From assembly GCF_002309535.1 (NCBI RefSeq), contig NZ_CP023275.1:930001-994000 (forward strand): a stretch of 64,000 bases of DNA. Direction: 5' to 3'. The notes under the pieces were generated by a model. It saw only the letters and a program-made list of their open reading frames with translations, made no database searches and had not been told where the DNA came from. Positions 1 through 64,000 of this stretch are shown here, in pieces (position 1 is the first letter of the stretch; the number at the start of each line of letters is the position of its first letter). Both the position numbers and the translations under genes were made by a program. The stretch is from Sulfurospirillum diekertiae. GTDB taxonomy: Bacteria > Campylobacterota > Campylobacteria > Campylobacterales > Sulfurospirillaceae.

Positions 1-2
1 TG

Positions 3-767
3 TATGAAACCGATAGTTTTATTTATCTGAGTAAATCACGTCAATTTTATAGAGATCTAGCCGCTGATTTTTTACAAGATGATGTTGCAAAAGCCTATAT
101 TGATACCATTCAAAAAAGAGGCAATGGATATAGTATTTATAACGGGGAGGGTAATCAAGCACTTCTAAAAGCTTATGTGGGTGGCGCCCTTAAAGAAAAC
201 ACTAAAACTGAAATCTACATGTACGACTCTGACTTTGCGATTGTTGAGTATAACAAGGCAGGCGAGAAAGTCAGTGCCTTAATTAGACAAGCACGCATTG
301 AGCCAAGTCAATTAGGTTCAGCAATGGGACATAATGATCCAGCTGTGACCATTCATCAAAATATTTTCGTACTCTTTGCGGGAGAAATGAAAAAAGTAGC
401 ACTGAATTTAAACAATGCTACCTTGCAAAACAATCTCTATAAGAGTGTTGGACTAGAGGCCTCTTCTCCAACTTCAACACAAACAGCCACATCACCTTCA
501 ACTTCCAAAGCCGATAAGATCCAAGAGTTGCATGAGCTCTACAAATCAGGAGCTCTGAGTGAAGATGAATATAACAAAGAAAAAACAAAAATACTCAACA
601 GTGACGCAACCCCAACTACGCCAACATCTACTACTCCTTCAAACCCTTATGTTGGTACACCGATGGAAGCAATGCTCGTTCAAAAGTTCAATCAACAAAA
701 TGGTACCAATTTTACCAGTATGAAAGAGATTCAAGAGTATGCCATTGCTAAAAAGCAACAACAATAA
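3..767 (+). CDS. Partial protein with C-terminal SHOCT-like domain (5' end outside window)
   Basis: The reading frame is open from base 3, so the gene begins before the window; a GTG at 177 is an internal valine and not a convincing start. The visible 254 residues have a mixed N-terminal region, a Ser/Thr/Pro-rich linker, and a short helical segment near residues 174-205 (KADKIQELHELYKSGALSED) that matches the SHOCT oligomerisation motif. A second Thr/Pro-rich linker follows, then a helical tail ending in Lys and Gln. SHOCT domains usually occur in bacterial or phage proteins of uncertain role. The next gene starts 11 bases downstream, so the two are probably co-transcribed. No enzyme motif is visible. 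Confidence 0.6.
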   Translation, partial: YETDSFIYLSKSRQFYRDLAADFLQDDVAKAYIDTIQKRGNGYSIYNGEGNQALLKAYVGGALKENTKTEIYMYDSDFAIVEYNKAGEKVSALIRQARIEPSQLGSAMGHNDPAVTIHQNIFVLFAGEMKKVALNLNNATLQNNLYKSVGLEASSPTSTQTATSPSTSKADKIQELHELYKSGALSEDEYNKEKTKILNSDATPTTPTSTTPSNPYVGTPMEAMLVQKFNQQNGTNFTSMKEIQEYAIAKKQQQ

Positions 768-778
768 AAGGAAGTGAT

Positions 779-1105
779 ATGAAAAAATTATTAATAGTAG
801 GGGGCATTCTCCTTGCTAGTAACATTTATGCAGGGGATAAAGTCATTATTAGTGGTAATACCAATTATCCAACAGCTTCAGGATGCGTCTCAAAAGCAGA
901 TAACGCTAAAAAGAGTGATTGTGTTTTATTAGCCAATGGAACGTTAGGGGAAGTGGTTGAATGGGATGCCAAATACTCTAAAGAAGGTAAAGGTATTTTT
1001 GCACAAGTGGATATGTTTACACTCAATAAAGTTTCTATCCTAACTGGTCCAGCCACAGGGAAAGTAGTGTACGTAGATCATGTTTATCTCACCCTCAAAA
1101 ATTAA
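779..1105 (+). CDS. Small secreted protein of unknown function
   Basis: This 108-residue protein begins with a clear Sec signal peptide (MKKLLIVGGILLASNIYAG), giving a mature periplasmic protein of about 89 residues. The mature part has two cysteines (residues about 39 and 48) that could form a disulfide. The rest looks beta-rich and SH3-like, with alternating hydrophobic residues around GTLGEVVEWD and GKVVYVDHVYL. A good ribosome site (aggaag) precedes the ATG. It lies between the SHOCT protein and a TraT-like lipoprotein, with gaps of 11 and 13 bases, suggesting one operon for envelope proteins. I do not recognise the family. Confidence 0.6.
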   Translation: MKKLLIVGGILLASNIYAGDKVIISGNTNYPTASGCVSKADNAKKSDCVLLANGTLGEVVEWDAKYSKEGKGIFAQVDMFTLNKVSILTGPATGKVVYVDHVYLTLKN

Positions 1106-1118
1106 ATAAAGCTATTCT

Positions 1119-1754
1119 ATGAAAAGCTTTATTTGTGCAATAGCATTTATGGCTACTATCACACTGTCTTTGAGTGGTTGTGCAACATCGACGCTTCAAA
1201 CTCAAGCCAAGATGACACGAACCATCTCTCTAAGCCCTGATCAGCTTAAAGAAAAGAGTGTTTATCTCAGAGTCACTGGGACTCAGGCTAGCAAGATTGA
1301 GTTAGAAGCACCTTTAAAAAAAGCTTTGCAAGATCGAGGTGTTCATATTGTGGATAACGCCGATGAGGCACGGTTCTATTTACATGTCAATACACTCTTT
1401 GCAGATAACCTCAAAGAAGCAGCAAGATTAGATGTGGCACTCTTTGGTGGTGTCGCAGCGGGTGCTATTGCTACTGTGAATAACAGTGGAGGGGATAGTC
1501 TTCTTATTGGAGTTGGTGTTGCTCTTGCTATGGGTGTTGCAGATCGTGCACTCGCCGATGAAACTTATAGGGCAGTGATTAGTGTGAATCTTAAAGAGAG
1601 AATTACGCCAGAAGGTAATTCACCATGGAGTCATACAAAAGAAGATGAGACACGTCTTTTTATAGAGGCAGTACGAATGGGTCTGAATCTTGAAGAGGCT
1701 AAGCCTATCATGGAAGACAAAGCAGTCTATCAGATTGCAGAAATATTTAAATAA
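1119..1754 (+). CDS. traT: TraT-like outer-membrane lipoprotein (complement resistance family)
   Basis: The 211-residue product has a lipoprotein signal with lipobox LSGC at residues 18-21. Its overall plan matches TraT of F-type plasmids: an N-terminal strand region, a central glycine/alanine-rich hydrophobic stretch (residues about 108-147, GGVAAGAIATVNNSGGDSLL), and a C-terminal tail LNLEEAKPIMEDKAVYQIA closely resembling the TraT ending. TraT forms an outer-membrane oligomer that in enteric plasmids gives surface exclusion and serum resistance. Chromosomal homologues are common and their role is usually unknown. No conjugation genes are seen here, so surface exclusion is unlikely. The symbol denotes family only. 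Confidence 0.75.
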   Translation: MKSFICAIAFMATITLSLSGCATSTLQTQAKMTRTISLSPDQLKEKSVYLRVTGTQASKIELEAPLKKALQDRGVHIVDNADEARFYLHVNTLFADNLKEAARLDVALFGGVAAGAIATVNNSGGDSLLIGVGVALAMGVADRALADETYRAVISVNLKERITPEGNSPWSHTKEDETRLFIEAVRMGLNLEEAKPIMEDKAVYQIAEIFK

Positions 1755-1787
1755 TCACAACAGATAAAATCAAATCAAGGATCTCGA

Positions 1788-2378
1788 ATGTTCTCTAAAT
1801 CACTTTTCGTTTCAGGAAGTCTAAGTCTACTAGCAATATTAACCCTCAGTGGATGTGGTAGTGCTCCCTATGCAGCAGGACTCAGTTCAGAGTTACCTAT
1901 GCCCAATGATGTACCGGGTAAAATCTTCTATGTAGAAGGTAAAGAAGCATGGCGTTCACCTTCTGGTGGATACAATGCAAAAACCAGAAATATCCATATC
2001 TTACAAAACACAGCAGATTTAACCCTCAGTGAAGGGTATCGTTACTTCTCGTTTGAAAGACCAATAGAGCTTAGTAACTTTGATGGAAATATGATCAATA
2101 CTGCCAAAGAGTTTATTGATAAATGTACACCTTCAGAAGGGCAGATATTAGATATTGGTAATGCACGCTGTGGACTAAATGGAACAGCTATGAAAGCAAG
2201 TGTACTGTTTGTTGCATTTAAAGAAGCGCCTAAAACCATTCTCTCTTATGATGCTAAGGAAGTAAAAGCCTACTTACAAGAGAATAAGCTTTACCGTGAA
2301 GATAGCTATGAAGTCAATGAAGAAGCGGTTGCTAAACTTTTCCAAAAACAGACAAAAATACCACAAAAGAAACAGTGA
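1788..2378 (+). CDS. Putative lipoprotein, function unknown
   Basis: The 196-residue product carries a lipoprotein signal with the lipobox LSGC ending near residue 23. The mature protein has two further cysteines (in DKCTPSE and ARCGLNG) that may pair. No enzymatic motif is visible; the C-terminus is lysine-rich. It follows the TraT-like gene by 33 bases on the same strand and is the last gene before a strong terminator, so it is probably the end of the envelope-protein operon that starts before the window. Confidence 0.6.
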   Translation: MFSKSLFVSGSLSLLAILTLSGCGSAPYAAGLSSELPMPNDVPGKIFYVEGKEAWRSPSGGYNAKTRNIHILQNTADLTLSEGYRYFSFERPIELSNFDGNMINTAKEFIDKCTPSEGQILDIGNARCGLNGTAMKASVLFVAFKEAPKTILSYDAKEVKAYLQENKLYREDSYEVNEEAVAKLFQKQTKIPQKKQ

Positions 2379-2489
2379 TTTAACAAGTATTAACTTATCA
2401 TTGAGGTATGGTTTAAGCTAAGAGTCTATACTTTCACTTGTAAGACACATACCTCCTTTCTGTAAATAACCTACCAATTTTTTAAGATC

Positions 2490-2525
2490 AACGCTCGGAT
2501 TGCCCGGTTCGAGCGTTTCTTTTTC
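2490..2525 (+). terminator. Rho-independent terminator after the lipoprotein operon
   Basis: AACGCTCG at 2490-2497 pairs perfectly with CGAGCGTT at 2510-2517 across a 12-base loop, and is followed by a T-rich run (tctttttctt). It lies about 110 bases after the last lipoprotein gene and about 100 bases before sbcD. Confidence 0.75.
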
Positions 2526-2622
2526 TTCCAAATATCTTAAATACTTCCTTTTTCATCACAAATTTCTTCTAACCGGTAATATTATTGGCTATAATCGAAT
2601 GAATTAATCATAAAGAAGTATC

Positions 2623-3741
2623 GTGAAACTGATTCATTTTTCGGACACGCATTTAGGCTTTAACGATTTAGATGTCATCAATGAGCTAGGCATTAACCAG
2701 CGAGAGGCTGATTTTTACGATGCTTTTACGCAGGTCATTGAACAAATCAAAGTAATAAAACCTGACTACATCATCCACACAGGTGATCTCTTTCACCGCC
2801 CATCCCCAAGTAACCGAGCCATCACCTTTGCCCTTGAGCAATTCAAAATCATCGAAGCGCTGAATATCCCCTTTATCATGATAGCGGGCAATCACAGCAC
2901 GCCACGCACCAATTTAAGCTCTCCCATCCTCAAAATATTTGAAAACTTTAAAAACGTTTATGTCTCATACAATCAAGAGTACAAAAAGATAGAGTTCGAC
3001 GATGTCATTTTTCATACCTTACCGCATATGCACGATGAGAGCAAAGCCCTCTCTCAAATCGAGCTGTGCGAAGCAAACCTCGATGACACAAAACGCAACA
3101 TCATGATGCTTCACTGTTCTGTAGGTGCGCACTATCTGATGGCAGAGTTTGGCGAGTGGGTGTATCCGCACGATAAAGAGAGCCTTTTTTCTAAAATGGA
3201 TTATGTCGCTCTTGGGCATTGGCATGGCTTTGGAAAAGTCGGCAAGCACGAAAATGTTTACTATGCAGGCTCCACCGAGCGAACAAATTTAAATGACAAA
3301 CGAAACTCCAAAGGTTTTCTTGAAGTTACACTGGATGAATCTTTACATGTAAACTACCATGAGATAGCTATACGCCCGATTAAAACCTACGAGATTGATT
3401 GTGAAGACTATGAACACTCAGTTGAGGCTTTACATGTAAACGATATAAAAGACGCTCTTGTCGAAGTCAAATTGACCCATCTTACCCCGTTGCAGTCCAT
3501 CGACATCCAAACCCGTGATATTAAAACTCTCTTTGGCGAAGCCTTACATGTAACCATCAAAAGAGAGTTCAAACAAACCAACGGTGAAGCCACACTAAAC
3601 GATATCGAAGCACTCTCATTAGAAGCGTATTTTTTAGAACACATCAAAGAAGAGAGTCAGCCTGAAGAGTTTGAGCGGCTCAAAGGCAAAATCCAAGGCT
3701 TATTTAGTGCCTACGAAGAGGTGAGCGATGATACTCTCTAA
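2623..3741 (+). CDS. sbcD: Exonuclease SbcD/Mre11-family, metallophosphoesterase subunit
   Basis: The 372-residue product starts at GTG 2623 and has the metallophosphoesterase motifs in order: FSDTHLG (residues 6-12), HTGDLFHR (about 51-58), IAGNHS (about 88-93), MLHCS and GHWHG (about 192-196). These bind the two Mn ions of Mre11/SbcD nucleases. GNHS replaces the usual GNHD. SbcD pairs with the SbcC ATPase to open hairpins and trim double-strand ends. The stop overlaps the sbcC start by 14 bases, which is typical of coupled sbcDC. The gene carries three copies of the palindrome TTACATGTAA (3343, 3430, 3544), each read as LHV. Confidence 0.9.
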   Translation: MKLIHFSDTHLGFNDLDVINELGINQREADFYDAFTQVIEQIKVIKPDYIIHTGDLFHRPSPSNRAITFALEQFKIIEALNIPFIMIAGNHSTPRTNLSSPILKIFENFKNVYVSYNQEYKKIEFDDVIFHTLPHMHDESKALSQIELCEANLDDTKRNIMMLHCSVGAHYLMAEFGEWVYPHDKESLFSKMDYVALGHWHGFGKVGKHENVYYAGSTERTNLNDKRNSKGFLEVTLDESLHVNYHEIAIRPIKTYEIDCEDYEHSVEALHVNDIKDALVEVKLTHLTPLQSIDIQTRDIKTLFGEALHVTIKREFKQTNGEATLNDIEALSLEAYFLEHIKEESQPEEFERLKGKIQGLFSAYEEVSDDTL

Positions 3742-5404
3742 ACTCCACCTTGAAAACTTCAAACGCTACACCTCCTTTGATATTGAGTTTGGCGAGGGGC
3801 TTATCGGTATCATCGGGAAAAATGGCAGTGGCAAATCGACCCTTTTTGAAGCCATTCTTTTTGCCTTATACGGCGAGCTTAGAAATAAAAAATTTAAAGA
3901 AGTCATACGAAACGCTAGTGCTAGTGATAAAGATGCTGTTGTGGTGGAGCTTGATTTTGAGTTTGAAGGTATGGCGTACAAAGTTATGCGTGAGTTTCGA
4001 GGAAAAGCCCTCAGTGCCAATGCCAAACTGTATAAAAATGGTGAGCTGACTACCAGTGGAGCGAGAGAAGTCACCATAGCTATCACAAAACTCACAAAGA
4101 TGAGCAAAGATGCTTTTTTACATACCCTTTTCGCTTCTCAAAAGGAGCTGACCAGCCTCAGCACGCTTAACAAGGAAGATCGAAAAAAGATGATACGCCG
4201 TCTTTTGGGGCTTGAAAAGATAGACTTTGTGGAAAATGAACTCATCGAAAAAAGCAGAGAACTCAAACGCGACATCACCGCTTCGGCTGAGTTTCTCTTA
4301 GGCGAGGAAGAGCTCAAAAGCAAAACAGCTCTCATAAAAGAAATTACTGCCATAAAACAAGCGTTTGAAAAAGAGGTCACAACCAAAACCTTAGAGCTAG
4401 AAACCACCAAAAAACAAGAGTTACATGTAAAGCAAGAACTTGAACTTTTTGTCAAAACAAAAGAGCAAAAACAAAAGCTCATCAACGAACTTTCCCTCAT
4501 CAAAAATGACATCAATACAAACATTGCCAACCAAACAAAACTCACCACAGAGCTTAAAAACTTAGAAACAAAAGCCAAAGAACTTAAAAGTTTAAGCACT
4601 GTCAAAAAAGAGTACGAATCTTTACATGTAAAGTTAAAAGAGCATGAAACTCTCAAAAATATACAGATCAAAAAAGAGGGCTTAGAAAAAGAGCAAATCC
4701 AGTTACGTGCCCAATACACCAAAGCCAAAGCAGATATCGCAACTTTGGAAGAGCAAACCAAACCGTATGAGACACTTTTAGGGCAAAAAAAAGAGCATGA
4801 AGCTTTACATGTAAAGCTAAAAACCGAACTTACAGGCAAGCAAACTGAGCAAAAAAATCTTCAAAATGAACTCTCAGCAGAACAGCGAGTGGTTTTAGAC
4901 ACACAACAAAAAATAACCAAGATACAAAGCTTAGGTCGAGAATCAAACTGCCCAACCTGTACAAGGCAATTGCTCGATGAGTACGACAATGTCATCGCAT
5001 CCCTCAACGACATCGTGCAAAAGACGCAAAGCCAAAAGATAGACAAAACCAAAGAAAAACTTGAACTCCTCACCAAACAGATAGGAGAGCTTGAACTTCA
5101 AAAAGAACAAACCCAAAAAGCTTTACATGTAAACGAAACGGCGCTAAGTTTGATACTAAGCAAGCAAAAAGATTTGGCAAGTGCCAAAGAGCATTTTACG
5201 AAAGTAAACGAACAAGGCAAACGCAACAAAGATGAGCTAAATAAACTCGCACAACACGCTTACGATGAAGCCTTACATGTAAGCCTACAAAAAAGCTTTT
5301 TGGAGCTAAAACCAAAGTTCGAAACCGTCCTAAGTCTTGAAGCAGAACTCAAACGAGAGCAGGGCGTTCGCGAGGATTTGGCACTTACATGTAAGAGTGC
5401 AGAA
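3343..5404. repeat. Cluster of nine TTACATGTAA palindromes inside sbcD-sbcC
   Basis: Perfect copies of the 10-base palindrome start at 3343, 3430, 3544, 4421, 4622, 4805, 5123, 5273 and 5395. Five of them extend to the 12-base palindrome TTTACATGTAAA. Eight are in the frame that gives Leu-His-Val and one (5395) in a different frame. The copies lie in non-homologous positions of two unrelated proteins, so they are not a protein repeat; the DNA word itself is conserved. Confidence 0.9.
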
Positions 5405-6097
5405 GCTTTACAAGGGAGCGCAAAAGAGAAAGAACTAGAAGTTTCAAAAACACTGTACGATGAGCCAAAACACACCGCAAAACAAAGCGAATACGACGAA
5501 CTGCAAAAGCAAAAAGAGAAACAATACAGCGTTATTTCAGAGCTAAAAGAGAAGATAGCCAAAAATGAGGGCGAGATAAAAACCTTGCAAAATGCTCTGG
5601 AAAATAACGAAGTCCAACTTAAAAAAGTACAGAGTAAAAAAGACGATTTGAGTGATTATGAAAAGATAAAAGTAAGCCTTAGCGAGTTTAAAACAAAACT
5701 CAACTCAAAAATAGCCCCACGCATCTCGCAAATTGCCTCCCAGATGTACGCCACCATCACCAAAGGCAAATACCAATACATCGAAGTGAACAACGACTTT
5801 GATTTTTTCATCTACGACGAGGGCAAATGCTACCCCATTGAACGCTTCAGCGGCGGCGAGATAGACCTTGCCAACTTAGTGCTTCGCATCGCCATCTCCA
5901 AAACACTGAGTGAACTCAGCGGTGCAAGTAGTGTGGGATTTTTAGCCTTCGATGAAGTCTTTGGAAGCCAAGACGAAAACCGAAGAATGCAAATCCTAGA
6001 AGCGTTTCATACCATAAAAGAACAGTATAGACAGATATTTTTGATAAGTCACGAGATGGAGATAAAAGAGATGTTTGAGAGAGTTGTGGAGTTGTGA
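3728..6097 (+). CDS. sbcC: SbcC/Rad50-family ATPase
   Basis: The 789-residue protein has the SMC/Rad50 layout. Walker A is GIIGKNGSGKST (residues 27-38). A long coiled coil is broken by a zinc hook, CPTC, near residue 412. A second coiled coil leads to the signature RFSGGEIDLANLVLRIAIS and Walker B FLAFDEVF close to the C-terminus. It partners SbcD in ATP-dependent DNA end and hairpin processing. At 789 residues it is shorter than E. coli SbcC, mainly through shorter coils. Six TTACATGTAA palindromes lie in the coiled-coil region (4421, 4622, 4805, 5123, 5273, 5395); five read as LHV and the last as TCK. Confidence 0.9.
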   Translation: MILSKLHLENFKRYTSFDIEFGEGLIGIIGKNGSGKSTLFEAILFALYGELRNKKFKEVIRNASASDKDAVVVELDFEFEGMAYKVMREFRGKALSANAKLYKNGELTTSGAREVTIAITKLTKMSKDAFLHTLFASQKELTSLSTLNKEDRKKMIRRLLGLEKIDFVENELIEKSRELKRDITASAEFLLGEEELKSKTALIKEITAIKQAFEKEVTTKTLELETTKKQELHVKQELELFVKTKEQKQKLINELSLIKNDINTNIANQTKLTTELKNLETKAKELKSLSTVKKEYESLHVKLKEHETLKNIQIKKEGLEKEQIQLRAQYTKAKADIATLEEQTKPYETLLGQKKEHEALHVKLKTELTGKQTEQKNLQNELSAEQRVVLDTQQKITKIQSLGRESNCPTCTRQLLDEYDNVIASLNDIVQKTQSQKIDKTKEKLELLTKQIGELELQKEQTQKALHVNETALSLILSKQKDLASAKEHFTKVNEQGKRNKDELNKLAQHAYDEALHVSLQKSFLELKPKFETVLSLEAELKREQGVREDLALTCKSAEALQGSAKEKELEVSKTLYDEPKHTAKQSEYDELQKQKEKQYSVISELKEKIAKNEGEIKTLQNALENNEVQLKKVQSKKDDLSDYEKIKVSLSEFKTKLNSKIAPRISQIASQMYATITKGKYQYIEVNNDFDFFIYDEGKCYPIERFSGGEIDLANLVLRIAISKTLSELSGASSVGFLAFDEVFGSQDENRRMQILEAFHTIKEQYRQIFLISHEMEIKEMFERVVEL

Positions 6098-6141
6098 GAA
6101 AAAGGATATAAGTTGGTAACACATAATATCAGGAAACTAAT

Positions 6142-6939
6142 ATGATATCAGGAATAGAACATCAATTTAATGGTGAATCTAATATTTTTCTAATAAATAC
6201 TTTTTCAATAGAATTAGAAGAAAAAATAAGAAACTTATTGTCTTCTATTTGTCATGGAATAAGTGATGCAGAATCAGGAAGAATTGCATATAACTATAAA
6301 TCTACTTTAAAAGAACTATTTGAAAGATTTAAAGGGAAAACAAATATGCAAAAAAAAGGAATGGTTGGTGAGTTATTAGCACATGTTTTAATTTTTACAT
6401 ATTTTGATAACTTTGATACCGTTTCTCCTTATTTTAATACTGAAGAAAGAAATGTTAAGAAAGGCTTTGATTTAGTGTTATATAATGTAATAAATTCAGA
6501 AGTATGGATTACTGAAGTAAAATCTGGACATTTGCATAAAAATAAAGATTCAAATAAAACAACAAAAGATTTATTAGGCACTGCAAAAAGAGATTTAAAT
6601 AGTCGCTTAAATGAGAATAACCAAGCATTATGGATAAATGCAATAACAGGTGCTAAAAAATCTTTAGATGAATATAATGATAAAAAGAAATTAGTAAAAA
6701 ATATTTTAGAAGATATACAAGACACTGTAGTAGCTAATAATGCAAGTAGTTTAGATAAAAATGTAATATTAGTCTCTAATCTATTTAACAATCTAAATGA
6801 TAAAGTTAATATAAATACTGCTGAAAATTTTTCTTCATCTGTAGAAACTGAACAAATATTTAATAAACATATAATTATTTGTATACAAAAAGCAACATTA
6901 AGGAAAATACTTAGTTTTCTAGAGAGAGAGTTAATATAA
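6142..6939 (+). CDS. hamA: HamA-like DUF1837 nuclease of a Hachiman-type defence pair
   Basis: The 265-residue protein has the pattern of a PD-(D/E)xK-like nuclease of the HamA/AbpA (DUF1837) family: a helix with KGMVGELLAHVL (about residues 72-83), then GFDLVLYN (about 109-116), then WITEVKSG (about 122-129) supplying the E-x-K pair. It is followed directly by a superfamily 2 helicase, with the TAATG stop/start overlap at 6939. This is the two-gene Hachiman (HamAB) or AbpAB arrangement, in which HamA degrades DNA when released by HamB. The gene is visibly more AT-rich than its flanks, indicating acquisition. The exact family assignment is inferred from motifs and context. Confidence 0.7.
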   Translation: MISGIEHQFNGESNIFLINTFSIELEEKIRNLLSSICHGISDAESGRIAYNYKSTLKELFERFKGKTNMQKKGMVGELLAHVLIFTYFDNFDTVSPYFNTEERNVKKGFDLVLYNVINSEVWITEVKSGHLHKNKDSNKTTKDLLGTAKRDLNSRLNENNQALWINAITGAKKSLDEYNDKKKLVKNILEDIQDTVVANNASSLDKNVILVSNLFNNLNDKVNINTAENFSSSVETEQIFNKHIIICIQKATLRKILSFLERELI

Positions 6940-9395
6940 TGGCAAATGAAATATTAACAATTAGCGAAATTAGAAAAACAGATATTAAATATATATATGA
7001 AAAACTTGTTACTAATTCGGATTTAACAGAAAAGGAGTTATTAGCTCTATTAAAGTTAGCAGTAGTTTTTATAAATGAGAATGACATAGATACAAAAAAA
7101 TTAGGATATCGAATACTGTTAATATATGCAAATAAATATGAGGACTACCGACCTTTATTTGATATTTCTATTAATGAAGGACTTTTCCCAATTTCTAAAT
7201 ATATTGAGACAAAAATATATGAAAACAAGAAACAAAAATCATTTATAAATTCAATTACATCAGCTTTTATGGAAAACTTTAGAAAAGATAATGTCTATTT
7301 AACTCAACAACAAAGTAACTTATATGCCTTTTTAGAAATTAATAACACCTCTACAATATCAATAGTTGCACCAACATCATATGGTAAATCAGAAATAATT
7401 ATAGAAACTTTTAACAATAATTCTAATCTTAATATTTGTGTTATTGTTCCTAGTAAAGCACTTTTAGAGCAAACAAAAAACAGATTATTAAAAGCAAAAA
7501 TAAAAGAAAAGATTAAAATTGTAACTTATCCAGAAATGTACAGAGATACGGATGTAAATATTTTAGCAGTATTAACACAGGAACGATTATTACGATTATT
7601 AAAGAGAAATAAAAACTTATCATTTGATATAGTATTTATTGATGAAGCTCATAATATATTAAATAAAGATGATAGGAATATGTTATTGGCATCAACAATA
7701 ATAATCTTAAATAAAAGAAATCCATATACAAAATTGAGATTTTTATCTCCATTCCTTATTGATAGTAATAACTTAAAATTAGCATATACTAATTATCAAG
7801 TTAAAGAATATAAAGTGACTGAATATATAAAGTCTGAAAAACTTCATGTAATTGACTTTAGAGAAAATAAAGATAAAAAACTAAAAATTTATGATCAATT
7901 TTTAGATGATTTTTTTTATTTGGGAAATGACTCCTATTTAAATGAAATTGATTTTGTTATCAAAAATAGTTTATTAAAAAATATTATATATTTTAATAGA
8001 CCTATTGATATAGAAGAGTTTACTAATAAGCTAATTCAAGTATTACCTGTTGTTAATTCCCCTAAAATTGAAAAAGTATGTGAAGAATTAAAAAAGCATT
8101 TGCATAAAGAGTATTATCTTATAGACGCAATTAAACATGGTATTATTTATCACCATGGGTCTATACCAATTTATATAAGATTATATATTGAACATTTATT
8201 TAAAAATGAAAACTCTATAAAATATGTTATTACAAGTTCAACTCTTTTAGAAGGTGTGAATATTCCAGCCGAAGCATTATTTATTTTGAATAATAAAAAA
8301 GGTAGAGGTAACTTAAAGCCATCCCATTTAAGAAATTTAATTGGAAGAGTGTCAAGATTTAGTGAAGTGTTTTCTTCTAATAGTAAAGATTTAAAACTGT
8401 TGGAACCTAAAATTTATTTAGTGGGATGTGGATATTATCAAAGTAATGCAAACATAGAAAATTTTATAAAAAAATCTATGAAAATTGATATTAAACTTAA
8501 AGATGAGACAGAAAATACTTTATTAGAAAATATTTTAATCAATGATAAAAATTTAAACGATAGATTAAAAGCAGAAAACTTTATAGAAAACTTTGAACCT
8601 GATATTATCAATAATAGAAATATAAAAATAGCAGAAACAGAAATAGGTAAATTATGTTTTGAAAATAATGTTGTAGAAATTGATATCCTTCAAAAAGAAC
8701 ATGAAATGAGTCGGGTTGTACAAGATTATAAAAATAGATTAATTATGATTGATAGTTCGAATGGCATTTTAAAAACAATAAGCGATACATTTGTTGACTT
8801 TTTAAAAGATGATAAAAATAATAATTTAAAAAGGTTACAAAATGAGAAGGCTAGATTGTTTTATGCAAGATTTTTGGATTGGAAAGTAGAAAGTAAATCA
8901 TATAATGAGATGATTAATAGTTTTCTATATTATTGGAAATTTCTTGAAGATAATAATAAGGAGACTTTAGTATATGTAGATAGTAAATGGGGTGAAGAAA
9001 TTAGAGGTGGTTATGTACCTTTATGGGTTGATATAAGAGAGAAAAGTACTAAGCAAAGAGTAAATTTAGCAATTGTACGTATTAATGACGAACAAGAGTT
9101 TTTAGATAATGTTTTGTTTAAATTTATTGATATTTTATATGAGTTAGAAATAATAGAGATATTTTTTTATTATAAAATAAAATATGGAACCGAAGATTTA
9201 AGAAAAATTATATTAATGAAAAATGGTGTTAGTTATAGTTTGTCCCATTTATTGGTTGATAATTATTTACAGTATGTTGATATAAATGTAGAAAATGAAT
9301 TTTTTAATATTTCAACTCAAATAGTCAATGCTATGTTATTAAATGATGAAAATGATATTATGATGTTTGAAGTAAAACAACATGTTTCAAACTAA
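6939..9395 (+). CDS. hamB: HamB-like superfamily 2 helicase (Hachiman-type)
   Basis: The 818-residue protein has a helical N-terminal region (about 1-120), then a Q-like motif (LTQQQSNLYAFL), Walker A APTSYGKSE (about 144-152), motif II DEAH (about 235-238), a second RecA domain with TSSTLLEGVNIPAE and a motif VI-like stretch NLIGRVSRF (about 465-473), then a long C-terminal region. This is Ski2/HamB-like. In Hachiman, HamB holds HamA and senses damaged or phage DNA. The gene is coupled to hamA by a one-base overlap and its last 14 bases overlap the next gene's ATG. Composition is strongly A+T biased with frequent AAT/AAA/TTA codons, unlike the flanking sbcC and DUF2779 genes. Confidence 0.75.
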   Translation: MANEILTISEIRKTDIKYIYEKLVTNSDLTEKELLALLKLAVVFINENDIDTKKLGYRILLIYANKYEDYRPLFDISINEGLFPISKYIETKIYENKKQKSFINSITSAFMENFRKDNVYLTQQQSNLYAFLEINNTSTISIVAPTSYGKSEIIIETFNNNSNLNICVIVPSKALLEQTKNRLLKAKIKEKIKIVTYPEMYRDTDVNILAVLTQERLLRLLKRNKNLSFDIVFIDEAHNILNKDDRNMLLASTIIILNKRNPYTKLRFLSPFLIDSNNLKLAYTNYQVKEYKVTEYIKSEKLHVIDFRENKDKKLKIYDQFLDDFFYLGNDSYLNEIDFVIKNSLLKNIIYFNRPIDIEEFTNKLIQVLPVVNSPKIEKVCEELKKHLHKEYYLIDAIKHGIIYHHGSIPIYIRLYIEHLFKNENSIKYVITSSTLLEGVNIPAEALFILNNKKGRGNLKPSHLRNLIGRVSRFSEVFSSNSKDLKLLEPKIYLVGCGYYQSNANIENFIKKSMKIDIKLKDETENTLLENILINDKNLNDRLKAENFIENFEPDIINNRNIKIAETEIGKLCFENNVVEIDILQKEHEMSRVVQDYKNRLIMIDSSNGILKTISDTFVDFLKDDKNNNLKRLQNEKARLFYARFLDWKVESKSYNEMINSFLYYWKFLEDNNKETLVYVDSKWGEEIRGGYVPLWVDIREKSTKQRVNLAIVRINDEQEFLDNVLFKFIDILYELEIIEIFFYYKIKYGTEDLRKIILMKNGVSYSLSHLLVDNYLQYVDINVENEFFNISTQIVNAMLLNDENDIMMFEVKQHVSN

Positions 9396-10878
9396 TTTAA
9401 CCCTCTCCAAATCCCTCTACACCCGAGCCATCCAATGCCCAAAATCTCTTTGGCTGAAAAAGTACAAGCCAGAGGTTTTAACTCCTCCCGATGCCAATGC
9501 CAAAGCACGGTTTGAGACGGGTAATATCGTGGGAGATTTGGCGTGTGGATTATTTCCTGATGGACGCGAAATTCCTTTTGATGCACACGATTTTAAAAGC
9601 ATGGCGAGGCTGACCCAAGCGTATCTTGATGAGGGTGTGGAGAACATCTACGAGGCGACGTTTATTTACGAGGGCATCGTGGTGATGGTGGACATCTTGC
9701 GCCGAACGCCTCTTGGCTTAGAGCTGTATGAAGTGAAGAGTTCCACCGATGTGAAGCCTATCTATCTGCATGATGTTTCCATTCAGCTGTATGTTTTAGA
9801 AGCCCTTGAGTTTAGGGTTGAGGCGTGTCATGTGGTGCATATCAACTCAGGCTATGTGCGAGAAGAGGCGTTGGAGCTTGAAAAGCTTTTTGTGGTGGTG
9901 GATGTCACAGGTGAAGTGCGAGATTTGCAAGACTCTATTCCTGCAAGACTTGAAGCGTTTGAGGCGTATCTGGACGACAAAGCCCATGAGCCAAACATCG
10001 ACATCGGCAAACAGTGCAATGACCCGTATGAGTGCGATGCAAAGGCGTATTGTTGGAAGTTTCAGCGACATATCCCAGAGTACAGCATCTTCAACATCTT
10101 CAATCTTGGTAGTAAAAAACAACAAGAACTTTATGCCCAAAACATCGTGGCGATTGAAGACATCCCCGAAGACTTTGCGATGACACCCATCCAATGGCAA
10201 AAGGTCGATAACTGGAAAAAGCAACATACGTTTATCGACCATGAGGCGATTGCCGAGTTTTTGGAAACACTCACCTATCCCATCTATCATCTCGACTTTG
10301 AAACCTTTCAACAAGCCATTCCTTTGTGGAGCGAGCTCAGCCCTTACAAACAAATACCGTTTCAATACTCTTTACATATAGAACACCGTGATGGCACTTT
10401 AGAGCATAAAGAATTTCTAGCAGAGGCAGGAGTTGACCCAAGACGTGCTTTGGCAGAGCAATTGGTCAAAGACATACCTTTACAGGTAAATATTCTGACA
10501 TACAATATGAGCTTTGAAAAAGGCGTTATCGCCTCACTTGCACAGCTGTTTCCAGACTTACATATAAAGCTTATGCACCTCCACGAAAACATCAAAGATT
10601 TGATGCTTCCGTTCCAAAAAGGACACTATGTCACCCCAACCATGCAAGGCAGTTACTCCATCAAATACGTCCTTCCTGCACTGGTGCCTGAGATGGAATT
10701 AGCCTATAAAAAACTAGAGGGCATCCAAAACGGCGGTGACGCTATGAACGCCTTTGCATCTTTACATGTAAAGAGTTTGGAAGAACAAATGAAAGTGCGA
10801 GAACAGTTGTTGAAGTACTGTGAACTCGATACTTTGGCGATGGTGAAAGTATTGGGGAAATTAAAGGAGGAATTCTAG
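9382..10878 (+). CDS. DUF2779-domain protein (Cas4-like N-terminus plus DEDD-type exonuclease-like C-terminus)
   Basis: The 498-residue protein starts like other DUF2779 proteins (LSKSLYTRAIQCPKSLWLKKY), a PD-(D/E)xK/Cas4-like region with LELYEVKSSTDV (about 115-126) and cysteines at about 213-223 (CNDPYECDAKAYC) that could hold an iron-sulfur cluster. The C-terminal half has YHLDFETF (about 298-305), ILTYNMSFEK (about 371-380) and YCELDTLAMV (about 484-493), resembling DEDD exonuclease motifs. A role in nucleic acid processing is inferred. Base composition is host-like and it contains one TTACATGTAA copy, unlike the hamAB pair that precedes it. It may originally have followed sbcC directly. 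Confidence 0.7.
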   Translation: MFQTNLTLSKSLYTRAIQCPKSLWLKKYKPEVLTPPDANAKARFETGNIVGDLACGLFPDGREIPFDAHDFKSMARLTQAYLDEGVENIYEATFIYEGIVVMVDILRRTPLGLELYEVKSSTDVKPIYLHDVSIQLYVLEALEFRVEACHVVHINSGYVREEALELEKLFVVVDVTGEVRDLQDSIPARLEAFEAYLDDKAHEPNIDIGKQCNDPYECDAKAYCWKFQRHIPEYSIFNIFNLGSKKQQELYAQNIVAIEDIPEDFAMTPIQWQKVDNWKKQHTFIDHEAIAEFLETLTYPIYHLDFETFQQAIPLWSELSPYKQIPFQYSLHIEHRDGTLEHKEFLAEAGVDPRRALAEQLVKDIPLQVNILTYNMSFEKGVIASLAQLFPDLHIKLMHLHENIKDLMLPFQKGHYVTPTMQGSYSIKYVLPALVPEMELAYKKLEGIQNGGDAMNAFASLHVKSLEEQMKVREQLLKYCELDTLAMVKVLGKLKEEF

Positions 10879-11360
10879 TGAAAAGAGATGACACAAAACT
10901 ATTAATTGAGATGATGCAGACATTATTAAATGGTGGTAGTTTTAGCGTAAAAGCGTTAGAAAAAAGATATGGGACGCCAGAAAGGACTATCAGAAGCAAA
11001 ATAAAAAATAATATACAGCCTCTTTTCCCTAAAATTATTGATTATGATCCATCAACAGAAAGGTGGGTAGCTAAAGAAGACTTAAGAGAGAAAACAATTT
11101 TATCTGCGAAAGAATTAATTTCTTTACAAATGATGAAGAACCATGTGTCTAATTTTAGTGATGAAATAGTCCAAGATGCTAACAAGTTATTAAATAAGTT
11201 CCAACAAGGTGTTTTTGCGAAAGAAATTATTAGAAAAATAAGAAAAGAAGAGTTGGATATAGAGCATCAAGAAATGATGATTTTACTGTTAAATGCTATA
11301 CGTCAGAAAAAAAAGGTTTCATGTCTTTACAATAATAGACATCTTGCAAAACTCAAATAA
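10878..11360 (+). pseudogene. WYL-domain transcriptional regulator, N-terminal part, cut by an IS
   Basis: The GTG start overlaps the preceding stop by one base (taGTG) behind a strong aggagg site. The first 153 codons are native: an N-terminal winged-helix/HTH region (SFSVKALEKRYGTPERTIRS, about 15-34), a helical linker, then the beginning of a WYL domain (AIRQKKKVSCLYNN). The IS enters after the codon ending at 11336, and the final seven residues come from the IS inverted repeat. The rest of the WYL domain lies at 12253-12723. Joining the two sides and removing one AAT copy gives an uninterrupted 308-codon gene. WYL regulators often control defence islands, which fits its place after hamAB and DUF2779. 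Confidence 0.85.
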
Positions 11361-12252
11361 AAGGCACTAAAAATGCTTGGCAAGAGGCATGAAAAAATAT
11401 GAACAAATGCAAAAGCATAAACCCAAAGATTTTAAGCGCCATATTGGCGTTAATGAAGAGACATTTAACGCAATGATAGAGGTGTTTAGGCAATACGATG
11501 AGAATCGTAAAAAAGGATTAGGTGTAGGAGGGAGGAGATCTCTTTCACCAGAAAATAAAGTACTTTTGATGCTTGGCTATTATCGTGAGTATCGCACCCT
11601 TGAACATATTGGATTTGATTATGGTGTGAGTGAATCAACGGCTTCAAGGATTGTATGTGAAGTAGAAGAAGTGTTGATTAAGTCTGGTAGATTTTCATTG
11701 CCAAGCAAGAGAGAACTCTATAAAAGTGATGTTGCCCTCTCTTTTGTTGTCATTGATGCGACAGAAACGCCTTGTCAAAGACCCAAAAAAAGCAAAGAGA
11801 GTACTACTCAGGTAAGCAAAAGCGTCATACCCTTAAAGGACAGATTGTGATTGATAAAGAGGAGAGGATTATGTGTGTGCATACCGCTAAAGGTACGACA
11901 CATGATTTTAGACTGTTTCAAGAATCTAATCTCCCCTTGATGCCCAAGACCTGTGTTTATGTTGATTTGGGATATCTGGGTATTGCCAAAGAACATAGCC
12001 ATTGTCAAATTCCCCATAAAGCCTCCAAACTTCATCCTTTGAGTGAGGAGCAAAAAGAGGAAAACAGACAAAAAGCAAGTGCTAGAATATGTGTTGAACA
12101 TGTGAATGCTAAAATCAAAACATTTCAGATACTCACCCAAAAATACAGAAACAGAAGAAAACGATTCAATCTACGCTTTAATTTGATATGTGGATTAATC
12201 AACTTTGACCGTGGTTTTGCTGTGGAATACAAATGAGTTTTGCAAGATGTCT
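11337..12252 (+). mobile_element. IS5-family insertion sequence, 916 bp
   Basis: The ends are perfect 18-base inverted repeats: AGACATCTTGCAAAACTC at 11337-11354 and its complement at 12235-12252. AAT flanks both sides (11334-11336 and 12253-12255) as a 3-base target duplication. The element encodes one transposase in two overlapping frames joined by a probable -1 frameshift. Repeats and target copies are intact and the host reading frame is exactly restored on removal, so insertion looks recent. Confidence 0.9.
11377..12236 (+). CDS. IS5-family transposase expressed by -1 frameshift
   Basis: Frame 1 (from TTG 11377 or, more likely, ATG 11389) encodes an N-terminal HTH region (EHIGFDYGVSESTASRIV) and the first DDE motif VIDATETP. 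At 11783-11789 a run of seven A residues (ccAAAAAAAgc) lets ribosomes slip -1 into the frame that continues QREYYSGKQKRHTLKGQ. That frame holds VDLGYLG (second Asp) and ARICVEHVNAKIK (Glu) before stopping at 12236. Without the shift the first frame stops at 11850. Programmed frameshifting at an A-run is known for several IS5 groups, so this is probably functional rather than a mutation. Confidence 0.85.
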
Positions 12253-12723
12253 AATAAACAAAGGGTAATTGAACCGCTTAAAATAGTTACATTAGAAGGA
12301 TATTGGTATTTGTACCTTTTCAATATAATTCAAGAGACTGGTGAAAAAGAATCAAAAAAATTTCATTTAAAAAGTATGAAAAATATATTTATTTTGGATG
12401 AAAATTTTGAATATCCAAAAATTAGTTTTTTTAAAAAATTTAATACAAGTATAAATGCATATTTTGATTTGAGTAAAGAACATGAAACAGTAGAACTTTT
12501 AATTCATAAAGATATTGTTAAATATTTTAAGCGTATTCCTCTTTCCTCAACACAATGGATTGATGACAATATTGTAAATGACCATCAAACATGTAGAATT
12601 GAGGTTACAAAAATAGAAGAAATACTTCCTACCATACAACAATATCTTCCAAAAGTTAAAGTTTTATACCCTCCAGAATTGAATGATAAAATTTTAGAAA
12701 ATATAAAAAATTACGCAAAATAA
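12253..12723 (+). pseudogene. WYL-domain transcriptional regulator, C-terminal part
   Basis: Downstream of the IS the frame continues NKQRVIEPLKIVTLEGYWYL, which is the core of a WYL domain (ligand-binding, Sm-like fold), followed by the WCX-like C-terminal region to residue 308 of the reconstructed protein. It has no credible start of its own: an ATG at 12247 and earlier starts are within the IS end. Truncation probably leaves the regulator inactive, which could deregulate the adjoining defence genes. That consequence is inference. Confidence 0.8.
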
Positions 12724-12806
12724 ATCAATAAAATTTGACTTGGCAAGTTTTTTTGCCAGCACTCATTCTACACTTCTATCATAAATATTTTTATGTGGAG
12801 GGGAAA

Positions 12807-13451
12807 ATGCATTTAGATGATATCTTGGTTTCTTTTATTGTAAATCTAATATCAGGTGTTATGGTCACATATTGTTACGACAATATACTTAGAAATAAGC
12901 GTAATGAACCTGCGTATTTATTTTCCGATAAGCTTTTTATAGTTAATAAAAATAGAGAATATGTTACTGATAATGATAAAAGAAAAAGTAATAGGCAACT
13001 AGCGCTTGATGTATTTTTTGTTATTTTTACAATGTATCTTATATGGGCTTCCCTATATCTTCCGTTTGTATTCAAAGCTGGGATAATCCCTAATATTATA
13101 GATTTGTCCAAGAGTAACTTTGTCAATATCTTTGGTATTTCAAATTATCATTTAATTTTGGAGTTAAAAACTTTACGATGGATATGTTTGTTTGTCGCAC
13201 TTGTTCTATATTTCCCTGCTTTATATGTAGGTACAATATTTTCAAAAATATTTATACATTTTAAAGATCAATTTTATGAAGTTACAGAACAAGATTGGAG
13301 AAGGTATAGGTTTTATGGGGTTATATGCTTTATAACGTTTATATTAGGATTACATATATATTTTATATCGATAATGCCCCTTTGGAATAGCCTTACGGTG
13401 GCTATTGGGATTGTTGCAGCATTTATTGCTAAAGCAAATTCTGATAAATAA
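12807..13451 (+). CDS. Integral membrane protein of unknown function
   Basis: ATG 12807 is preferred over an upstream TTG because ggagggg lies 4-10 bases before it; this gives 214 residues. Hydrophobic segments at about 6-22, 68-95, 121-146 and 169-210 suggest four or five transmembrane helices, with a charged loop (RNKRNEPAYLFSDKLF) after the first. No family is recognised. It heads a tight run with a lipase, a zinc phospholipase-like protein and a lipoprotein, so it may anchor or modulate them at the membrane. AT-rich composition suggests acquisition. Confidence 0.55.
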   Translation: MHLDDILVSFIVNLISGVMVTYCYDNILRNKRNEPAYLFSDKLFIVNKNREYVTDNDKRKSNRQLALDVFFVIFTMYLIWASLYLPFVFKAGIIPNIIDLSKSNFVNIFGISNYHLILELKTLRWICLFVALVLYFPALYVGTIFSKIFIHFKDQFYEVTEQDWRRYRFYGVICFITFILGLHIYFISIMPLWNSLTVAIGIVAAFIAKANSDK

Positions 13452-13467
13452 TTGAGAGGCAAGAACA

Positions 13468-14520
13468 ATGAAAAATTTATTAGTTGAATCAGAAGAAGAA
13501 TTGCAAAAAACAAAAGAGTTGTTAGCTAAAAGTATCCCCACATATAGACAGGCATATAGTGATAGAACCGCGTGGGTTATGGCATGTTTATCTGAATTAT
13601 CTTATCTTAAATTTAACGAACCCATTATAGATAAGAATAAAGCAAAACTTATTAAAAACGTTTCAAAGCTTATAGATGAAGGAAAACAATCATCATTAAT
13701 AAAGCTTATCGATTTATTAGCGTATGACAGTGAAGAAGAAAGATCAAAATTGAAATCAGATTTACAAATAATCAATATGAAAATAGAAAAGACATTTGAT
13801 TGTAATGGTACACAGGCTATGTTGGTTTCAAATGATAAGTTTTATGTATTAGTCTTTAGAGGAACAGAAGTTTCCAGTGTTGAAGATATAAAAGCTGATC
13901 TTAAAGCAGTAACAAAGCAATGCGATACTGGGGGAAGGATACATAGTGGTTTCGACGAAGCTTTTTCAGAAGTTCATATTGAGATACAAAGTTATCTCAA
14001 CAATTTAACCGAAGAAAAACCATTATTTATCACTGGACATAGTTTGGGAGGAGCTTTAGCAACAGTAGCAACTAAAAAATTAACATTTAAATATGGAATT
14101 GCTGCTTGTTATACTTATGGATCACCAAGAGTTGGTGATGAAAAATGGATAAGTAATATAAAGACGCCTATATATAGGCTTGTTAATTCAGCTGATCCTG
14201 TAACGATGTTACCTCCTGGAGCAGATGTGATTAGTCTACTTACGTTTTTTTTGAAAATAATTCCTGTATTAAAATCTTTTAGCATGCTGTTTCAATCGAA
14301 ATTTGGTGGTTATTGTCATGCAGGAGATATGAGGTTTTTAACAAATATTCGGATAGGTTGTTTTAATGATGCAATGCTTTTAAATTCAGTGACTTATTGG
14401 AGAAGAATCCTTGCATATACAACTAAATTAAATCCATGGAAAGAATTGCCTAGCGATCATTCAATAACAGTATATAGAAAAAAGTTAAGAGCAATCGCAT
14501 GGAAAAGCAATGATAAATAA
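13468..14520 (+). CDS. Class 3 lipase (alpha/beta hydrolase)
   Basis: The 350-residue protein has the Lipase_3 fold: LVFRGTE (about 128-134), the nucleophile elbow ITGHSLGGALA (about 188-198, Ser in GHSLG), TYGSPRVGD (about 216-224), the acid in NSADPVTMLPP (about 239-249), and a later histidine in YCHAGDMRF (about 283-291). The catalytic Ser, Asp and His all appear present. There is no signal peptide, so it acts in the cytoplasm or needs another export route. It starts 16 bases after the membrane protein and overlaps the frame region of the next gene. Substrate (lipid head group or acyl chain) cannot be read from the sequence. Confidence 0.8.
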   Translation: MKNLLVESEEELQKTKELLAKSIPTYRQAYSDRTAWVMACLSELSYLKFNEPIIDKNKAKLIKNVSKLIDEGKQSSLIKLIDLLAYDSEEERSKLKSDLQIINMKIEKTFDCNGTQAMLVSNDKFYVLVFRGTEVSSVEDIKADLKAVTKQCDTGGRIHSGFDEAFSEVHIEIQSYLNNLTEEKPLFITGHSLGGALATVATKKLTFKYGIAACYTYGSPRVGDEKWISNIKTPIYRLVNSADPVTMLPPGADVISLLTFFLKIIPVLKSFSMLFQSKFGGYCHAGDMRFLTNIRIGCFNDAMLLNSVTYWRRILAYTTKLNPWKELPSDHSITVYRKKLRAIAWKSNDK

Positions 14521-14545
14521 AAAACTAAACTTTAAAAGGATTAAT

Positions 14546-15481
14546 ATGCCTGGCGCTTACGCACATATGACCGTAGTTAATATTGCTAAAGAAGTAGAAG
14601 GACTTGAGCGGTTGGAAGGGTTTCCAGTATCAGCTATTCCTGCTATATTGAGAAATTTCAAATATTGCGAATTGGGATGTGTAAGTCCTGATTATCCATA
14701 TTTATGCGTTGGAGATAGTGATGTTGCAAAATGGGCTGATTTGATGCACTATGAAAATACGGGAAGCACGATTCACAAAGGTATTGAATTTATACGAGAT
14801 ACACTCAAGGGATATGAACAAGAAAAGGCATTTAGTTGGTTACTTGGATATGTTGCCCATGTTGTAACGGATGTAACAATTCATCCAATAGTGCAATTAA
14901 AAGTTGGTGACTATGCTGACAATAAAACTGCGCATAGAAGGTGTGAAATGAATCAAGATGCCTATATCTTTCAAAGGCTTAATCTTGGAGGTATAGGTAT
15001 TTCTGAACATCTAGATTCTGGCATTAAAATGTGCTCAGTTCTCTCTGATTCTAGAAAAATAGATCCTACGATTTTGAGTGTATGGCAATATATGTTAAAC
15101 CATTCGCATAGCGATGAATTTACAAGAAACCCACCAAATATAAATAAATGGCATGAAAAATTTGGTGACATTGTGGATAATTTTGGAGAAGAAGGCAACC
15201 ATTTGTTCCCATTAGCTAGACATGTGGCAGTTGATGCTGGCTTGACATATCCCAATTCAGATGAAATAGACAAACAGTACATTGAAAATCTAGTATCACC
15301 AGAAGGAACAAAGTCATATGATGAAATATTCGAACATGCCATTAAAAATGTTCGTAAAATTTGGAATGTTGTAGCACAAGGTGTATTTAGTAAAAATGAA
15401 AATTATCAAACTGTGATAGCAAATTGGAATCTGGATACAGGAAAAGATATGAACGATAAATTTGTAATGTGGAGGGCTTAA
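14546..15481 (+). CDS. Zinc-dependent phospholipase C-like protein
   Basis: ATG 14546, preceded by aaagga, gives 311 residues beginning MPGAYAHMTVVNIA; a longer in-frame start at 14510 would overlap the lipase stop. The N-terminal layout matches the Zn_dep_PLPC family: an early His (AYAHM), SPDYPY (about 46-51), ADLMHYEN (about 62-69) and GYVAHVVTDVTIHP (about 97-110), whose His and Asp residues would bind zinc. There is no signal peptide. Together with the neighbouring lipase it would give two different lipid-cleaving activities in one operon. Family assignment is fairly sure, substrate unknown. Confidence 0.7.
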   Translation: MPGAYAHMTVVNIAKEVEGLERLEGFPVSAIPAILRNFKYCELGCVSPDYPYLCVGDSDVAKWADLMHYENTGSTIHKGIEFIRDTLKGYEQEKAFSWLLGYVAHVVTDVTIHPIVQLKVGDYADNKTAHRRCEMNQDAYIFQRLNLGGIGISEHLDSGIKMCSVLSDSRKIDPTILSVWQYMLNHSHSDEFTRNPPNINKWHEKFGDIVDNFGEEGNHLFPLARHVAVDAGLTYPNSDEIDKQYIENLVSPEGTKSYDEIFEHAIKNVRKIWNVVAQGVFSKNENYQTVIANWNLDTGKDMNDKFVMWRA

Positions 15482-15483
15482 TC

Positions 15484-15900
15484 ATGAGAAGGAAATATCT
15501 ATTTTCTCTAATTAGTATGATAGTAATCATATCTGGCTGTGCAGCTAAATCTACCGTCGAACAAGAAAGAATGTTTACCCTAGCATCAGCTCTTACGAAA
15601 CTTTCTTCATCTGTTGAAGCAACAGTTAGGTATGAAAATCCAGATAAAAATCTATCGGATGAAGAGCTTTTAGAATTTTCTACGAAGCATGATAGTTCAT
15701 TGAGAGCACCTTTTAGTGACTATAAAGTCAAAATTTTAAACGAGAATAACCATGTAATAGTGCTCATTTGTACGCAAGATGGAACAAAAGCGCTTTTAGA
15801 AGATGTAGCATGTACAGCAGAAATGGATAAGCATCACTGGCAAATAGAAGAAGAAAAGCCATGCTCTTTTACACTATCAACCTCAATATGTAATCGTTAA
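15484..15900 (+). CDS. Putative lipoprotein, function unknown
   Basis: ATG 15484 is chosen because GGAGG sits at 15471-15475, eight bases upstream, giving 138 residues. The lipobox ISGCAAK follows a short hydrophobic signal. Four more cysteines lie in the mature part (ICTQD, VACTAE, KPCSF, SICNR), possibly two disulfides. It starts three bases after the zinc phospholipase-like gene and so belongs to that operon. It could bind or restrain the lipid-active enzymes, but nothing in the sequence proves it. Confidence 0.6.
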   Translation: MRRKYLFSLISMIVIISGCAAKSTVEQERMFTLASALTKLSSSVEATVRYENPDKNLSDEELLEFSTKHDSSLRAPFSDYKVKILNENNHVIVLICTQDGTKALLEDVACTAEMDKHHWQIEEEKPCSFTLSTSICNR

Positions 15901-15946
15901 TTCGAAAATTTTTATTTTAAACATAATAGTTGATAAACAATTCATA

Positions 15947-15970
15947 TTTAACTATAATATAACAGTTAAA
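15947..15970. promoter_or_regulatory. Inverted repeat upstream of parA, candidate operator
   Basis: TTTAACT at 15947-15953 and AGTTAAA at 15964-15970 form an inverted repeat with a 10-base AT-rich spacer, 22 bases before the parA start. The spacer contains tataat, so it may overlap the promoter. Autoregulation by the downstream small DNA-binding protein is the usual arrangement for ParA cassettes. Confidence 0.45.
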
Positions 15971-15992
15971 TAGCATTATAAAAAGGTTATAT

Positions 15993-16553
15993 ATGATTGT
16001 TTCTGTTATCAATAAAAAAGGTGGTGTGGGCAAAACACCTATCTCGTTTTCTCTAGCTAAAGATCTAGGATATTACCTACAGTCTAATGATAATTCAGTC
16101 ATTGAGTCCATTTATCCAGATATGGCAAAAATCTCATCAAGTCCAGAGATCATTGATAACTGCGTATATGATTTTGGAGGATTTGTTTCATCAGGTGTCC
16201 TTCCTATTCTAAAAGCAAGTTCAGCTATTTTAATTCCAACATCCAATGATTATAACTCAATCCTTCGTACTGTAGAAACCATTGAAGAGCTTCAACCTTT
16301 AAATGAGAATCTTTTTATCATTGTCACAAAAACAGAAAAAGAAGGTGATTTTGAAACAGTCAAAAATGCTATTAATCAGCATTTTGATAATTTAGAGTTT
16401 TTCGAGCTTCGACTTTCAAAAGCATTTAAAAACACTATTGAAACAGGACTTAGCATTACAGAGCTTTATAATGAAACGCCACTTTCTAAATGTGCTTATA
16501 AAACTGTCTTTCAACAATACAAATCTATTCTTGATCTCTTTAAAGGAGAATAA
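15993..16553 (+). CDS. parA: ParA-family partition ATPase
   Basis: The 186-residue protein has the deviant Walker A KKGGVGKTPIS (about 8-18), with the signature lysine early in the motif, and a Walker B-like CVYDFGG (about 63-69). Length and layout match small plasmid-type ParA (ParF/Soj-like) without an N-terminal HTH. The second position after GKT is Pro where Thr or Ser is common (GKTPIS against GKTT/S), a possible loss of fine tuning. It pairs with a small downstream gene five bases away. The two probably derive from a plasmid or integrative element, since no replication gene is adjacent. Confidence 0.8.
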   Translation: MIVSVINKKGGVGKTPISFSLAKDLGYYLQSNDNSVIESIYPDMAKISSSPEIIDNCVYDFGGFVSSGVLPILKASSAILIPTSNDYNSILRTVETIEELQPLNENLFIIVTKTEKEGDFETVKNAINQHFDNLEFFELRLSKAFKNTIETGLSITELYNETPLSKCAYKTVFQQYKSILDLFKGE

Positions 16554-16558
16554 TCAGC

Positions 16559-16816
16559 ATGGCAGAAAAAAAATCAATTGATTCTATTTTAGGTAAAGCA
16601 AAAACAACCGTGACTTCTACTTTTGCAGAGAGTGAACGTAAAAAGGGTGGACGTCCAAAAAAGCCTGAGAGTGAACATGCCAAAGAGAATCGGTATGCTA
16701 CTTACTTTAGCCCTAGTGAACTTGCCATTGTTGAATCAGCAGCTAACAGTTATGGTATGACTGTTGGAAAGTTTATAAAAATGGCAGCACTTAGAATGGC
16801 AAAGCTTGAGAAGTGA
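16559..16816 (+). CDS. Small DNA-binding partner of ParA (ribbon-helix-helix-like)
   Basis: The 85-residue protein has a basic, disordered N-terminus (KKGGRPKKPESEH) and a C-terminal part (RYATYFSPSELAIVESAANS, then GMTVGKFIKMAALRMAK) that fits a ribbon-helix-helix or related mobilisation/partition fold: one strand and two helices. It starts five bases after parA. In two-gene plasmid partition modules this position is held by the centromere-binding protein (ParG/Omega type). Family assignment is by pattern only. Confidence 0.55.
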   Translation: MAEKKSIDSILGKAKTTVTSTFAESERKKGGRPKKPESEHAKENRYATYFSPSELAIVESAANSYGMTVGKFIKMAALRMAKLEK

Positions 16817-17074
16817 AATAAAAATATAATATTTTTATAGTATTATAAAACGGTTATTAAATTATTATTAATTACTTCATTATTCAAATGTATTTTTAAT
16901 TTTTTTTAGCATATATAGTTTTGTTAAAACCTAAACAAAGGGAGTAATTTAAAAAATATACCTCTTTCTAGACTTTGGCTGACAATAATAGAAAATATTG
17001 ATTATAAATATTTTGAAGTACTAAAATAATATACAGCTATTGTCTTGTTCAAATTTTACTTAGAAGACATTATA

Positions 17075-17101
17075 AAACGAGAGATGGGTCGGCTCTCGTT
17101 T
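17075..17101. terminator. Bidirectional hairpin between the par pair and the nos cluster
   Basis: AAACGAGAG at 17075-17083 pairs perfectly with CTCTCGTTT at 17093-17101. It lies six bases past the end of the last nos gene (minus strand) and after the plus-strand par genes, so it can stop both. The 290-base gap 16817-17106 otherwise holds only AT-rich sequence with no supported gene. Confidence 0.7.
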
Positions 17102-17106
17102 CATAA

Positions 17107-17577
17107 TTAACGCAATTTATCATTTAAAAGATTGATAAGTCCATCTGAAACTTGGGAAAAATCGAAAACACGTCTTCCCTCATATTTCTTAGCAAACTTT
17201 TCGGCTTTATCTTTACTTGAAAAAGCGGGTAAGTCATCACCTCCAGGGCTAGTTTTTTGACTACCATAAACATAATATGCTTCTTTGGCTGGAATTTTTT
17301 CTAAAGTATTGTAATCAGTCACATTTATTCTCATGTCATCATCATTTTTAACTTGATATTCTGGCCAACGAGATGGTTCAAAGTAAAATTCAAACATAGA
17401 TTTTGGGCTTGAAAAATAGATAATTTCACCACTTCTCACTTGAATCGTCGCTGCCCATTCGGGTGCTTGATAGACTTTTACTTTTCGAATAAGACAGGTT
17501 GCATCTTTCGAAATTTCCATTTTAGCTCCAAAAAGAGCACCTATTGCTAAAGCAATAATTAATAGTTTTTTAATCAT
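17107..17577 (-). CDS. nosL: NosL-like protein, terminal gene of the nos cluster
   Basis: The 156-residue protein has a Sec signal (MIKKLLIIALAIGALFGA) without a lipobox. The mature part follows the NosL plan: ATCLIRKVKVYQAPEWAATI, then SGEIIYFSSPKSMFEF and later EAYYVYGSQKTSPGGDDLPA and FSSKDKAEKFAKKYEG. NosL proteins are copper chaperones for NosZ maturation. Here the metal-binding CxxCxM is reduced to a single Cys, and the protein ends the operon exactly where nosL sits in Wolinella. It is nine bases downstream of nosY. Two other NosL-like proteins in the cluster keep CxxCxM, so this one may have a changed role. Confidence 0.65.
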   Translation of the reverse strand: MIKKLLIIALAIGALFGAKMEISKDATCLIRKVKVYQAPEWAATIQVRSGEIIYFSSPKSMFEFYFEPSRWPEYQVKNDDDMRINVTDYNTLEKIPAKEAYYVYGSQKTSPGGDDLPAFSSKDKAEKFAKKYEGRRVFDFSQVSDGLINLLNDKLR

Positions 17578-17585
17578 TTTTCCTC

Positions 17586-18413
17586 CTAGACTAAATCTGT
17601 TTTTTTAAAGATATTAAACCCAAAGAATGCAAATCCTAAACCCAAAAGAATAGGGTATAGAATAGAAAATAGAATAAAGATAGAAAGATGAATATGATCC
17701 AAAATATAAAAGGCAACAGGTCCCATCACCGTTAGCTCCGGGTCAAAAAGGCTGATCGCTGCAACTCTAAAAATCTCCATTGGATTGATGAGTGAAATTG
17801 CAATGATAATTTCTTCACTCAAACGGTGTTGCATCATAAGGCTAATTAAAGCAATGTCGATAAATGCGAGCAGAACAATCCAGACAAAAAATGAAAGACC
17901 CAATGCGACTTCTGAAGATTTTACAACAGAAGATATCAAGAATGATATACCTAAAAAAGCGGCACTAAGGGCAAAAAGTAGCCCTGAATAGAGTAGAAAA
18001 ATACTCCAAGGTATCGCGGCTCCTTTGATCGTTCCAATCACTAATGCAAGAATCATCGCAAAGAAAACAGGTAAAAAGACGGTTATAAATCTGCCAATAA
18101 TTTTTCCCCAATAGTATTGCGATAAAGAGATAGGAAATGAAAGCATATACTCTAATATATGATTGTCTCTATCCCCTGAAATGGAACGTACGGTGGTAAT
18201 AAGAATAAAAATAGGAAGTATAACAATCGTGACTTGGATATACATCAATAGCAGTCGACTAAGCCCACTAAATCCCATCACTTGCGATTCTGTAACACCT
18301 GCAATGAAAAAGAGGGCAATAAGACCTCCAAAAACTAACGTATAAACAATAAACCAACGTGCTCTTACTGATTCTTTGACATCCAGAAAAGCAATTAACA
18401 ACAAATTTTTCAT
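17586..18413 (-). CDS. nosY: NosY, ABC-2 type permease for NosZ maturation
   Basis: The 275-residue membrane protein has six predicted helices and typical NosY features: an N-terminal FLDVKESVRARWF, a periplasm-proximal VRSISGDRDNHILEYMLSFP motif, and repeated hydrophobic spans. With the NosF ATPase and periplasmic NosD it forms the NosDFY complex that acts in assembly of the copper-sulfur site of NosZ. Here nosY is separated from nosF by a six-gene stretch (18415-22482), whereas in Wolinella-type clusters nosF and nosY are neighbours. Confidence 0.85.
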   Translation of the reverse strand: MKNLLLIAFLDVKESVRARWFIVYTLVFGGLIALFFIAGVTESQVMGFSGLSRLLLMYIQVTIVILPIFILITTVRSISGDRDNHILEYMLSFPISLSQYYWGKIIGRFITVFLPVFFAMILALVIGTIKGAAIPWSIFLLYSGLLFALSAAFLGISFLISSVVKSSEVALGLSFFVWIVLLAFIDIALISLMMQHRLSEEIIIAISLINPMEIFRVAAISLFDPELTVMGPVAFYILDHIHLSIFILFSILYPILLGLGFAFFGFNIFKKTDLV

Positions 18414-18414
18414 A

Positions 18415-18924
18415 TCAATTTCCTAATAGTTTTTTTCGTATTTTAGGGTCGCTCATATTTTCACCTCTGAGCATGCGAAGACGCATCTCAGGAAAGTCTA
18501 TTATGCCTTCTTTTTTCTGTTGTTCATACGCCCCAAAGCCATAATGCATAGGGGTTTCATCATTGATCGCGTAAGAGGCTTTAAACGCATCGATATAACG
18601 ATGGGTGTCATTACTGAACACCCACATCGTAACGCTTTGAGGTTCTATCTTCTGCTCTTTAAGCCATAAAATAGCACACCCAACATCATCAAAAAAGTGT
18701 GTTTTAGAATCCTGTGTGATAACTTGTGCCGTGTGTTTTTTACCCACAAGATACATGTGACACTCAGGGCACTGAATGGTATTGTCCTTAAATTCTAAGG
18801 CGACTTTGGCACTATTGGCTTTATCGGTTGGCAGTTGATGCTTTACATGTAAAAACCAAAAAAGTCCGCCAAGGGCAAGAAGCGGAAAGATAATCAGCAC
18901 ACCCATAAAAATAGTTTTCTTCAC
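18415..18924 (-). CDS. Membrane-anchored NosL-like copper-binding protein
   Basis: A GTG start overlapping the upstream stop (GTGA at 18921-18924) gives 169 residues; a longer reading from 19149 merely shadows the previous gene. The protein has an N-terminal membrane helix (MGVLIIFPLLALGGLFWFLH), then the NosL motif IQCPECHMYL (CxxCxM, about 50-59), FFDDVGCAILWLKEQ (about 75-89), and MHYGFGAYE. It closely parallels the lipoprotein NosL at 22039-22482, but is anchored by a helix instead of lipid. It is the last gene of the inserted ABC cassette, two bases before nosY. One TTACATGTAA copy (18843) encodes part of FLHVKH. Confidence 0.7.
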   Translation of the reverse strand: MKKTIFMGVLIIFPLLALGGLFWFLHVKHQLPTDKANSAKVALEFKDNTIQCPECHMYLVGKKHTAQVITQDSKTHFFDDVGCAILWLKEQKIEPQSVTMWVFSNDTHRYIDAFKASYAINDETPMHYGFGAYEQQKKEGIIDFPEMRLRMLRGENMSDPKIRKKLLGN

Positions 18925-19883
18925 AACCAAACTCCATTCCGTATAAAATAGATGACAGGGTAACTTGTTATGATCAAGAGATAAAGTGCACACAGTATTA
19001 AAGAGACTCTCATAAAACGAGGGTGCGCTTTGTGTGACACCAGCGCTAAAATGCCTCCACCAATGCCATAAAACGTGCCTGCAAATAAAAGTGTGTAAAG
19101 CGCATACCCCACATAATAATAATCCCTTTGCAATAAGCAAAACGGACAACGGTGTGTGGGAAGTTCATACACATACGGGCTAAAAAAGACAATTAACGCA
19201 ATGATTGAAAAAATTAAAAACATACCATTGGCAAAAATCATTAAAGGCGTATGTTTCAACCCATACGCAAGCACCATCAGTCCAAAGAAGCCATAGAAAA
19301 GCCAAACCCATAATGAAGCATCTACTGCAAATAACAAAGAGATGTACGAACTGCTTGATGCAGAGAAAAGGGTGCCACAGCAACTAACGATTTTACTGAT
19401 ATTCAGCCCTGCAAAGAATGCTATCTCCAATCCGATCTCTGCAAAGAGGGGAACTGAGAAAAGGATAAACAGAATAAATTTGAGCTTGGTGTAAGGGAGT
19501 TTCTCATCATGAATATCAGCAGCGTGAAGTAATAACCAAAAGCCAAACAGATACAGATTTAACAGTTTAAACAGTGTCAAATACAACCCAAAGTCCACTG
19601 AATTGACCACGCCACTCGCACACATAGCACCGGTGATGATCGTAGAGAGCTTATCGCACGTGTAGATGAAAAAAGCAAACAGAGGCAGTTTGAGCATAAA
19701 GATGTATTTGATCATGGTCGAAACCAAAGCGCTCTGCTTGGATAGGGTGTATTGAAGGGAGGTGGTTGCTTGATTATCCCACTTGAGTGCTATGCGAAAG
19801 CCAATCACCAAGGCAATTACGCCAAAGAAGAGAAAAATAGCATCCAAAATAAGCAGAGAGATAATCTCAGGGGTTAAACTCAT
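18921..19883 (-). CDS. Polytopic membrane protein of the nos-inserted cassette
   Basis: The 320-residue protein has about eight hydrophobic segments. A conserved-looking RCPFCLLQRDYYYVGY (about 246-261) places two cysteines near the membrane surface, and other cysteines lie in the loop around residues 168-169 (VSCCGT). CPFC plus membrane helices suggests thiol or metal chemistry, loosely recalling DsbB-like or vitamin K epoxide reductase-like proteins, but I cannot assign a family. It overlaps the LolD-like ATPase gene by four bases and the NosL-like gene by four bases, so these are translationally coupled. Confidence 0.55.
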   Translation of the reverse strand: MSLTPEIISLLILDAIFLFFGVIALVIGFRIALKWDNQATTSLQYTLSKQSALVSTMIKYIFMLKLPLFAFFIYTCDKLSTIITGAMCASGVVNSVDFGLYLTLFKLLNLYLFGFWLLLHAADIHDEKLPYTKLKFILFILFSVPLFAEIGLEIAFFAGLNISKIVSCCGTLFSASSSSYISLLFAVDASLWVWLFYGFFGLMVLAYGLKHTPLMIFANGMFLIFSIIALIVFFSPYVYELPTHRCPFCLLQRDYYYVGYALYTLLFAGTFYGIGGGILALVSHKAHPRFMRVSLILCALYLLIITSYPVIYFIRNGVWL

Positions 19884-20548
19884 ACGATTATCTCACCGTT
19901 TTTAATCTCTACAATACGATCCACAAACCCCAAATCAAAAAAGAGCGGATCATGGGTTGCAATAAGTAGAGTTACCCCTTTTTGTTTGAGTTTCTCAAGC
20001 GTGGCTATCAGTTCACGGGAAAGCTTTTCATCCAGATTGGCGGTGGGTTCATCGGCTAAGATGATTAAGGGATCGTTGATTAAAGAGCGTGCGATGGCGA
20101 CACGTTGTTGCTCACCTCCTGAGAGACGATTGATTCGTATCTTTGCTTTATGCGCTATGCCACACTGCTCCATCACTGCTTTGGCTTTGCTCTCGAGTAC
20201 ATGCCAAGGAAGGTTCTCAGGAATCAAAGGTGTCATGATATTTTCAAGAGCACTCAGATGAGCTATAAGATGATACTTTTGAAAGATAAATCCCATTTTC
20301 TGCCGTCGAAGAGCGGCACTAAAATGCTCAGGGAGTTTGGAAATCTCCTTCCCATCCACACGCACTTCACCCTGAGAGGGTTGCATCAGCCCTGCAATTA
20401 AAGAGAGTAAGGTACTCTTGCCACTGCCACTGGATCCCTTGAGTACCACACACTCCCCACGCTTTACATGTAAAGAGATATTGGTAAGGGCATGAATGCT
20501 CTCATCGCCTTGTATAAAGCTTTTACTCACCTCTTTAATCCAAATCAT
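19880..20548 (-). CDS. ABC transporter ATPase, LolD/MacB type
   Basis: The 222-residue protein has Walker A KGSSGSGKSTL (about 37-47), Q-loop in KMGFIFQKYHL, signature LSGGEQQRVAIARSL (about 140-154), Walker B LIILADEPTANLD (about 159-171) and switch His ATHD. The strict similarity is to the LolD/MacB/FtsE class, which works with FtsX-type permeases and moves lipoproteins or extrudes substrates mechanically; it is not like NosF. It overlaps the FtsX-type permease gene by four bases. One TTACATGTAA copy encodes SLHVKR. Confidence 0.85.
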   Translation of the reverse strand: MIWIKEVSKSFIQGDESIHALTNISLHVKRGECVVLKGSSGSGKSTLLSLIAGLMQPSQGEVRVDGKEISKLPEHFSAALRRQKMGFIFQKYHLIAHLSALENIMTPLIPENLPWHVLESKAKAVMEQCGIAHKAKIRINRLSGGEQQRVAIARSLINDPLIILADEPTANLDEKLSRELIATLEKLKQKGVTLLIATHDPLFFDLGFVDRIVEIKNGEIIV

Positions 20549-21732
20549 CGCATCACCTCGTCAGCATCCAAGCTTGAAGCTCGCCATGCGGGAATCAGGG
20601 TAGCGGCGATGTAAATAGGAACACTTAGTAGAAATAGTAAAAATGGCATTGCAAAATCGATATGAAAAGGTAATATAAAAGCAGGTTTAAGCTCGGAGTA
20701 ACCCATAAAAACATTACGCAAAAGAGGTGCTTGCATGCCATAGACGTAAAAAAGCGAAAACGCGATGCCGACTAAAAAAGCACTCATAGCAAGGATAAAG
20801 CTCTCATAAAACTTCTCTTGTAAAATATCATCACTGCTCCAGCCAATCGCTTTGAGTATGCCGATTTCCTTTTTCTCTTCCGAACTTAGACCACTGGTTT
20901 TATCGTAGATGATGATAAAAAAGGCAAAAGCACAGACACTAAAAAGAGAGAGAAAGAAACCACTTTTATAATCAAAAATATTCTGATAACTGACTCTAAT
21001 ATCATCTTGGGTAATAGCACGCAGATCAGGGAAACGCGTGGTAATTTTCTGCACGATGGTAGGGATCTCTTTCACATTGGCCACTTTAACCACAATGTCA
21101 GTGGCTTTGCTCTCATCCATCCCAAAAATGGCGTACGCGAGCTTTTTAGGCACAAGGATAAGATCATTGGACTCTAAAGTAAGGTCGGAGTTAAAAACGC
21201 CTGCGATGGCAACTCGTTGCCATTTGCCCTCACTGGTGACAAAGTTGAAAAAGTCGGTGTAGTAATTCTCACTCAAGACTTTTTTCACCCCAACACCGAT
21301 GATCATTGCTTGTTGGCTCTCCAGCAGTTTCAGATCAAAATGCTGTGTGAGTTTCGACAGTGTTTGGGAGTATTGCTCTTCATACGCATTAATCCCCACA
21401 ACCGAAAAGTTAACGCCCGCTGGTTTAAAGTAGTAATAGCCCCAGATACGAGGCGTTACAGAACTAATCCCTTCAATATCCAAAAGGGCATCCACACGAC
21501 TGATGGGCACATCACTCTGTTTCCCCGCAACAAAACGTTGCAAGGTAATCTGCGGCAAGGTTTTAAGGGTTGTATTCAGTTCCAGTTTAATGGCATCGGC
21601 GATCATCAACACCGAAGAGAGCAAGAAGATGAGCAGACTTAAGATCAAAAAGATGAAAAAGCTTTTACTCGCACGACGCAGGAGCGAGCGAATCGCGTAA
21701 TCGAGCAGTAAGAGATTGAGTTTAAAAGACAC
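20545..21732 (-). CDS. ABC transporter permease, FtsX/MacB type
   Basis: The 395-residue protein has the MacB/LolC layout: one helix at the N-terminus (about 22-45), a large periplasmic domain (about 46-265), then three helices. The FtsX motif EEKKEIGILKAIGWSSDDI (about 286-304) lies after the second helix, and IPAWRASSLDADEVMR closes the chain, as is usual for this class. With the adjoining ATPase it forms a full transporter. Its position inside the nos cluster between NosL-like proteins suggests copper-site assembly, lipoprotein handling, or repair, but the substrate is unknown. Confidence 0.8.
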   Translation of the reverse strand: MSFKLNLLLLDYAIRSLLRRASKSFFIFLILSLLIFLLSSVLMIADAIKLELNTTLKTLPQITLQRFVAGKQSDVPISRVDALLDIEGISSVTPRIWGYYYFKPAGVNFSVVGINAYEEQYSQTLSKLTQHFDLKLLESQQAMIIGVGVKKVLSENYYTDFFNFVTSEGKWQRVAIAGVFNSDLTLESNDLILVPKKLAYAIFGMDESKATDIVVKVANVKEIPTIVQKITTRFPDLRAITQDDIRVSYQNIFDYKSGFFLSLFSVCAFAFFIIIYDKTSGLSSEEKKEIGILKAIGWSSDDILQEKFYESFILAMSAFLVGIAFSLFYVYGMQAPLLRNVFMGYSELKPAFILPFHIDFAMPFLLFLLSVPIYIAATLIPAWRASSLDADEVMR

Positions 21733-22042
21733 GGTCTATCCTTGAAGGATGCTCATTTGGTGCATAGTGGTAGACAAAGGTGGATGGGAAATACTCTAAG
21801 AGTTCAGGGGATTCATTGAAGTAGGAGAAAACATCACTGAGACTTCGGTGACGCACATAGTGTGCTTCACTCACTAAAGCTAAATCAGGTAGTCCTACCA
21901 ACGCAACCAACTCTTCTTTACATGTAATCTTTTGGCAAGTGAGTGCATGCGTCTTGGAGAAGTAAAATGCTTGTGCCATTATCGTGACGCAAACCGTGAA
22001 AAATAGTGTTAACATAAGATGACTATTGAGGTGCATCATCAT
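21722..22042 (-). CDS. Small membrane-anchored protein of the nos-inserted cassette
   Basis: The 106-residue product has one N-terminal hydrophobic helix (LMLTLFFTVCVTIMAQAFYF) and a short periplasmic part with two cysteines (LTCQKITCKEELVAL), again a CxxxxC arrangement possibly suited to thiol or copper binding. It overlaps the upstream nosL by four bases (ATGA) and the downstream permease by 11 bases, so it is firmly in the operon. No family is recognised. TTACATGTAA (21918) encodes ITCK here, not LHV. Confidence 0.55.
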   Translation of the reverse strand: MMMHLNSHLMLTLFFTVCVTIMAQAFYFSKTHALTCQKITCKEELVALVGLPDLALVSEAHYVRHRSLSDVFSYFNESPELLEYFPSTFVYHYAPNEHPSRIDRVF

Positions 22043-22482
22043 TTTCCTATTTTAATCACTCTTTTGGAAACTTCTTCAAAGTCAATAATCTCTTGAGTTC
22101 CTTTAATGTCTTCTTTAACGACATGCGCACCAAAACCGTATGCCATTGGTGTTACGTTTAAAACATCGTAAGATGCTTTTCGTGCATCTATCCATGCACC
22201 TGTTTTGGCATCATTAACCCATATAACAGCGTGTTCTTTCCACTCAATTTTATTTTCTTTAAACCATAAAATAGCACAGCCGATATCATCAAATAGATAG
22301 TCTTTACCATTACTAGGATTAATAACTTGGGCAGAGAACTTACGATCACTGAGAACCATTTTGCATCGTTCACACATATCGCGATCCCAATGAACCTTTC
22401 TCGGATTTAAGTCTATTTTTGTGTCACATCCAAGCATGAGAAGCATCACAAGAAAAAGAATAAGCGCATTAAACTTTTTCAT
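22039..22482 (-). CDS. nosL: NosL copper chaperone lipoprotein
   Basis: The 147-residue protein has a lipoprotein signal with lipobox LMLGC, then the canonical NosL motif MCERCKMVLSD (CxxCxM, about 37-47), followed by FSAQVINPSNGKDYLFDDIG and MAYGFGAH. NosL binds Cu(I) in the periplasm and hands it to apo-NosZ with NosDFY. The gene overlaps nosF by 14 bases. In Wolinella nosL ends the cluster after nosY; here a canonical copy sits directly after nosF and two further NosL-like genes follow. Confidence 0.85.
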   Translation of the reverse strand: MKKFNALILFLVMLLMLGCDTKIDLNPRKVHWDRDMCERCKMVLSDRKFSAQVINPSNGKDYLFDDIGCAILWFKENKIEWKEHAVIWVNDAKTGAWIDARKASYDVLNVTPMAYGFGAHVVKEDIKGTQEIIDFEEVSKRVIKIGK

Positions 22483-23107
22483 CGGTCAGTACCTTTCCTA
22501 AATCCATATAAATTTGTCGATTAACAAGTTCTTTCATCTCATCGAGACGATGCGTTACGAATAAGGAAATTTTAGAGCGTTTTTCTTTTTCCAGAAGACG
22601 ATAGAAATTATCGCGTGCTTTAGGATCAAGATTGGCGGTTGGCTCATCGTAAATGATAATGTCGCTTTGACGTGCTAAACTAATGGCTATCAACATTTTT
22701 TGCTTCATTCCACCGCTTAATTTAAAAAAGGATTTATTGAGATTAGGCTCGATGTCTAGCTCCATCTCTTTCGCGAAATGGATGATGGCTTCTTTTTCAA
22801 CCTGAGTGCTTTTGCACGCATAACTCATCAGTTCATCCAGATTTAATTTGATGGGGGGAGGGAGTTGTGGAACAAAACTAATGTTTTGCAATACTTGAAT
22901 TCGCTCTTTAATTGGATCGAGCCCATTAATCAAAACTGTACCGTTGTTTGGATGGTAATAGCCTAATATGAGCCTAATTAAAGTCGTCTTTCCTGCGCCA
23001 TTTGGTCCCATTAACGCAACACAATCATCATTGTGCAACGTCAATGTCAAATCATCTAATGAGAGGACATTACCAAATTTTTTACTGACATTGCGAATTT
23101 CTATCAT
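22469..23107 (-). CDS. nosF: NosF, ABC transporter ATPase for NosZ maturation
   Basis: The 212-residue ATPase has Walker A GPNGAGKTTL (about 34-43), signature KLSGGMKQKMLIAISLA (about 127-143) and Walker B DIIIYDEPTANLDPKA (about 147-162), typical of NosF/CcmA-type ATPases. It should partner NosY and NosD in copper-centre assembly on NosZ. It overlaps nosH by four bases and nosL by 14 bases. Its permease partner nosY is 4 kb away in the same transcription direction. Confidence 0.85.
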   Translation of the reverse strand: MIEIRNVSKKFGNVLSLDDLTLTLHNDDCVALMGPNGAGKTTLIRLILGYYHPNNGTVLINGLDPIKERIQVLQNISFVPQLPPPIKLNLDELMSYACKSTQVEKEAIIHFAKEMELDIEPNLNKSFFKLSGGMKQKMLIAISLARQSDIIIYDEPTANLDPKARDNFYRLLEKEKRSKISLFVTHRLDEMKELVNRQIYMDLGKVLTDEKV

Positions 23108-24012
23108 AAAAGACTCTTTAATCTAAAAGTATAATGCAATGCATCGGCATGACATACATCAATGCAACGTCCACATAAGGTACAGTCTCCACTGGCAACA
23201 ATTTCTTTTTTAATGCCAAATTCTTCGCGTTGCTGATCGTATTTTGCTTTTGTGATCTCCAAAACTTGATTTTCAAAACAGACGTCATGGCAAACCATGC
23301 AATGGTCACAATTATCATTCCATTCGACTCTGGAAGCACTGATAATACCAACGAAACCATAGGTTGTTCCAATAGGGCAGATATATTTGCACCATGCACG
23401 TCTTGCGAAAAAGACTTCGATCAAGAAAACTGTAAGCACCCACACAAGGGAGATACTCCATCCATAGGCAATAAAACGGCTTAAAATACCAACGATGTTA
23501 AAAAGTTCAAAGACGAGATATCCACTGGTAAAAGCAAGTGTTAAAAAAATTCCCCAAAAAATATATTTGATGCGATAATCAAACGTTCTGTCTTTTATAA
23601 TTTTCTTTTGAACAAGGGTGTTATGAAGCTTCTCACCAATTTCACTGAGCAAACCATAAGGGCATACCCACGAACAATAGGTTCTTCCACCGATCAGTAA
23701 ATAAACCATTAAAATAGTTACTGTTCCAATGATCATATTAATAGGCATATGATATGTTGCTGCAAACATCTCTAATGTCGTAAAAACGTCAATCAGGTGA
23801 AATCCTAAAAAACGTGACCCATTCAGCGTGCCCTCAAGGATTTGAATATCAACTTTGAAGGATAAAAAGAACAAAAGATGAATACTTATAATGACAATCC
23901 ACCTTATAGCTCGGATACTGAGTGTTTTTTTACCATCTTTTGATTCATTCACAAATGTTGAAAAAAACGATGTTTTTGCAATCGTTTTTCGCTCTTCGTA
24001 TTTACTACTCAC
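23104..24012 (-). CDS. nosH: NosH, NapH-like polyferredoxin membrane protein
   Basis: The 302-residue protein has four transmembrane helices with two cytoplasm-facing cysteine motifs (CSWVCPYG and CKYICPIG) and a C-terminal domain with two 4Fe-4S motifs (CDHCMVCHDVC and CTLCGRCIDVCH). This matches NapH/NosH, a menaquinol dehydrogenase that with NosG passes electrons from the quinol pool to NosC cytochromes and then NosZ. It overlaps nosF by four bases. Confidence 0.85.
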   Translation of the reverse strand: MSSKYEERKTIAKTSFFSTFVNESKDGKKTLSIRAIRWIVIISIHLLFFLSFKVDIQILEGTLNGSRFLGFHLIDVFTTLEMFAATYHMPINMIIGTVTILMVYLLIGGRTYCSWVCPYGLLSEIGEKLHNTLVQKKIIKDRTFDYRIKYIFWGIFLTLAFTSGYLVFELFNIVGILSRFIAYGWSISLVWVLTVFLIEVFFARRAWCKYICPIGTTYGFVGIISASRVEWNDNCDHCMVCHDVCFENQVLEITKAKYDQQREEFGIKKEIVASGDCTLCGRCIDVCHADALHYTFRLKSLL

Positions 24013-24026
24013 AGGATATCCTTTGG

Positions 24027-24512
24027 TTATTTTGCTGCTTCAGCTCTTGCTTTAAATTCGCCAATTTCAGTAGAAAGTTCTTTGAAATCATCATCGTTAA
24101 GATTTGAAATAGCACTTTTCATGATTGGATTGCTTCGTGTTCCACTTTTAAATTCAAGCAATTTGGCATAAATTTGTTCTGCACTTTGTCCAAATAAAGG
24201 AAGACCAACGGCACCTTCGCCTGTAACGCCATGACAAGAAGCACATTTACGTTTGTAATTTTCACTCACTTTGAATGCAGCAGCGTTACCTGCTTTGTCT
24301 TTAAGCGCTTTGATTTTTTCTGCTTCTATGTCTCTATCACTTTTTTCGCTAATCGTTTGAGTCTTTTGTGGAGATACTGTATTTTGAGTCTTTGATACAT
24401 TCTCAATAATTTTAGCTGCCTGTCCGCCTTGGAATGCAGTACCTTGGCTTATTGTATAACCCATAGCTCCAAGAATCACGAGTGTGATTACTCCTACAAT
24501 AATATTTTTCAT
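24027..24512 (-). CDS. nosC2: NosC2, monoheme cytochrome c of the N2O respiratory chain
   Basis: The 161-residue protein has an N-terminal membrane helix or signal, a low-complexity Gln/Thr/Lys linker, and one heme site KCASCHGVTGEGAVGLPLFG (about 91-110), with NPIMKSAISNLNDDD supplying the probable axial Met. It is one of two small cytochromes conserved in epsilon-type nos clusters, thought to shuttle electrons between NosGH and NosZ. It overlaps nosC1 by four bases. Confidence 0.8.
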   Translation of the reverse strand: MKNIIVGVITLVILGAMGYTISQGTAFQGGQAAKIIENVSKTQNTVSPQKTQTISEKSDRDIEAEKIKALKDKAGNAAAFKVSENYKRKCASCHGVTGEGAVGLPLFGQSAEQIYAKLLEFKSGTRSNPIMKSAISNLNDDDFKELSTEIGEFKARAEAAK

Positions 24513-25096
24513 TTTTGTCTCTCTTTTAATTTTTTAACTTCTTGATTAAAAGTATAAATTTCATCCGCTAATGCTTTGATCTCTTTATCATCCATTTGCT
24601 CAACTAATTCTTTCATTAAAACGTTCTTTTTTTCTCCCGTTTTATACTGAGAAATCGTTTTGAAAATATAGGCACTATCCTTACTTAAAAGCGATGGTCC
24701 AATGATGCCATTGGCATAATGGTTATGACATGCAGAGCATTTAACAATAAAATTTTTACTCAATTTACTGACTAGCATGTTCACTTCAACATGTTCATAG
24801 GGACTTTTCACTTTCAATTCCGCACCAAGAGGAGTATAATTTTTTTCTTCTTCAGGCTGTGCATGCGCCTTTGGCTCTTGATGATAATCGTAATAAAAGT
24901 CTTTGCTCTCATTGCTATCATCTTTTTTAACTTGAACTTTTTCTTCTTTAAAATTATCGTTTTCAATAACTTCAATTTTACCTGTTTGATGTGATACATT
25001 TTTATCAACTGCTTGCGTATTTTTTTCTTCTTTCTTATCAGAGCAGGCATTGAAAGTTAATAAAATGAATAGACTGAGAATGAAATATTTTTTCAT
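24509..25096 (-). CDS. nosC1: NosC1, monoheme cytochrome c lipoprotein
   Basis: The 195-residue protein has a lipobox (TFNACSDKK) near residue 18, a highly charged linker rich in Lys, Glu and Asp, and one heme site KCSACHNHYANGIIGPSLL (about 119-137) with a Met in NVLMKEL as the probable sixth ligand. It is anchored to a membrane by lipid, unlike NosC2. It overlaps nosG by four bases. Role in electron transfer to NosZ follows from its conserved place in Wolinella-type clusters. Confidence 0.8.
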   Translation of the reverse strand: MKKYFILSLFILLTFNACSDKKEEKNTQAVDKNVSHQTGKIEVIENDNFKEEKVQVKKDDSNESKDFYYDYHQEPKAHAQPEEEKNYTPLGAELKVKSPYEHVEVNMLVSKLSKNFIVKCSACHNHYANGIIGPSLLSKDSAYIFKTISQYKTGEKKNVLMKELVEQMDDKEIKALADEIYTFNQEVKKLKERQK

Positions 25097-25827
25097 ACGT
25101 GCTCCTTTTGGTAATATGATTCATACGTTTCGCGTGGTTTAATAACAATGGATGGTGATGATGCAGGACAAAGTTCTTCACATACGCCACATCCAACACA
25201 ATTTTGGTTGATTTTCGGTTTTTTAATACCGTCTTCGGTAACAATCATCTCAATAGCGCTCAAAGGGTTAGGAAAGGGACACATGTCCGCACAAATGGTG
25301 CAGTTTTTTCCTTCATACGTGGAGAGTTTTTTTAAGACATCTTCTTCTAATTTTCGTGTATGTGGATGTTTGTAAATGCGTTCAATCTGGTGTTTATGAA
25401 CCGTTGTATTTGTCATTGCTAAACATGTTTCGGGAAATGCAAAGACTGCTATGCCCATTTTGACATCTTCTGGCTTTTCAGCATGGTGATCCAACGCTCC
25501 TGTTGGACAGGCCAAAACGCATGGAAGCGGACCACAAAGATAGCAACCTCGCTCTCTTGCTTCAATGTAAGGGGTTCCCATGCCATACCCTTTTGCTATA
25601 TCGGAAAGCTTGATAGCATGGTATGGGCACACTTGTAAACACTGTCCACATTTAATACAAAGCGATAAAAATCGATCTTCCTCAACAGCTCCTGGTGGGC
25701 GTAAATGTGTCTCTCGTGCTTTAAGATATGGCGCTCCAACCACACCAGCTCCTAGGACTAAACCTAAAATACCCAGCGTAGAATATTGGATAAATTCTCT
25801 TCTTTCTTGTTTTACATGTAAAGCCAT
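25093..25827 (-). CDS. nosG: NosG, NapG-like periplasmic polyferredoxin
   Basis: The 244-residue protein has a Tat-type signal (RREFIQYSTLGILGLVLGAG) and four 4Fe-4S motifs: CIKCGQCLQVCP, CYLCGPLPCVLACP, CTICADMCPFP and CVGCGVCEELCP. It is the periplasmic partner of NosH. A TTACATGTAA copy at 25812 falls in codons 3-5 right after the start (MALHVKQ), showing that the word is tolerated even next to a translation start. Confidence 0.85.
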   Translation of the reverse strand: MALHVKQERREFIQYSTLGILGLVLGAGVVGAPYLKARETHLRPPGAVEEDRFLSLCIKCGQCLQVCPYHAIKLSDIAKGYGMGTPYIEARERGCYLCGPLPCVLACPTGALDHHAEKPEDVKMGIAVFAFPETCLAMTNTTVHKHQIERIYKHPHTRKLEEDVLKKLSTYEGKNCTICADMCPFPNPLSAIEMIVTEDGIKKPKINQNCVGCGVCEELCPASSPSIVIKPRETYESYYQKEHV

Positions 25828-25838
25828 CTTGTCTCCAA

Positions 25839-27137
25839 TTAATGTGTAAACTTAGGTTGTTTGTCTTCCAATAAGAAAATTGGTTCTGAAAAGGGAGCCA
25901 ATTTCGACAAAAAGTTTAATAACGTCATAACGGGTGAACCGTAAAAGAATTTGACAGAGGGATTGTATGCCCATAGCTTATCAGCATACTGATAAACACG
26001 ATAAGGGTTATCCCCATAACCATCCATATTTGTATCAAAACCTTCATAATTGTCCCAATAGTTTTTTGTAAATTCATTTTTAAAATTATCGCTACTGCGT
26101 GAATCATTAACAACATCTTCAATGTTGCCTTTGACGACATTATTCTCAAAGATTCCATTTTCACACAAAGAATGAAAATGCAACGCTTCAGAGTTAAATA
26201 AAAATTGATTATTTCGAATCCAAAGGTGCGAATCTGGCTCAAAAGGAGAACGATCAATATACATGCCTTGTGCATTGTAAACAATCGTATTGTTTTCAAT
26301 GGTAAAATTAGAAGAATCCTTGAGTCCAATACCAATACCCGTAGCACCAAGCGCATTGGTAATGACGTTTCCTGTTGCAATCGTATCATTAGAATACATG
26401 AAAAAAATACCAACAGAATTGTATTGGAAGACATTATTATGGACAAAATTTTTGCCTGCATACATAAAATGGAGTGAATATCTTCCATGCTCCGCTAAAT
26501 TTTCCTCAATCGTATTTCCATGGGAATACCAAACGACCATATCACGGGATCGATAGAGATGGTTTTTCTGAATCATATTGTCATTGCTATACCATAATCT
26601 TATTCCATCGCCTCGAAGCCCAAGCTCATAATTTTTCGAAGTAATATAATTGTTCTTGATGAGTGAATTATTGACGATTTCCATATTGATACCCAAAAGG
26701 GAGTCTAAGATTTTGCACTGACTTACTTCATTTTGAACCAGTGCCCCCGTTGTTGTATTCCCTGTCATATTGATTGCAGCATCCAGTACATCAGAGCGTT
26801 CACCACTATTTTGAATGGTTAAATTTTTGAGAGTCACATAAGAACTTTTGACTGTTATAACACTCCCTACACCCATTCCATCGATAATAACGCCTTCTTC
26901 GGTTCCAATAATGCTAATAGGCTTGGTGATAACAATATTCCCTTCATAGATACCCGCTTTAAGCTTGATAATCGAGCCTTCTTTGGCATTATCAATGGCA
27001 TCTTGAATAGAGCTTCTATGTGTCTCTTTTATGGGCCCTGTATAGGCTACAACTTCTTCCCTCGTTTCGTATATAAAATCACTCTTCGCGTAGAGTAATG
27101 AGAATGTTAAAATACTGAGAAAAAGAAGTTGTTTCAT
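25839..27137 (-). CDS. nosD: NosD, periplasmic parallel beta-helix protein for NosZ maturation
   Basis: The 432-residue protein has a Sec signal and a right-handed parallel beta-helix made of repeated N-x-I/N-N turns (SLIKNNYIT, NMIQKNHLYRS, NTIEENLAEHG, FTIENNTIVYN), typical of NosD/CASH domain proteins. The C-terminal part resembles other NosD proteins (GNPYRVYQYADKLWAYNPSVKFFYGSP). NosD receives copper from NosL and delivers to NosZ through NosFY. It is 11 bases upstream of nosG and five bases after nosB. Confidence 0.85.
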   Translation of the reverse strand: MKQLLFLSILTFSLLYAKSDFIYETREEVVAYTGPIKETHRSSIQDAIDNAKEGSIIKLKAGIYEGNIVITKPISIIGTEEGVIIDGMGVGSVITVKSSYVTLKNLTIQNSGERSDVLDAAINMTGNTTTGALVQNEVSQCKILDSLLGINMEIVNNSLIKNNYITSKNYELGLRGDGIRLWYSNDNMIQKNHLYRSRDMVVWYSHGNTIEENLAEHGRYSLHFMYAGKNFVHNNVFQYNSVGIFFMYSNDTIATGNVITNALGATGIGIGLKDSSNFTIENNTIVYNAQGMYIDRSPFEPDSHLWIRNNQFLFNSEALHFHSLCENGIFENNVVKGNIEDVVNDSRSSDNFKNEFTKNYWDNYEGFDTNMDGYGDNPYRVYQYADKLWAYNPSVKFFYGSPVMTLLNFLSKLAPFSEPIFLLEDKQPKFTH

Positions 27138-27142
27138 AATAA

Positions 27143-27925
27143 TTATTTACCACTCTCTTTGTTTGCCTTGTTTCTTGACAAAAGGGCCAGTAACGAAAAT
27201 ATACCAATGAGGGCTAGACAATAGAACCCAATAGCTGGATAAGAATGCGTTGTAAATTGTGCAACTTTACCGTCACCAAAAACAGTAGGCATAAAAGGTT
27301 TAATTTTAAAGGCACCCCAATCATGAAGATTATGTCCAAACCAATAGAGCCAATAGGAATAATCTGCTATAAATAACAGTGGTAAAGAAGTTGGAATAAG
27401 CATAAGATAATTACACAGTTTATGATTATAGGCAATAAAATAAACCACAACGAGACTCAAAAATAATAATGCGTAGATACCAATTTCACGCTCAAGTATG
27501 CCACCCCTCCACATAGGGTCCATACCAATGTAGTGGTTGATCGTATTCATTTCATGCACTTCACCACTAAATCCATCAAAGTGAAAAAAGACAGGTATGC
27601 CTTCAGGAAATGCTTCTTTTGGATAGTTTGGGGCTTCAAGAGAACATGACCAAATAGGAAATGAAGCTACGCCGATTTCAGAAGAGCTCCCAATCATTTT
27701 TTCCAAATTATTATGAGCTTCTTTTGGAGTAGAAGTACTTTTATACCTACCTTGATTGTAGATTCCCCAAACCATCTTTTGGAAAGATGAAATGTCTTCT
27801 TTTTTACCGCTATCAATTTTGTTCAGTACCCCATGAAAACTGATCATGGGAAATGTAAATGATAGTGTCATAATCACCAATGCGATACCCGCAAATATTT
27901 TTGATTTTAGTAAACTTTGATTCAT
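27143..27925 (-). CDS. nosB: NosB, membrane protein of epsilon-type nos clusters
   Basis: The 260-residue protein has four or five transmembrane helices: one at the N-terminus (about 12-32), then three or four after residue 145, with a periplasmic domain between them. Its position immediately after nosZ matches nosB of Wolinella and other clade II clusters. Its biochemical role is not established; it is thought to be needed for NosZ activity. A hairpin and an FNR-like box separate it from nosZ. Confidence 0.75.
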   Translation of the reverse strand: MNQSLLKSKIFAGIALVIMTLSFTFPMISFHGVLNKIDSGKKEDISSFQKMVWGIYNQGRYKSTSTPKEAHNNLEKMIGSSSEIGVASFPIWSCSLEAPNYPKEAFPEGIPVFFHFDGFSGEVHEMNTINHYIGMDPMWRGGILEREIGIYALLFLSLVVVYFIAYNHKLCNYLMLIPTSLPLLFIADYSYWLYWFGHNLHDWGAFKIKPFMPTVFGDGKVAQFTTHSYPAIGFYCLALIGIFSLLALLSRNKANKESGK

Positions 27926-28008
27926 CTTTTCTCCTTAATATCCTTAGCTAAAAACTAAAGCTAAATCTTTAGATAAAAATAGTGTATCTTGAATTCATAT
28001 TTTTAACA

Positions 28009-28022
28009 TTGACACATGTCAA
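28009..28022. promoter_or_regulatory. FNR/NNR-like box upstream of nosB
   Basis: TTGACACATGTCAA is a five-plus-one base dyad (TTGAC-N4-GTCAA) 84 bases upstream of nosB. It fits the Crp/Fnr superfamily pattern (TTGAT-N4-ATCAA in FNR, TTGAC-type in NNR/DNR). It could let the accessory genes nosB onward be expressed from their own promoter in response to oxygen or nitrogen oxides. Match is by eye. Confidence 0.45.
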
Positions 28023-28049
28023 CCCACAAAGATGTAATCTTTATGGGTT
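28021..28049 (-). terminator. Strong hairpin just after nosZ
   Basis: Bases 28021-28032 pair with 28038-28049 around a five-base loop, giving a 12-pair stem in the nosZ transcript (one G-U). There is no T-run, so it may mark an mRNA end, a processing site or a stabiliser that gives more nosZ message than downstream message, rather than a full intrinsic terminator. Confidence 0.5.
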
Positions 28050-28062
28050 GTAGATATAAAAC

Positions 28063-30666
28063 CTAGAATAAATTAGCGTTACTGTCAATCCATTTTAGAT
28101 ATTCAATAATACTTTTGATTTCAGGATCTTTCATATTTTGGTTTGGCATCCTTAAGTTGAAGTAGTCAATCATCGCTTTGACATAAGGGTCTTCAAACTT
28201 ATCTTTTGGGCTCTTGATAAAATCAGCTACCCATTTTTCACCATTTTCATGGCGACCTAATACACCGGTAAGATCAGGACCTGAACTTACTTTTCCAATA
28301 ACGTGGCAACCAGAACAGCCACCTTCATTGAATGCAACTTCGCCTTTTGCAGCTTCAGGGGATTGTTTTGTTGCAACAGACTTAACCAGTAAGTCTTTCG
28401 CACGAATTCCAACGTCCGCTGTTTTTACCATGTATTGCCAGATCATGTTTTCAAATAAGACGGCTTTCTCAAAATCGCCCTCTTTGATAGCAGCATCTGA
28501 GAGTTTTTTCTGCTCAGGAATTTTGCCGTATTGATCAAGCGCATCAGTTACAAGGTTTTTGACAACATCATGTTTTTCATAATGGTTATCTTTGAGGAAT
28601 TTCACAACACTCTGAATAACATCATCTGTTGCTTTATTGACTGCAACTGTTTTGTCGTATTCAGCTTTGAGTTGTTCTTTACTCATGGTTGCCATTTTGA
28701 GTTTTTGTGCACTTTCATACTTTTTATTAGGGTCTTTAACCATTAAATAACCCATCATCTCTAGGTGAAGTGCAGAACAGAATTCTGTACAGTAATAAGG
28801 GAATACGCCTTCTAAATCAGCTTTAAACTTGACAGTGGCTACTTTACCTGGTTCTACTGATGCGTGAACATTATAGTTATCCACTGTAAAACCATGCGTT
28901 TCATCTTCTGCTCGTTCAAGGTTTGTCATATAGATTGTGACGTTATCTCCTTTATTGACCGTAATATGTTCTGGGTTGATATGAGAACGTACAAGTGTCG
29001 CATAGACCTTAACATCATTACCTTTGCGTTCTATCCTCTCTTGTCCAGCAAGTGTTTTTCCCTCACTGATTTGCTCTGTTCTAGAGTTTGTACCCATTTC
29101 GTAACGTACTTTTGGATTAAGCTTACTGATACGAATGGCTACGGCATCATGCGGTTCTCCCAATGGTATAGGCATATCAACAAGCATATCCATTTTGTTA
29201 CCATGAATATCAATCAATTGATGGTTTTGTGGATGTAATGGACCAACATTTGCAAAACGATCAATAGAAAGTTTATTCAATGCAATAATATATTCACCTT
29301 GTGGATCGCATGTGTTGCTTTCCATTCCGCAAAGGTGTCCAATATTGTAGTGAACATTCACTCTATCAATAACTTTCAATGTTTTGAAATTCCATTTTAC
29401 AACTTGACTATCAACATACAATGAGGTATAAATCTCCCCATCAACTGGTGAGTACTGGTTATGCAATGGTCCTAGGCCCAACTCTACTTGCCCATGCAAA
29501 GCTTTTTTCATATCAAGAATAGGAATACCATAAGGGTCTGTTCCAGCGTAATCTTTATTTTTGATCAACGCTTGAATTTTTGAGAAACTATACACAGACG
29601 CATGGGTATCAAGCTTTCCACATACGACAATATATTCACCTGTTGGATCCACATCGACACCATGTGGAGATTTTGGTTCAGGAATGAGAAAAAGAGCATC
29701 ATTCTTGACGGCAACATCCATAGGAACAACTCTATGTCCATTAATAACTTTAACATTTTTCGGATCTTTTGCAAGCTCTGCAAGTTTTTTCCAATTGTAT
29801 ACATGAAGATAGTCAGTGTCATTTCGGCTCATACCAGCTTCGTTTGGTGGCATGCCTACTTCAATTCCACCTGTATACATTTCTGAGTTAAATGAGTTTG
29901 TAAATCCCCAACCATGACTCACTTTTTTACCAGCATCACTTAAATCTTGCATGTAGGGAGGAAGCTCAATTGTAAAAGAGTCTTTTTCTTGAATTCTTCC
30001 TTTTTCATGATCAAATTTCCACATGGTTACACCACCACGATAGCTTTCTTTATAGTCTTCTATCGGATGGTAATTATTGTCATAAGGAGCTGCATATTGT
30101 GCCGCTTCTATAATATATTCTGAATTTTGAGTAAAGAAAGAACCACCATGTTCAGACTTAAATACGGGATTGACAACAATTTGTTTTGTTTCAAAATCGC
30201 TTAAATCAATGACGGCAATTCTTGGGTTTGCTTTATCATTAACAACAAGCCATTTACCATCTGCATTACCATCTGTTTCAGAAAGAGATGGATGGTGAGT
30301 ATCGCCCCAATTAATCTCCTTACCTCTAATGTTGCCTTCGCGTAAAACCTTTTTACTTTCTTCATCAAAACCATATCCCTGCCATGGTTCTGGTGTAAAT
30401 ACAGCAATGTATTTTAATAGTCTCATAGAAGGGACTCCATAGACTAGTAGTTGGCCTGATTGCCCACCAGAACTAAATACCATGTATTTATCATGTACGC
30501 CCGTTGGGTTATAGGTTTTTGCGGCACGAACAACGTCTGCTTCGCTTAAACCTCTTTCTTTCATTACTTTATCTAAAGTACCATCTCCTCCAGCAGCAAT
30601 AGATGCTGTTGATAATAGAGTACTTGTGAGAACAAGCGATGAAAGAAGTTTGAAACCTCTTTCCAT
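28063..30666 (-). CDS. nosZ: Clade II cytochrome c-type nitrous oxide reductase
   Basis: The 867-residue protein starts with a Sec signal (no twin arginine), as in clade II NosZ. The N-terminal seven-bladed propeller carries CuZ histidines (DTHHPSLSETDGN, SKSPHGVDVD-like PKSPHGVDVDP, GLGPLHNQYS, MPLGEPHD-like PIPLGEPHDAV). The cupredoxin domain has the CuA motif PYYCTEFCSALHLEMMGY (about 627-644). A C-terminal heme domain has GGCSGCHVIG (about 785-794) and a Met ligand in NLRMPNQNM. It reduces N2O to N2 in the periplasm. It is the first gene of the cluster and has its own upstream region of about 200 bases. Confidence 0.95.
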   Translation of the reverse strand: MERGFKLLSSLVLTSTLLSTASIAAGGDGTLDKVMKERGLSEADVVRAAKTYNPTGVHDKYMVFSSGGQSGQLLVYGVPSMRLLKYIAVFTPEPWQGYGFDEESKKVLREGNIRGKEINWGDTHHPSLSETDGNADGKWLVVNDKANPRIAVIDLSDFETKQIVVNPVFKSEHGGSFFTQNSEYIIEAAQYAAPYDNNYHPIEDYKESYRGGVTMWKFDHEKGRIQEKDSFTIELPPYMQDLSDAGKKVSHGWGFTNSFNSEMYTGGIEVGMPPNEAGMSRNDTDYLHVYNWKKLAELAKDPKNVKVINGHRVVPMDVAVKNDALFLIPEPKSPHGVDVDPTGEYIVVCGKLDTHASVYSFSKIQALIKNKDYAGTDPYGIPILDMKKALHGQVELGLGPLHNQYSPVDGEIYTSLYVDSQVVKWNFKTLKVIDRVNVHYNIGHLCGMESNTCDPQGEYIIALNKLSIDRFANVGPLHPQNHQLIDIHGNKMDMLVDMPIPLGEPHDAVAIRISKLNPKVRYEMGTNSRTEQISEGKTLAGQERIERKGNDVKVYATLVRSHINPEHITVNKGDNVTIYMTNLERAEDETHGFTVDNYNVHASVEPGKVATVKFKADLEGVFPYYCTEFCSALHLEMMGYLMVKDPNKKYESAQKLKMATMSKEQLKAEYDKTVAVNKATDDVIQSVVKFLKDNHYEKHDVVKNLVTDALDQYGKIPEQKKLSDAAIKEGDFEKAVLFENMIWQYMVKTADVGIRAKDLLVKSVATKQSPEAAKGEVAFNEGGCSGCHVIGKVSSGPDLTGVLGRHENGEKWVADFIKSPKDKFEDPYVKAMIDYFNLRMPNQNMKDPEIKSIIEYLKWIDSNANLF

Positions 30667-30747
30667 ATATCCTCCTTTAAAAACATAAGATTATGTTAAA
30701 TAACTGTACTAAAGAGCGATGCGTCCAGTATCTTCTTTATTCTTTTT

Positions 30748-30765
30748 ATTTAACATTAATTTAAC
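30748..30765. promoter_or_regulatory. Direct repeat ATTTAAC x2 upstream of nosZ
   Basis: ATTTAAC occurs at 30748-30754 and 30759-30765, an 11-base period typical of half-sites for winged-helix response regulators. It lies 82 bases upstream of the nosZ start, between nosZ and the kinase gene. The neighbouring response regulator (32625-33314) has the right output domain type, so it is a candidate binding site. Confidence 0.35.
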
Positions 30766-30862
30766 ACTTTAAGTTGACTATGGAATTCTATAATAGAGTC
30801 AGTTTCTTTTCAGTCGCTAGAATTTTTGGTATGAAAATTTTGGAATAAAAAGAGGTCTTTTT

Positions 30863-32509
30863 TTAAATATTGTCACACGAAGGGGGCAGTAATATAGTGA
30901 ATTGTGCACCATTATGAGTGTTTTTAGCGTTAATTATTCCATGAAATTGATTTTCTATGATTAGTTTTGACATGTAAAGACCAATTCCTGTAGAGAGTTT
31001 ATTTTTATTGCTATGGAAAGGTTTGAAAATATCATTAATCAAAGGTGTTTGAATTCCTCCTGCATTATCTGTTATTTTTAAAACTACAAATTTATCAGAA
31101 TCTTCCAAGGTGATATGGATAAAAGGATCTTTAATCTCAGAACTCTTAATAATATCAATCGTATTTTGGAGAATGGATAAAATAACTTGAGAGAGGCTAT
31201 TGGTATTGCCAAAAACATTCATTTCTGAATTAAATTGTTGAATTAGTTTGATTTGATAATGTTTGAGTGAAGATTCAAGAAGTACAAGCGTTTGTTTAAT
31301 TGAAATGACAGGATTAAAAATAGTGTTATCAACATGTTTATAGAAATTTTCAAAATTGGTGATGGTTTCTGACATGAATTGAATAATTTCTTCATTCTTC
31401 GCCGTTTCTTCCATAAGCTCAGGATTGGTAAGTTTTTTACGAATATACATACAATTAAAGCTCAGCTGTGCCAATGGCTGTCTCCATTGATGTGCGATAA
31501 TGGCAATCATCTCTCCCAGCGCTGCAAATTTTGCTTGTTGTATCATAATTTTATCTTTGAGAATTTCTTTGGAAATATCTTGCATGCTAATAATCAGTAT
31601 ATTTTTTTCTTCACGACTAATACCAAACGAAATACGGATAGGAAATATTTGACCCTTTTTATTGATAGCCTTGATCTCTCGTACTTCTTCCTTATTTTCA
31701 ATTTCAAGAATTTTTTTAAAATTTAAAATGCCTTCTTGCTCTACTGGCAAAGACTCTTTTGAGATAATTTTTTGAAAGAAAGGTTCTCCCATAATTTCAT
31801 GTTTTGTATAACCAAAGATTTTTTCTGCCATATGGTTAAAGGTTCGAATCATAAGCTTTGAATCAAGAGTCACAATAGCATTAGTGTTAGACTCAATAAT
31901 GGTATTGGCATAATCGTGCTGTTTTATTAGTTCTTTTGTCACTTCTGTGATTTTTTTTGTAGCAGGCCTAAAAATAAATAGAGCTTCAAAAAACAGTGTC
32001 ACAAGTGTAAAAATAAAAATAAAGAACTCAACATTTTTGAGCTTGATTGTATTCTTTTCTGTTGTTGCAACATAGATTGCTGTGGCTAAGTCCAAATTTT
32101 CTAAAAGTTTTTGAGAATTTTGTAAAATATACGTTAAGCTTCTACCATCACGATTTTCTTCAAAACGTTTCGCATGAAATAAATATCTCCTCACGTCTTT
32201 ATCTAAGAAAAATGGCTCTTCAAAGTAAATTTTTTTCAGTTCACTTGACATTGGGAAAGAGAGCAATAAATTATGTGCTTCTTCCATCAGTACAATATTA
32301 GTGCGTAAATTTTCTGTTTTATAATAAATAGCGTACAGTGCAATTTGTTGAGAAAGCATACCTTGTTTACTGCTGATGTTAATGATTTTTCCATCGTTGG
32401 ATTGACTGCTAATAAGGTGATTTAGATTGTAATAGGCTAAAATAGAAAGTAGGGCAATGAGCGAGAGTGCAATGATATATCGTTTCGTAATATTAATGGT
32501 TTCGACCAT
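30863..32509 (-). CDS. Membrane sensor histidine kinase with PilJ-type sensor and PAS domain
   Basis: The 548-residue kinase has two membrane helices (about 13-30 and 160-180) flanking a periplasmic helical domain that contains ISSKQGMLSQQIALYAIYY, the pattern of PilJ/NarX-type sensors (P-box-like). After the second helix come a PAS domain (about 200-315), the H-box IIAHQWRQPLAQLSFN, and the ATPase motifs N (QNTIDII), G1 (TDNAGGI) and G2 (STGIGLYM). PilJ-like domains often sense nitrate or nitrite. It is head-to-head with a response regulator and next to nosZ, so nitrogen oxide control of nos is a reasonable inference. Confidence 0.8.
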   Translation of the reverse strand: MVETINITKRYIIALSLIALLSILAYYNLNHLISSQSNDGKIINISSKQGMLSQQIALYAIYYKTENLRTNIVLMEEAHNLLLSFPMSSELKKIYFEEPFFLDKDVRRYLFHAKRFEENRDGRSLTYILQNSQKLLENLDLATAIYVATTEKNTIKLKNVEFFIFIFTLVTLFFEALFIFRPATKKITEVTKELIKQHDYANTIIESNTNAIVTLDSKLMIRTFNHMAEKIFGYTKHEIMGEPFFQKIISKESLPVEQEGILNFKKILEIENKEEVREIKAINKKGQIFPIRISFGISREEKNILIISMQDISKEILKDKIMIQQAKFAALGEMIAIIAHQWRQPLAQLSFNCMYIRKKLTNPELMEETAKNEEIIQFMSETITNFENFYKHVDNTIFNPVISIKQTLVLLESSLKHYQIKLIQQFNSEMNVFGNTNSLSQVILSILQNTIDIIKSSEIKDPFIHITLEDSDKFVVLKITDNAGGIQTPLINDIFKPFHSNKNKLSTGIGLYMSKLIIENQFHGIINAKNTHNGAQFTILLPPSCDNI

Positions 32510-32624
32510 AAAATCTTTCCTTTATCAGACCAATATAGCAGGGTATGTTTGGGAATTATAGCTTTCTTTTAGATAAAAAAGTGTTACAATTGCCAGAAGC
32601 AAGATTGAAAATAGAGGGGGATTT

Positions 32625-33314
32625 TTGTTAGATAAGTATGAATTTGTTTTAAAAAATAGTTCGTTATTACTTGCTGAGGATGAAAAAAACCTTAGAGATA
32701 GTTTCGCAAAAGTTTTGTTGTTATATGTGGATAAAGTTTATACAGCCTCCGATGGAGAAGAAGCTTTAGCTCTTTATAATGAACATCATCCAGACATTGT
32801 GATTACGGATGTTAAAATGCCTAAGTTTAATGGACTTGAACTGATAAAACAGATTCGAAAAGACAATCATGATATCCCTATTATTGTGACAAGTGCTTAT
32901 ACTGATAAAGATTTTTTGCTAGAATCTATCAAGCTTTCATTGGTAGATTATGTTGTCAAGCCTATCAAAGAGGGGGATTTAACAAGACTTTTGGAAAGCA
33001 GTGCCAGCCTCTTGCTCGAAAAATCCAAAACGGTTATTAAAATTAATGCGACGTGTTTTTATGACTATACCAATAAAACGTTTTTACAAGATAATATTCC
33101 TATTCCTTTAACACAAAAAGAAGTAGAATTTATTGAAATCTTATTGGCACATAAAGGCAATTTAGTGACACGGCAAATCCTCGAAGATAAGCTTTATATT
33201 TACGAAGAAGCCCCTCCTTCTGCGCTTAAAAACCTTGTTTTTAAATTACGCAAAAAAATAACCAATGATGTCATCAAAACAATCGGTAATCTAGGGTATG
33301 CGATTAAAGATTAA
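32625..33314 (+). CDS. Response regulator, OmpR-like winged-helix
   Basis: The 229-residue protein uses a TTG start with gaggggg four bases upstream; no nearer ATG fits the receiver domain. The receiver has acidic EDE at about 18-20, phospho-acceptor Asp in VITDVKMP (about 58-65), Thr/Ser in VTSAYTD and Lys in VVKPIKEG. The C-terminal domain (about 145-229) has the Trans_reg_C pattern LTQKEVEFIEILLAHKGNLV and ends NLGYAIKD. The partner is the divergent kinase 115 bases away. Confidence 0.85.
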   Translation: MLDKYEFVLKNSSLLLAEDEKNLRDSFAKVLLLYVDKVYTASDGEEALALYNEHHPDIVITDVKMPKFNGLELIKQIRKDNHDIPIIVTSAYTDKDFLLESIKLSLVDYVVKPIKEGDLTRLLESSASLLLEKSKTVIKINATCFYDYTNKTFLQDNIPIPLTQKEVEFIEILLAHKGNLVTRQILEDKLYIYEEAPPSALKNLVFKLRKKITNDVIKTIGNLGYAIKD

Positions 33315-33420
33315 AAGATTGTTTTTTCATTAAGCGACTAAAAAGAAACTCACACTGTTATAAAATGTCACTCTATTATTAGATATACATTAAAATATTA
33401 AGCAATGGAGGGATTTAAGA

Positions 33421-33717
33421 ATGAAAAAGGTAGCGTGTATGCTCATATCCGTAGCTGCAGTATCTCTGATGGCTGCAGATGGAGAAGCTATATACAAAAG
33501 TAAATGCTTTTCATGTCATGGTGACAAGGCTTCAAAAGCTGCATTAAACAAATCGCAAATTATTGCGGGGTGGGATGTCTCAAAAATTGTAGGTTCAGTC
33601 AATGGCTATAAAAATGGCGAAGGCGGTCCTATGAAAAATGTTATGAAACCCATCGCGACAGCATTAAGTGATGATGATTTGAAAGCAGTTGCAACAGCAA
33701 TAGCTTCTTATAAATAA
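33421..33717 (+). CDS. Small monoheme cytochrome c (c553-like)
   Basis: The 98-residue protein has a Sec signal and one heme site CFSCHGDKASKAALNKSQ (about 28-45), with Met in GGPMKNVMKPIA as the sixth ligand. Size and layout match cytochrome c553/c8 soluble carriers. Located 110 bases before the bc1 genes, it may carry electrons from the complex to NosZ or other terminal reductases. Confidence 0.8.
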   Translation: MKKVACMLISVAAVSLMAADGEAIYKSKCFSCHGDKASKAALNKSQIIAGWDVSKIVGSVNGYKNGEGGPMKNVMKPIATALSDDDLKAVATAIASYK

Positions 33718-33826
33718 TGATATCAATAAGGATTATAGCGATAGAAATATCGCAACAATCCTTCTGCGTGTTACATGAACTTGTATATAACTCTCAATTT
33801 TGAATACTACACGAAAGGAACAAAGA

Positions 33827-34333
33827 ATGGCTGTTGAGCAAAGCAGAAGAGACTTTATAGGCATGGCATTCGGCGGTTTTGCAGCGGCAGGTGGTGTAAT
33901 AGCCCTTGGCGCTATGAAAAAAACTTGGGATCCACTCCCAAGCGTACAATCTGCTGGATTCATCACCGTTGATCTCTCTCCGATGAAAGAGGGAGAAGTC
34001 CAAACGATCCAATGGAGGGGTAAACCGATTTTCATTTTGAAAAAAAGTGCGGATATGCCCAAAAATGAGAAACGGGACATCGTTGCAAGTGGTAGTACCT
34101 ATGCAGTGATGATAGGACTTTGTACCCACTTAGGCTGTATCCCTACATGGATGCCAGCATCCAAACAATTTAAGTGTGCCTGTCATGGTGGTGAGTTTGA
34201 TTCAAGCGGTGTCAACACTTTTGGACCACCTCCAAGACCAATGGACATTCCTCCTTTTAAAATAGATGGAGCGAAGCTTGTTCTTGGTGAAGAAGGACCA
34301 GAGTATAAAAAACTGGTAGCTAAGAAAGCGTAA
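33827..34333 (+). CDS. petA: Rieske iron-sulfur subunit of the cytochrome bc1 complex
   Basis: ATG 33827, with aaagga upstream, gives 168 residues starting with a Tat-type anchor (SRRDFIGMAFGGFAAAGG). The 2Fe-2S ligands are in CTHLGCIP (about 104-111) and CACHGGEFD (about 123-131). It is the first of three bc1 genes (petABC). The protein receives electrons from quinol and passes them to the cytochrome c subunit. Confidence 0.9.
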   Translation: MAVEQSRRDFIGMAFGGFAAAGGVIALGAMKKTWDPLPSVQSAGFITVDLSPMKEGEVQTIQWRGKPIFILKKSADMPKNEKRDIVASGSTYAVMIGLCTHLGCIPTWMPASKQFKCACHGGEFDSSGVNTFGPPPRPMDIPPFKIDGAKLVLGEEGPEYKKLVAKKA

Positions 34334-34344
34334 AGGAGACAAAC

Positions 34345-35610
34345 GTGGCAGAAATTAGAAAAGCGACAGGCTTTATCGATTGGCTCGATCAGCGATTAGC
34401 AGTGAATAAGTTCATCAAAGTGATGATGACAGAGTATTGGATTCCTAAAAACATCAACTTCCTTTGGGCAATGGGCGTTGTTTTAATGGTTCTTTTTATG
34501 GTTCTGATTGTTTCGGGAATCTTCCTTTTAATGTATTATAAACCCGACATTAAACTAGCATTTGATAGTGTGAACTATACGATTATGCAAGAGGTAGAGT
34601 ACGGCTGGTTATGGCGTCATATGCACGGTGTTGCAGCTTCTGCTATTTTCCTTGTGATTTACATTCACATGTTTACGGGTATCTATTACGGTTCATATAA
34701 AAAAGGTCGTGAGATTATCTGGCTTACGGGTATGGCACTTTTTGGTATGTTCTCCGCTGAAGCTTTTAGTGGATATATGCTTCCATGGGGACAAATGAGC
34801 TACTGGGCAGCGCAAGTTATTACCAACCTTTTTGGTGGTATTCCTGTTATTGGTGATGCTTTGGTTATTTGGATCAGAGGAGATTTCTTAGTGGCTGATG
34901 CGACATTGACACGTTTCTTCATGCTCCATGTTCTTCTACTCCCATTGGTTATTCTTTTACTCATTGCCGTTCACTTCTACTCTTTAAGAATGCCTCACGT
35001 CAATAACCAAGATTCTGAAGAGTTTAATTTTGATGTTGAATCTAAAAAATACCTTGATGGTAAAAAAGTTGAATCTAAAGTGGTTCCATTCTGGCCTGTA
35101 TTCCTCTCCAAAGATTTCTTTGTTGTAGGCGTTGCCCTTACCATCTTCTTCTACTTGGTCTGTTTCCATTTTGATTTTGCGATGGATCCTATTAACTTTG
35201 AGCCAGCTAACAATATGAAAACACCTCCTCATATCTACCCTGAGTGGTATTTCTTGTGGAGTTATGAAGTGCTTCGTGGTTTCTTCTTTGATATTGCAGG
35301 CGTTCCTGCCATGAAAATTGGTCTAGCCGCGTTTGGTTTTGCGAATGTGATCTTTATGCTTCTTCCATTCCTTGATAGGAATCCTATGCATACCGCACCA
35401 GCGCATAAGCGTCCTGCGTTTTTCATCTGGTTCTGGTTACTCTTAATTGACATGATTGTCCTTACGGTTTATGGAAAACTTCCTCCAACAGGAAACAATG
35501 CATGGGTTGGCTTTGGTGCAACCATTGTCTTTCTTGCCTTGTTTATTATTCTTCCGATTATCACGAAAATGGAAGCAAACTGTAAATGTACTAACGGAGG
35601 TTGCAAATGA
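34345..35610 (+). CDS. petB: Cytochrome b subunit of the bc1 complex
   Basis: The 421-residue protein begins at GTG 34345 (ggaga upstream) and has eight or more membrane helices, paired heme histidines (WLWRHMHGVAAS, YIHMFTG; FMLHVLLLP, IAVHFYSLRM), and the quinol-site motif PEWYFLWSYEVLR. The C-terminus has a short cysteine-rich tail (ANCKCTNGGCK), unusual for cytochrome b and possibly metal binding. The stop overlaps the start of petC (ATGA). Confidence 0.9.
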   Translation: MAEIRKATGFIDWLDQRLAVNKFIKVMMTEYWIPKNINFLWAMGVVLMVLFMVLIVSGIFLLMYYKPDIKLAFDSVNYTIMQEVEYGWLWRHMHGVAASAIFLVIYIHMFTGIYYGSYKKGREIIWLTGMALFGMFSAEAFSGYMLPWGQMSYWAAQVITNLFGGIPVIGDALVIWIRGDFLVADATLTRFFMLHVLLLPLVILLLIAVHFYSLRMPHVNNQDSEEFNFDVESKKYLDGKKVESKVVPFWPVFLSKDFFVVGVALTIFFYLVCFHFDFAMDPINFEPANNMKTPPHIYPEWYFLWSYEVLRGFFFDIAGVPAMKIGLAAFGFANVIFMLLPFLDRNPMHTAPAHKRPAFFIWFWLLLIDMIVLTVYGKLPPTGNNAWVGFGATIVFLALFIILPIITKMEANCKCTNGGCK

Positions 35611-36476
35611 GAGAGTTAAAAATATTAGCGATTGTAATCTTCTTTACCGCTGTTGTTTATTGGGGCGTTGAGCCATTCGCACATTCTCAAATGCATCCTC
35701 ATGTTGCTCCTGCAGATTTTGCATTTAAAGATCTTGGGGCATCAGAGAAAAAAGGTGATGCCACCAAAGGGGCTGAAACCTTCTTAAGTGCGGGATGTAC
35801 AGGATGTCATGGTATTAGTGCTTTAGGTATGCCTGCACCTATGGATAATGCAAGTGCTTCAGCAACGTTTGGTGTTGTACCACCTGATCTTAGCAGTGCC
35901 GGTGCGATCTATGATAAAAACTTCCTTGCAGCACTCATTAAAAATCCAACGAAGGCACTTAACGTTGAACATAAGTTCAATGAGACACGTCCTCATCCGA
36001 TGATCCAATTCTTTGGCTTGGGTGGAGACTTAGATCAAGAAGTCGCAGATATTGTTGCGTATCTTCAAAGTATCGCTCCTGTTGCTCCAATGGATGATAA
36101 AAAAGTCTTCACAGATGCATGCCAAAGATGCCATGATATGAAGTATGACAAAATCATGAGTACGACAGATAAAGATGCGTTAAAAGCGTATATGGGAACC
36201 ATCCCACCGGATCTTTCCATGATGATTCGCTCTAAAGGTGCTGAGTATCTTACAACCTTTATCAACAATCCACAAAAACAACTGGCTGGTACTTCTATGC
36301 CTCGCGTTGGATTGAGTGAAAAAGCACAAAACCAAGTGATTGCTTATATGGAAAAAGTGGGTGATAGTAAAAAAGCAGAAAGAGACAATCTTGGGTATAA
36401 ACTCATTGGTTATATGGCGCTCTTTACCTTACTCGCTTATCTTTGGAAAGTCAAAATCTGGAGAGAAGTTCACTAG
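35607..36476 (+). CDS. petC: Diheme cytochrome c subunit of the bc1 complex
   Basis: ATG 35607 overlaps the petB stop and gives 289 residues. An N-terminal helix is followed by two cytochrome c domains with heme sites GCTGCHGIS (about 67-75) and ACQRCHDMK (about 172-180), then a C-terminal membrane helix (LIGYMALFTLLAYLWKV). A diheme c subunit replaces monoheme c1 in Campylobacterota. Methionine ligands are likely in HPMIQFFG and TSMPRVGLS. Confidence 0.9.
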   Translation: MRELKILAIVIFFTAVVYWGVEPFAHSQMHPHVAPADFAFKDLGASEKKGDATKGAETFLSAGCTGCHGISALGMPAPMDNASASATFGVVPPDLSSAGAIYDKNFLAALIKNPTKALNVEHKFNETRPHPMIQFFGLGGDLDQEVADIVAYLQSIAPVAPMDDKKVFTDACQRCHDMKYDKIMSTTDKDALKAYMGTIPPDLSMMIRSKGAEYLTTFINNPQKQLAGTSMPRVGLSEKAQNQVIAYMEKVGDSKKAERDNLGYKLIGYMALFTLLAYLWKVKIWREVH

Positions 36477-36496
36477 AACTTTTTATTACATGTAAC

Positions 36497-36520
36497 GCCA
36501 CCTATTAAGGTGGCATTTTT
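36497..36520 (+). terminator. Rho-independent terminator after petC
   Basis: GCCACCT at 36497-36503 pairs with AGGTGGC at 36508-36514 over a four-base loop and is followed by atttttactt. One TTACATGTAA palindrome (36486-36495) lies between the petC stop and this hairpin; it is the only copy outside a gene. Confidence 0.8.
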
Positions 36521-36541
36521 ACTTGTTTAAGGAATGCTTTC

Positions 36542-36994
36542 ATGTCTACTAAAGCTAGTCCATACTTTTTAAATCTTAAAAGCGTATTCTGCGATAATAT
36601 GAATCAATATGCCTCTATAAAGCACTATACCGCAAATGAAGTGCTTTATCAACAAGGTGATGTGCCCTTTAACCTTTATATCTTTATTTCTGGACAGTTG
36701 AAAATATTGAACAAAACACAACAAATGATGCACTGTTCTGTTGGTGAATTTATAGGGGCACATGCTAATTTTGCCAATATTTGTTATCCTGAAACTGTCA
36801 AATTTCTTTCAGCTGGACAAATTTTAGTCATTCAATTTGATTATTTTAAAGAAAGAATAGTGCACTATCCAATACTTTTTGGAAAGATTATTGAAGGATT
36901 ACTTCAAAAACAAAAAATTATAACCAATATCTCTGATCAACAATTTTCACATGTCTTAATTAATTCATATCCTACTAAGAGTGGTCATCTTTGA
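36542..36994 (+). CDS. Cyclic nucleotide-binding-fold protein lacking a DNA-binding domain
   Basis: The 150-residue protein has the double-stranded beta-helix of the CNMP family (EVLYQQGDVPFNLYIFISGQLKI, about 35-57, then SVGEFIGAHANFANI) and a C-terminal helix, but stops before any helix-turn-helix would begin. It may be a sensor or anchor that acts through another protein. It starts 66 bases after petC, beyond the terminator. It lacks the clear phosphate-binding cassette of cAMP receptors, so ligand is unknown. Confidence 0.6.
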   Translation: MSTKASPYFLNLKSVFCDNMNQYASIKHYTANEVLYQQGDVPFNLYIFISGQLKILNKTQQMMHCSVGEFIGAHANFANICYPETVKFLSAGQILVIQFDYFKERIVHYPILFGKIIEGLLQKQKIITNISDQQFSHVLINSYPTKSGHL

Positions 36995-37153
36995 TGCCCT
37001 TATCTCTTTGTGAAAATTCTTCGTATAAGTGATTTTATGATCAAAAGTAGCGCAGAAAGAGATATGTATTTTTGAAGATTATAAGGTGATTTGTAAACTT
37101 GATATTACAAAATATGTGAAGGTAATATGAAACCTTACTAAAGGGAGTGAATA

Positions 37154-37363
37154 ATGGCTAGTTGCATACAACCCTCCAAGCCAAGGAAGAAAAGAGCAAG
37201 TGTTTTTGATGTCTATAAAGATCAAATTATTGAAATGTTAAGTTATAAAAGTAGTGTGCCTTTTATTGCAAAAGAAATTAATAGAGAAGGTAAAGTGAAT
37301 GTGAGCTCTGCTGGACTCATGGCTTATATTAAGCGAGAAAATTTGATGCCAACTGGAATATAA
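37154..37363 (+). CDS. Small helix-turn-helix-like protein
   Basis: The 69-residue basic protein (PSKPRKKRAS near the start) has a pattern fitting a helix-turn-helix: VYKDQIIEMLSYKSSVPFIA then a second helix and SSAGLMAYIKRE. This resembles small plasmid TraK/KfrB-type proteins that read along recognition helices. It follows an agggagtg ribosome site. The role is unknown; it could regulate neighbouring signalling genes or be left from an element. Confidence 0.5.
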   Translation: MASCIQPSKPRKKRASVFDVYKDQIIEMLSYKSSVPFIAKEINREGKVNVSSAGLMAYIKRENLMPTGI

Positions 37364-37455
37364 AAAAAGATATATAGTTAAGTAATAGTCTTGTTTTATG
37401 ATCCATCTATGCCTATATAGTCTAACTTAAAAATATTATTACAAAGAGGAAAGCT

Positions 37456-38667
37456 ATGTATAATTTTCAATTGTTATTGCATAATTATGCTTTTAATGAG
37501 AATGACGTACGTATTCTAAAAGAGCTTTCTCCTTTAGCTCGTACTAACGTTGATGATTTTTTGATCCTCTTTTATAAACGTATTTTTACATTTGAGCATG
37601 CTTCTCATTTCTTATCGAATGACACCATTATCCAACGTCATCGTAGAAAAATCAGAGCATGGTTTTTGAGGTTGTTTAATGGCATTTACGATGAAGCTTA
37701 CTTTGAGATGCTCCATCGAATCAGTCAAACACATGTACGTATTGCCTTACCAAACCATTATGTCAATGCAGCGTTGCATGTTGTGCGCTCTTTTTTACGA
37801 GAAATGCTCATTTCACATCAGCGTATTGATGCCTTAAAAAGTGTGGACAAGTTGATTGATATGCATATTGATGCACTGAGTGGAATTTATAATGCCACCG
37901 AACAAACAGATATTCTTAAAACGATTAAGACCATCCATCAGTCCCTTCATAAAGAGGGGAAAGGGGTTATTCCCTATGTTCAACCAATTTTTAATGCCCG
38001 CACTTTACAGCTAGATAAGTATGAATGTTTGATGCGAATTAAAGATATCAACGAAATCATCTTGCCGTTTAAATTTATTGAAATAGCTCAGAAAACAGGT
38101 CTTTATTGCGACCTTAGTCGATTGATGATGAGTAAAGTATTGGACTTTTTTTCAGAACGGGAAGAAGCATTTAATATTAACCTCAGTTTTGAAGATGTGA
38201 ATGAATATGTAACGAAAGATTTTTTAGAAAAACGATTAAGTACATTTACTAGACCAAGCCGCATTACCTTTGAAATTTTAGAATCTCAGTCTTTTGACAA
38301 TACAAAAGCACTCGAAGAATTTATTGTGATGGTGAGATCGTATGGGTGTCAGATCGCAATTGATGATTTTGGAACAGGGTTTTCCAATTTTGATCATATT
38401 TTATCTTTATCTCCCAATAGTTTAAAAATAGATGGTTCATTGATTAAAGATATTGACCATAATACGATGCACTATGATATTGTTGAAAATATTCACCAAT
38501 TAGCGCATAAATTGGGCATTGCGACAGTCGCTGAATATGTCCATTCCAAAGCCGTTTTACAGAAAGTCCAAGCTATCGGTATAGATTATGCGCAGGGGTT
38601 TTATTTGGGAATACCACAAGAAATAGGGACCATTACATGTAAAACTTCTAATGTAATTGAAAATTGA
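37456..38667 (+). CDS. Globin-coupled EAL-domain cyclic-di-GMP phosphodiesterase
   Basis: The 403-residue protein has an N-terminal globin-sensor domain (about 1-150; RAWFLRLFNGIYDEAYF and ISQTHVRIALPNHYV, the latter with the probable heme His) and a C-terminal EAL domain (about 170-395). All catalytic signatures are seen: ECLMRI in place of E-x-L-x-R, NLSFEDV, FEILES, AIDDFGTGFSNF, LKIDGSLI, TVAEYV and DYAQGFYLG. It should break down c-di-GMP in response to oxygen or another gas ligand. No GGDEF domain is present. Confidence 0.8.
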   Translation: MYNFQLLLHNYAFNENDVRILKELSPLARTNVDDFLILFYKRIFTFEHASHFLSNDTIIQRHRRKIRAWFLRLFNGIYDEAYFEMLHRISQTHVRIALPNHYVNAALHVVRSFLREMLISHQRIDALKSVDKLIDMHIDALSGIYNATEQTDILKTIKTIHQSLHKEGKGVIPYVQPIFNARTLQLDKYECLMRIKDINEIILPFKFIEIAQKTGLYCDLSRLMMSKVLDFFSEREEAFNINLSFEDVNEYVTKDFLEKRLSTFTRPSRITFEILESQSFDNTKALEEFIVMVRSYGCQIAIDDFGTGFSNFDHILSLSPNSLKIDGSLIKDIDHNTMHYDIVENIHQLAHKLGIATVAEYVHSKAVLQKVQAIGIDYAQGFYLGIPQEIGTITCKTSNVIEN

Positions 38668-38683
38668 TATGAAAGGTTGTTGA

Positions 38684-40285
38684 ATGTTAAAAACACTAAA
38701 ATCAAAAACACTTTTTACATTGTTTATCTCCATTGGAGGAACATTTATTCTTTTGTTTTCTTTTATATCAAATGATTATGAGAAGCTTGCAAAAAGCCAG
38801 TTTAAGGCATCTTCAACGATGCTATCATCTTCTATCTTCCAAACAATTAAAGGAAGTATGAGCTCTGGAGACCCACAATTGATTGCTAGTACAATTCAAG
38901 AGGCTTCCTCTATAGCTGGTGTGACGCAGCTTAAAGTCTATAAAAGTTCATCGGTTAAAGAGCTTTTTGCAAGCCCAAAGGATGAACCGATTCCTTTAAA
39001 ATTAGAGCCTCTTTTGGAACAACAAACGGAGATTTTTGAAGAATTTAACGAGAAAAATCAAGAATATATTCGTATTGCACTTCCTTTAAAAGCGGAAATA
39101 TCTTGTTTACGTTGCCATGCAAATGTCAAAGAAGGTGATGTATTAGGTGTGAGTGAGTTGATTATTTCAACACAAACATCCAAGGAAAATATTACCTATG
39201 CCAAAATGCGTATTGTTTTTTTTATGGCTTTAGCCGTAGCGCTTATTTTAGTAATCTTTTTACTATTTTTTAAAAAAGAGATTTTTGGTGTTATTGAAAA
39301 GCTTCGCATAATGGTTTATAACGTAGCCAAAGGTGATCGTGATTTGACAAGGCGCCTTGAAATAAAGCAGTATGATGAACTTGGCACGGTCTCCTCTCTT
39401 ATTAATGAGTTCTTATCTAAAATCCAAGAGACACTACATGCTGTTAAAAAAAGCTCTTCTTTGAATTTAGAATCCGCAGAAGAACTCACCCAAATTGCGG
39501 CATCACTTGTTGGAAAGATTGCCTCACAAATAGAAGCAATTGCGCATGTCCATAGCTCTATTATGGCAATACGTACAGAAACCAGTGAGTCCTATGCTCT
39601 CTCAAAAACCAGCTCGTTGAACCTCCAAGAGGCGAGGATGTCTTTAAATAAGTTATTTTTAGAGCTTGAGACCTCTGTTGGAAACATTCAAAAGGATAGT
39701 CAACATGAAAGAGAACTAGCCCTCAAAACCTCAGACCTTACCGCTCATGCTAAACAGATAAAAATTGTTTTAGAAGCGATTGAAGATATTGCATCGCAAA
39801 CAAATCTTCTCTCTCTAAATGCCGCCATCGAAGCAGCTCGTGCGGGAGAACATGGACGTGGCTTTGCTGTGGTAGCGGACGAAGTGCGAAAGCTGGCAGA
39901 AAAAACTCAGGCAAGCCTTGAAGAGATCAGCTCTGTTGTGCATGCAATAACCTCAGGAATTTTAGAGATTAGTAGTGAAATTCAAAAGAGTTCTGAAAAT
40001 GCAATTACGATTTCATCCAATTCCCAAGCATTGATTGATGAAGCTCGCAAGTCCGATGAAAAACTCTCTTTTGCAGTTCAGAATGCAGAAAAAACTATGC
40101 ATAAGAGTAGCCAAGCGATGCATCATATAGAAGGTTTGGTAGAAATAGCCCATACAATGGTAAATGTTGCTGAAGAGACCAAAGCAACTTCACTGATGTT
40201 TCAGTCCATTTCTCGCGAACAAGCTCAAAAAAGCAACCATCTAAAAACGATGCTCCAATCCTTTCGTACACAAAATGGTCACTAA
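38684..40285 (+). CDS. Methyl-accepting chemotaxis protein with periplasmic c-type heme site
   Basis: The 533-residue protein has helices at about 8-26 and 177-200, a periplasmic domain with a CxxCH heme motif ([17 protein letters not shown], about 144-160), HAMP, and a cytoplasmic signalling domain whose hairpin tip carries [20 protein letters not shown] (about 363-382). It is 16 bases after the globin-EAL gene. The heme suggests redox or gas sensing that steers motility. The periplasmic part resembles the DUF3365/heme-PAS class. Confidence 0.85.
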
Positions 40286-40668
40286 TATTATTGATTATAT
40301 AATTGGCCCAATAAATTTCAAGTATCAGATAAAGTGCAAAATTATGAAAAGATTTTTAAGTTGAAGATCGTATTTTAGCCTTGAATTGAACTTGAGGTAA
40401 TAAAACTACACTTTGTTTGCTAGTCTCAAATTCCTAGTTAAACAAGAAGGCTTTTTGACATCGCCAAGTTTCAAAAAGCAGTTGATTGTCAAGTGAAGTG
40501 CACAGATAGCCATATAGTTTAAAAATATACCCACTTAAGCTTAGAGAATTTCCTAGGTTTAACGTAGGATGCCATTTGCTACCCTAATAGGCTAGTGATT
40601 TTTATCGAAAACCTCTTATGGCTTTGGTTGGGTATTACTCAAGATGAGTTTTCTGATGTAAGAGTTGA
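40286..40668. other. Intergenic region with no gene
   Basis: These 383 bases between the chemoreceptor and the Fic gene hold no supported reading frame. Bases 40487-40503 (TGTCAAGTGAAGTGCAC) match the terminal arm of the dispersed inverted-repeat element described at 46289-46390, followed by partly similar sequence to about 40550. The rest looks like decayed mobile DNA. Confidence 0.5.
40487..40550 (+). repeat. Partial copy (R1) of the short inverted-repeat element
   Basis: The left arm TGTCAAGTGAAGTGCAC and the following atagccatatagttta are similar to the left part of the copies at 46289 and 56251. A clear right arm is not seen, so this copy appears truncated or degenerate. Confidence 0.45.
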
Positions 40669-41271
40669 TTAATACGTTTGGTGATGCATGATTATCAGAT
40701 CTGAAAAATCACTCTGATCGGCTTTTTTGAGTGCTTGTATATAATCACTACGTTTTGGATTTTCTTTCGCCAATAAATCCTCTTGCCACTTAACAGGCAT
40801 AAGTCCATTTTGTCGTAAATAAATATTAGCAAGCATACGACTCCATCTACCATTCCCATTAGAAAAAGGATGAATGAAAACAGCTCGGTGATGAATGCGT
40901 GCAGCCATTTCATAATGATCATACGTTTTATGCTTGACCCAAAAGGCTAAATCATCCACTAACTTTTTAAGTTCCATTGGTACGAGATAAGCTTTGATAC
41001 CGATAGATAGCTCATTATGTCGAAGCTTTCCTGCCCAATCCCATACATTGCCAAACATCTCCTCATGGAGCTTTAACATCCAATCATAAGAGAATGGGGC
41101 TTCTTTTTTGGAAGGTGGTGCTGATAAATACTTTAGGGTTGCGATAGCAATATTCTCAGCCTCCTTGATATAAATATCGCTTAACATATAAGTCTTGTTC
41201 TTGGGGAGCTTTAATCCTGAGAGATCATGATAGGGTGTTGCATCATCAATGGGTTTTGTACTATCAATCAT
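40669..41271 (-). CDS. Fic-family protein (putative toxin)
   Basis: ATG 41271 overlaps the stop of the upstream HTH gene (TAATG) and gives 200 residues; a GTG at 41283 would add four. The Fic motif is IHPFSNGNGRWSRM (about 129-142), with Asn in the position usually held by Asp/Glu (HPFx[D/E]GNGR). A preceding FGNVWDWAGKLR and IHHRAVFIHPF fit the mobile-element-associated Fic group. Fic proteins transfer AMP or another nucleotide part to a target protein. The Asn may alter metal binding. Pairing with an HTH gene suggests a toxin-antitoxin module. Confidence 0.75.
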   Translation of the reverse strand: MIDSTKPIDDATPYHDLSGLKLPKNKTYMLSDIYIKEAENIAIATLKYLSAPPSKKEAPFSYDWMLKLHEEMFGNVWDWAGKLRHNELSIGIKAYLVPMELKKLVDDLAFWVKHKTYDHYEMAARIHHRAVFIHPFSNGNGRWSRMLANIYLRQNGLMPVKWQEDLLAKENPKRSDYIQALKKADQSDFSDLIIMHHQTY

Positions 41272-41651
41272 TAAGCTACCCACAATCTCTTTTTATATTC
41301 ACCGCTCAAAAATGCTTGTTCAAACCCAGCTATCATCTTTTCAACGATTTCTTTTTCTAACCCTTGCATTTCAAGTGCAGAGGTACTTTGAACCAGTGAT
41401 GCCATAAATTGGGCTTTTTGGTAGGCACGGTTTTTTTGTAGCTGTATGAGCGGAACAACTTCATTACCAGCAAAATCAAGCCCTAAGATATTGGTAATAC
41501 TTTCGACCGTACTTAGCTTGACATCATCACCTGCTAAGAAACGATTGAGTGTTCGCATACCTAAGTTACTAAGTTTTGAAAGATTTTCTAAACTAATTTT
41601 TAGTTGTTTGCGTCTTTGCTCAATTTTTGTGACTAATTGATTTCTCATCAT
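41271..41651 (-). CDS. HTH (XRE-like) protein, putative antitoxin of the Fic pair
   Basis: The 126-residue protein has an N-terminal helix-turn-helix (RKQLKISLENLSKLSNLGMRTLNRFLAGDD, about 14-43) and a helical C-terminal half that may contact the Fic protein. Its stop overlaps the Fic start. The AT-rich region upstream (41652-41700) contains the dyad-like atgccataaatggcat, a possible autoregulatory site at about 41673-41688. Confidence 0.65.
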   Translation of the reverse strand: MMRNQLVTKIEQRRKQLKISLENLSKLSNLGMRTLNRFLAGDDVKLSTVESITNILGLDFAGNEVVPLIQLQKNRAYQKAQFMASLVQSTSALEMQGLEKEIVEKMIAGFEQAFLSGEYKKRLWVA

Positions 41652-41672
41652 GATATATCCTTTATAAAATTA

Positions 41673-41688
41673 TGCCATAAATGGCATA
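41673..41688. promoter_or_regulatory. Palindrome upstream of the HTH-Fic genes
   Basis: ATGCCATAAATGGCAT: the arms ATGCCAT and ATGGCAT are perfect complements around two bases. It lies about 22 bases before the start of the HTH gene on the minus strand, where an autoregulating antitoxin usually binds. Confidence 0.5.
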
Positions 41689-41830
41689 ATAAATCAAAGT
41701 ATAAAGTCATTAAGAATAGAGGAGGGTGTCACCTAAAGTGTCACCAAAAATAAACAAATTAGTAGGCATTAGCGTTATTTGTCAGTGCTAAAATCCCCAT
41801 AAATACGATATTGTCAATTTTAAAGCTTTC

Positions 41831-41875
41831 CTCATAAGCCGGAGGTCGAGGGTTCGAGTCCCTCTCTTGACACCA
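41831..41875 (+). tRNA. 3' half of a CAT-anticodon tRNA gene (attachment-site remnant)
   Basis: The sequence matches the 3' half of a tRNA: anticodon loop CTCATAA (41831-41837, anticodon CAT), 3' anticodon stem GCCGG, variable AGGTC, T-arm GAGGG-TTCGAGT-CCCTC (41848-41864), acceptor strand TCTTGAC, discriminator A and CCA to 41875. The 5' half is missing: the bases before the loop (ctttc) cannot pair with GCCGG, and no acceptor or D-arm precedes. This is a typical att core left by integration in the anticodon loop. The tRNA is Met-type or Ile2-type; I cannot separate them. Confidence 0.8.
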
Positions 41876-41916
41876 CTTAAACCCCGATATTACAGACTTC
41901 CAAAGACTTTAAAACT

Positions 41917-43014
41917 TCACAGTGCCATTATGGTGTCCTTGTTTTCATTCACACTGTATATGTCTATTGTCTTATTAAACAATTTTCGCTCTGCTGATAT
42001 ACTTCTTGTATAACGCTCAAACAACATTTGTGGTGTTGTATGCCCTAAAACAGATGCAATCTCATTGACACTGTATTGACCGCTCATAAGAAGATTCGTT
42101 GCACACGTATGGCGCATTTCATACATCCTACGATGAGCCAATCCACATTTTTTGAGAATATCTACCCACTGATTAGAACCTATTGTCTTGTAATCATAAA
42201 AAGGTCGCCCAAAGTGATTTACAAATACATACTCTTTATCACCACTGAACTTCTTTTGATTCTCAATAAAAGGCACTAATGTATCAATGATTGGAATGTA
42301 TCTAATACTACTTTGTGTTTTCGTAGTTCCTTCCACACCCATTGACCTTGATGCACATACATAGATTTCTCGTGTCTCAAGATTGACATTTTCCCACTTT
42401 AAAGCCACAATCTCACCAACTCTCATACCTGTCATAAATCCAAGTGCAAGATAGTTTTTAAACCATCCATGCGCCGTATCTAAAATGAGTTTGACCTCAT
42501 GAGGCATAAAAGGGGTTACTTTGGGCTTTTTCACTTTTAAAGAGTCCAACGCATCAAAAGGATTTTTATTCACTTCTTCATCTTGAAGTGCTTTTTGAAA
42601 AATACCTCTAAAGACAATTTGATACTCTTTAACCGTTTTGGCAGTAAAGCGTTGTAAAAGATCTCTGCGCCATTTATCAATATGTGAAATTCGTAAATCT
42701 TTAATGGGTGTATCGCCCAATAAAGGTAAAATTCCATTCTCAATAATGGACTCATAACGTTTATGTGTCTTAGCAACCGTTGTCTGTCGCTTTGATTCTA
42801 TAAACATTTCAGCATAGTAGCGCACCGTTTTAATGCGCTCTTTTTGAAGTGATAACGTTCCCGTCATTACGCCCATTCTAAGCTGAGGTATCAGCTCTTT
42901 TTCGACCTTTTTGACATTGGACGCTGTCCACTCCAGACCTGTAGACTTTCTGATTCTCGCTCCATTGGCGAACAAATCTATCCACACCCGATTGTTTTTT
43001 TTGAATACTGACAT
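41917..43014 (-). CDS. int: Tyrosine recombinase/integrase
   Basis: ATG 43014 gives 365 residues (an upstream start would add 31 doubtful residues). The catalytic set is present: Arg in MTGMRVGEI (about 205-213), the His-x-x-Arg in YEMRHTCAT (about 298-306), His in VLGHTT (about 321-326) and Tyr in FERYTRS (about 331-337). An N-terminal core-binding domain (YYAEMFIESKRQTTVAKTHK) precedes. It lies 42 bases from the tRNA fragment and points towards it, as expected for an integrase beside its att site. Confidence 0.9.
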   Translation of the reverse strand: MSVFKKNNRVWIDLFANGARIRKSTGLEWTASNVKKVEKELIPQLRMGVMTGTLSLQKERIKTVRYYAEMFIESKRQTTVAKTHKRYESIIENGILPLLGDTPIKDLRISHIDKWRRDLLQRFTAKTVKEYQIVFRGIFQKALQDEEVNKNPFDALDSLKVKKPKVTPFMPHEVKLILDTAHGWFKNYLALGFMTGMRVGEIVALKWENVNLETREIYVCASRSMGVEGTTKTQSSIRYIPIIDTLVPFIENQKKFSGDKEYVFVNHFGRPFYDYKTIGSNQWVDILKKCGLAHRRMYEMRHTCATNLLMSGQYSVNEIASVLGHTTPQMLFERYTRSISAERKLFNKTIDIYSVNENKDTIMAL

Positions 43015-43267
43015 TGTTTGACTCCTGAGTTGTTTCCCAAAGCCAAGTATCCAGTTTCTCTTTTGCAAACAGTATTTTACCTGCTTTATCTGAATAATGA
43101 ACTCCAAGAATAAAAGTTTGATCGGCGATTTTATGCCTTATTGTATGTGGGGAGAGGCGCAAATAACTTGCAACCTCTTCAACGGTCATTAACGGTTTTG
43201 CATAACCTATAATGAGTGCTTTTAGCTCCTCTATATCCTCTTTGGTGATAAGTTCTACGCTTGCCAT
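42878..43267 (-). CDS. xis: Excisionase-like HTH protein
   Basis: The 129-residue reading frame has an HTH_17/AlpA-type domain (LMTVEEVASYLRLSPHTIRHKIA, about 26-48, then GKILFAKEKLDTWLWE). The last 45 codons overlap the integrase gene by 137 bases in another frame and look unlike a conserved domain; an A8 run near 43001 could allow slippage. It overlaps the rep gene by 13 bases. Such proteins direct excision and replication of integrative elements. Confidence 0.65.
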   Translation of the reverse strand: MASVELITKEDIEELKALIIGYAKPLMTVEEVASYLRLSPHTIRHKIADQTFILGVHYSDKAGKILFAKEKLDTWLWETTQESNNVSIQKKQSGVDRFVRQWSENQKVYRSGVDSVQCQKGRKRADTSA

Positions 43268-44661
43268 AGTTCAAGCTCACTTTGTTCATACTTACGTTTT
43301 TTTATCTCTGATTCAATGGCTTTGAGATTTTTTGTAATCAAAGAGATATCCCAATCTTGTTCTGTAAATTCACTATGTAATGCTTTAAGGAGCGATGCCT
43401 CAAACTGTTTTAACTTATATGTACTGATCAGTGTTAAGTTTGCAGGGAGGGTTTTTATAGGTGTACGATTACGAGAAAGAACATAATTAACTCCATCCAC
43501 AATCAAAGGAAGAGGCTTAAAAGGTTTTAAAAGCTTTTTAGTGCGCTCGGTAAACCAAAGACCACTTCGCTTTAGGATTTCTTGCACATTCTCTTGTGAT
43601 AAATAAACATCATTTTCCACACCTTTATTTAGGAGGTTTTGAAATTCCATCATAAACACTTTAGAATTATAAACGCTCTTTTTAGGGATAATTTTTTCCA
43701 ATGCTTCGTATGATTGAGGAATGGCATTAAAGGTGTAAGATTGGTCGATGTACTCCCATAAAGGATGCGTTTTAGCACGATGCCAACGATTTGCTTCTAA
43801 GTCTTTTTGTGAGAGGGTTGTTTTATCCACAAAGCGGATAATTTTCATACAATGATGAAACAGTATCTCTACGTTTTTAAGTCCATCTTCTACGGTTCTA
43901 ATACCATAGCGTTTAAAAAAATCACGATGCCATTCAAACTCAAAATTCCAAATGGGCTTATTAAGATCAAAGCCGTGAAAGACGAAATACGCTTCCATTA
44001 GCGAGCGTTTTTCTTTACCAATAAGCTCTATTCTTTTATCGTAAAAACGTGCTAAAAAGGGATTGTCACCGATCTTTAAGGATTGATAGCCTCTTCGTCC
44101 GCCATCTTCTCGTCTATTTTTGCGCTTTTTACTGATAATAAAGTCTTTTTCAATAACAGAGCTTAGATCAAACTGCACAAAAATATTGCCATCCATACGA
44201 GTTAATTGTGAACAAATATTCGCTATAGGAGAGACGAGGGCTTCAATATAGCGAATAAGCCCAACAAGCCCTAATAAATAGATGCCTGTTGCTTCACATT
44301 GCACTTGAATATCTAAAAGCTTGGTATTTTGTGAGGGATGCTTTAATCCAATACGAAACCAACGAGCAGTATCAATAAAAAAGTAATAACCTTTACTCAT
44401 ACCGTTAAAGAAGAACTCTTTATCACCTATAACAATACGAAGTGTATCTTTAGGGATAAAACCATCGTATTGTTCTTTAGCTGAGAGTATCTTTTGTGCA
44501 AGTGATTCAAAAAAATCACGATACGCTTCATTACTTGGATAATAACTATAAAGGGTATCCACACCGCTTATAGTTTTAAAATCATAGCCCTTTGAGAGGG
44601 AAACATTGTCCGACACTAACGTCTCATTGGAAGTTGAGACAACACTTTTTTTGATAGACAT
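43255..44661 (-). CDS. Replication initiation protein (Rep_trans-like) of an integrative element
   Basis: The 468-residue protein resembles rolling-circle Rep_trans initiators: YDKRIELIGKEKRS (about 209-222) following GYQSLKIGDNPFLARF, and IWNFEFEWHRDFFKRYGIRT (about 235-254), with an earlier RMDGNIFVQFDLS. The pattern is a hydrophobic strand, ARFYDK, then a charged E-x-E/R-D core. With int and xis it makes a compact three-gene integrative element. Assignment is by pattern and context. Confidence 0.6.
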   Translation of the reverse strand: MSIKKSVVSTSNETLVSDNVSLSKGYDFKTISGVDTLYSYYPSNEAYRDFFESLAQKILSAKEQYDGFIPKDTLRIVIGDKEFFFNGMSKGYYFFIDTARWFRIGLKHPSQNTKLLDIQVQCEATGIYLLGLVGLIRYIEALVSPIANICSQLTRMDGNIFVQFDLSSVIEKDFIISKKRKNRREDGGRRGYQSLKIGDNPFLARFYDKRIELIGKEKRSLMEAYFVFHGFDLNKPIWNFEFEWHRDFFKRYGIRTVEDGLKNVEILFHHCMKIIRFVDKTTLSQKDLEANRWHRAKTHPLWEYIDQSYTFNAIPQSYEALEKIIPKKSVYNSKVFMMEFQNLLNKGVENDVYLSQENVQEILKRSGLWFTERTKKLLKPFKPLPLIVDGVNYVLSRNRTPIKTLPANLTLISTYKLKQFEASLLKALHSEFTEQDWDISLITKNLKAIESEIKKRKYEQSELELWQA

Positions 44662-45238
44662 TTAGACCTCAATAATGAGGCTCCACGTAATCCGAGTATT
44701 ATCTATTTGTCATATTTAAGGGGGTATATACTATCTACCCCCCTTTAGGCTAACGCCTCGATCAACCTTACCACTTCATAGCAATATCTTTTGCTCGTTG
44801 TTATCCCTACAGACAAGCTGTAGTGATTTAGGTTAAGGCTTCGCCTTTCTGCTTCATGGGGACACAGTCCCAAGTTCGCAGAAATTGCGTGTGCATTATG
44901 TGACAATGGATAATAATTTGGTCTTTTTGGATTAATTTATGTGTTTTTGTGAGATATATTTGTTTGTAGTAGGCTTTGCGTGTCTTTGTGGCTTCTCTTT
45001 TAGCTTTTGCTTTACTTTTGCCGAATGTGACTTAATATGCCTGAATTGTTCTGATTGTCTCTTAATTGTTCTTGTATAGTTTCTTAGCAACCCTTGTTCG
45101 GTTCAGATGGAACCAAGAATTTACCAATTAGATTGGTGTAGGAGGATTTTAATACTTTTTGTAGAAGTTGTCAAGAGAGAATTTGCATGATACAATTTCT
45201 ATACAACAAAATTCTAACGACTATCGCAGAATAGTATT
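44662..45238. other. Non-coding region upstream of rep, candidate replication origin
   Basis: These 577 bases hold no supported gene. Close to the rep start are three hairpins: 44718-44746 (GGGGGTA with TACCCCC), 44835-44847 (AAGGC-TTC-GCCTT) and 44857-44872 (GGGAC-ACA-GTCCC). This is where a double-strand origin for a rolling-circle Rep would be expected. From 44900 to 45238 the sequence is AT-rich with no clear structure. Confidence 0.5.
44718..44746. repeat. G5/C5 inverted repeat upstream of rep
   Basis: GGGGGTA (44720-44726) and TACCCCC (44736-44742) are perfect complements with a nine-base AT-rich spacer (tatactatc); AAGG/CCTT flanks may extend it. It starts 59 bases before rep and could be a nick site or a rep operator. 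Confidence 0.6.
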
Positions 45239-45466
45239 TTAATTTTTTTTAAAATACTGTATTACATTGTATATTGTTGTATATGCACCTTTTGCTCTTT
45301 CTATAGGGTTAATAAAATCTAAAAATTCAGACTCAGTATGAACCATGTCACTATTGCATGAAGGACATTTATACGACACTATTACGTCCCCAGTTCCTTG
45401 ATGTACTGATGTAAATTGACAATTTTGACATTTTAATCTGAAGGTATATAGTGTTGCTATAGGCAT
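45239..45466 (-). CDS. Small zinc-ribbon protein
   Basis: The 75-residue protein has two Cys pairs (CQNCQF at about 13-18 and YKCPSCNSD at about 32-40), forming a zinc ribbon, followed by a C-terminal helical stretch. No family is recognised. It sits between the rep region and a second cysteine-rich protein on the opposite strand, in DNA that looks mobile. Confidence 0.5.
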   Translation of the reverse strand: MPIATLYTFRLKCQNCQFTSVHQGTGDVIVSYKCPSCNSDMVHTESEFLDFINPIERAKGAYTTIYNVIQYFKKN

Positions 45467-45700
45467 TTTAATTCCTTACTTAAACAAATTACAACAATGA
45501 TAATGAGAGTGACTTTGCATATATTGTACACTGAGAAAATATTATATCACAAATAAGCCTCTCCAAAAGATAGATTGTAAAAAGTGATAATTTCTAATCA
45601 AATTTTTTAGAAGCTTAATATTTTTGGAATTTATCAAGATGGGATGTTGTATACTTTTCCCGAATTTATACTGTAATCATCTTTCATTATCGAGAACTTT

Positions 45701-46270
45701 ATGGCTCAAAAAATCTTAATCCTTCAACATGATCTGCCTCAATTAAAAATCAATAAATGTTGTATGGGAATGTCCAATTTAATATGCTCTTGTGGTTATA
45801 AAGAAAAGCTCATCTATAAAGATCGAGATTATTGTCCAGAATGTGCGAATCCTACAATCGATATTGACATACATGTGATTGCAGGAGAGTTAGTTCAAGA
45901 AAAATTTACGCGTTTTAAACAAAGCTTTTATAAACTGATCATTGCCTTTGATCACGAAATTAATGATGATAATCTTTTTATAGAATCTGAATATAAGCTC
46001 TCTTTTGATTTTGACACTTATATCTTACAAATGGAACAATATAAGGATAATCAGTTAGTTTCAATAAAAGAAAAACTGTTATTAAATACGCAAGAAAATT
46101 ATTATCAAAACATAATTAAAATGTTTGATTCAAAAACTTTGTATTTTGATGAAGATATTACAAATAACGATAAATTTCAGGACAATTATTTTATGGTTCG
46201 ACTTGATCCTGACTTTCCTGGCTTTGTACACAATTGGTTGTATTTTATATTTGGTAAAAACTTGAGCTAA
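45701..46270 (+). CDS. Hypothetical protein with N-terminal zinc-ribbon-like motif
   Basis: The 189-residue protein has CSCGYKEKLIYKDRDYCPEC (about 29-48), a zinc-binding-like C-x-C...C-x-x-C set, followed by an acidic, mostly helical domain with many Asp/Glu and Tyr residues. The family is unknown. It is separated from other genes by 235 bases upstream and a short inverted-repeat element 18 bases downstream. Confidence 0.5.
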   Translation: MAQKILILQHDLPQLKINKCCMGMSNLICSCGYKEKLIYKDRDYCPECANPTIDIDIHVIAGELVQEKFTRFKQSFYKLIIAFDHEINDDNLFIESEYKLSFDFDTYILQMEQYKDNQLVSIKEKLLLNTQENYYQNIIKMFDSKTLYFDEDITNNDKFQDNYFMVRLDPDFPGFVHNWLYFIFGKNLS

Positions 46271-46288
46271 ATAATATTAGTGTACAGT

Positions 46289-46390
46289 TGTCAAACGAAG
46301 TGCACTTTTGGGTATATATAGTTTGGTTGGAAGTCTAAATGATGGACATAGTTTAAAAAATATTTGCACATTTTAACACTTCGTCTGACA
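46289..46390. repeat. Short inverted-repeat element R2 (about 102 bp, MITE-like)
   Basis: The left arm TGTCAAACGAAGTGCA (46289-46304) is matched by the right arm, whose complement is TGTCAGACGAAGTGTT (46375-46390): 13 of 16 bases agree. The interior is non-coding. Related sequences occur at 40487, 48397 and 56251, so this is a dispersed family without a transposase. Confidence 0.65.
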
Positions 46391-46466
46391 GTATTTGCAT
46401 CTCCTAGAATCCTTCTTGAAAAGAGCATAGTATCAAATCACTTTTAAGGGTCATTCGACTCTGAAA

Positions 46467-47780
46467 TCACCATTTCAACCGCAAGGCTTGGCAAATGGTT
46501 TTTCTCAACTGTGGTGCAACTTCTAACGTTTTAGCTTGATCTTCAAAGGTTTGAAAAGCACTAACCACTTCATCAAGAATCGATTGTGCTTTTTTGGCAT
46601 TGAGATTACAATAAGCACCAAATTGGATCAAATCTTCACGAAGAAAATCTTCCTGTTTGCCGGATAGCTTGATTTGATGGCTTCTCGTCCATTTACCAGT
46701 TGGATCATACGCGTAAGTCATATCAAAGGCCGGAGCAAGTTTCCATGTACCTGTTTTATCCATTAAAAAACCAAAGTTCTTCGTGTGATCGTCTTGATTG
46801 CGACCAATGATATTAAAAAGTGCTCTTCGATACAACTCTGTGATAGCATCTTGACCTAAGCCTAGTTGCCTTGTCATTAAAACAAGCTGTTCATATGAGT
46901 ACGTTCCCGTAGCATCTCTATCGGCATGAGCAAGCCCGCTCCAAGAAGCATAGTGAACTTTTTGAAGTTTTGAGGTGCTTGTATCTCGATCAAAACGTTT
47001 TATTAAGAAATGAAAATCTTCGCCGTCCTCAATATAATCTACATTTGGCATATCAATACCGCATTTTTTAGCTAATTGAGCGTAAATGTACTCCACTTTT
47101 GGCATACCTTTAGGATCTTTAGCATCTCTATCGCTGTTTTGGGCCGAATCAAATTTTAAAAGCCAGTAGGAATGCAAAGATCCATGATCAATGGTTCCAT
47201 CGTAAAAATCCCCTTTTTTATCTCGTGCCACCAACGCTTTAGCCCGTGCGCCTCCTGCACTGGAACCCACACGAATCAGATTGAGCGCATCTTTTTTAGT
47301 GTGCGCCTTTTGAAGGTTTACATGTAAACTCTCTTTGTTCGATAGGACCAGTTGCGCAAGTTCTGAGAGAAGATGCACATCTAACACCGTGTTGGATTCT
47401 TGTGGCGTATCATCAAATTCTGATGGACGATACTCCAATGCTCCCATGCCTCGTGTTCCCACATATAAAAGACGATCCAAAGTCGTGATAGATTCGGGTG
47501 CTATTTTCTTCTCAGCCATGAAAATATCAATCAGCTGATTACCATATTTATCAGGTAATGAATCAGCAAAAATCCCCGCGATACCTTTAAAGGTTCGAAG
47601 ACTAATGTCTGGGAAACTAAAGCGACTGGGCGGATAATGCATCCTTAAAGGAGAGGGATAAATCATTGAGCGTATAAACGCTTCTGTGTACTCAAATGTA
47701 GCTATCTCTGTTTGCCCTGGAGCGTATCCTAAATAACCAATGGTCGTGCCCCATAATTTAACTTCAACACGTCTACTCAT
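46467..47780 (-). CDS. hipA: HipA-family serine/threonine kinase toxin
   Basis: ATG 47780 overlaps the hipB stop (ATGA) and gives 437 residues. HipA features are present: N-terminal LWGTTIGYLGY (about 8-18), GSSAGGARAKALVA (about 173-186), YWLLKFD (about 206-212), catalytic-loop NIIGRNQDDHTKNFGFL (about 308-324) and metal-binding LAPAFDMTYAYDPTG (about 333-347). HipA kinases phosphorylate translation factors such as glutamyl-tRNA synthetase and cause dormancy. It contains one TTACATGTAA copy (47318, SLHVNL), which suggests longer residence than the neighbouring int-rep genes. Confidence 0.85.
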   Translation of the reverse strand: MSRRVEVKLWGTTIGYLGYAPGQTEIATFEYTEAFIRSMIYPSPLRMHYPPSRFSFPDISLRTFKGIAGIFADSLPDKYGNQLIDIFMAEKKIAPESITTLDRLLYVGTRGMGALEYRPSEFDDTPQESNTVLDVHLLSELAQLVLSNKESLHVNLQKAHTKKDALNLIRVGSSAGGARAKALVARDKKGDFYDGTIDHGSLHSYWLLKFDSAQNSDRDAKDPKGMPKVEYIYAQLAKKCGIDMPNVDYIEDGEDFHFLIKRFDRDTSTSKLQKVHYASWSGLAHADRDATGTYSYEQLVLMTRQLGLGQDAITELYRRALFNIIGRNQDDHTKNFGFLMDKTGTWKLAPAFDMTYAYDPTGKWTRSHQIKLSGKQEDFLREDLIQFGAYCNLNAKKAQSILDEVVSAFQTFEDQAKTLEVAPQLRKTICQALRLKW

Positions 47781-48112
47781 TGATCTTCTCCCCACGTAAA
47801 AGTTGTGTTAGAAGCAGGTTTTTTGCGTATGCGTTTTTTAGGAGTACTCTGCTCTTGCAAAGGGCTATAGGTGTGAGAAATATCCAAAAGTGTTTCGAGC
47901 TTATCTAGTGCCCCAATACCTCGCAAAAGACGAATGAAATTTTTGAGGCTAATGCCACTTTTAGCATTGATAAACCGATCATACGTATTATGGTTGGTAC
48001 CACTTTTTTCTAAAAGCTCACTAATGGGAACTTCTTTCGTACGACGAAGCGTATCGAGCTTCTTTCCCAAATCATGGACAATCTCATCGTCCGTTAAGAG
48101 TGTATATGCCAT
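47777..48112 (-). CDS. hipB: HipB-like antitoxin
   Basis: The 111-residue protein has an XRE-type HTH (TLRRTKEVPISELLEKSGTNHNTYDRFI) and a basic C-terminal tail (PKKRIRKKPAS). It overlaps hipA by four bases. HipB neutralises HipA and represses the operon by binding dyads. Two dyads lie upstream (48141-48164 and 48184-48203). Confidence 0.8.
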   Translation of the reverse strand: MAYTLLTDDEIVHDLGKKLDTLRRTKEVPISELLEKSGTNHNTYDRFINAKSGISLKNFIRLLRGIGALDKLETLLDISHTYSPLQEQSTPKKRIRKKPASNTTFTWGEDQ

Positions 48113-48140
48113 TTCAACCCTTTGAAATAAGATGAATAAA

Positions 48141-48164
48141 TTATATCACAAAATAATGATATAA
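48141..48164. promoter_or_regulatory. hipBA operator candidate O1
   Basis: TTATATCA (48141-48148) and TGATATAA (48157-48164) form a perfect dyad with an eight-base spacer (caaaataa). It starts 29 bases before hipB. The core aaaataatgat recurs in O2. Confidence 0.6.
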
Positions 48165-48183
48165 ATAGATAATACTGTTATTT

Positions 48184-48203
48184 AAATCATAAAATAATGA
48201 TTT
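48184..48203. promoter_or_regulatory. hipBA operator candidate O2
   Basis: AAATCAT (48184-48190) and ATGATTT (48197-48203) form a perfect dyad with spacer aaaata. It repeats the core of O1 about 41 bases away, near four helical turns, which suits cooperative binding. Confidence 0.6.
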
Positions 48204-48276
48204 AATAAAAATTATTTGTTTAATACAATCGTGCATTTACATGCTTTAGCGCTTTATTCAATTCTTGATTGGAATA

Positions 48277-48400
48277 TTACAAATAGATTAAAGTGCTCTT
48301 TATTCTATGAGCAAGGGGTTTGCTAACCAAAACGATATTTGTGCCTGAATCTAAAAGGCAAATGGCACGAGTGTGACGTAAGGTATGAGGATGTGCTCTC
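48277..48400 (-). pseudogene. Remnant of a tyrosine recombinase C-terminus
   Basis: On the minus strand the frame reads HPHTLRHTRAICLLDSGT then NIVLVSKPLAHRIKSTLIYL and stop. This is the His-x-x-Arg and His region of XerC/D-like recombinases (compare HPHTLRHTFATHLL). The upstream part is missing, replaced from about 48397 by a copy of the short inverted-repeat element. It marks an old integration event at this end of the mobile region. Confidence 0.65.
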
Positions 48401-48496
48401 AAGTGAACAGTAAGAATGGGCATATATTTTCAAGATAAGCTCTTGTTTGAGGCTTTTAAAAGAATTTTATATGGCTAAAACCGCATTTTGTCTGAC
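48397..48496. repeat. Short inverted-repeat element copy R3
   Basis: The sequence from tcaagtgaacagtaag to ttttgtctgac aligns along its length with R4 (56251-56351), especially aggcttttaaaagaattt against aggtttttaaaagaatta. It truncates the integrase remnant. Spacing from the aldehyde dehydrogenase gene is 131 bases, so it may also affect that promoter. Confidence 0.55.
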
Positions 48497-48627
48497 ACTT
48501 AGACATTTTCTTTTCTGTGCATCATAAACTGTTGACAGATCAATTGAAATTTAAGAACATTGCGAGTTTTTCGCGATTTTTTTGGTTTATGATAATCTCA
48601 ATAAATTTCACAGATGGAGAATCAATT

Positions 48628-50073
48628 ATGAAAGAGTACATGCCTTTTATTAATGGTAAAAATAGTACATCATCAACACGAAAAGTGATCGATGATATCA
48701 ATCCTGCGACGGGTGAGGTATTTGCCAAAATTCATTTAGCAAATGCAGAAGATATCGAAGAAGCAATTAGCTGCGCACACGCTGCATCAAAGCTTTGGGC
48801 AAAAACAACACCACGCGAGAAAGAAGCCGTTTTATTAAAAGCAGTCGACATTTTTGAAAGCCGTACGGATGAGATTCGAACCATTTTGATGAAAGAGAGC
48901 GGTTCGGTTTTTGCCAAAGCGATGTTTGAAATCGGTCTTGTTGCGGACATTCTACGCGTAGCAGCGGGTGAAGCACGACGTGTATTTGGTCAAACATTCA
49001 CCTCAAATGATCCTGGCGTCCTCTCTTACAGCACACGTCGTCCTCTTGGCGTTATTGCCGGCATATCTCCCTTTAATGCTCCGATGATTTTAAGCACCAA
49101 AAAATTTGCCATGGCTATTGCGGCGGGTAATGCGTTTGTCTTGAAACCTTCGAGCCATACTCCGATCTGTGGTCTTATATTTGGTGAAATCTTTAAAGAA
49201 GCGGGATTACCCGATGGCGTATTAAACATTATCCCTTGTTCTAGCAGTGATTTAGGGGAAATATTTCAAACGGATCCTCGTATTTCGATGATTACATTGA
49301 CTGGTTCTACACGTGTTGGTAAATTAGTCGCAGCTTCAGCAGCTATGAATTTAAAAAAATGCACAGTTGAACTTGGCGGTAAATCTCCAACCATTGTACT
49401 CGGAGACGCAAATGTTGATTATGCTGTCGATACTTCCACATTTAGTATTTTCCTGCATCAAGGACAAATTTGTATGGCAGGATCGCGCATCATCATTGAA
49501 GAAAATATTTATGATGAATTTTGTGAAAAATTTGTGGCTAAAGTGAAAACACTCAAAGTCGGCAATCCTGAAGATCCATCGACTATTATCGGACCATTGA
49601 TCGAAGAAGCGCACTGTAAATATATTGATGGATTGATCGATGATGCGGTAGCAAAAGGAGCCAATCTCCTTTCTGGACGCGAGCATGAAGGCTGTTTCTA
49701 CAAACCAACTGTTGTTTCCAATGTTACGGCAGAGATGGTTATTTTTCATGAAGAAGTCTTTGGTCCAGCGGTAGCTCTTATCAAAGCACGCAATTTGGAT
49801 CATATTATTGAACTTGCCAATAACAGTACCTACGGACTCAGCTCTTCCATCATCACCGATAATTTAAGTGCGGCGCTAAGACTCTCTGAAGAGATAGAAT
49901 CGGGAATGGTACATATCAACGGACCGACCATTCAAGATGAAGCTCATATTCCATTCGGTGGAGTGAAAGAGAGTGGCATGGGACGTGAGGGAGGTCACTT
50001 CGCCATCGAAGAGATGACTGAACTCAAATGGGTCACTGTCGAAGCGATAGGAAACAGACATTATCCATTTTAA
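48628..50073 (+). CDS. pchA: Aldehyde dehydrogenase, probable 4-hydroxybenzaldehyde dehydrogenase (PchA-like)
   Basis: ATG 48628 with ggaga nine bases upstream gives 481 residues. It is an NAD(P)-dependent aldehyde dehydrogenase: ISPFNAP (about 146-152), LKPSSHTP (about 172-179), the glycine motif LTGSTRVGK (about 224-232), catalytic Glu in ELGGKSP (about 248-254) and catalytic Cys in HQGQICMAGSR (about 280-290). Similarity to the benzaldehyde/vanillin dehydrogenase group and the nearby PchC/PchF genes suggest it oxidises 4-hydroxybenzaldehyde to 4-hydroxybenzoate. Substrate is inferred. Confidence 0.7.
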   Translation: MKEYMPFINGKNSTSSTRKVIDDINPATGEVFAKIHLANAEDIEEAISCAHAASKLWAKTTPREKEAVLLKAVDIFESRTDEIRTILMKESGSVFAKAMFEIGLVADILRVAAGEARRVFGQTFTSNDPGVLSYSTRRPLGVIAGISPFNAPMILSTKKFAMAIAAGNAFVLKPSSHTPICGLIFGEIFKEAGLPDGVLNIIPCSSSDLGEIFQTDPRISMITLTGSTRVGKLVAASAAMNLKKCTVELGGKSPTIVLGDANVDYAVDTSTFSIFLHQGQICMAGSRIIIEENIYDEFCEKFVAKVKTLKVGNPEDPSTIIGPLIEEAHCKYIDGLIDDAVAKGANLLSGREHEGCFYKPTVVSNVTAEMVIFHEEVFGPAVALIKARNLDHIIELANNSTYGLSSSIITDNLSAALRLSEEIESGMVHINGPTIQDEAHIPFGGVKESGMGREGGHFAIEEMTELKWVTVEAIGNRHYPF

Positions 50074-50075
50074 TT

Positions 50076-50098
50076 GATAACCCCTTTGTGGGGTTATC
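50076..50098. terminator. Hairpin after the aldehyde dehydrogenase gene
   Basis: GATAACCCC (50076-50084) pairs perfectly with GGGGTTATC (50090-50098) around a five-base loop. It lies two bases past the stop. There is no long T-run, so termination may be partial or bidirectional. Confidence 0.65.
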
Positions 50099-50210
50099 TC
50101 CATATGTATATTCACTCATATAGGCTTACGATGATATATTTTCTCATCATCAGCATGTTAAAAAATGGGTACAGTTCAATTATTTTATTGATATTTCGGC
50201 AAGAATGTTG

Positions 50211-50960
50211 CTAATAGGCTATAATTTTGTATCCTACTTTTGAATAACATATTAGAAAATCTTTGGGAAGTTTTTGTCGAATGCGAAACATCAAAGATCG
50301 CAATGATCCTTCTCCTACTAATTCTCCGTCCCAAACATAATCTTCTATTTGTGCGACACTGACAATTTCACCTATATGTCACACAAGCAACTGAATCAAT
50401 TTTTTTTCTTTATGGTTTAAAAGAATCTCTTTACCTGCAAGCAAGAGTGTTGCTTCATTATTATCAAAAATATAGCCATGTTTTAGTTTCACAAAACGCA
50501 TTTTTGATTTTATTTCCAAAGAAAATTTACTCTGAAGTGATGTAATTTCACTGTTTATTTCATTGAGTTTTCCCGTCAATGTTTTATTCTCACTAAAGGT
50601 TTTCAATGCAATTTCAATCGTTGTTTTGAGCTCAACATCTTTAAAAGGTTTTAGAATATAGCCATAAGGTTTAACAGTAATCGCCTTATCGATTGTTTGG
50701 TTTTTATCGTTGGCGGTTAAAAATACAATCGGTACAGAAATACGTTCCGATATTTTTTCGGCAAGCACGATGCCATCTTCTCTATCTTGAAGCGTAATAT
50801 CCATCAGGATCAAATCAGGTTTTTTAGTCTCAACCAGATGGAACGCTTTTTCACTGTTGGCAGCGATGCCAACGACCGTGTAGCCAAAGCTCATGAGTAT
50901 CTCTTTGATATTTAAAGCAATGATGCTTTCATCTTCAACGATTAAAATTTTTGCGTTCAT
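50211..50960 (-). pseudogene. Response regulator with an in-frame UGA in its DNA-binding domain
   Basis: The receiver domain is intact (EDES, Asp in LILMDITLQ, LTANDK, LKPFKD). The frame stops at TGA 50379-50381 after KKLIQLLV, but the same frame continues for 55 further residues (HIGEIVSVAQIEDYVWDGEL ... VGYKIIAY) to TAG at 50211-50213. Those residues are a normal winged-helix output domain, so the UGA splits a 249-codon gene. It is either a recent nonsense mutation, a sequence error, or read through. The first 193 residues alone would be a receiver without DNA binding. Confidence 0.75.
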
Positions 50961-52261
50961 TGATTTTCACTTTTCTTGGGCTTAAATGTGATTGAAGTGC
51001 AATATCCATGATTAGAATCTGTTTCTATGGTGCCATTTAATTGATATTCCGTAATGGTATGGATTAATTGGCATCCAAGTGAGTTGTTCGTATCTGCTTT
51101 GGTGGAATCCATCCCAATACCATTGTCTTTTACCCCAAATACAACCGTTCCATTGTGATTATTTTTGATAAAAATATCAATAATCCCGCTCTCTAACCCA
51201 ACAAAAGCATGCTTGATTGCATTTAAAAAAAGTTCATGAATAATTAAAGCAACTAACACAGCATCATCCATGGTTAAAAAAATACTATCCGTATTGAGAT
51301 TGACAGATATATTTTTGTTTTGCGCATAGAGATCTATCATAGCAGACGATAATTTTTCAAGATGCGACTTCATATTGATATTAGATGAATTACTGTTTTT
51401 ATAAAGCATTTCATGCACAAGAGCGATTGCATAGATACGGCTTTGGCTCTTAGAAAGAGCTTCTTTAACCTCTTCATTGGGTTCTCGTCGATTTTGCATT
51501 TGAAGAAGTGAAGAGATGACTTCTAAATTGTTTTTAACCCGATGATGAATCTCTTTAATTAAAACTTCTTTATCTTGAAGTGAATTTTTAAGGGCTTTGT
51601 TTTGATTGATGATCAGTTTTCGTTTCTCTTTTTCTTCCGTAATATCGCGACCAAAAGCACAAATAAACTCTTTGGAAGCATCGCAAAAATAACTCGCCGA
51701 AATAGAAGCGGGAAACGTACTTCCATCATGACGCGTCTGCTGACTCTCGAAACAGACATATTGCTTTTGCCTAATGTGCATTAAAAAATCGGGAGTATTT
51801 TTTTTGTAGTCTCTATCAATATCGCTCAGTTTCATACTGAGTAATTCTTGTTTCGTATACCCTAGCATTTTACAAGCGGCATCATTGACATAGAAAAACT
51901 GCGTATCGAAGGTAAACCAATAAATCGCGTCAGCACTTTTGTCCAGCGCGAAGTTAAAAAGTTGAAGATTTTCTTTTTCTTGGCGCTGATGACAAGAGAG
52001 CTTATTTAATGCCTCTTCGGCTACTTGAGCAGTCCGCCTCAGTAATAAGTATAAAATCGTTGCACTGACGATAAAAAAGGTGACCCCGATACAAAAAGGG
52101 ATTCCAAAGAATCCATGATTTTCTATAGTCATGAAACTCATTGAAACTCGATCAACAACGGCAACACCGAGAATTCCTACAATAGCAAATCCTATGGCTT
52201 GGATCTTAATGCGATTTGAATTAGACATTTTAAACAATAAATATGTAACCCAATCTAACAA
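50957..52261 (-). CDS. Sensor histidine kinase (HisKA_2 family) with two membrane helices and PAS
   Basis: The 434-residue kinase uses TTG 52261 with ggag seven bases upstream, the same TTG-TTA-GAT start as the regulator at 32625. It has helices at about 20-42 and 48-72, a PAS domain (about 98-220), and the HisKA_2 H-box IKEIHHRVKNNLEVISSLLQMQNRR (about 236-260), followed by an ATPase domain with GVKDNGIGMD. It overlaps the response regulator by four bases. Placed between pchA and pchC, it is a likely sensor for the aromatic substrate. Confidence 0.8.
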   Translation of the reverse strand: MLDWVTYLLFKMSNSNRIKIQAIGFAIVGILGVAVVDRVSMSFMTIENHGFFGIPFCIGVTFFIVSATILYLLLRRTAQVAEEALNKLSCHQRQEKENLQLFNFALDKSADAIYWFTFDTQFFYVNDAACKMLGYTKQELLSMKLSDIDRDYKKNTPDFLMHIRQKQYVCFESQQTRHDGSTFPASISASYFCDASKEFICAFGRDITEEKEKRKLIINQNKALKNSLQDKEVLIKEIHHRVKNNLEVISSLLQMQNRREPNEEVKEALSKSQSRIYAIALVHEMLYKNSNSSNINMKSHLEKLSSAMIDLYAQNKNISVNLNTDSIFLTMDDAVLVALIIHELFLNAIKHAFVGLESGIIDIFIKNNHNGTVVFGVKDNGIGMDSTKADTNNSLGCQLIHTITEYQLNGTIETDSNHGYCTSITFKPKKSENQ

Positions 52262-52433
52262 TAATTTTCTCCATTTTTATTTAGATTGTACACCAAAGTC
52301 GTAACATATTACCTTATGTAAATCACATAATGATCAAATTCACTCTTATAATGTGTCAAAAATGATTTTGCGATTTTTTTGTGATTTTTTTATTTTATAT
52401 TTACTTTCAAGAAAATAATTTAGGGAGGTTTGA

Positions 52434-52760
52434 ATGGAAAAGTTTGCTCTTGGGCTCATATTTGCTACATCATCCATCTTTGCGGTGGAACTGGGTCAAA
52501 ATTATAAATTTGCAAATGGAGAAGATGCCTATCAAAAGGTTTGTGCTTATTGTCATACGATCAATATTGCGCCAAAATCTATTTATATGAAAATGGATGA
52601 CAAGGCAGGTATTGAGGCAAGAAGAGACAGTATTATGCAAACAGTAAGAAGTGGAAGCAATGCGATGCCTGCATTTAGAAAATCAGAAATTGATGACGCC
52701 ACATTGAAAGATTTAGCAACCAAATTGGCCAATGGTACAATCACTTTTACTGAAAAATAA
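52434..52760 (+). CDS. pchC: Cytochrome c subunit of a p-cresol methylhydroxylase-type enzyme (PchC-like)
   Basis: The 108-residue protein has a Sec signal (MEKFALGLIFATSSIFA) and one heme site KVCAYCHTINIAPKS (about 35-49), with the Met ligand probably in NAMPAFRKSEIDD (about 81-93). In p-cresol methylhydroxylase the small cytochrome subunit takes electrons from the flavoprotein. The following pchF homologue makes this assignment secure by context. It starts 172 bases after the divergent kinase, in a shared promoter region. Confidence 0.75.
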   Translation: MEKFALGLIFATSSIFAVELGQNYKFANGEDAYQKVCAYCHTINIAPKSIYMKMDDKAGIEARRDSIMQTVRSGSNAMPAFRKSEIDDATLKDLATKLANGTITFTEK

Positions 52761-52770
52761 GGAGAGTATG

Positions 52771-53352
52771 ATGATTCGAAGAGCTTTTCTTAAAGGATCT
52801 GTCGCTGCCGTAGCCGCTGTATGCGCTCCACTATCCGCAGAAGGATTTATCAGTGATTCTAGTAGTCAAAAAAAGATTGCTTTTGTCTCCAAAACGGCTG
52901 GAGAAACTGGATATATCAACGCATTATCACAAGGTCATAGCACCAAAACAGACGATCTTGTGGTCCTTGGTTCTGATAAATTGCAAAATTTAACGACCTT
53001 TTCTGAAGTCATGGAAAAAAATAAAGGGGCATTGATCTGTGGGCTATTGGAGCAAAGTGATTATATGCTTTTACATCATATAGCAGCATTGAATGGTGCA
53101 AAATTTATCTCGGAAACGACACATACGCCTGCAGATATGGGAACGCGTCATACAGAAAATTCATTCTTAACATTGTCTGTTAAAAAAGCATTTGATCAGT
53201 TTGTAGACGTGAATACAAATCACTATGGAATGGTACTTTCATCATACCATGCGCTTGGATTAAATACGACGCTAACGGATGCTAAGCAAATGAGTTTTGT
53301 ATCGAATCACACCGATAAAAACGCTTTTGTATCTTTTATATTAAACGCTTAA
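52771..53352 (+). CDS. Tat-signal protein between pchC and pchF (PchX position)
   Basis: Two ATGs (52768, 52771) follow ggagag; the second has the better spacing. The 193-residue product starts with IRRAFLKGSVAAVAAVCAPL, a twin-arginine-like signal, and has no heme or flavin motif. Its place between the cytochrome and flavoprotein genes matches pchX of the Pseudomonas pchACXF operon, whose function is unknown. It may help covalent flavin attachment or assembly of the secreted complex. This role is inferred. Confidence 0.6.
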   Translation: MIRRAFLKGSVAAVAAVCAPLSAEGFISDSSSQKKIAFVSKTAGETGYINALSQGHSTKTDDLVVLGSDKLQNLTTFSEVMEKNKGALICGLLEQSDYMLLHHIAALNGAKFISETTHTPADMGTRHTENSFLTLSVKKAFDQFVDVNTNHYGMVLSSYHALGLNTTLTDAKQMSFVSNHTDKNAFVSFILNA

Positions 53353-53366
53353 AAGGAGGATTAACT

Positions 53367-54908
53367 ATGAGTAAACTTACGGCATTACCTAAAAATGTTT
53401 CAGAAGAAACCATGAATAAAGCCATTAAAGAATTTGTAAAAATTTTGGGAGCTGACAATGTACTGATCGGTGCAGAGGAGATGGTCCCCTACAGTAAAAT
53501 TATGATGGCCGTTGATATTAAAGATCATATGCCTTCGCTTGCACTACAACCATCAACCAAAAAAGAAGTGGTTGAAATTGTCAAAGTCTGTAATAAATAT
53601 GTAATTCCACTTTGGACATTTTCTACGGGCAAAAACATGGGTTATGGTACGGCAGCTCCTGCACAAAAAGGCTCAGTTATCCTTGATCTTCATAAAATGA
53701 ATAAAATTATTGAAGTCAATCCTGACTTGTGCTATGCCATTCTTGAACCAGGTGTTACGTACCAACAACTCTTTGACTATATCAAAGAAAAAGGATACAA
53801 ATTATGGCTCTCTTGCCCTGCACCAAGTGCGATAGCCAGTCCTGTTGGCAACACAATGGATCGTGGTGTTGGATACACGCCTTATGGCGAACACTTTATG
53901 ATGCAATGCGGTATGGAGATCGTTTTAGCCGATGGAACATCTTTTAAGACAGGTATGGGCGGCATTGAAAATTCGACAAGCTGGGCCGTCTTTAAATGGG
54001 GATACGGACCATCTCTTGATGGTATCTTTACCCAAAGCAACTACGGTATTTGTACCAAAATGGGTATTTGGTTAATGCCAGAGCCACCTGCGTTCAAACC
54101 ATTTTGTATTACATTTGACAAAGTCGAAGATGTTGTCGAGATTGTTGAGTCACTCAGACCTCTTCGTATCGCTAATATTATTCCAAATGCTTTTACGATT
54201 GCAAGCACACTTTACGAAGCGGCAGGTGTCGTTAACCGTTCAGATTATGTAAAAGGCAATAGATCTATTACCGATGAAGAGATCGAAAAAATTAAAAAAG
54301 ATACCGGTATGGGTACATGGAATGTCTATGCTGCCTTATATGGTACGGAAGAAGCCAATGAGTTAAACTGGCAAATTATCAAAGCAACGCTGGCTAAATT
54401 TAAAAATGCTAAATTCTTGACCGAAAAAGAGATGGGTCATGACCCTGTCTTCAAATACCGTTCAGACTTAATGAAAGGCCATATGACACTTCAAGAGTTT
54501 GGTCTTTACAACTGGAGAGGGGGCGGAGGAAGTATGTGGTTTGCACCTGTTTCTCCTGCGGAAGGTAAACATACACTTAACCAACAAGCATTGGCTAAAA
54601 AAATCATGAACAAATATGGGTTCGACTATGTAGCTGAATTTATTGTTGGATGGCGAGATATGCACCATATTATTGACTTGCTCTATGATCGAAATGATCC
54701 AGACCAATTGAAAAAAGCACATGATTGTTATGCTGAATTGGTACATGAATTTGCAAAACAAGGGTATGGCGTCTATCGGACCAGTAGCGGATTTATGGAT
54801 CTTGTAGCTGAAACATACGGTAAAGATATTCATAATGTTTTCCAAAAGATCAAGCGGGCACTTGATCCTAAAGGTATTTTATCTCCAGGCAAGTCTGGTA
54901 TTTATTAA
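53367..54908 (+). CDS. pchF: p-Cresol methylhydroxylase-type flavoprotein subunit
   Basis: The 513-residue protein aligns closely, from memory, with Pseudomonas PchF through its length: GNTMDRGVGYTPYGEHFMMQ, CGMEIVLADG, FKWGYGPSLDGIFTQSNYGI, and LQEFGLYNWRGGGGSMWFAP. The latter holds the Tyr that carries covalent FAD in PchF. Residues of the substrate pocket and electron path are kept (YSKIMM, EFIVGWRDMHH, YGVYRTS), while the C-terminal LSPGKSGI has Lys where PchF has Arg. The enzyme oxidises 4-alkylphenols by way of a quinone methide using water, so no oxygen is needed. It is not Tat-tagged itself. Confidence 0.9.
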   Translation: MSKLTALPKNVSEETMNKAIKEFVKILGADNVLIGAEEMVPYSKIMMAVDIKDHMPSLALQPSTKKEVVEIVKVCNKYVIPLWTFSTGKNMGYGTAAPAQKGSVILDLHKMNKIIEVNPDLCYAILEPGVTYQQLFDYIKEKGYKLWLSCPAPSAIASPVGNTMDRGVGYTPYGEHFMMQCGMEIVLADGTSFKTGMGGIENSTSWAVFKWGYGPSLDGIFTQSNYGICTKMGIWLMPEPPAFKPFCITFDKVEDVVEIVESLRPLRIANIIPNAFTIASTLYEAAGVVNRSDYVKGNRSITDEEIEKIKKDTGMGTWNVYAALYGTEEANELNWQIIKATLAKFKNAKFLTEKEMGHDPVFKYRSDLMKGHMTLQEFGLYNWRGGGGSMWFAPVSPAEGKHTLNQQALAKKIMNKYGFDYVAEFIVGWRDMHHIIDLLYDRNDPDQLKKAHDCYAELVHEFAKQGYGVYRTSSGFMDLVAETYGKDIHNVFQKIKRALDPKGILSPGKSGIY

Positions 54909-55014
54909 TAACGATCTTTATAGGCACTTCACTACGGTTGCATGAACAATGCCTCAATCGTGTGAAGCGCCACCTTGCCAACTCTCTGTGTTCAAAAACC
55001 TAAAGGAGACAATA

Positions 55015-56205
55015 ATGAAATTAACCCAACTCTCTTTGGCAACAATGATGATAGGGTACTTTTCGATGCATGCTTTTGCCGCAGACACACTTGCGGATGC
55101 ATTTAAAGAAGGTAAACTAACGGGTGAAATTAAAGCTGAATATTCCGATTCAAATTTTATTGGAAAAACACATTCGGATGATATCAGTGCATATGGAGGA
55201 AGTTTAAATTTTATAACAAGTGATTTTTATGGACTTAAAGCGGGGATCACTTTTCAAACCTCTCATTTAGCCAATTCTGATACCGCAGGTGCTGTCTTTC
55301 AAGATGATTTAGATACACAAGGGTCAGTCTTATCTGAAGCCTATTTAGATTATAAAATTTCGAATACCTCTTTAAAAGTAGGTAGACAATATATCTATAC
55401 ACCATTGGTCAGTTCCGCGTTAGATGGTAAATCTTCCGAAAGCATTTTAAAAGATTCTTTTGAGGGCTATGTTTTAACCAATACGGATCTTCCAAGTACC
55501 ACATTCATTGCAGGATACCTATCCAAATATCAAGCAAAAACAGATGGATTGGGGAAATCTGGAGAATTTAATACCTTTCAAGATGGCGCATATACGGTAT
55601 ATGTCAAAAATACGTCTATTGAAAATGTAACCTTGCAAGCACAATATCTTGATGAAAATGGGATGAGTTCTTTTGAAGATAAAAATGCTTTTTATGTCCA
55701 AGCAGATTATGTGCTTGCAGGACATACCCTTTCTGCTCAATATCTCTCTTCGACCGATAAAACAAAAGCTTCGGGAGCACAAGCTGGGCAAATCTTTGGA
55801 CTCAGAGCTACAGGTGGACTTGGTATTGGAAAGCTTGGATACATCGCTGCTTATACCTCAAGTATGGATGATGGAGCTGTTTACACCGGTGCGGGAACGG
55901 GAACCAGCGATACGCTGTTTACAGCAATGCCCGTAAATGGTGGTGGTGTTGCGGCAAGAGCCAATACGGATACCGTCGTAGGAGGATTGATTGTTCCTAT
56001 CACAAGCGTAACAACCATAGCATATGCAGGAGAATCTTTTTCAAACGATCCTGGATTGGGAGACGTAAAAGCATATGGTGTAATCGCGATCTATCCATAT
56101 GACAAAAATTTCTTAGTAAAAGCCAATTATGAACATGTAGCGACGGAACATGTTTTCACGGAAAATACAGAAATTGTACGAGTTTACGTGTCTTATAAAT
56201 TCTAA
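55015..56205 (+). CDS. Outer-membrane porin, OprD-like
   Basis: ATG 55015 follows taaaggag and gives 396 residues with a Sec signal (MKLTQLSLATMMIGYFSMHAFA). The mature protein has alternating beta-strand pattern, Gly/Tyr/Thr-rich turns, and ends VRVYVSYKF with terminal Phe, typical of outer-membrane beta-barrels. SGEFNTFQDGAYTVYVKNTSIENVTLQAQY fits campylobacterial OprD-type porins. It is 106 bases after pchF and probably admits the aromatic substrate. Confidence 0.75.
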   Translation: MKLTQLSLATMMIGYFSMHAFAADTLADAFKEGKLTGEIKAEYSDSNFIGKTHSDDISAYGGSLNFITSDFYGLKAGITFQTSHLANSDTAGAVFQDDLDTQGSVLSEAYLDYKISNTSLKVGRQYIYTPLVSSALDGKSSESILKDSFEGYVLTNTDLPSTTFIAGYLSKYQAKTDGLGKSGEFNTFQDGAYTVYVKNTSIENVTLQAQYLDENGMSSFEDKNAFYVQADYVLAGHTLSAQYLSSTDKTKASGAQAGQIFGLRATGGLGIGKLGYIAAYTSSMDDGAVYTGAGTGTSDTLFTAMPVNGGGVAARANTDTVVGGLIVPITSVTTIAYAGESFSNDPGLGDVKAYGVIAIYPYDKNFLVKANYEHVATEHVFTENTEIVRVYVSYKF

Positions 56206-56767
56206 ATGTAACCAGGTGTGTTTAATATAGAATCTTAAAGGGGTTAGGATTGTCAAGAGAAGTGTAGAAATTAGGTATATATTTTTGAAATTTTTGCATA
56301 CTCTAGGTTTTTAAAAGAATTATATAGGACTAAAATTGCACTTCATCTACGGCTCAAAGAATTATAGACAGATATCCCGTATCAAGATTGGGGGAAAGAT
56401 GCTAATGGGCATAACTTCTGGCGTAAAGCAAATTACAAATTCTAAGTCATTGCTTGTTGAATATTTTCTTTATGGGACAGTAGTCGTTAGTGCCTACTGT
56501 CTCTAGAAAATTACATGACGGCTTTTAAGAGTTTTTTATTAAGAGGGTTTACCATTGGAGTTCTTTACTTGTCATTTTCATATTCTTTAAATCTATAAAA
56601 ATTAATTTTTATATTATTGTATTTATCAACAATATTTTTATCTTATACTGTCTCACTGAGAAACTTAAAGCCTTGTATGTCTATAAAATTATCTGTTAAA
56701 GAACAAGAGATATAATAATCTATTCAATGAATTAATTAAAATTGTTATGTCACAGGAGTAGAAGATT
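56206..56767. other. Intergenic region with repeat element and hairpin
   Basis: These 562 bases hold repeat copy R4 (56251-56351), a perfect eight-pair hairpin GACAGTAG/CTACTGTC (56476-56483 with 56494-56501), and AT-rich sequence. A 35-codon frame starting near 56400 has no ribosome site or known similarity and is not called. Confidence 0.6.
56251..56351. repeat. Short inverted-repeat element copy R4 (about 101 bp)
   Basis: The left arm TGTCAAGAGAAGTGTAG (56251-56267) and a right arm ending gcacttcatctacg (complement CGTAGATGAAGTGC) form imperfect inverted repeats. Length and interior match R3, and the arms match R2. Confidence 0.6.
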
Positions 56768-57256
56768 ATGCTTGATAGCACAAAAAAGTTGTACGGCTCA
56801 GCAATTGTTTTAGTATGTTTAGTTTCATCAGCATTTGCTGAAGAGATCGGATCGGTTGATACAGCTTTTGTTTTTTTAGGGGCTAATCATAAGATTGTGA
56901 TTGAAGCATTTGATGACCCTAAAGTACCAGGTGTTTCCTGCCATCTTTCTCGTGCAAAGACGGGAGGGGTAAAAGGTACTTTTGGTATCGCTGAAGATAC
57001 TTCCGACGCTTCTATCGCGTGCAGGCAAACAGGCATTATTACGTTACCACAAGAGATTCAATCCAAAAAGAGCGATGGAGAACGTGTTTTTAGAGAGTCG
57101 ACATCGTTGTTGTTTAAACATATGCAGGTGGTTCGATTTTATGATGTAAAACGCAATACGCTGATTTATTTAACGTATTCGGATAAACTCATTGATGGCT
57201 CACCCAAGAACTCTATTTCAACCGTACAGATTACAAATTCTATTTTTGAAAAATAG
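56768..57256 (+). CDS. creA: CreA-family periplasmic protein
   Basis: The 162-residue protein has a Sec signal and closely matches E. coli CreA: IGSVDTAFVFLGANHKIVIE, AFDDPKVPGVSCHLSRAKTGG, IAEDTSDASIACRQTG and VVRFYDVKRNTLIYLTYSDK. Two cysteines (SCHLS, IACRQ) probably form a disulfide. CreA's role is unknown. The gene is monocistronic here, between an intergenic repeat zone and its own terminator. Confidence 0.9.
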   Translation: MLDSTKKLYGSAIVLVCLVSSAFAEEIGSVDTAFVFLGANHKIVIEAFDDPKVPGVSCHLSRAKTGGVKGTFGIAEDTSDASIACRQTGIITLPQEIQSKKSDGERVFRESTSLLFKHMQVVRFYDVKRNTLIYLTYSDKLIDGSPKNSISTVQITNSIFEK

Positions 57257-57285
57257 AGGAAATTGTGGATAATTAGCATAAAGTA

Positions 57286-57320
57286 CGAGCATGTATTTTT
57301 AGAGGCATGCTCGCTTTTTC
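57286..57320. terminator. Terminator after creA
   Basis: CGAGCATG (57286-57293) pairs perfectly with CATGCTCG (57306-57313), followed by ctttttc. It ends the creA transcript and faces the convergent methyltransferase gene. Confidence 0.75.
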
Positions 57321-57347
57321 ACTTCACTTGCTCTTTTAAACACGGAG

Positions 57348-57959
57348 TTATTTTTGCATCTGTATCCAAATGCCATCATCAGCGCGATGAATCACATAAT
57401 CCACAATACCTACACTTTTTAAAAGAGCATCATAATCCCGCTTCATACCATCACCATGCATTTTATCCATCGCTACTCGATCAATTTCTTGACCTCTTTT
57501 GCGCATATTTGTTTCAATCTGTTCTTTAATCTCAGAGGTTCCTTTACCACCTCCAACAAACGTTGTGCCACCTTTTTTGAGCACCCTATAAATCTCTTTA
57601 AATGCTAAGGCAGGATCTTCCCAAAAAGGAAGAGAACCTCTGGATATAATTAAATCCATCATCTCATCTTCCAAAGGAATAGCATGCACATCACCCACAA
57701 GGATAGCACCTTGCTCTTCTAAGTCATCTTCAATGAGATGTAAAGCAGCTTTATTCAGTGCTTCTTGTGAGAGATCAAAAAAGGTTACATGTAAACGGGT
57801 TATTTTTGCAAGTTCAAGCCCCAAATACCCTCCACATGAGCCAATATCCAGACACCTTCCGTTTGTGACATTTGTATATGTTTTTATCTTGTTGGCATAG
57901 TATTCATACAAAGGGCGTTTGACCGTTCGTGACTGTTCATCGTAGTGTTCAACATCCAT
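57348..57959 (-). CDS. Class I SAM-dependent methyltransferase
   Basis: The 203-residue protein has the Rossmann methyltransferase motifs: GRCLDIGSCGGYLGLELA (about 33-50, SAM binding), TFFDLSQEALNKA (about 59-71), LVGDVHAIPLEDEMMDLIIS (about 86-105) and RVLKKGGTTFVGG. A substrate is not evident. It follows the TonB receptor by 146 bases with a strong hairpin between, on the same strand. It may modify a ligand involved in the uptake of the metal or oxyanion, which is speculation. One TTACATGTAA copy (57785) encodes RLHVTFF. Confidence 0.75.
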   Translation of the reverse strand: MDVEHYDEQSRTVKRPLYEYYANKIKTYTNVTNGRCLDIGSCGGYLGLELAKITRLHVTFFDLSQEALNKAALHLIEDDLEEQGAILVGDVHAIPLEDEMMDLIISRGSLPFWEDPALAFKEIYRVLKKGGTTFVGGGKGTSEIKEQIETNMRKRGQEIDRVAMDKMHGDGMKRDYDALLKSVGIVDYVIHRADDGIWIQMQK

Positions 57960-57990
57960 TTTTTATCCTTTTTATTTGACGTCCTGACAC

Positions 57991-58015
57991 GCTTTTAGAG
58001 CAAAGCTCTAAAAGC
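57991..58015 (-). terminator. Long perfect hairpin after the TonB receptor gene
   Basis: An 11-base arm (57991-58001) pairs perfectly with 58005-58015 across an AAA loop (GCTTTTAGAGC / GCTCTAAAAGC). A second hairpin GCACC-TTT-GGTGC lies at about 58055-58067. These sit between the receptor and methyltransferase genes and probably reduce read-through into the methyltransferase. Confidence 0.6.
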
Positions 58016-58105
58016 TACGTTAACACTGAGTTTTCTTCGGCAGAATGCCCACGCACCTTTGGTGCTTTTGCTTCTCGTGAAACTCATTTTGCAAGACGCC
58101 AATTC

Positions 58106-60193
58106 TTAATATTTCATACTCACATCAAGACCAAAAACACGTCCACGATCATAGTAATACCCCGTTGTGTAACGTGTTGCATAATGCTCATCAGTAAGAT
58201 TTCGCACATACAGTGTCACCGTTGTCGTTGTTCCTGATGTTTTAAAATCACGCATAATGTTGGTATCAACACGCGTAAAATTACCTAAATCAACATTATA
58301 CGCTGTTCCCATTGCCGATGTAGAAGTATGCCAGCCACTCTCTTTTTGAACGGAGAGGTTGGCTCGATACTTATCCCACTCTTGTGTCAGCAATACGGTG
58401 TATAAATCTTCAGGATTGCTGTTACCAATGTTGTCGGTTGTTACCCCGCTACTGGCGATAGCATCATATTGTAAAAGATGTGTCCAGCTGGCTTTATAAC
58501 TTGTACCCGTTGAAAATTGCCCTTTAAGAAGAAGCTCTAAACCGTTGCGTTTGGTGTCGGATTCGGTATAGTAGTAGTAGGTTTGACCGTTCAGAATGTA
58601 GGTATTGGTTGCGGAAGTATCTTGCGCTTTTTCATTGTCTGTTTTAACACTAAACCATGTCAGCATAGGATTGAAGGCTTTATCGTAATTTGCTTCCAAA
58701 CTGGTTTCAAAGCGTTCTTGTGTTTCGGCATGCAGAGTACCCGTTTTGGATTTAACGTCAAAATCACCCATCGTTCCTTCATCGCCGTGATAATATCGTG
58801 TGCTTATGTTGTACGTTGGGGTCATTTGCCATTTTGCACCTAGCGCATAAATTTTGGCAGGTGCCATATCGGTATCGTTATCTGGGTTCTTTGTTGCACT
58901 TGTGCTTGAGTAGTCGATATGTTTTTGATCTTGTCTGTAGCCACCATCTAAAATTACTTGCCCATTGAACAATTTTTGTTCAACCGTTCCCGCCCAACCT
59001 AAGACATTGACATCAAAGCGGTTATAACTGGCACTGTTGTTGGCGCCGTATCCTGAACTATCGGTAGATTGCACGCCCAACATAACCGTTGTGTCGCCAT
59101 AACGCATATTGTGACGTAAACTAAAGCCATCTGTTTTTTCCCAATAAGGTTTTGGATTTCCGATGGTTGTTGAGGGAGTCGTTCCTCCAAAAGATTCATT
59201 ACTGTACTCGGTATGCTCATAGCGTGTACCAAACATCGAAGCCAGCGTTGCGTGATTTTCATTCCATTGTAGGGTTGCATCCCCACTGACAATCTGTGTC
59301 GTAATAGGATCATAGTACCATTTTGAATTATCTAATGTCCCTAAAACACTCACGCCTCTTTGCATATCGAAGGTACCTGTATCTTTATAGGCTAAGAGTT
59401 TTGCGCTCAAATTTTTATAGGTAAATCCTGTATTGGCCATTTTAACATCGGCTGTCTGCCCATCAAACCATGTGTCATTGGTTCGTTGATCAAGACCTGA
59501 CCACATACCTCCGACAAATGCACTTGAATCATCATTGGTAATACGTGAGCCTACATAAAGACTCTCTTTATTGGTTGCGGGGATTCCTTCTGTTTTTTCA
59601 AGCGAACCCGATAAAATCGCTTCTGTTTTTTCTGGCTGTTTGGTTTTGATAATAATATAACCCACATTCAACCCTGACCCCGATGTGGATGAACCGATGT
59701 TAATCGAAGGTCCTAATGTCAACGATGAAGAACCTCTGACGATCTGAATCTCTTCAATCGCATTGAGTGGGAGCTTTTGGAGCATTTTATTCGCGGTAGA
59801 CGGTAAAATAGCGCCATCAATGATATACGTCAGCGATCCGCCACCCCTGACATTCACAAAATAGGGACTTTTCCGACCTTGATAGGTAACATCAACACCT
59901 GTAGCATGACCAAGAAGATCGAACATATCTTTAGGTGCAAGGTCTTTAATATCTTCTTGCGTAAAGATTTCAACACCCGCTTGGGCGCTACTTTCTACTT
60001 TATGAGGATTGACTATACTGGTAGGATTCAACTCCTCACGTACAACATGCGTTGATCCATTACTGCTAGTATTGCCCGTAGCACTAATAGGATCAAGTTC
60101 ATAAACGGTATCAGCTCCGATGAGCGACAATGGAAACGTAAGGGAGGCCACGACAAGGCTAAGAGAGCCAAGCCATTTCTGGGATGAAGACAT
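58106..60193 (-). CDS. TonB-dependent outer-membrane receptor
   Basis: The 695-residue protein has a signal peptide, a plug domain (about 65-200: HVVREELNPTSIVNPHKVES, GVEIFTQEDIKDLAPKDMFDLL, VNVRGGGSLTYIIDGAILP, IEEIQIVRGSSSLTLGP) and a beta-barrel ending in YYYDRGRVFGLDVSMKY. The plug extends with a GSSTSGSGLN loop. It is one base downstream of the binding-protein gene and under the same ModE-like palindrome. Ligand is not readable from motifs; context favours molybdate, tungstate or a carrier of them over iron. Confidence 0.85.
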   Translation of the reverse strand: MSSSQKWLGSLSLVVASLTFPLSLIGADTVYELDPISATGNTSSNGSTHVVREELNPTSIVNPHKVESSAQAGVEIFTQEDIKDLAPKDMFDLLGHATGVDVTYQGRKSPYFVNVRGGGSLTYIIDGAILPSTANKMLQKLPLNAIEEIQIVRGSSSLTLGPSINIGSSTSGSGLNVGYIIIKTKQPEKTEAILSGSLEKTEGIPATNKESLYVGSRITNDDSSAFVGGMWSGLDQRTNDTWFDGQTADVKMANTGFTYKNLSAKLLAYKDTGTFDMQRGVSVLGTLDNSKWYYDPITTQIVSGDATLQWNENHATLASMFGTRYEHTEYSNESFGGTTPSTTIGNPKPYWEKTDGFSLRHNMRYGDTTVMLGVQSTDSSGYGANNSASYNRFDVNVLGWAGTVEQKLFNGQVILDGGYRQDQKHIDYSSTSATKNPDNDTDMAPAKIYALGAKWQMTPTYNISTRYYHGDEGTMGDFDVKSKTGTLHAETQERFETSLEANYDKAFNPMLTWFSVKTDNEKAQDTSATNTYILNGQTYYYYTESDTKRNGLELLLKGQFSTGTSYKASWTHLLQYDAIASSGVTTDNIGNSNPEDLYTVLLTQEWDKYRANLSVQKESGWHTSTSAMGTAYNVDLGNFTRVDTNIMRDFKTSGTTTTVTLYVRNLTDEHYATRYTTGYYYDRGRVFGLDVSMKY

Positions 60194-60194
60194 A

Positions 60195-61238
60195 TTACTC
60201 CTTATAACTAAAAGATTGTGGTGCTAAGATTACATGTAAAGCGTTTTCATCCAATGTCACGCCCATAAAAAGAGCGTAAAAATTCTTAGTTTCTTCACGG
60301 ATGTCGATGGAATACTCGGTGGGATACAAAAGATTTGCTAGCCATTGAAGCCCTAAAAAGCGCATAAAAGAGGGTGGTCGATCAAACCAATTAAACGGTG
60401 TTGTAGGGATGAGATAGATGCGTTTTTCTTGAACGGCTTTGATGTTTTTCCACATGGGATGGGTATGAACGGTATTTAAAAAATTTTCTTCTTGGGTAAT
60501 GATTACATCAGGATTGTAGAGAATGACTTGCTCCATCGTCAGTTTTTCAAACCCTTTGTGATTGGATGTATGACAACGATGGACATTCACATCGCCTAAT
60601 AATTTTAAAATCTCAACGTGAATGGAGTCATCGCATTCGGTACTGAGTCCATCGTTTCCTTCTGCGTAGTAGACTTTAGGGCGTTTCTCTTGGGGGATAG
60701 AACTGACAACCTTTTTGACATCCTCTAAAATACTTTGCGTACGTTTTGAAAGCATATCTCCGCGTTTTTCTTGATGCAAGAGGTGTCCTAAAAATTGAAA
60801 GACTTTGGGGTAATCTTCCATGGATTCCGCTACCGCATAAACATAGGGGATATTAAACTGCTCTAGTTTTTGATTGATATTTCCCAAAGGACTGAGTTGC
60901 GAAGTGGACCACATAAGCAGTAGATCAGGCTTTTGCACAAAGAGTGTTTCGATGTTGGAGGTTTGCGCCCCTCCACTCATAGAACCTACGACAGGTAAGT
61001 CTCTGCTACTGGGTGCAAGAAAGGGCTTGTTTTTCTCTTGTACCGCAATGACCCATCCTGCCATAATCGAGGGATCCATCGCGTACAGTATGTAACTTCC
61101 ATAAGGTGAAGTTGCATAGATTTTATGGATAGATTCAGGCAGTATTACTTCTCTTCCCGCCATATCGGTGATGGTGTTGGCATTTAAAGACATTGAAAAA
61201 ATAGCTCCTAAAATAAGTTTACATGTAAGATGTTTCAT
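60195..61238 (-). CDS. Class III periplasmic substrate-binding protein (BtuF/FhuD/MolA type)
   Basis: The 347-residue protein has a Sec signal and the two-lobed class III plan: ITDMAGREVILPESIHKIYA (about 22-41), VGSMSGGAQTSNIETLFVQKPDLLLM (about 85-110), a long linking helix, PKVYYAEGNDGLSTECDD, and YNPDVIITQEENFLN. Class III proteins include BtuF, FhuD and the molybdate/tungstate-binding MolA of Haemophilus. No permease or ATPase gene is visible beside it. Copies of TTACATGTAA lie near both ends (61219, LTCK; 60230, LHVI). Confidence 0.8.
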   Translation of the reverse strand: MKHLTCKLILGAIFSMSLNANTITDMAGREVILPESIHKIYATSPYGSYILYAMDPSIMAGWVIAVQEKNKPFLAPSSRDLPVVGSMSGGAQTSNIETLFVQKPDLLLMWSTSQLSPLGNINQKLEQFNIPYVYAVAESMEDYPKVFQFLGHLLHQEKRGDMLSKRTQSILEDVKKVVSSIPQEKRPKVYYAEGNDGLSTECDDSIHVEILKLLGDVNVHRCHTSNHKGFEKLTMEQVILYNPDVIITQEENFLNTVHTHPMWKNIKAVQEKRIYLIPTTPFNWFDRPPSFMRFLGLQWLANLLYPTEYSIDIREETKNFYALFMGVTLDENALHVILAPQSFSYKE

Positions 61239-61254
61239 GGCGCCTCCTTTTAAA

Positions 61255-61278
61255 CGTTATATTATAATATATATAACG
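61255..61278. promoter_or_regulatory. ModE-like palindrome upstream of the binding protein/TonB operon
   Basis: CGTTATAT (61255-61262) and ATATAACG (61271-61278) are perfect complements around an eight-base AT spacer, 17 bases before the binding protein ATG on the minus strand. This has the CG-N-TATAT...ATATA-N-CG form of ModE boxes (known E. coli consensus about ATCGNTATATA-N6-TATATNNCGAT), and the bases AT follow the second CG. If real, molybdate-bound ModE would repress the operon. The match is by eye. Confidence 0.5.
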
Positions 61279-61547
61279 ATAACTGTGCAAATTTTATTCC
61301 TTCATTGACCCCATTAATCTCTTGTGAGTCGTTATAAAAGTTGAAAGGAAACCATTTTTCGGAAGATAAAGCTAAAAAAAAGAGGCATAACCCAATTTCA
61401 TATCATACGGTTAGTTGTTATTTGTGAAGCAAAAAAATAGGGATGTATTTTTAAAAATTTACTCTTTAATACGTCGATAATAAAAGAATTTGATATAAAC
61501 TGCCAGTTTATTTGAGAGTATTTGATAAACAATTTAGTTTTATATTA

Positions 61548-62201
61548 TTACGATGATACGGTTGTCCATTCCTTTAATTTTGGTAGATTTTTGATAATGT
61601 AGCAGGTACTATTTTTCTTTTCTAATATATTTTTTTTCAGGAATTCATTAAAAATCGTAGATGTGGTCTGTCTCTTGGACCCAATAAATGCAGATAATTC
61701 TTTAACGGAAAGTTTCAATGTAATGCTTGAATTATTTTCAATATTATTACCGTTTTGAGCCGCTGCAACCTCCAGTAAAAAAGAGGCTAATTTATTTTTA
61801 CAACTTTTAAAAACAAGGTTTTTAATAATACGTCTTTCCATCACGGCACGTTGTTTCAAAGAAGCAATAACAGCTGTTGAGAATTTTTCATTTCTAAAAA
61901 AATGAGAGAATTTTTCTGCGTCAATAAGATAGACTTCACTCTCCTCTAAAAATTCGATGACACATGACTCTTCAGGGATAATGATATTGTCTTTAATTAG
62001 ATAATATAAGATAAATTCTTCGTCATTTTCATAAATAATAGCTTTAGCTTTTCCACTTTTAAATACATAAAGTACCAGCGATTTATTGTCATAAGCAAGA
62101 TTTCCCTTATGAAATTTCTTAATCGGAATAGATTTAAATTCATCATTTGAAAGAATAGATGAAAGATTAATTGAATCTATTCTTATTCTACTAGACTCCA
62201 T
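61548..62201 (-). CDS. Crp/Fnr-family transcription regulator
   Basis: The 217-residue protein has an N-terminal cyclic nucleotide-binding-like beta fold and a C-terminal winged helix (LKLSVKELSAFIGSKRQTTSTIFNEFLKK, about 158-186). There is no N-terminal cysteine cluster, so it is not a classical FNR. It is divergent from the formate dehydrogenase gene, 279 bases away, so it may control it. A TGTCA-N6-TGACA dyad lies between the two genes. Confidence 0.75.
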   Translation of the reverse strand: MESSRIRIDSINLSSILSNDEFKSIPIKKFHKGNLAYDNKSLVLYVFKSGKAKAIIYENDEEFILYYLIKDNIIIPEESCVIEFLEESEVYLIDAEKFSHFFRNEKFSTAVIASLKQRAVMERRIIKNLVFKSCKNKLASFLLEVAAAQNGNNIENNSSITLKLSVKELSAFIGSKRQTTSTIFNEFLKKNILEKKNSTCYIIKNLPKLKEWTTVSS

Positions 62202-62329
62202 TTTTAACCTTTTTGATAAGAATTAGCGTAGCATATCCTATGATTTCTGAAAGACATATAAATAAGTATGCTTCATAGCATTGTATATAAAATCCCATAA
62301 AATAGGCATTTAGATAATTCTATAAAAAG

Positions 62330-62345
62330 TGTCATATAGCTGACA
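62330..62345. promoter_or_regulatory. TGTCA-N6-TGACA dyad upstream of fdhA
   Basis: TGTCA (62330-62334) and TGACA (62341-62345) are inverted with a six-base spacer, the Crp-like spacing (TGTGA-N6-TCACA). It lies about 136 bases before the fdhA start and 129 bases before the regulator start, suiting control of either gene. The rest of 62202-62480 is AT-rich with no gene. Confidence 0.4.
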
Positions 62346-62480
62346 GTATTTATTTTTGAGTTGTGCTACTATTTTTCCATAAAATTTAAAAGTAAATATA
62401 TTTTTTAATATTAAATTTATAATATGAAAATATAGGTATGTCTTTGAATTTGAAAGTGTATATTTTAGGAAAGGATTGAT

Positions 62481-64000
62481 ATGAAAAAGTTTCAGACGAC
62501 ATGTCCATATTGTGGCACTGGCTGTAATATAGATTTATTAGTTGAAAACAATAAAATCGTCAAGGCAGAGCCCACAAAACATCATCATGTGAATGATGGT
62601 GAATTGTGCTTGAAAGGACTTTATGGTTGGGAATATGTCCATTCTCCAAGGAGACTCACCAAACCACTCATACGAAAAAAAGAGGGTGTTTTTTCAAAAC
62701 AAGGTGAGTTGGTTGAAGTAAGCTTTGAAGAGGCATACGATTTTGTGGCTTCTCGCATGAAAGCTTCTGTTGAAGAATATGGCGCCAATAGCATCATGGG
62801 ATTTTCTTCTGCGAGATGCACGAATGAGGACAATTACGCTTTTCAAAAACTCTTTAGAGTACTAGGAACCAATAATATAGATCACTGCGCTCGTCTTTGA
62901 CATGGCCCTACAGTAGTCGGTTTGACTAAAACATTAGGCAATGGCACCATGACAAACGATCTTGCAGAGTTTGCTACCGATACAGACGTACTTTTTTTAA
63001 TCGGAACCAATACCAGCGAATGCCACCCAATTATCGCTATGCAAATGTTGCGAGGATTAGAGCGTGGAGCTAAGATGATTGTCATTGATCCAAAAGAGAC
63101 GGATATGGCCAAAAAAGCGGACATATTCCTTCAAATACCTGTTGGATATAATATTCCACTTCTTAATGCGATGATTCATCATATTATTGAAAATAATCTG
63201 TTTGATAGAGAATTTGTTGAAAATTACGCTGTTGGCTTTGATTATGTCAAATATGCAGTGAAAGATTTTACCCCTGAACGTGTTGAACAAGAGACGGGTA
63301 TCGCGGCAAGTCTTGTGATAGAAGCGGCTGAAATGTACGCTCGTGCGGGTGCAGCTGCTATTTGTTATACCATGGGTATGACACAATTTATTGATGGAAC
63401 TTCCAACATTTTCTCCCTCTCCAATCTTGCCATACTCACAGGAAACTTGGGTAAAAAAGGTGCAGGTGTCAATCCCCTTCGTGGACAAAACAATGTACAA
63501 GGTGCCTGTGATATGGGAGCCCTTCCAAACTGGGTACCTAATGGTGTGGTGAGCAGTGAAGCAGTACGTTTACATGTAAAAGACATTTGGGGATATGACA
63601 TCAGCCCAAATATCGGCTATAAACTGACCGAAGTACCCCATAAAATAGAAGAGGGTGACATTAAATTCCTTTATGTCTTTGGCGAAAATCCTGTTATGAG
63701 TGATCCTTGGACAGAGCATTTTGTTGAAGCGGTTGCGCATCTTGAAACGATGGTGGTTCAAGATATATTTCTTACTGAAACCGCACAAAAAGCAGATGTT
63801 GTCTTGCCTGCTGCTACTTGGGGTGAAAAAGAGGGAACGTTCATCAATACTTCTCGTCGCATTCAGATGGTGGCAAAAGCTATTGAACCAAGTCTTGGCA
63901 TTGAACCTGATTGGAAAGTCATCTGTCATATCGCACAAAGAATGGGCTTAGAAGGGTTTGATTTTTATAAACCAGAAGAGCTATGGGAAGAGGTTCAAGC
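62481..64000 (+). CDS. fdhF: Formate dehydrogenase catalytic subunit, selenocysteine-containing (3' end outside window)
   Basis: The frame starts at ATG 62481 and runs past 64000. At codon 140 it reads TGA within NNIDHCARL-U-HGPTVVGLT, exactly the position of selenocysteine 140 and histidine 141 in E. coli FdhF. The N-terminal 4Fe-4S motif is CPYCGTGC...C (residues 8-15 and 44). The molybdopterin-fold continues with LFLIGTNTSECHP, VIDPKETDMAKKADIFLQIP and GENPVMSDP, and the frame stays open for all 367 codons after the UGA. No Tat signal is present, so it is cytoplasmic, of the FDH-H or soluble type. Stopping at 62900 would leave only 139 residues without the active site. Confidence 0.9.
62898..62932 (+). 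promoter_or_regulatory. Selenocysteine codon UGA and downstream SECIS hairpin
   Basis: TGA at 62898-62900 is followed by a stem TAGTC (62914-62918) and GACTA (62924-62928) with loop GGTTT. The GGU(U) apical loop begins 18 bases after the UGA, the same distance as the GGUCU loop of E. coli fdhF, as recalled. This should recruit SelB with selenocysteyl-tRNA. Confidence 0.75.

Follow-up and report, generated by a model that had tools for sequence, protein, structure and literature searches.

The cassette studied here lies in a window of 64,000 nucleotides, which is the whole stretch of DNA that was analysed. The open reading frames of 48517-56205 were assigned with Pfam and NCBIfam, and PchF and PchC by phmmer against the PDB. 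The pch genes, the porin and the two-component genes that the first-pass annotation had named were all found in 48628-56205, together with repeats and a recombinase remnant at the edges:

48277..48420, minus strand: C-terminal fragment of a decayed tyrosine recombinase (HTLRHTRAICLLDSG...) at the left cassette edge, recognised by motif only in a frame translation
48450..48493, plus strand: imperfect 44-bp direct repeat that flanks the cassette, left copy, 80% identical to 56305-56348
48562..48582, plus strand: operator-like direct repeat GCGAGTTTTTCGCGATTTTTT before pchA, with a -10-like TATGAT at 48588
48628..50073, plus strand: pchA-like (4-hydroxybenz)aldehyde dehydrogenase (Aldedh E 7e-164)
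50211..50378, minus strand: winged-helix output domain of the response regulator, left untranslated past the premature stop
50379..50960, minus strand: response regulator truncated to its receiver domain (Response_reg E 6e-24) by a premature in-frame TGA
50957..52261, minus strand: sensor histidine kinase (PAS, HisKA_2, HATPase), ATG start probably at 52228
52370..52390, plus strand: operator-like direct repeat GCGATTTTTTTGTGATTTTTT before pchC, with a -10-like TATATT at 52396
52434..52760, plus strand: PchC, cytochrome c subunit (signal peptide, CAYCH, NAMPAF)
52771..53352, plus strand: PchX, Tat-signal partner protein
53367..54908, plus strand: PchF, FAD subunit of p-cresol methylhydroxylase; its Tyr381 corresponds to P. 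putida Tyr384
55015..56205, plus strand: Opr/OprD-type outer-membrane porin (NF033923 E 3e-10, under the curated cut-off)
56305..56348, plus strand: second (right) copy of the 44-bp repeat, with sister-species synteny restarting at 56353

PchF has the domains FAD_binding_4 and FAD-oxidase_C and matched 1dii_A, the flavoprotein chain in the structure of the P. putida enzyme, with 699 bits (E 2.5e-209). It is 57% identical to the p-cresol methylhydroxylase (PCMH) of P. putida. Its dedicated c-type cytochrome subunit is present as PchC, for which the PCMH cytochrome subunit 1dii_C was the best PDB match (E 7e-6). PchA is 93% identical to the aldehyde dehydrogenase next to pch on a plasmid of Sulfuricurvum kujiense and 54-56% identical to those adjoining pchF in Herminiimonas and Geobacter.

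We then placed PchF in a tree of 60 rows (quick IQ-TREE, LG+G4, SH-aLRT; 11 inner forks unsettled) that includes a Rhodococcus oxidase-type sequence, the vanillyl-alcohol dehydrogenase 8s7p and the nsVAO 9ffk. Within the PCMH group, PchF and nine other campylobacterial sequences formed a clade with full support. The first-pass annotation had named a different phylogenetic placement as grounds for dropping its claim; PchF grouped with neither the oxidase nor the vanillyl-alcohol dehydrogenase, and 9ffk, placed in the EUGH clade by PMC7617285, branched outside the PCMH group, but the eugenol-hydroxylase subgroup is only incompletely excluded because the tree holds no characterised eugenol hydroxylase. 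At 32 of 35 positions hand-picked on the P. putida sequence PchF carries the same residue, including Tyr95, Glu380, Tyr384, Glu427, His436, Asp440, Tyr473 and Arg474 (P. putida numbering), and it differs at 290, 320 and 331. The FAD-linking tyrosine (8alpha-O-tyrosyl-FAD), Tyr381, and the stretch PSAIASPVGN are as in P. putida. This tyrosine and the Ala-Ile pair near flavin N5 agree with the dehydrogenase signature described in PMC7617285, where the vanillyl-alcohol/eugenol oxidase (VAO/EUGO) signature is given as a His-linked FAD with Leu plus Asp/Glu at N5. Membership in VAO/EUGO was ruled out by the clade, the Tyr-type linkage and the Ala-Ile pair. By its clade, FAD tyrosine, N5 pair and cytochrome partner, PchCF is very probably a p-cresol methylhydroxylase with predicted turnover of that substrate, and the earlier proposal that a campylobacterial genome has a peripheral pathway of the PCMH type was borne out by the clade and the conserved residues.

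The same chemistry could serve mainly another substrate, such as 4-ethylphenol, vanillyl or 4-hydroxybenzyl alcohol, creosol or another lignin- or oil-derived phenol, which we consider rather unlikely. The family is broad, with a 43%-identical PCMH relative that hydroxylates bisphenol F (PMC12724174), and the S. kujiense host was isolated from crude-oil drain water. However, among the characterised members compared, the p-cresol enzyme is the one nearest to PchF in sequence and residues, and the p-cresol genes of Geobacter (PMC1924859) bracket it from outside, their proteins branching in our tree outside the group that unites the window PchF with that of P. putida. We thus keep p-cresol as the preferred substrate.

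Next, we looked at how far the cassette extends among relatives. Of 397 sampled Campylobacterota genomes, 26 had a PchF-family match: the host, six close homologues (62-87% identity) and 19 at ~35%. The search of other genomes of the genus that had been suggested earlier returned the cassette in one of 24, and a genome of the same species is without it; the cassette is accessory. The 87% homologue lies on a 118.6-kb plasmid of S. kujiense, which belongs to the same taxonomic order as the host, and a Sulfuricurvum MAG fragment is 88% identical to PchF over its partial length. The locus is not a chance assembly, since the block of response regulator and kinase plus pchC-pchX-pchF recurs in Sulfuricurvum-type genomes. 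Our literature searches, with most subscription papers outside their reach, gave no account of PCMH in Campylobacterota; the cassette is not unique to the host, as Sulfuricurvum and other Campylobacterota have it.

The 19 genomes at ~35% identity (L010-L028) hold a second VAO/PCMH-type flavoprotein group. In the loci read (L115-L119) the order is Tat-signal X, F, cytochrome, the aligned members do not have the FAD-linking Tyr, and three copies (G164, G107, G173) each carry one in-frame TAA.

The cassette sits in a variable hotspot of 40.4-56.35 kb: synteny with the sister-species genome G379 ends at 40425 and restarts at 56353, with other DNA between in G379. The 44-bp repeat occurs in two copies only in 96 kb of own sequence, and both bracket the cassette, with the recombinase fragment at its left edge. 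We conclude that the PCMH cassette is a mobile module, probably acquired horizontally. Base composition gave no sign of recent transfer (cassette GC 37.9% vs 36.2% for the window), and that line was dropped. Left of the cassette, 41831-44715 holds tyrosine integrase, excisionase-like and replication-like ORFs, matches part of the same-species genome G056 at 91% identity and represents an integrated element. A HipB/HipA-like pair lies directly left of the cassette (46467-48112); the S. kujiense plasmid has a hipA neighbour too, but at just 26% identity, and hipA was left out of the cassette.

In G061 and in genomes of the Sulfuricurvum type the response regulator and kinase adjoin pchC, and in L117 and L118 they stand next to a distant X-F-C operon. 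A kinase search of the 397 genomes (E <= 1e-70) gave 15 matches, of which the nine best (46-100% identity) were all in genomes with a PchF-family protein; the other six (38-39%) were in genomes not among the PchF-positive ones. As judged from these sequences, the two-component system is conserved together with the cassette across Campylobacterota. In relatives the regulator has ~250 aa and ends in Trans_reg_C (E 1.4e-11 in an intact relative), and receiver and output domain stand in one chain; the host regulator stops at 193 aa with an in-frame TGA, leaving the output domain untranslated at 50211-50378. An intact two-component system in the host strain was ruled out by this stop, and calling the pathway complete, as had been done, is too strong because the regulator is truncated, while the peripheral PCMH-type gene set itself was confirmed. 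Since the regulator is without its DNA-binding domain, expression of the cassette in the host is uncertain and it may be silent there; the truncation suggests decay or a sequencing error.

A closer examination of the promoters of pchC, pchA and the distant operon revealed a direct repeat with an 11-bp period, GCGAnTTTTTnGCGAnTTTTT (with GAGA at the distant operon). In 15 promoters, several of them from close relatives and thus not independent, it lies at a fixed gapless distance ahead of a -10-like hexamer. The host genome has two matches to the pattern GYGANTTTTTNGYGANTTWWT, one at pchA and one at pchC, where base composition predicts ~0.006; the two matches arise by construction because the pattern was written from the same promoters, and the informative part is that the genome has no further occurrence. 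The repeat is likely the operator of the two-component system. In relatives, the kinase and OmpR-type regulator would probably activate pchA and pchC through its paired GCGA boxes.

The broken regulator, together with the recombinase fragment and direct repeats at the cassette edges, could also indicate a decaying, unexpressed import in the host strain, surrounded by mobile-element debris. We hold this to be possible but doubtful: the remaining six genes have open, conserved reading frames, neither operator has been lost, and the regulator can still be aligned beyond its stop, which makes the lesion either recent or an error.

PchF has no signal peptide, and we examined the gene before it as a candidate for its export. 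In a scan of 1.7 kb upstream of pchF, at loci with pchC and enough flank, a Tat-signal ORF was present in 79 of 83 loci (many of them close relatives, so not 83 independent cases) vs 33 of 502 control windows (6.6%). Among the four misses, three (L094, L108, L116) have such an ORF in an earlier scan, and the fourth (L040) has one next to its second copy. In hhalign, the mature PchX sequences of campylobacteria and proteobacteria aligned with 97% probability (E 2e-11). Pfam and NCBIfam offered no family model beyond Tat-signal models and scattered chance matches, and an AlphaFold2 model (pLDDT 79.7) had no Foldseek match in the PDB at E <= 0.001. At two loci without PchX, Novosphingobium ES2-1 and THN1, PchF starts with its own Tat signal. 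Within the distant family, a Tat-signal ORF adjoins the flavoprotein at plasmid loci L194, L195, L196, L200, L202 and L203, as it does in the Sphingobium yanoikuyae SJTF8 operon (L201), whose flavoprotein is a relative of the bisphenol F enzyme BpfA (PMC12724174); L198 has a less typical RR-containing leader. In a stricter scan, no Tat-signal ORF was found in the two actinobacterial loci, L197 (Rhodococcus) and L205 (Corynebacterium), or in L204; the F-C locus L207 has none either.

These arrangements fit a Tat hitchhiker pair, with the signal on the partner PchX and none on the cargo PchF. The association is strong, and we propose as the mechanism that PchX probably escorts folded PchF through Tat. 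PchX might instead be a Tat-exported periplasmic assembly or flavinylation factor, PchF crossing otherwise, for example with PchC; we regard this as possible but doubtful. PchC is said, in work of Kim et al. from 1995, to be needed for covalent FAD attachment. A 2025 paper proposed that the signal peptide of the cytochrome guides the PchC-PchF pair (PMC12724174). Yet the PchC signal is Sec-type, and Sec passes unfolded single chains, and the two operons without PchX carry the Tat signal on PchF itself. We therefore favor the escort. Our searches of the literature, again mostly outside subscription journals, found no Tat role of PchX, and PCMH has been known as periplasmic since 1985 (Hopper et al., as cited in PMC12724174).

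To follow the fate of the product, downstream aromatic pathways were examined in eight genomes with family-model searches. Strong LigB dioxygenase (E ~1e-65) and PobA-type (E ~1e-87 to 1e-90) matches appeared only in G061 and G300. The host genome, searched for PobA and LigB, has no PobA and no true LigB, only weak FAD_binding_3 matches and a low-scoring LigB match common with G056. It has no benzoate-CoA ligase or HcrA above cut-off (HcrA 201 vs 994.55 bits), TIGR02262 and TIGR03194 are below cut-off, and its single HGD-D protein also occurs in the same-species genome without pch. In agreement with the view that ring-cleavage and benzoyl-CoA genes are missing, the tested families for protocatechuate cleavage, 4-hydroxybenzoyl-CoA and class-I benzoyl-CoA were absent, which leaves room for decarboxylation of the UbiD type, a benzoyl-CoA reductase of class II or a ring pathway not yet recognised. 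Because no ring-degrading genes turned up among these families, 4-hydroxybenzoate would probably be excreted and the cassette used as an auxiliary electron source or for detoxification; the earlier suggestion of an excreted product and an electron-yielding enzyme fits best with these absences, as an interpretation.

Separately, G061 (L113 128-5111) has LigAB, two amidohydrolases, an RraA-like aldolase and a PrpF protein adjoining pchA, and contig C17 33580-36425 (L177) of G300 has LigB and a PobA-type protein on another contig than pch. These protocatechuate 4,5-cleavage genes point to ring cleavage of aromatics within Campylobacterota.

The electrons from PCMH are delivered to cytochrome c. 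The window does hold an N2O reductase (nosZ 28063-30666) and a bc1 complex (33800-36476), both recognised from translations as the first-pass annotation had reported, and the host genome has a haem-copper oxidase; the role in cresol oxidation that was suggested for bc1 fell away, since entry at cytochrome c makes it unnecessary. Coupling to N2O or other N-oxides may occur, with the haem-copper oxidase as another candidate outlet.

Taken together, we consider it likely that the whole is best explained by a horizontally acquired PCMH cassette that converts p-cresol to 4-hydroxybenzoate for electrons. The porin would admit a 4-alkylphenol, most likely p-cresol, and periplasmic PchF, with its covalent tyrosyl-FAD, would abstract a hydride from the benzylic carbon. 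Water would add to the resulting quinone methide, and a second round would give 4-hydroxybenzaldehyde, which PchA would oxidise to the acid for excretion. Electrons would pass to PchC, the cytochrome c pool and an acceptor, either the haem-copper oxidase or NosZ. A wider proposal, to which we give about an even chance on present sequence evidence, is that PchX is the dedicated Tat escort of the whole cytochrome-dependent 4-phenol dehydrogenase family, and that in Campylobacterota escort, enzyme, sensor pair and GCGA-box operator form one mobile module letting chemolithotrophs draw electrons from p-cresol with the ring kept.

These results extend PCMH to Campylobacterota, a group not known for the use of aromatics, where a compact sensor and operator module accompanies the cassette; they suggest a truncated, electron-only use of an aromatic compound. 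If true, escort by PchX may account for the periplasmic arrival of a long-known, leaderless flavoprotein. One deletion would suffice to test the export question, given how nearly universal the Tat-signal gene is and given the two operons that, without it, have the Tat signal on PchF.

Finally, we compared the host cassette with known systems. The PCMH operon of P. putida NCIMB 9866/9869 has the order pchACXF. The host has in common with it the enzyme subunits, the C-X-F order, the Tat-signal X, an aldehyde dehydrogenase partner, the FAD-linking Tyr and the sampled catalytic residues, and differs in the 57% PchF identity, a different regulator, an added porin, a PchA from another aldehyde dehydrogenase branch (42% to the Pseudomonas type) and a downstream aromatic pathway that was not found in the host. 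The plasmid pSULKU01 (NC_014754.1) of S. kujiense DSM 16994 is alike in the response regulator-kinase pair, pchC, pchX, pchF (87%), the porin after pchF, pchA (93%) and the paired GCGA boxes, but it is plasmid-borne, its regulator is intact and its pchA lies further downstream on the other strand. In Geobacter, the anaerobic p-cresol genes (Gmet_2125-2126, PcmIJ; PMC1924859, PMC12724174) likewise join PCMH to a Tat-signal X gene and a related aldehyde dehydrogenase (56%), but with a pair of flavoprotein paralogues, genes for a membrane complex and a complete benzoyl-CoA pathway. In Aromatoleum aromaticum EbN1, p-cresol genes are under the control of a two-component system, PcrSR (PMC10715001), as is predicted for the host; PcrSR pairs a V4R-domain sensor with a sigma54-dependent regulator, whereas the host has a PAS/HisKA_2 kinase and an OmpR-type regulator.
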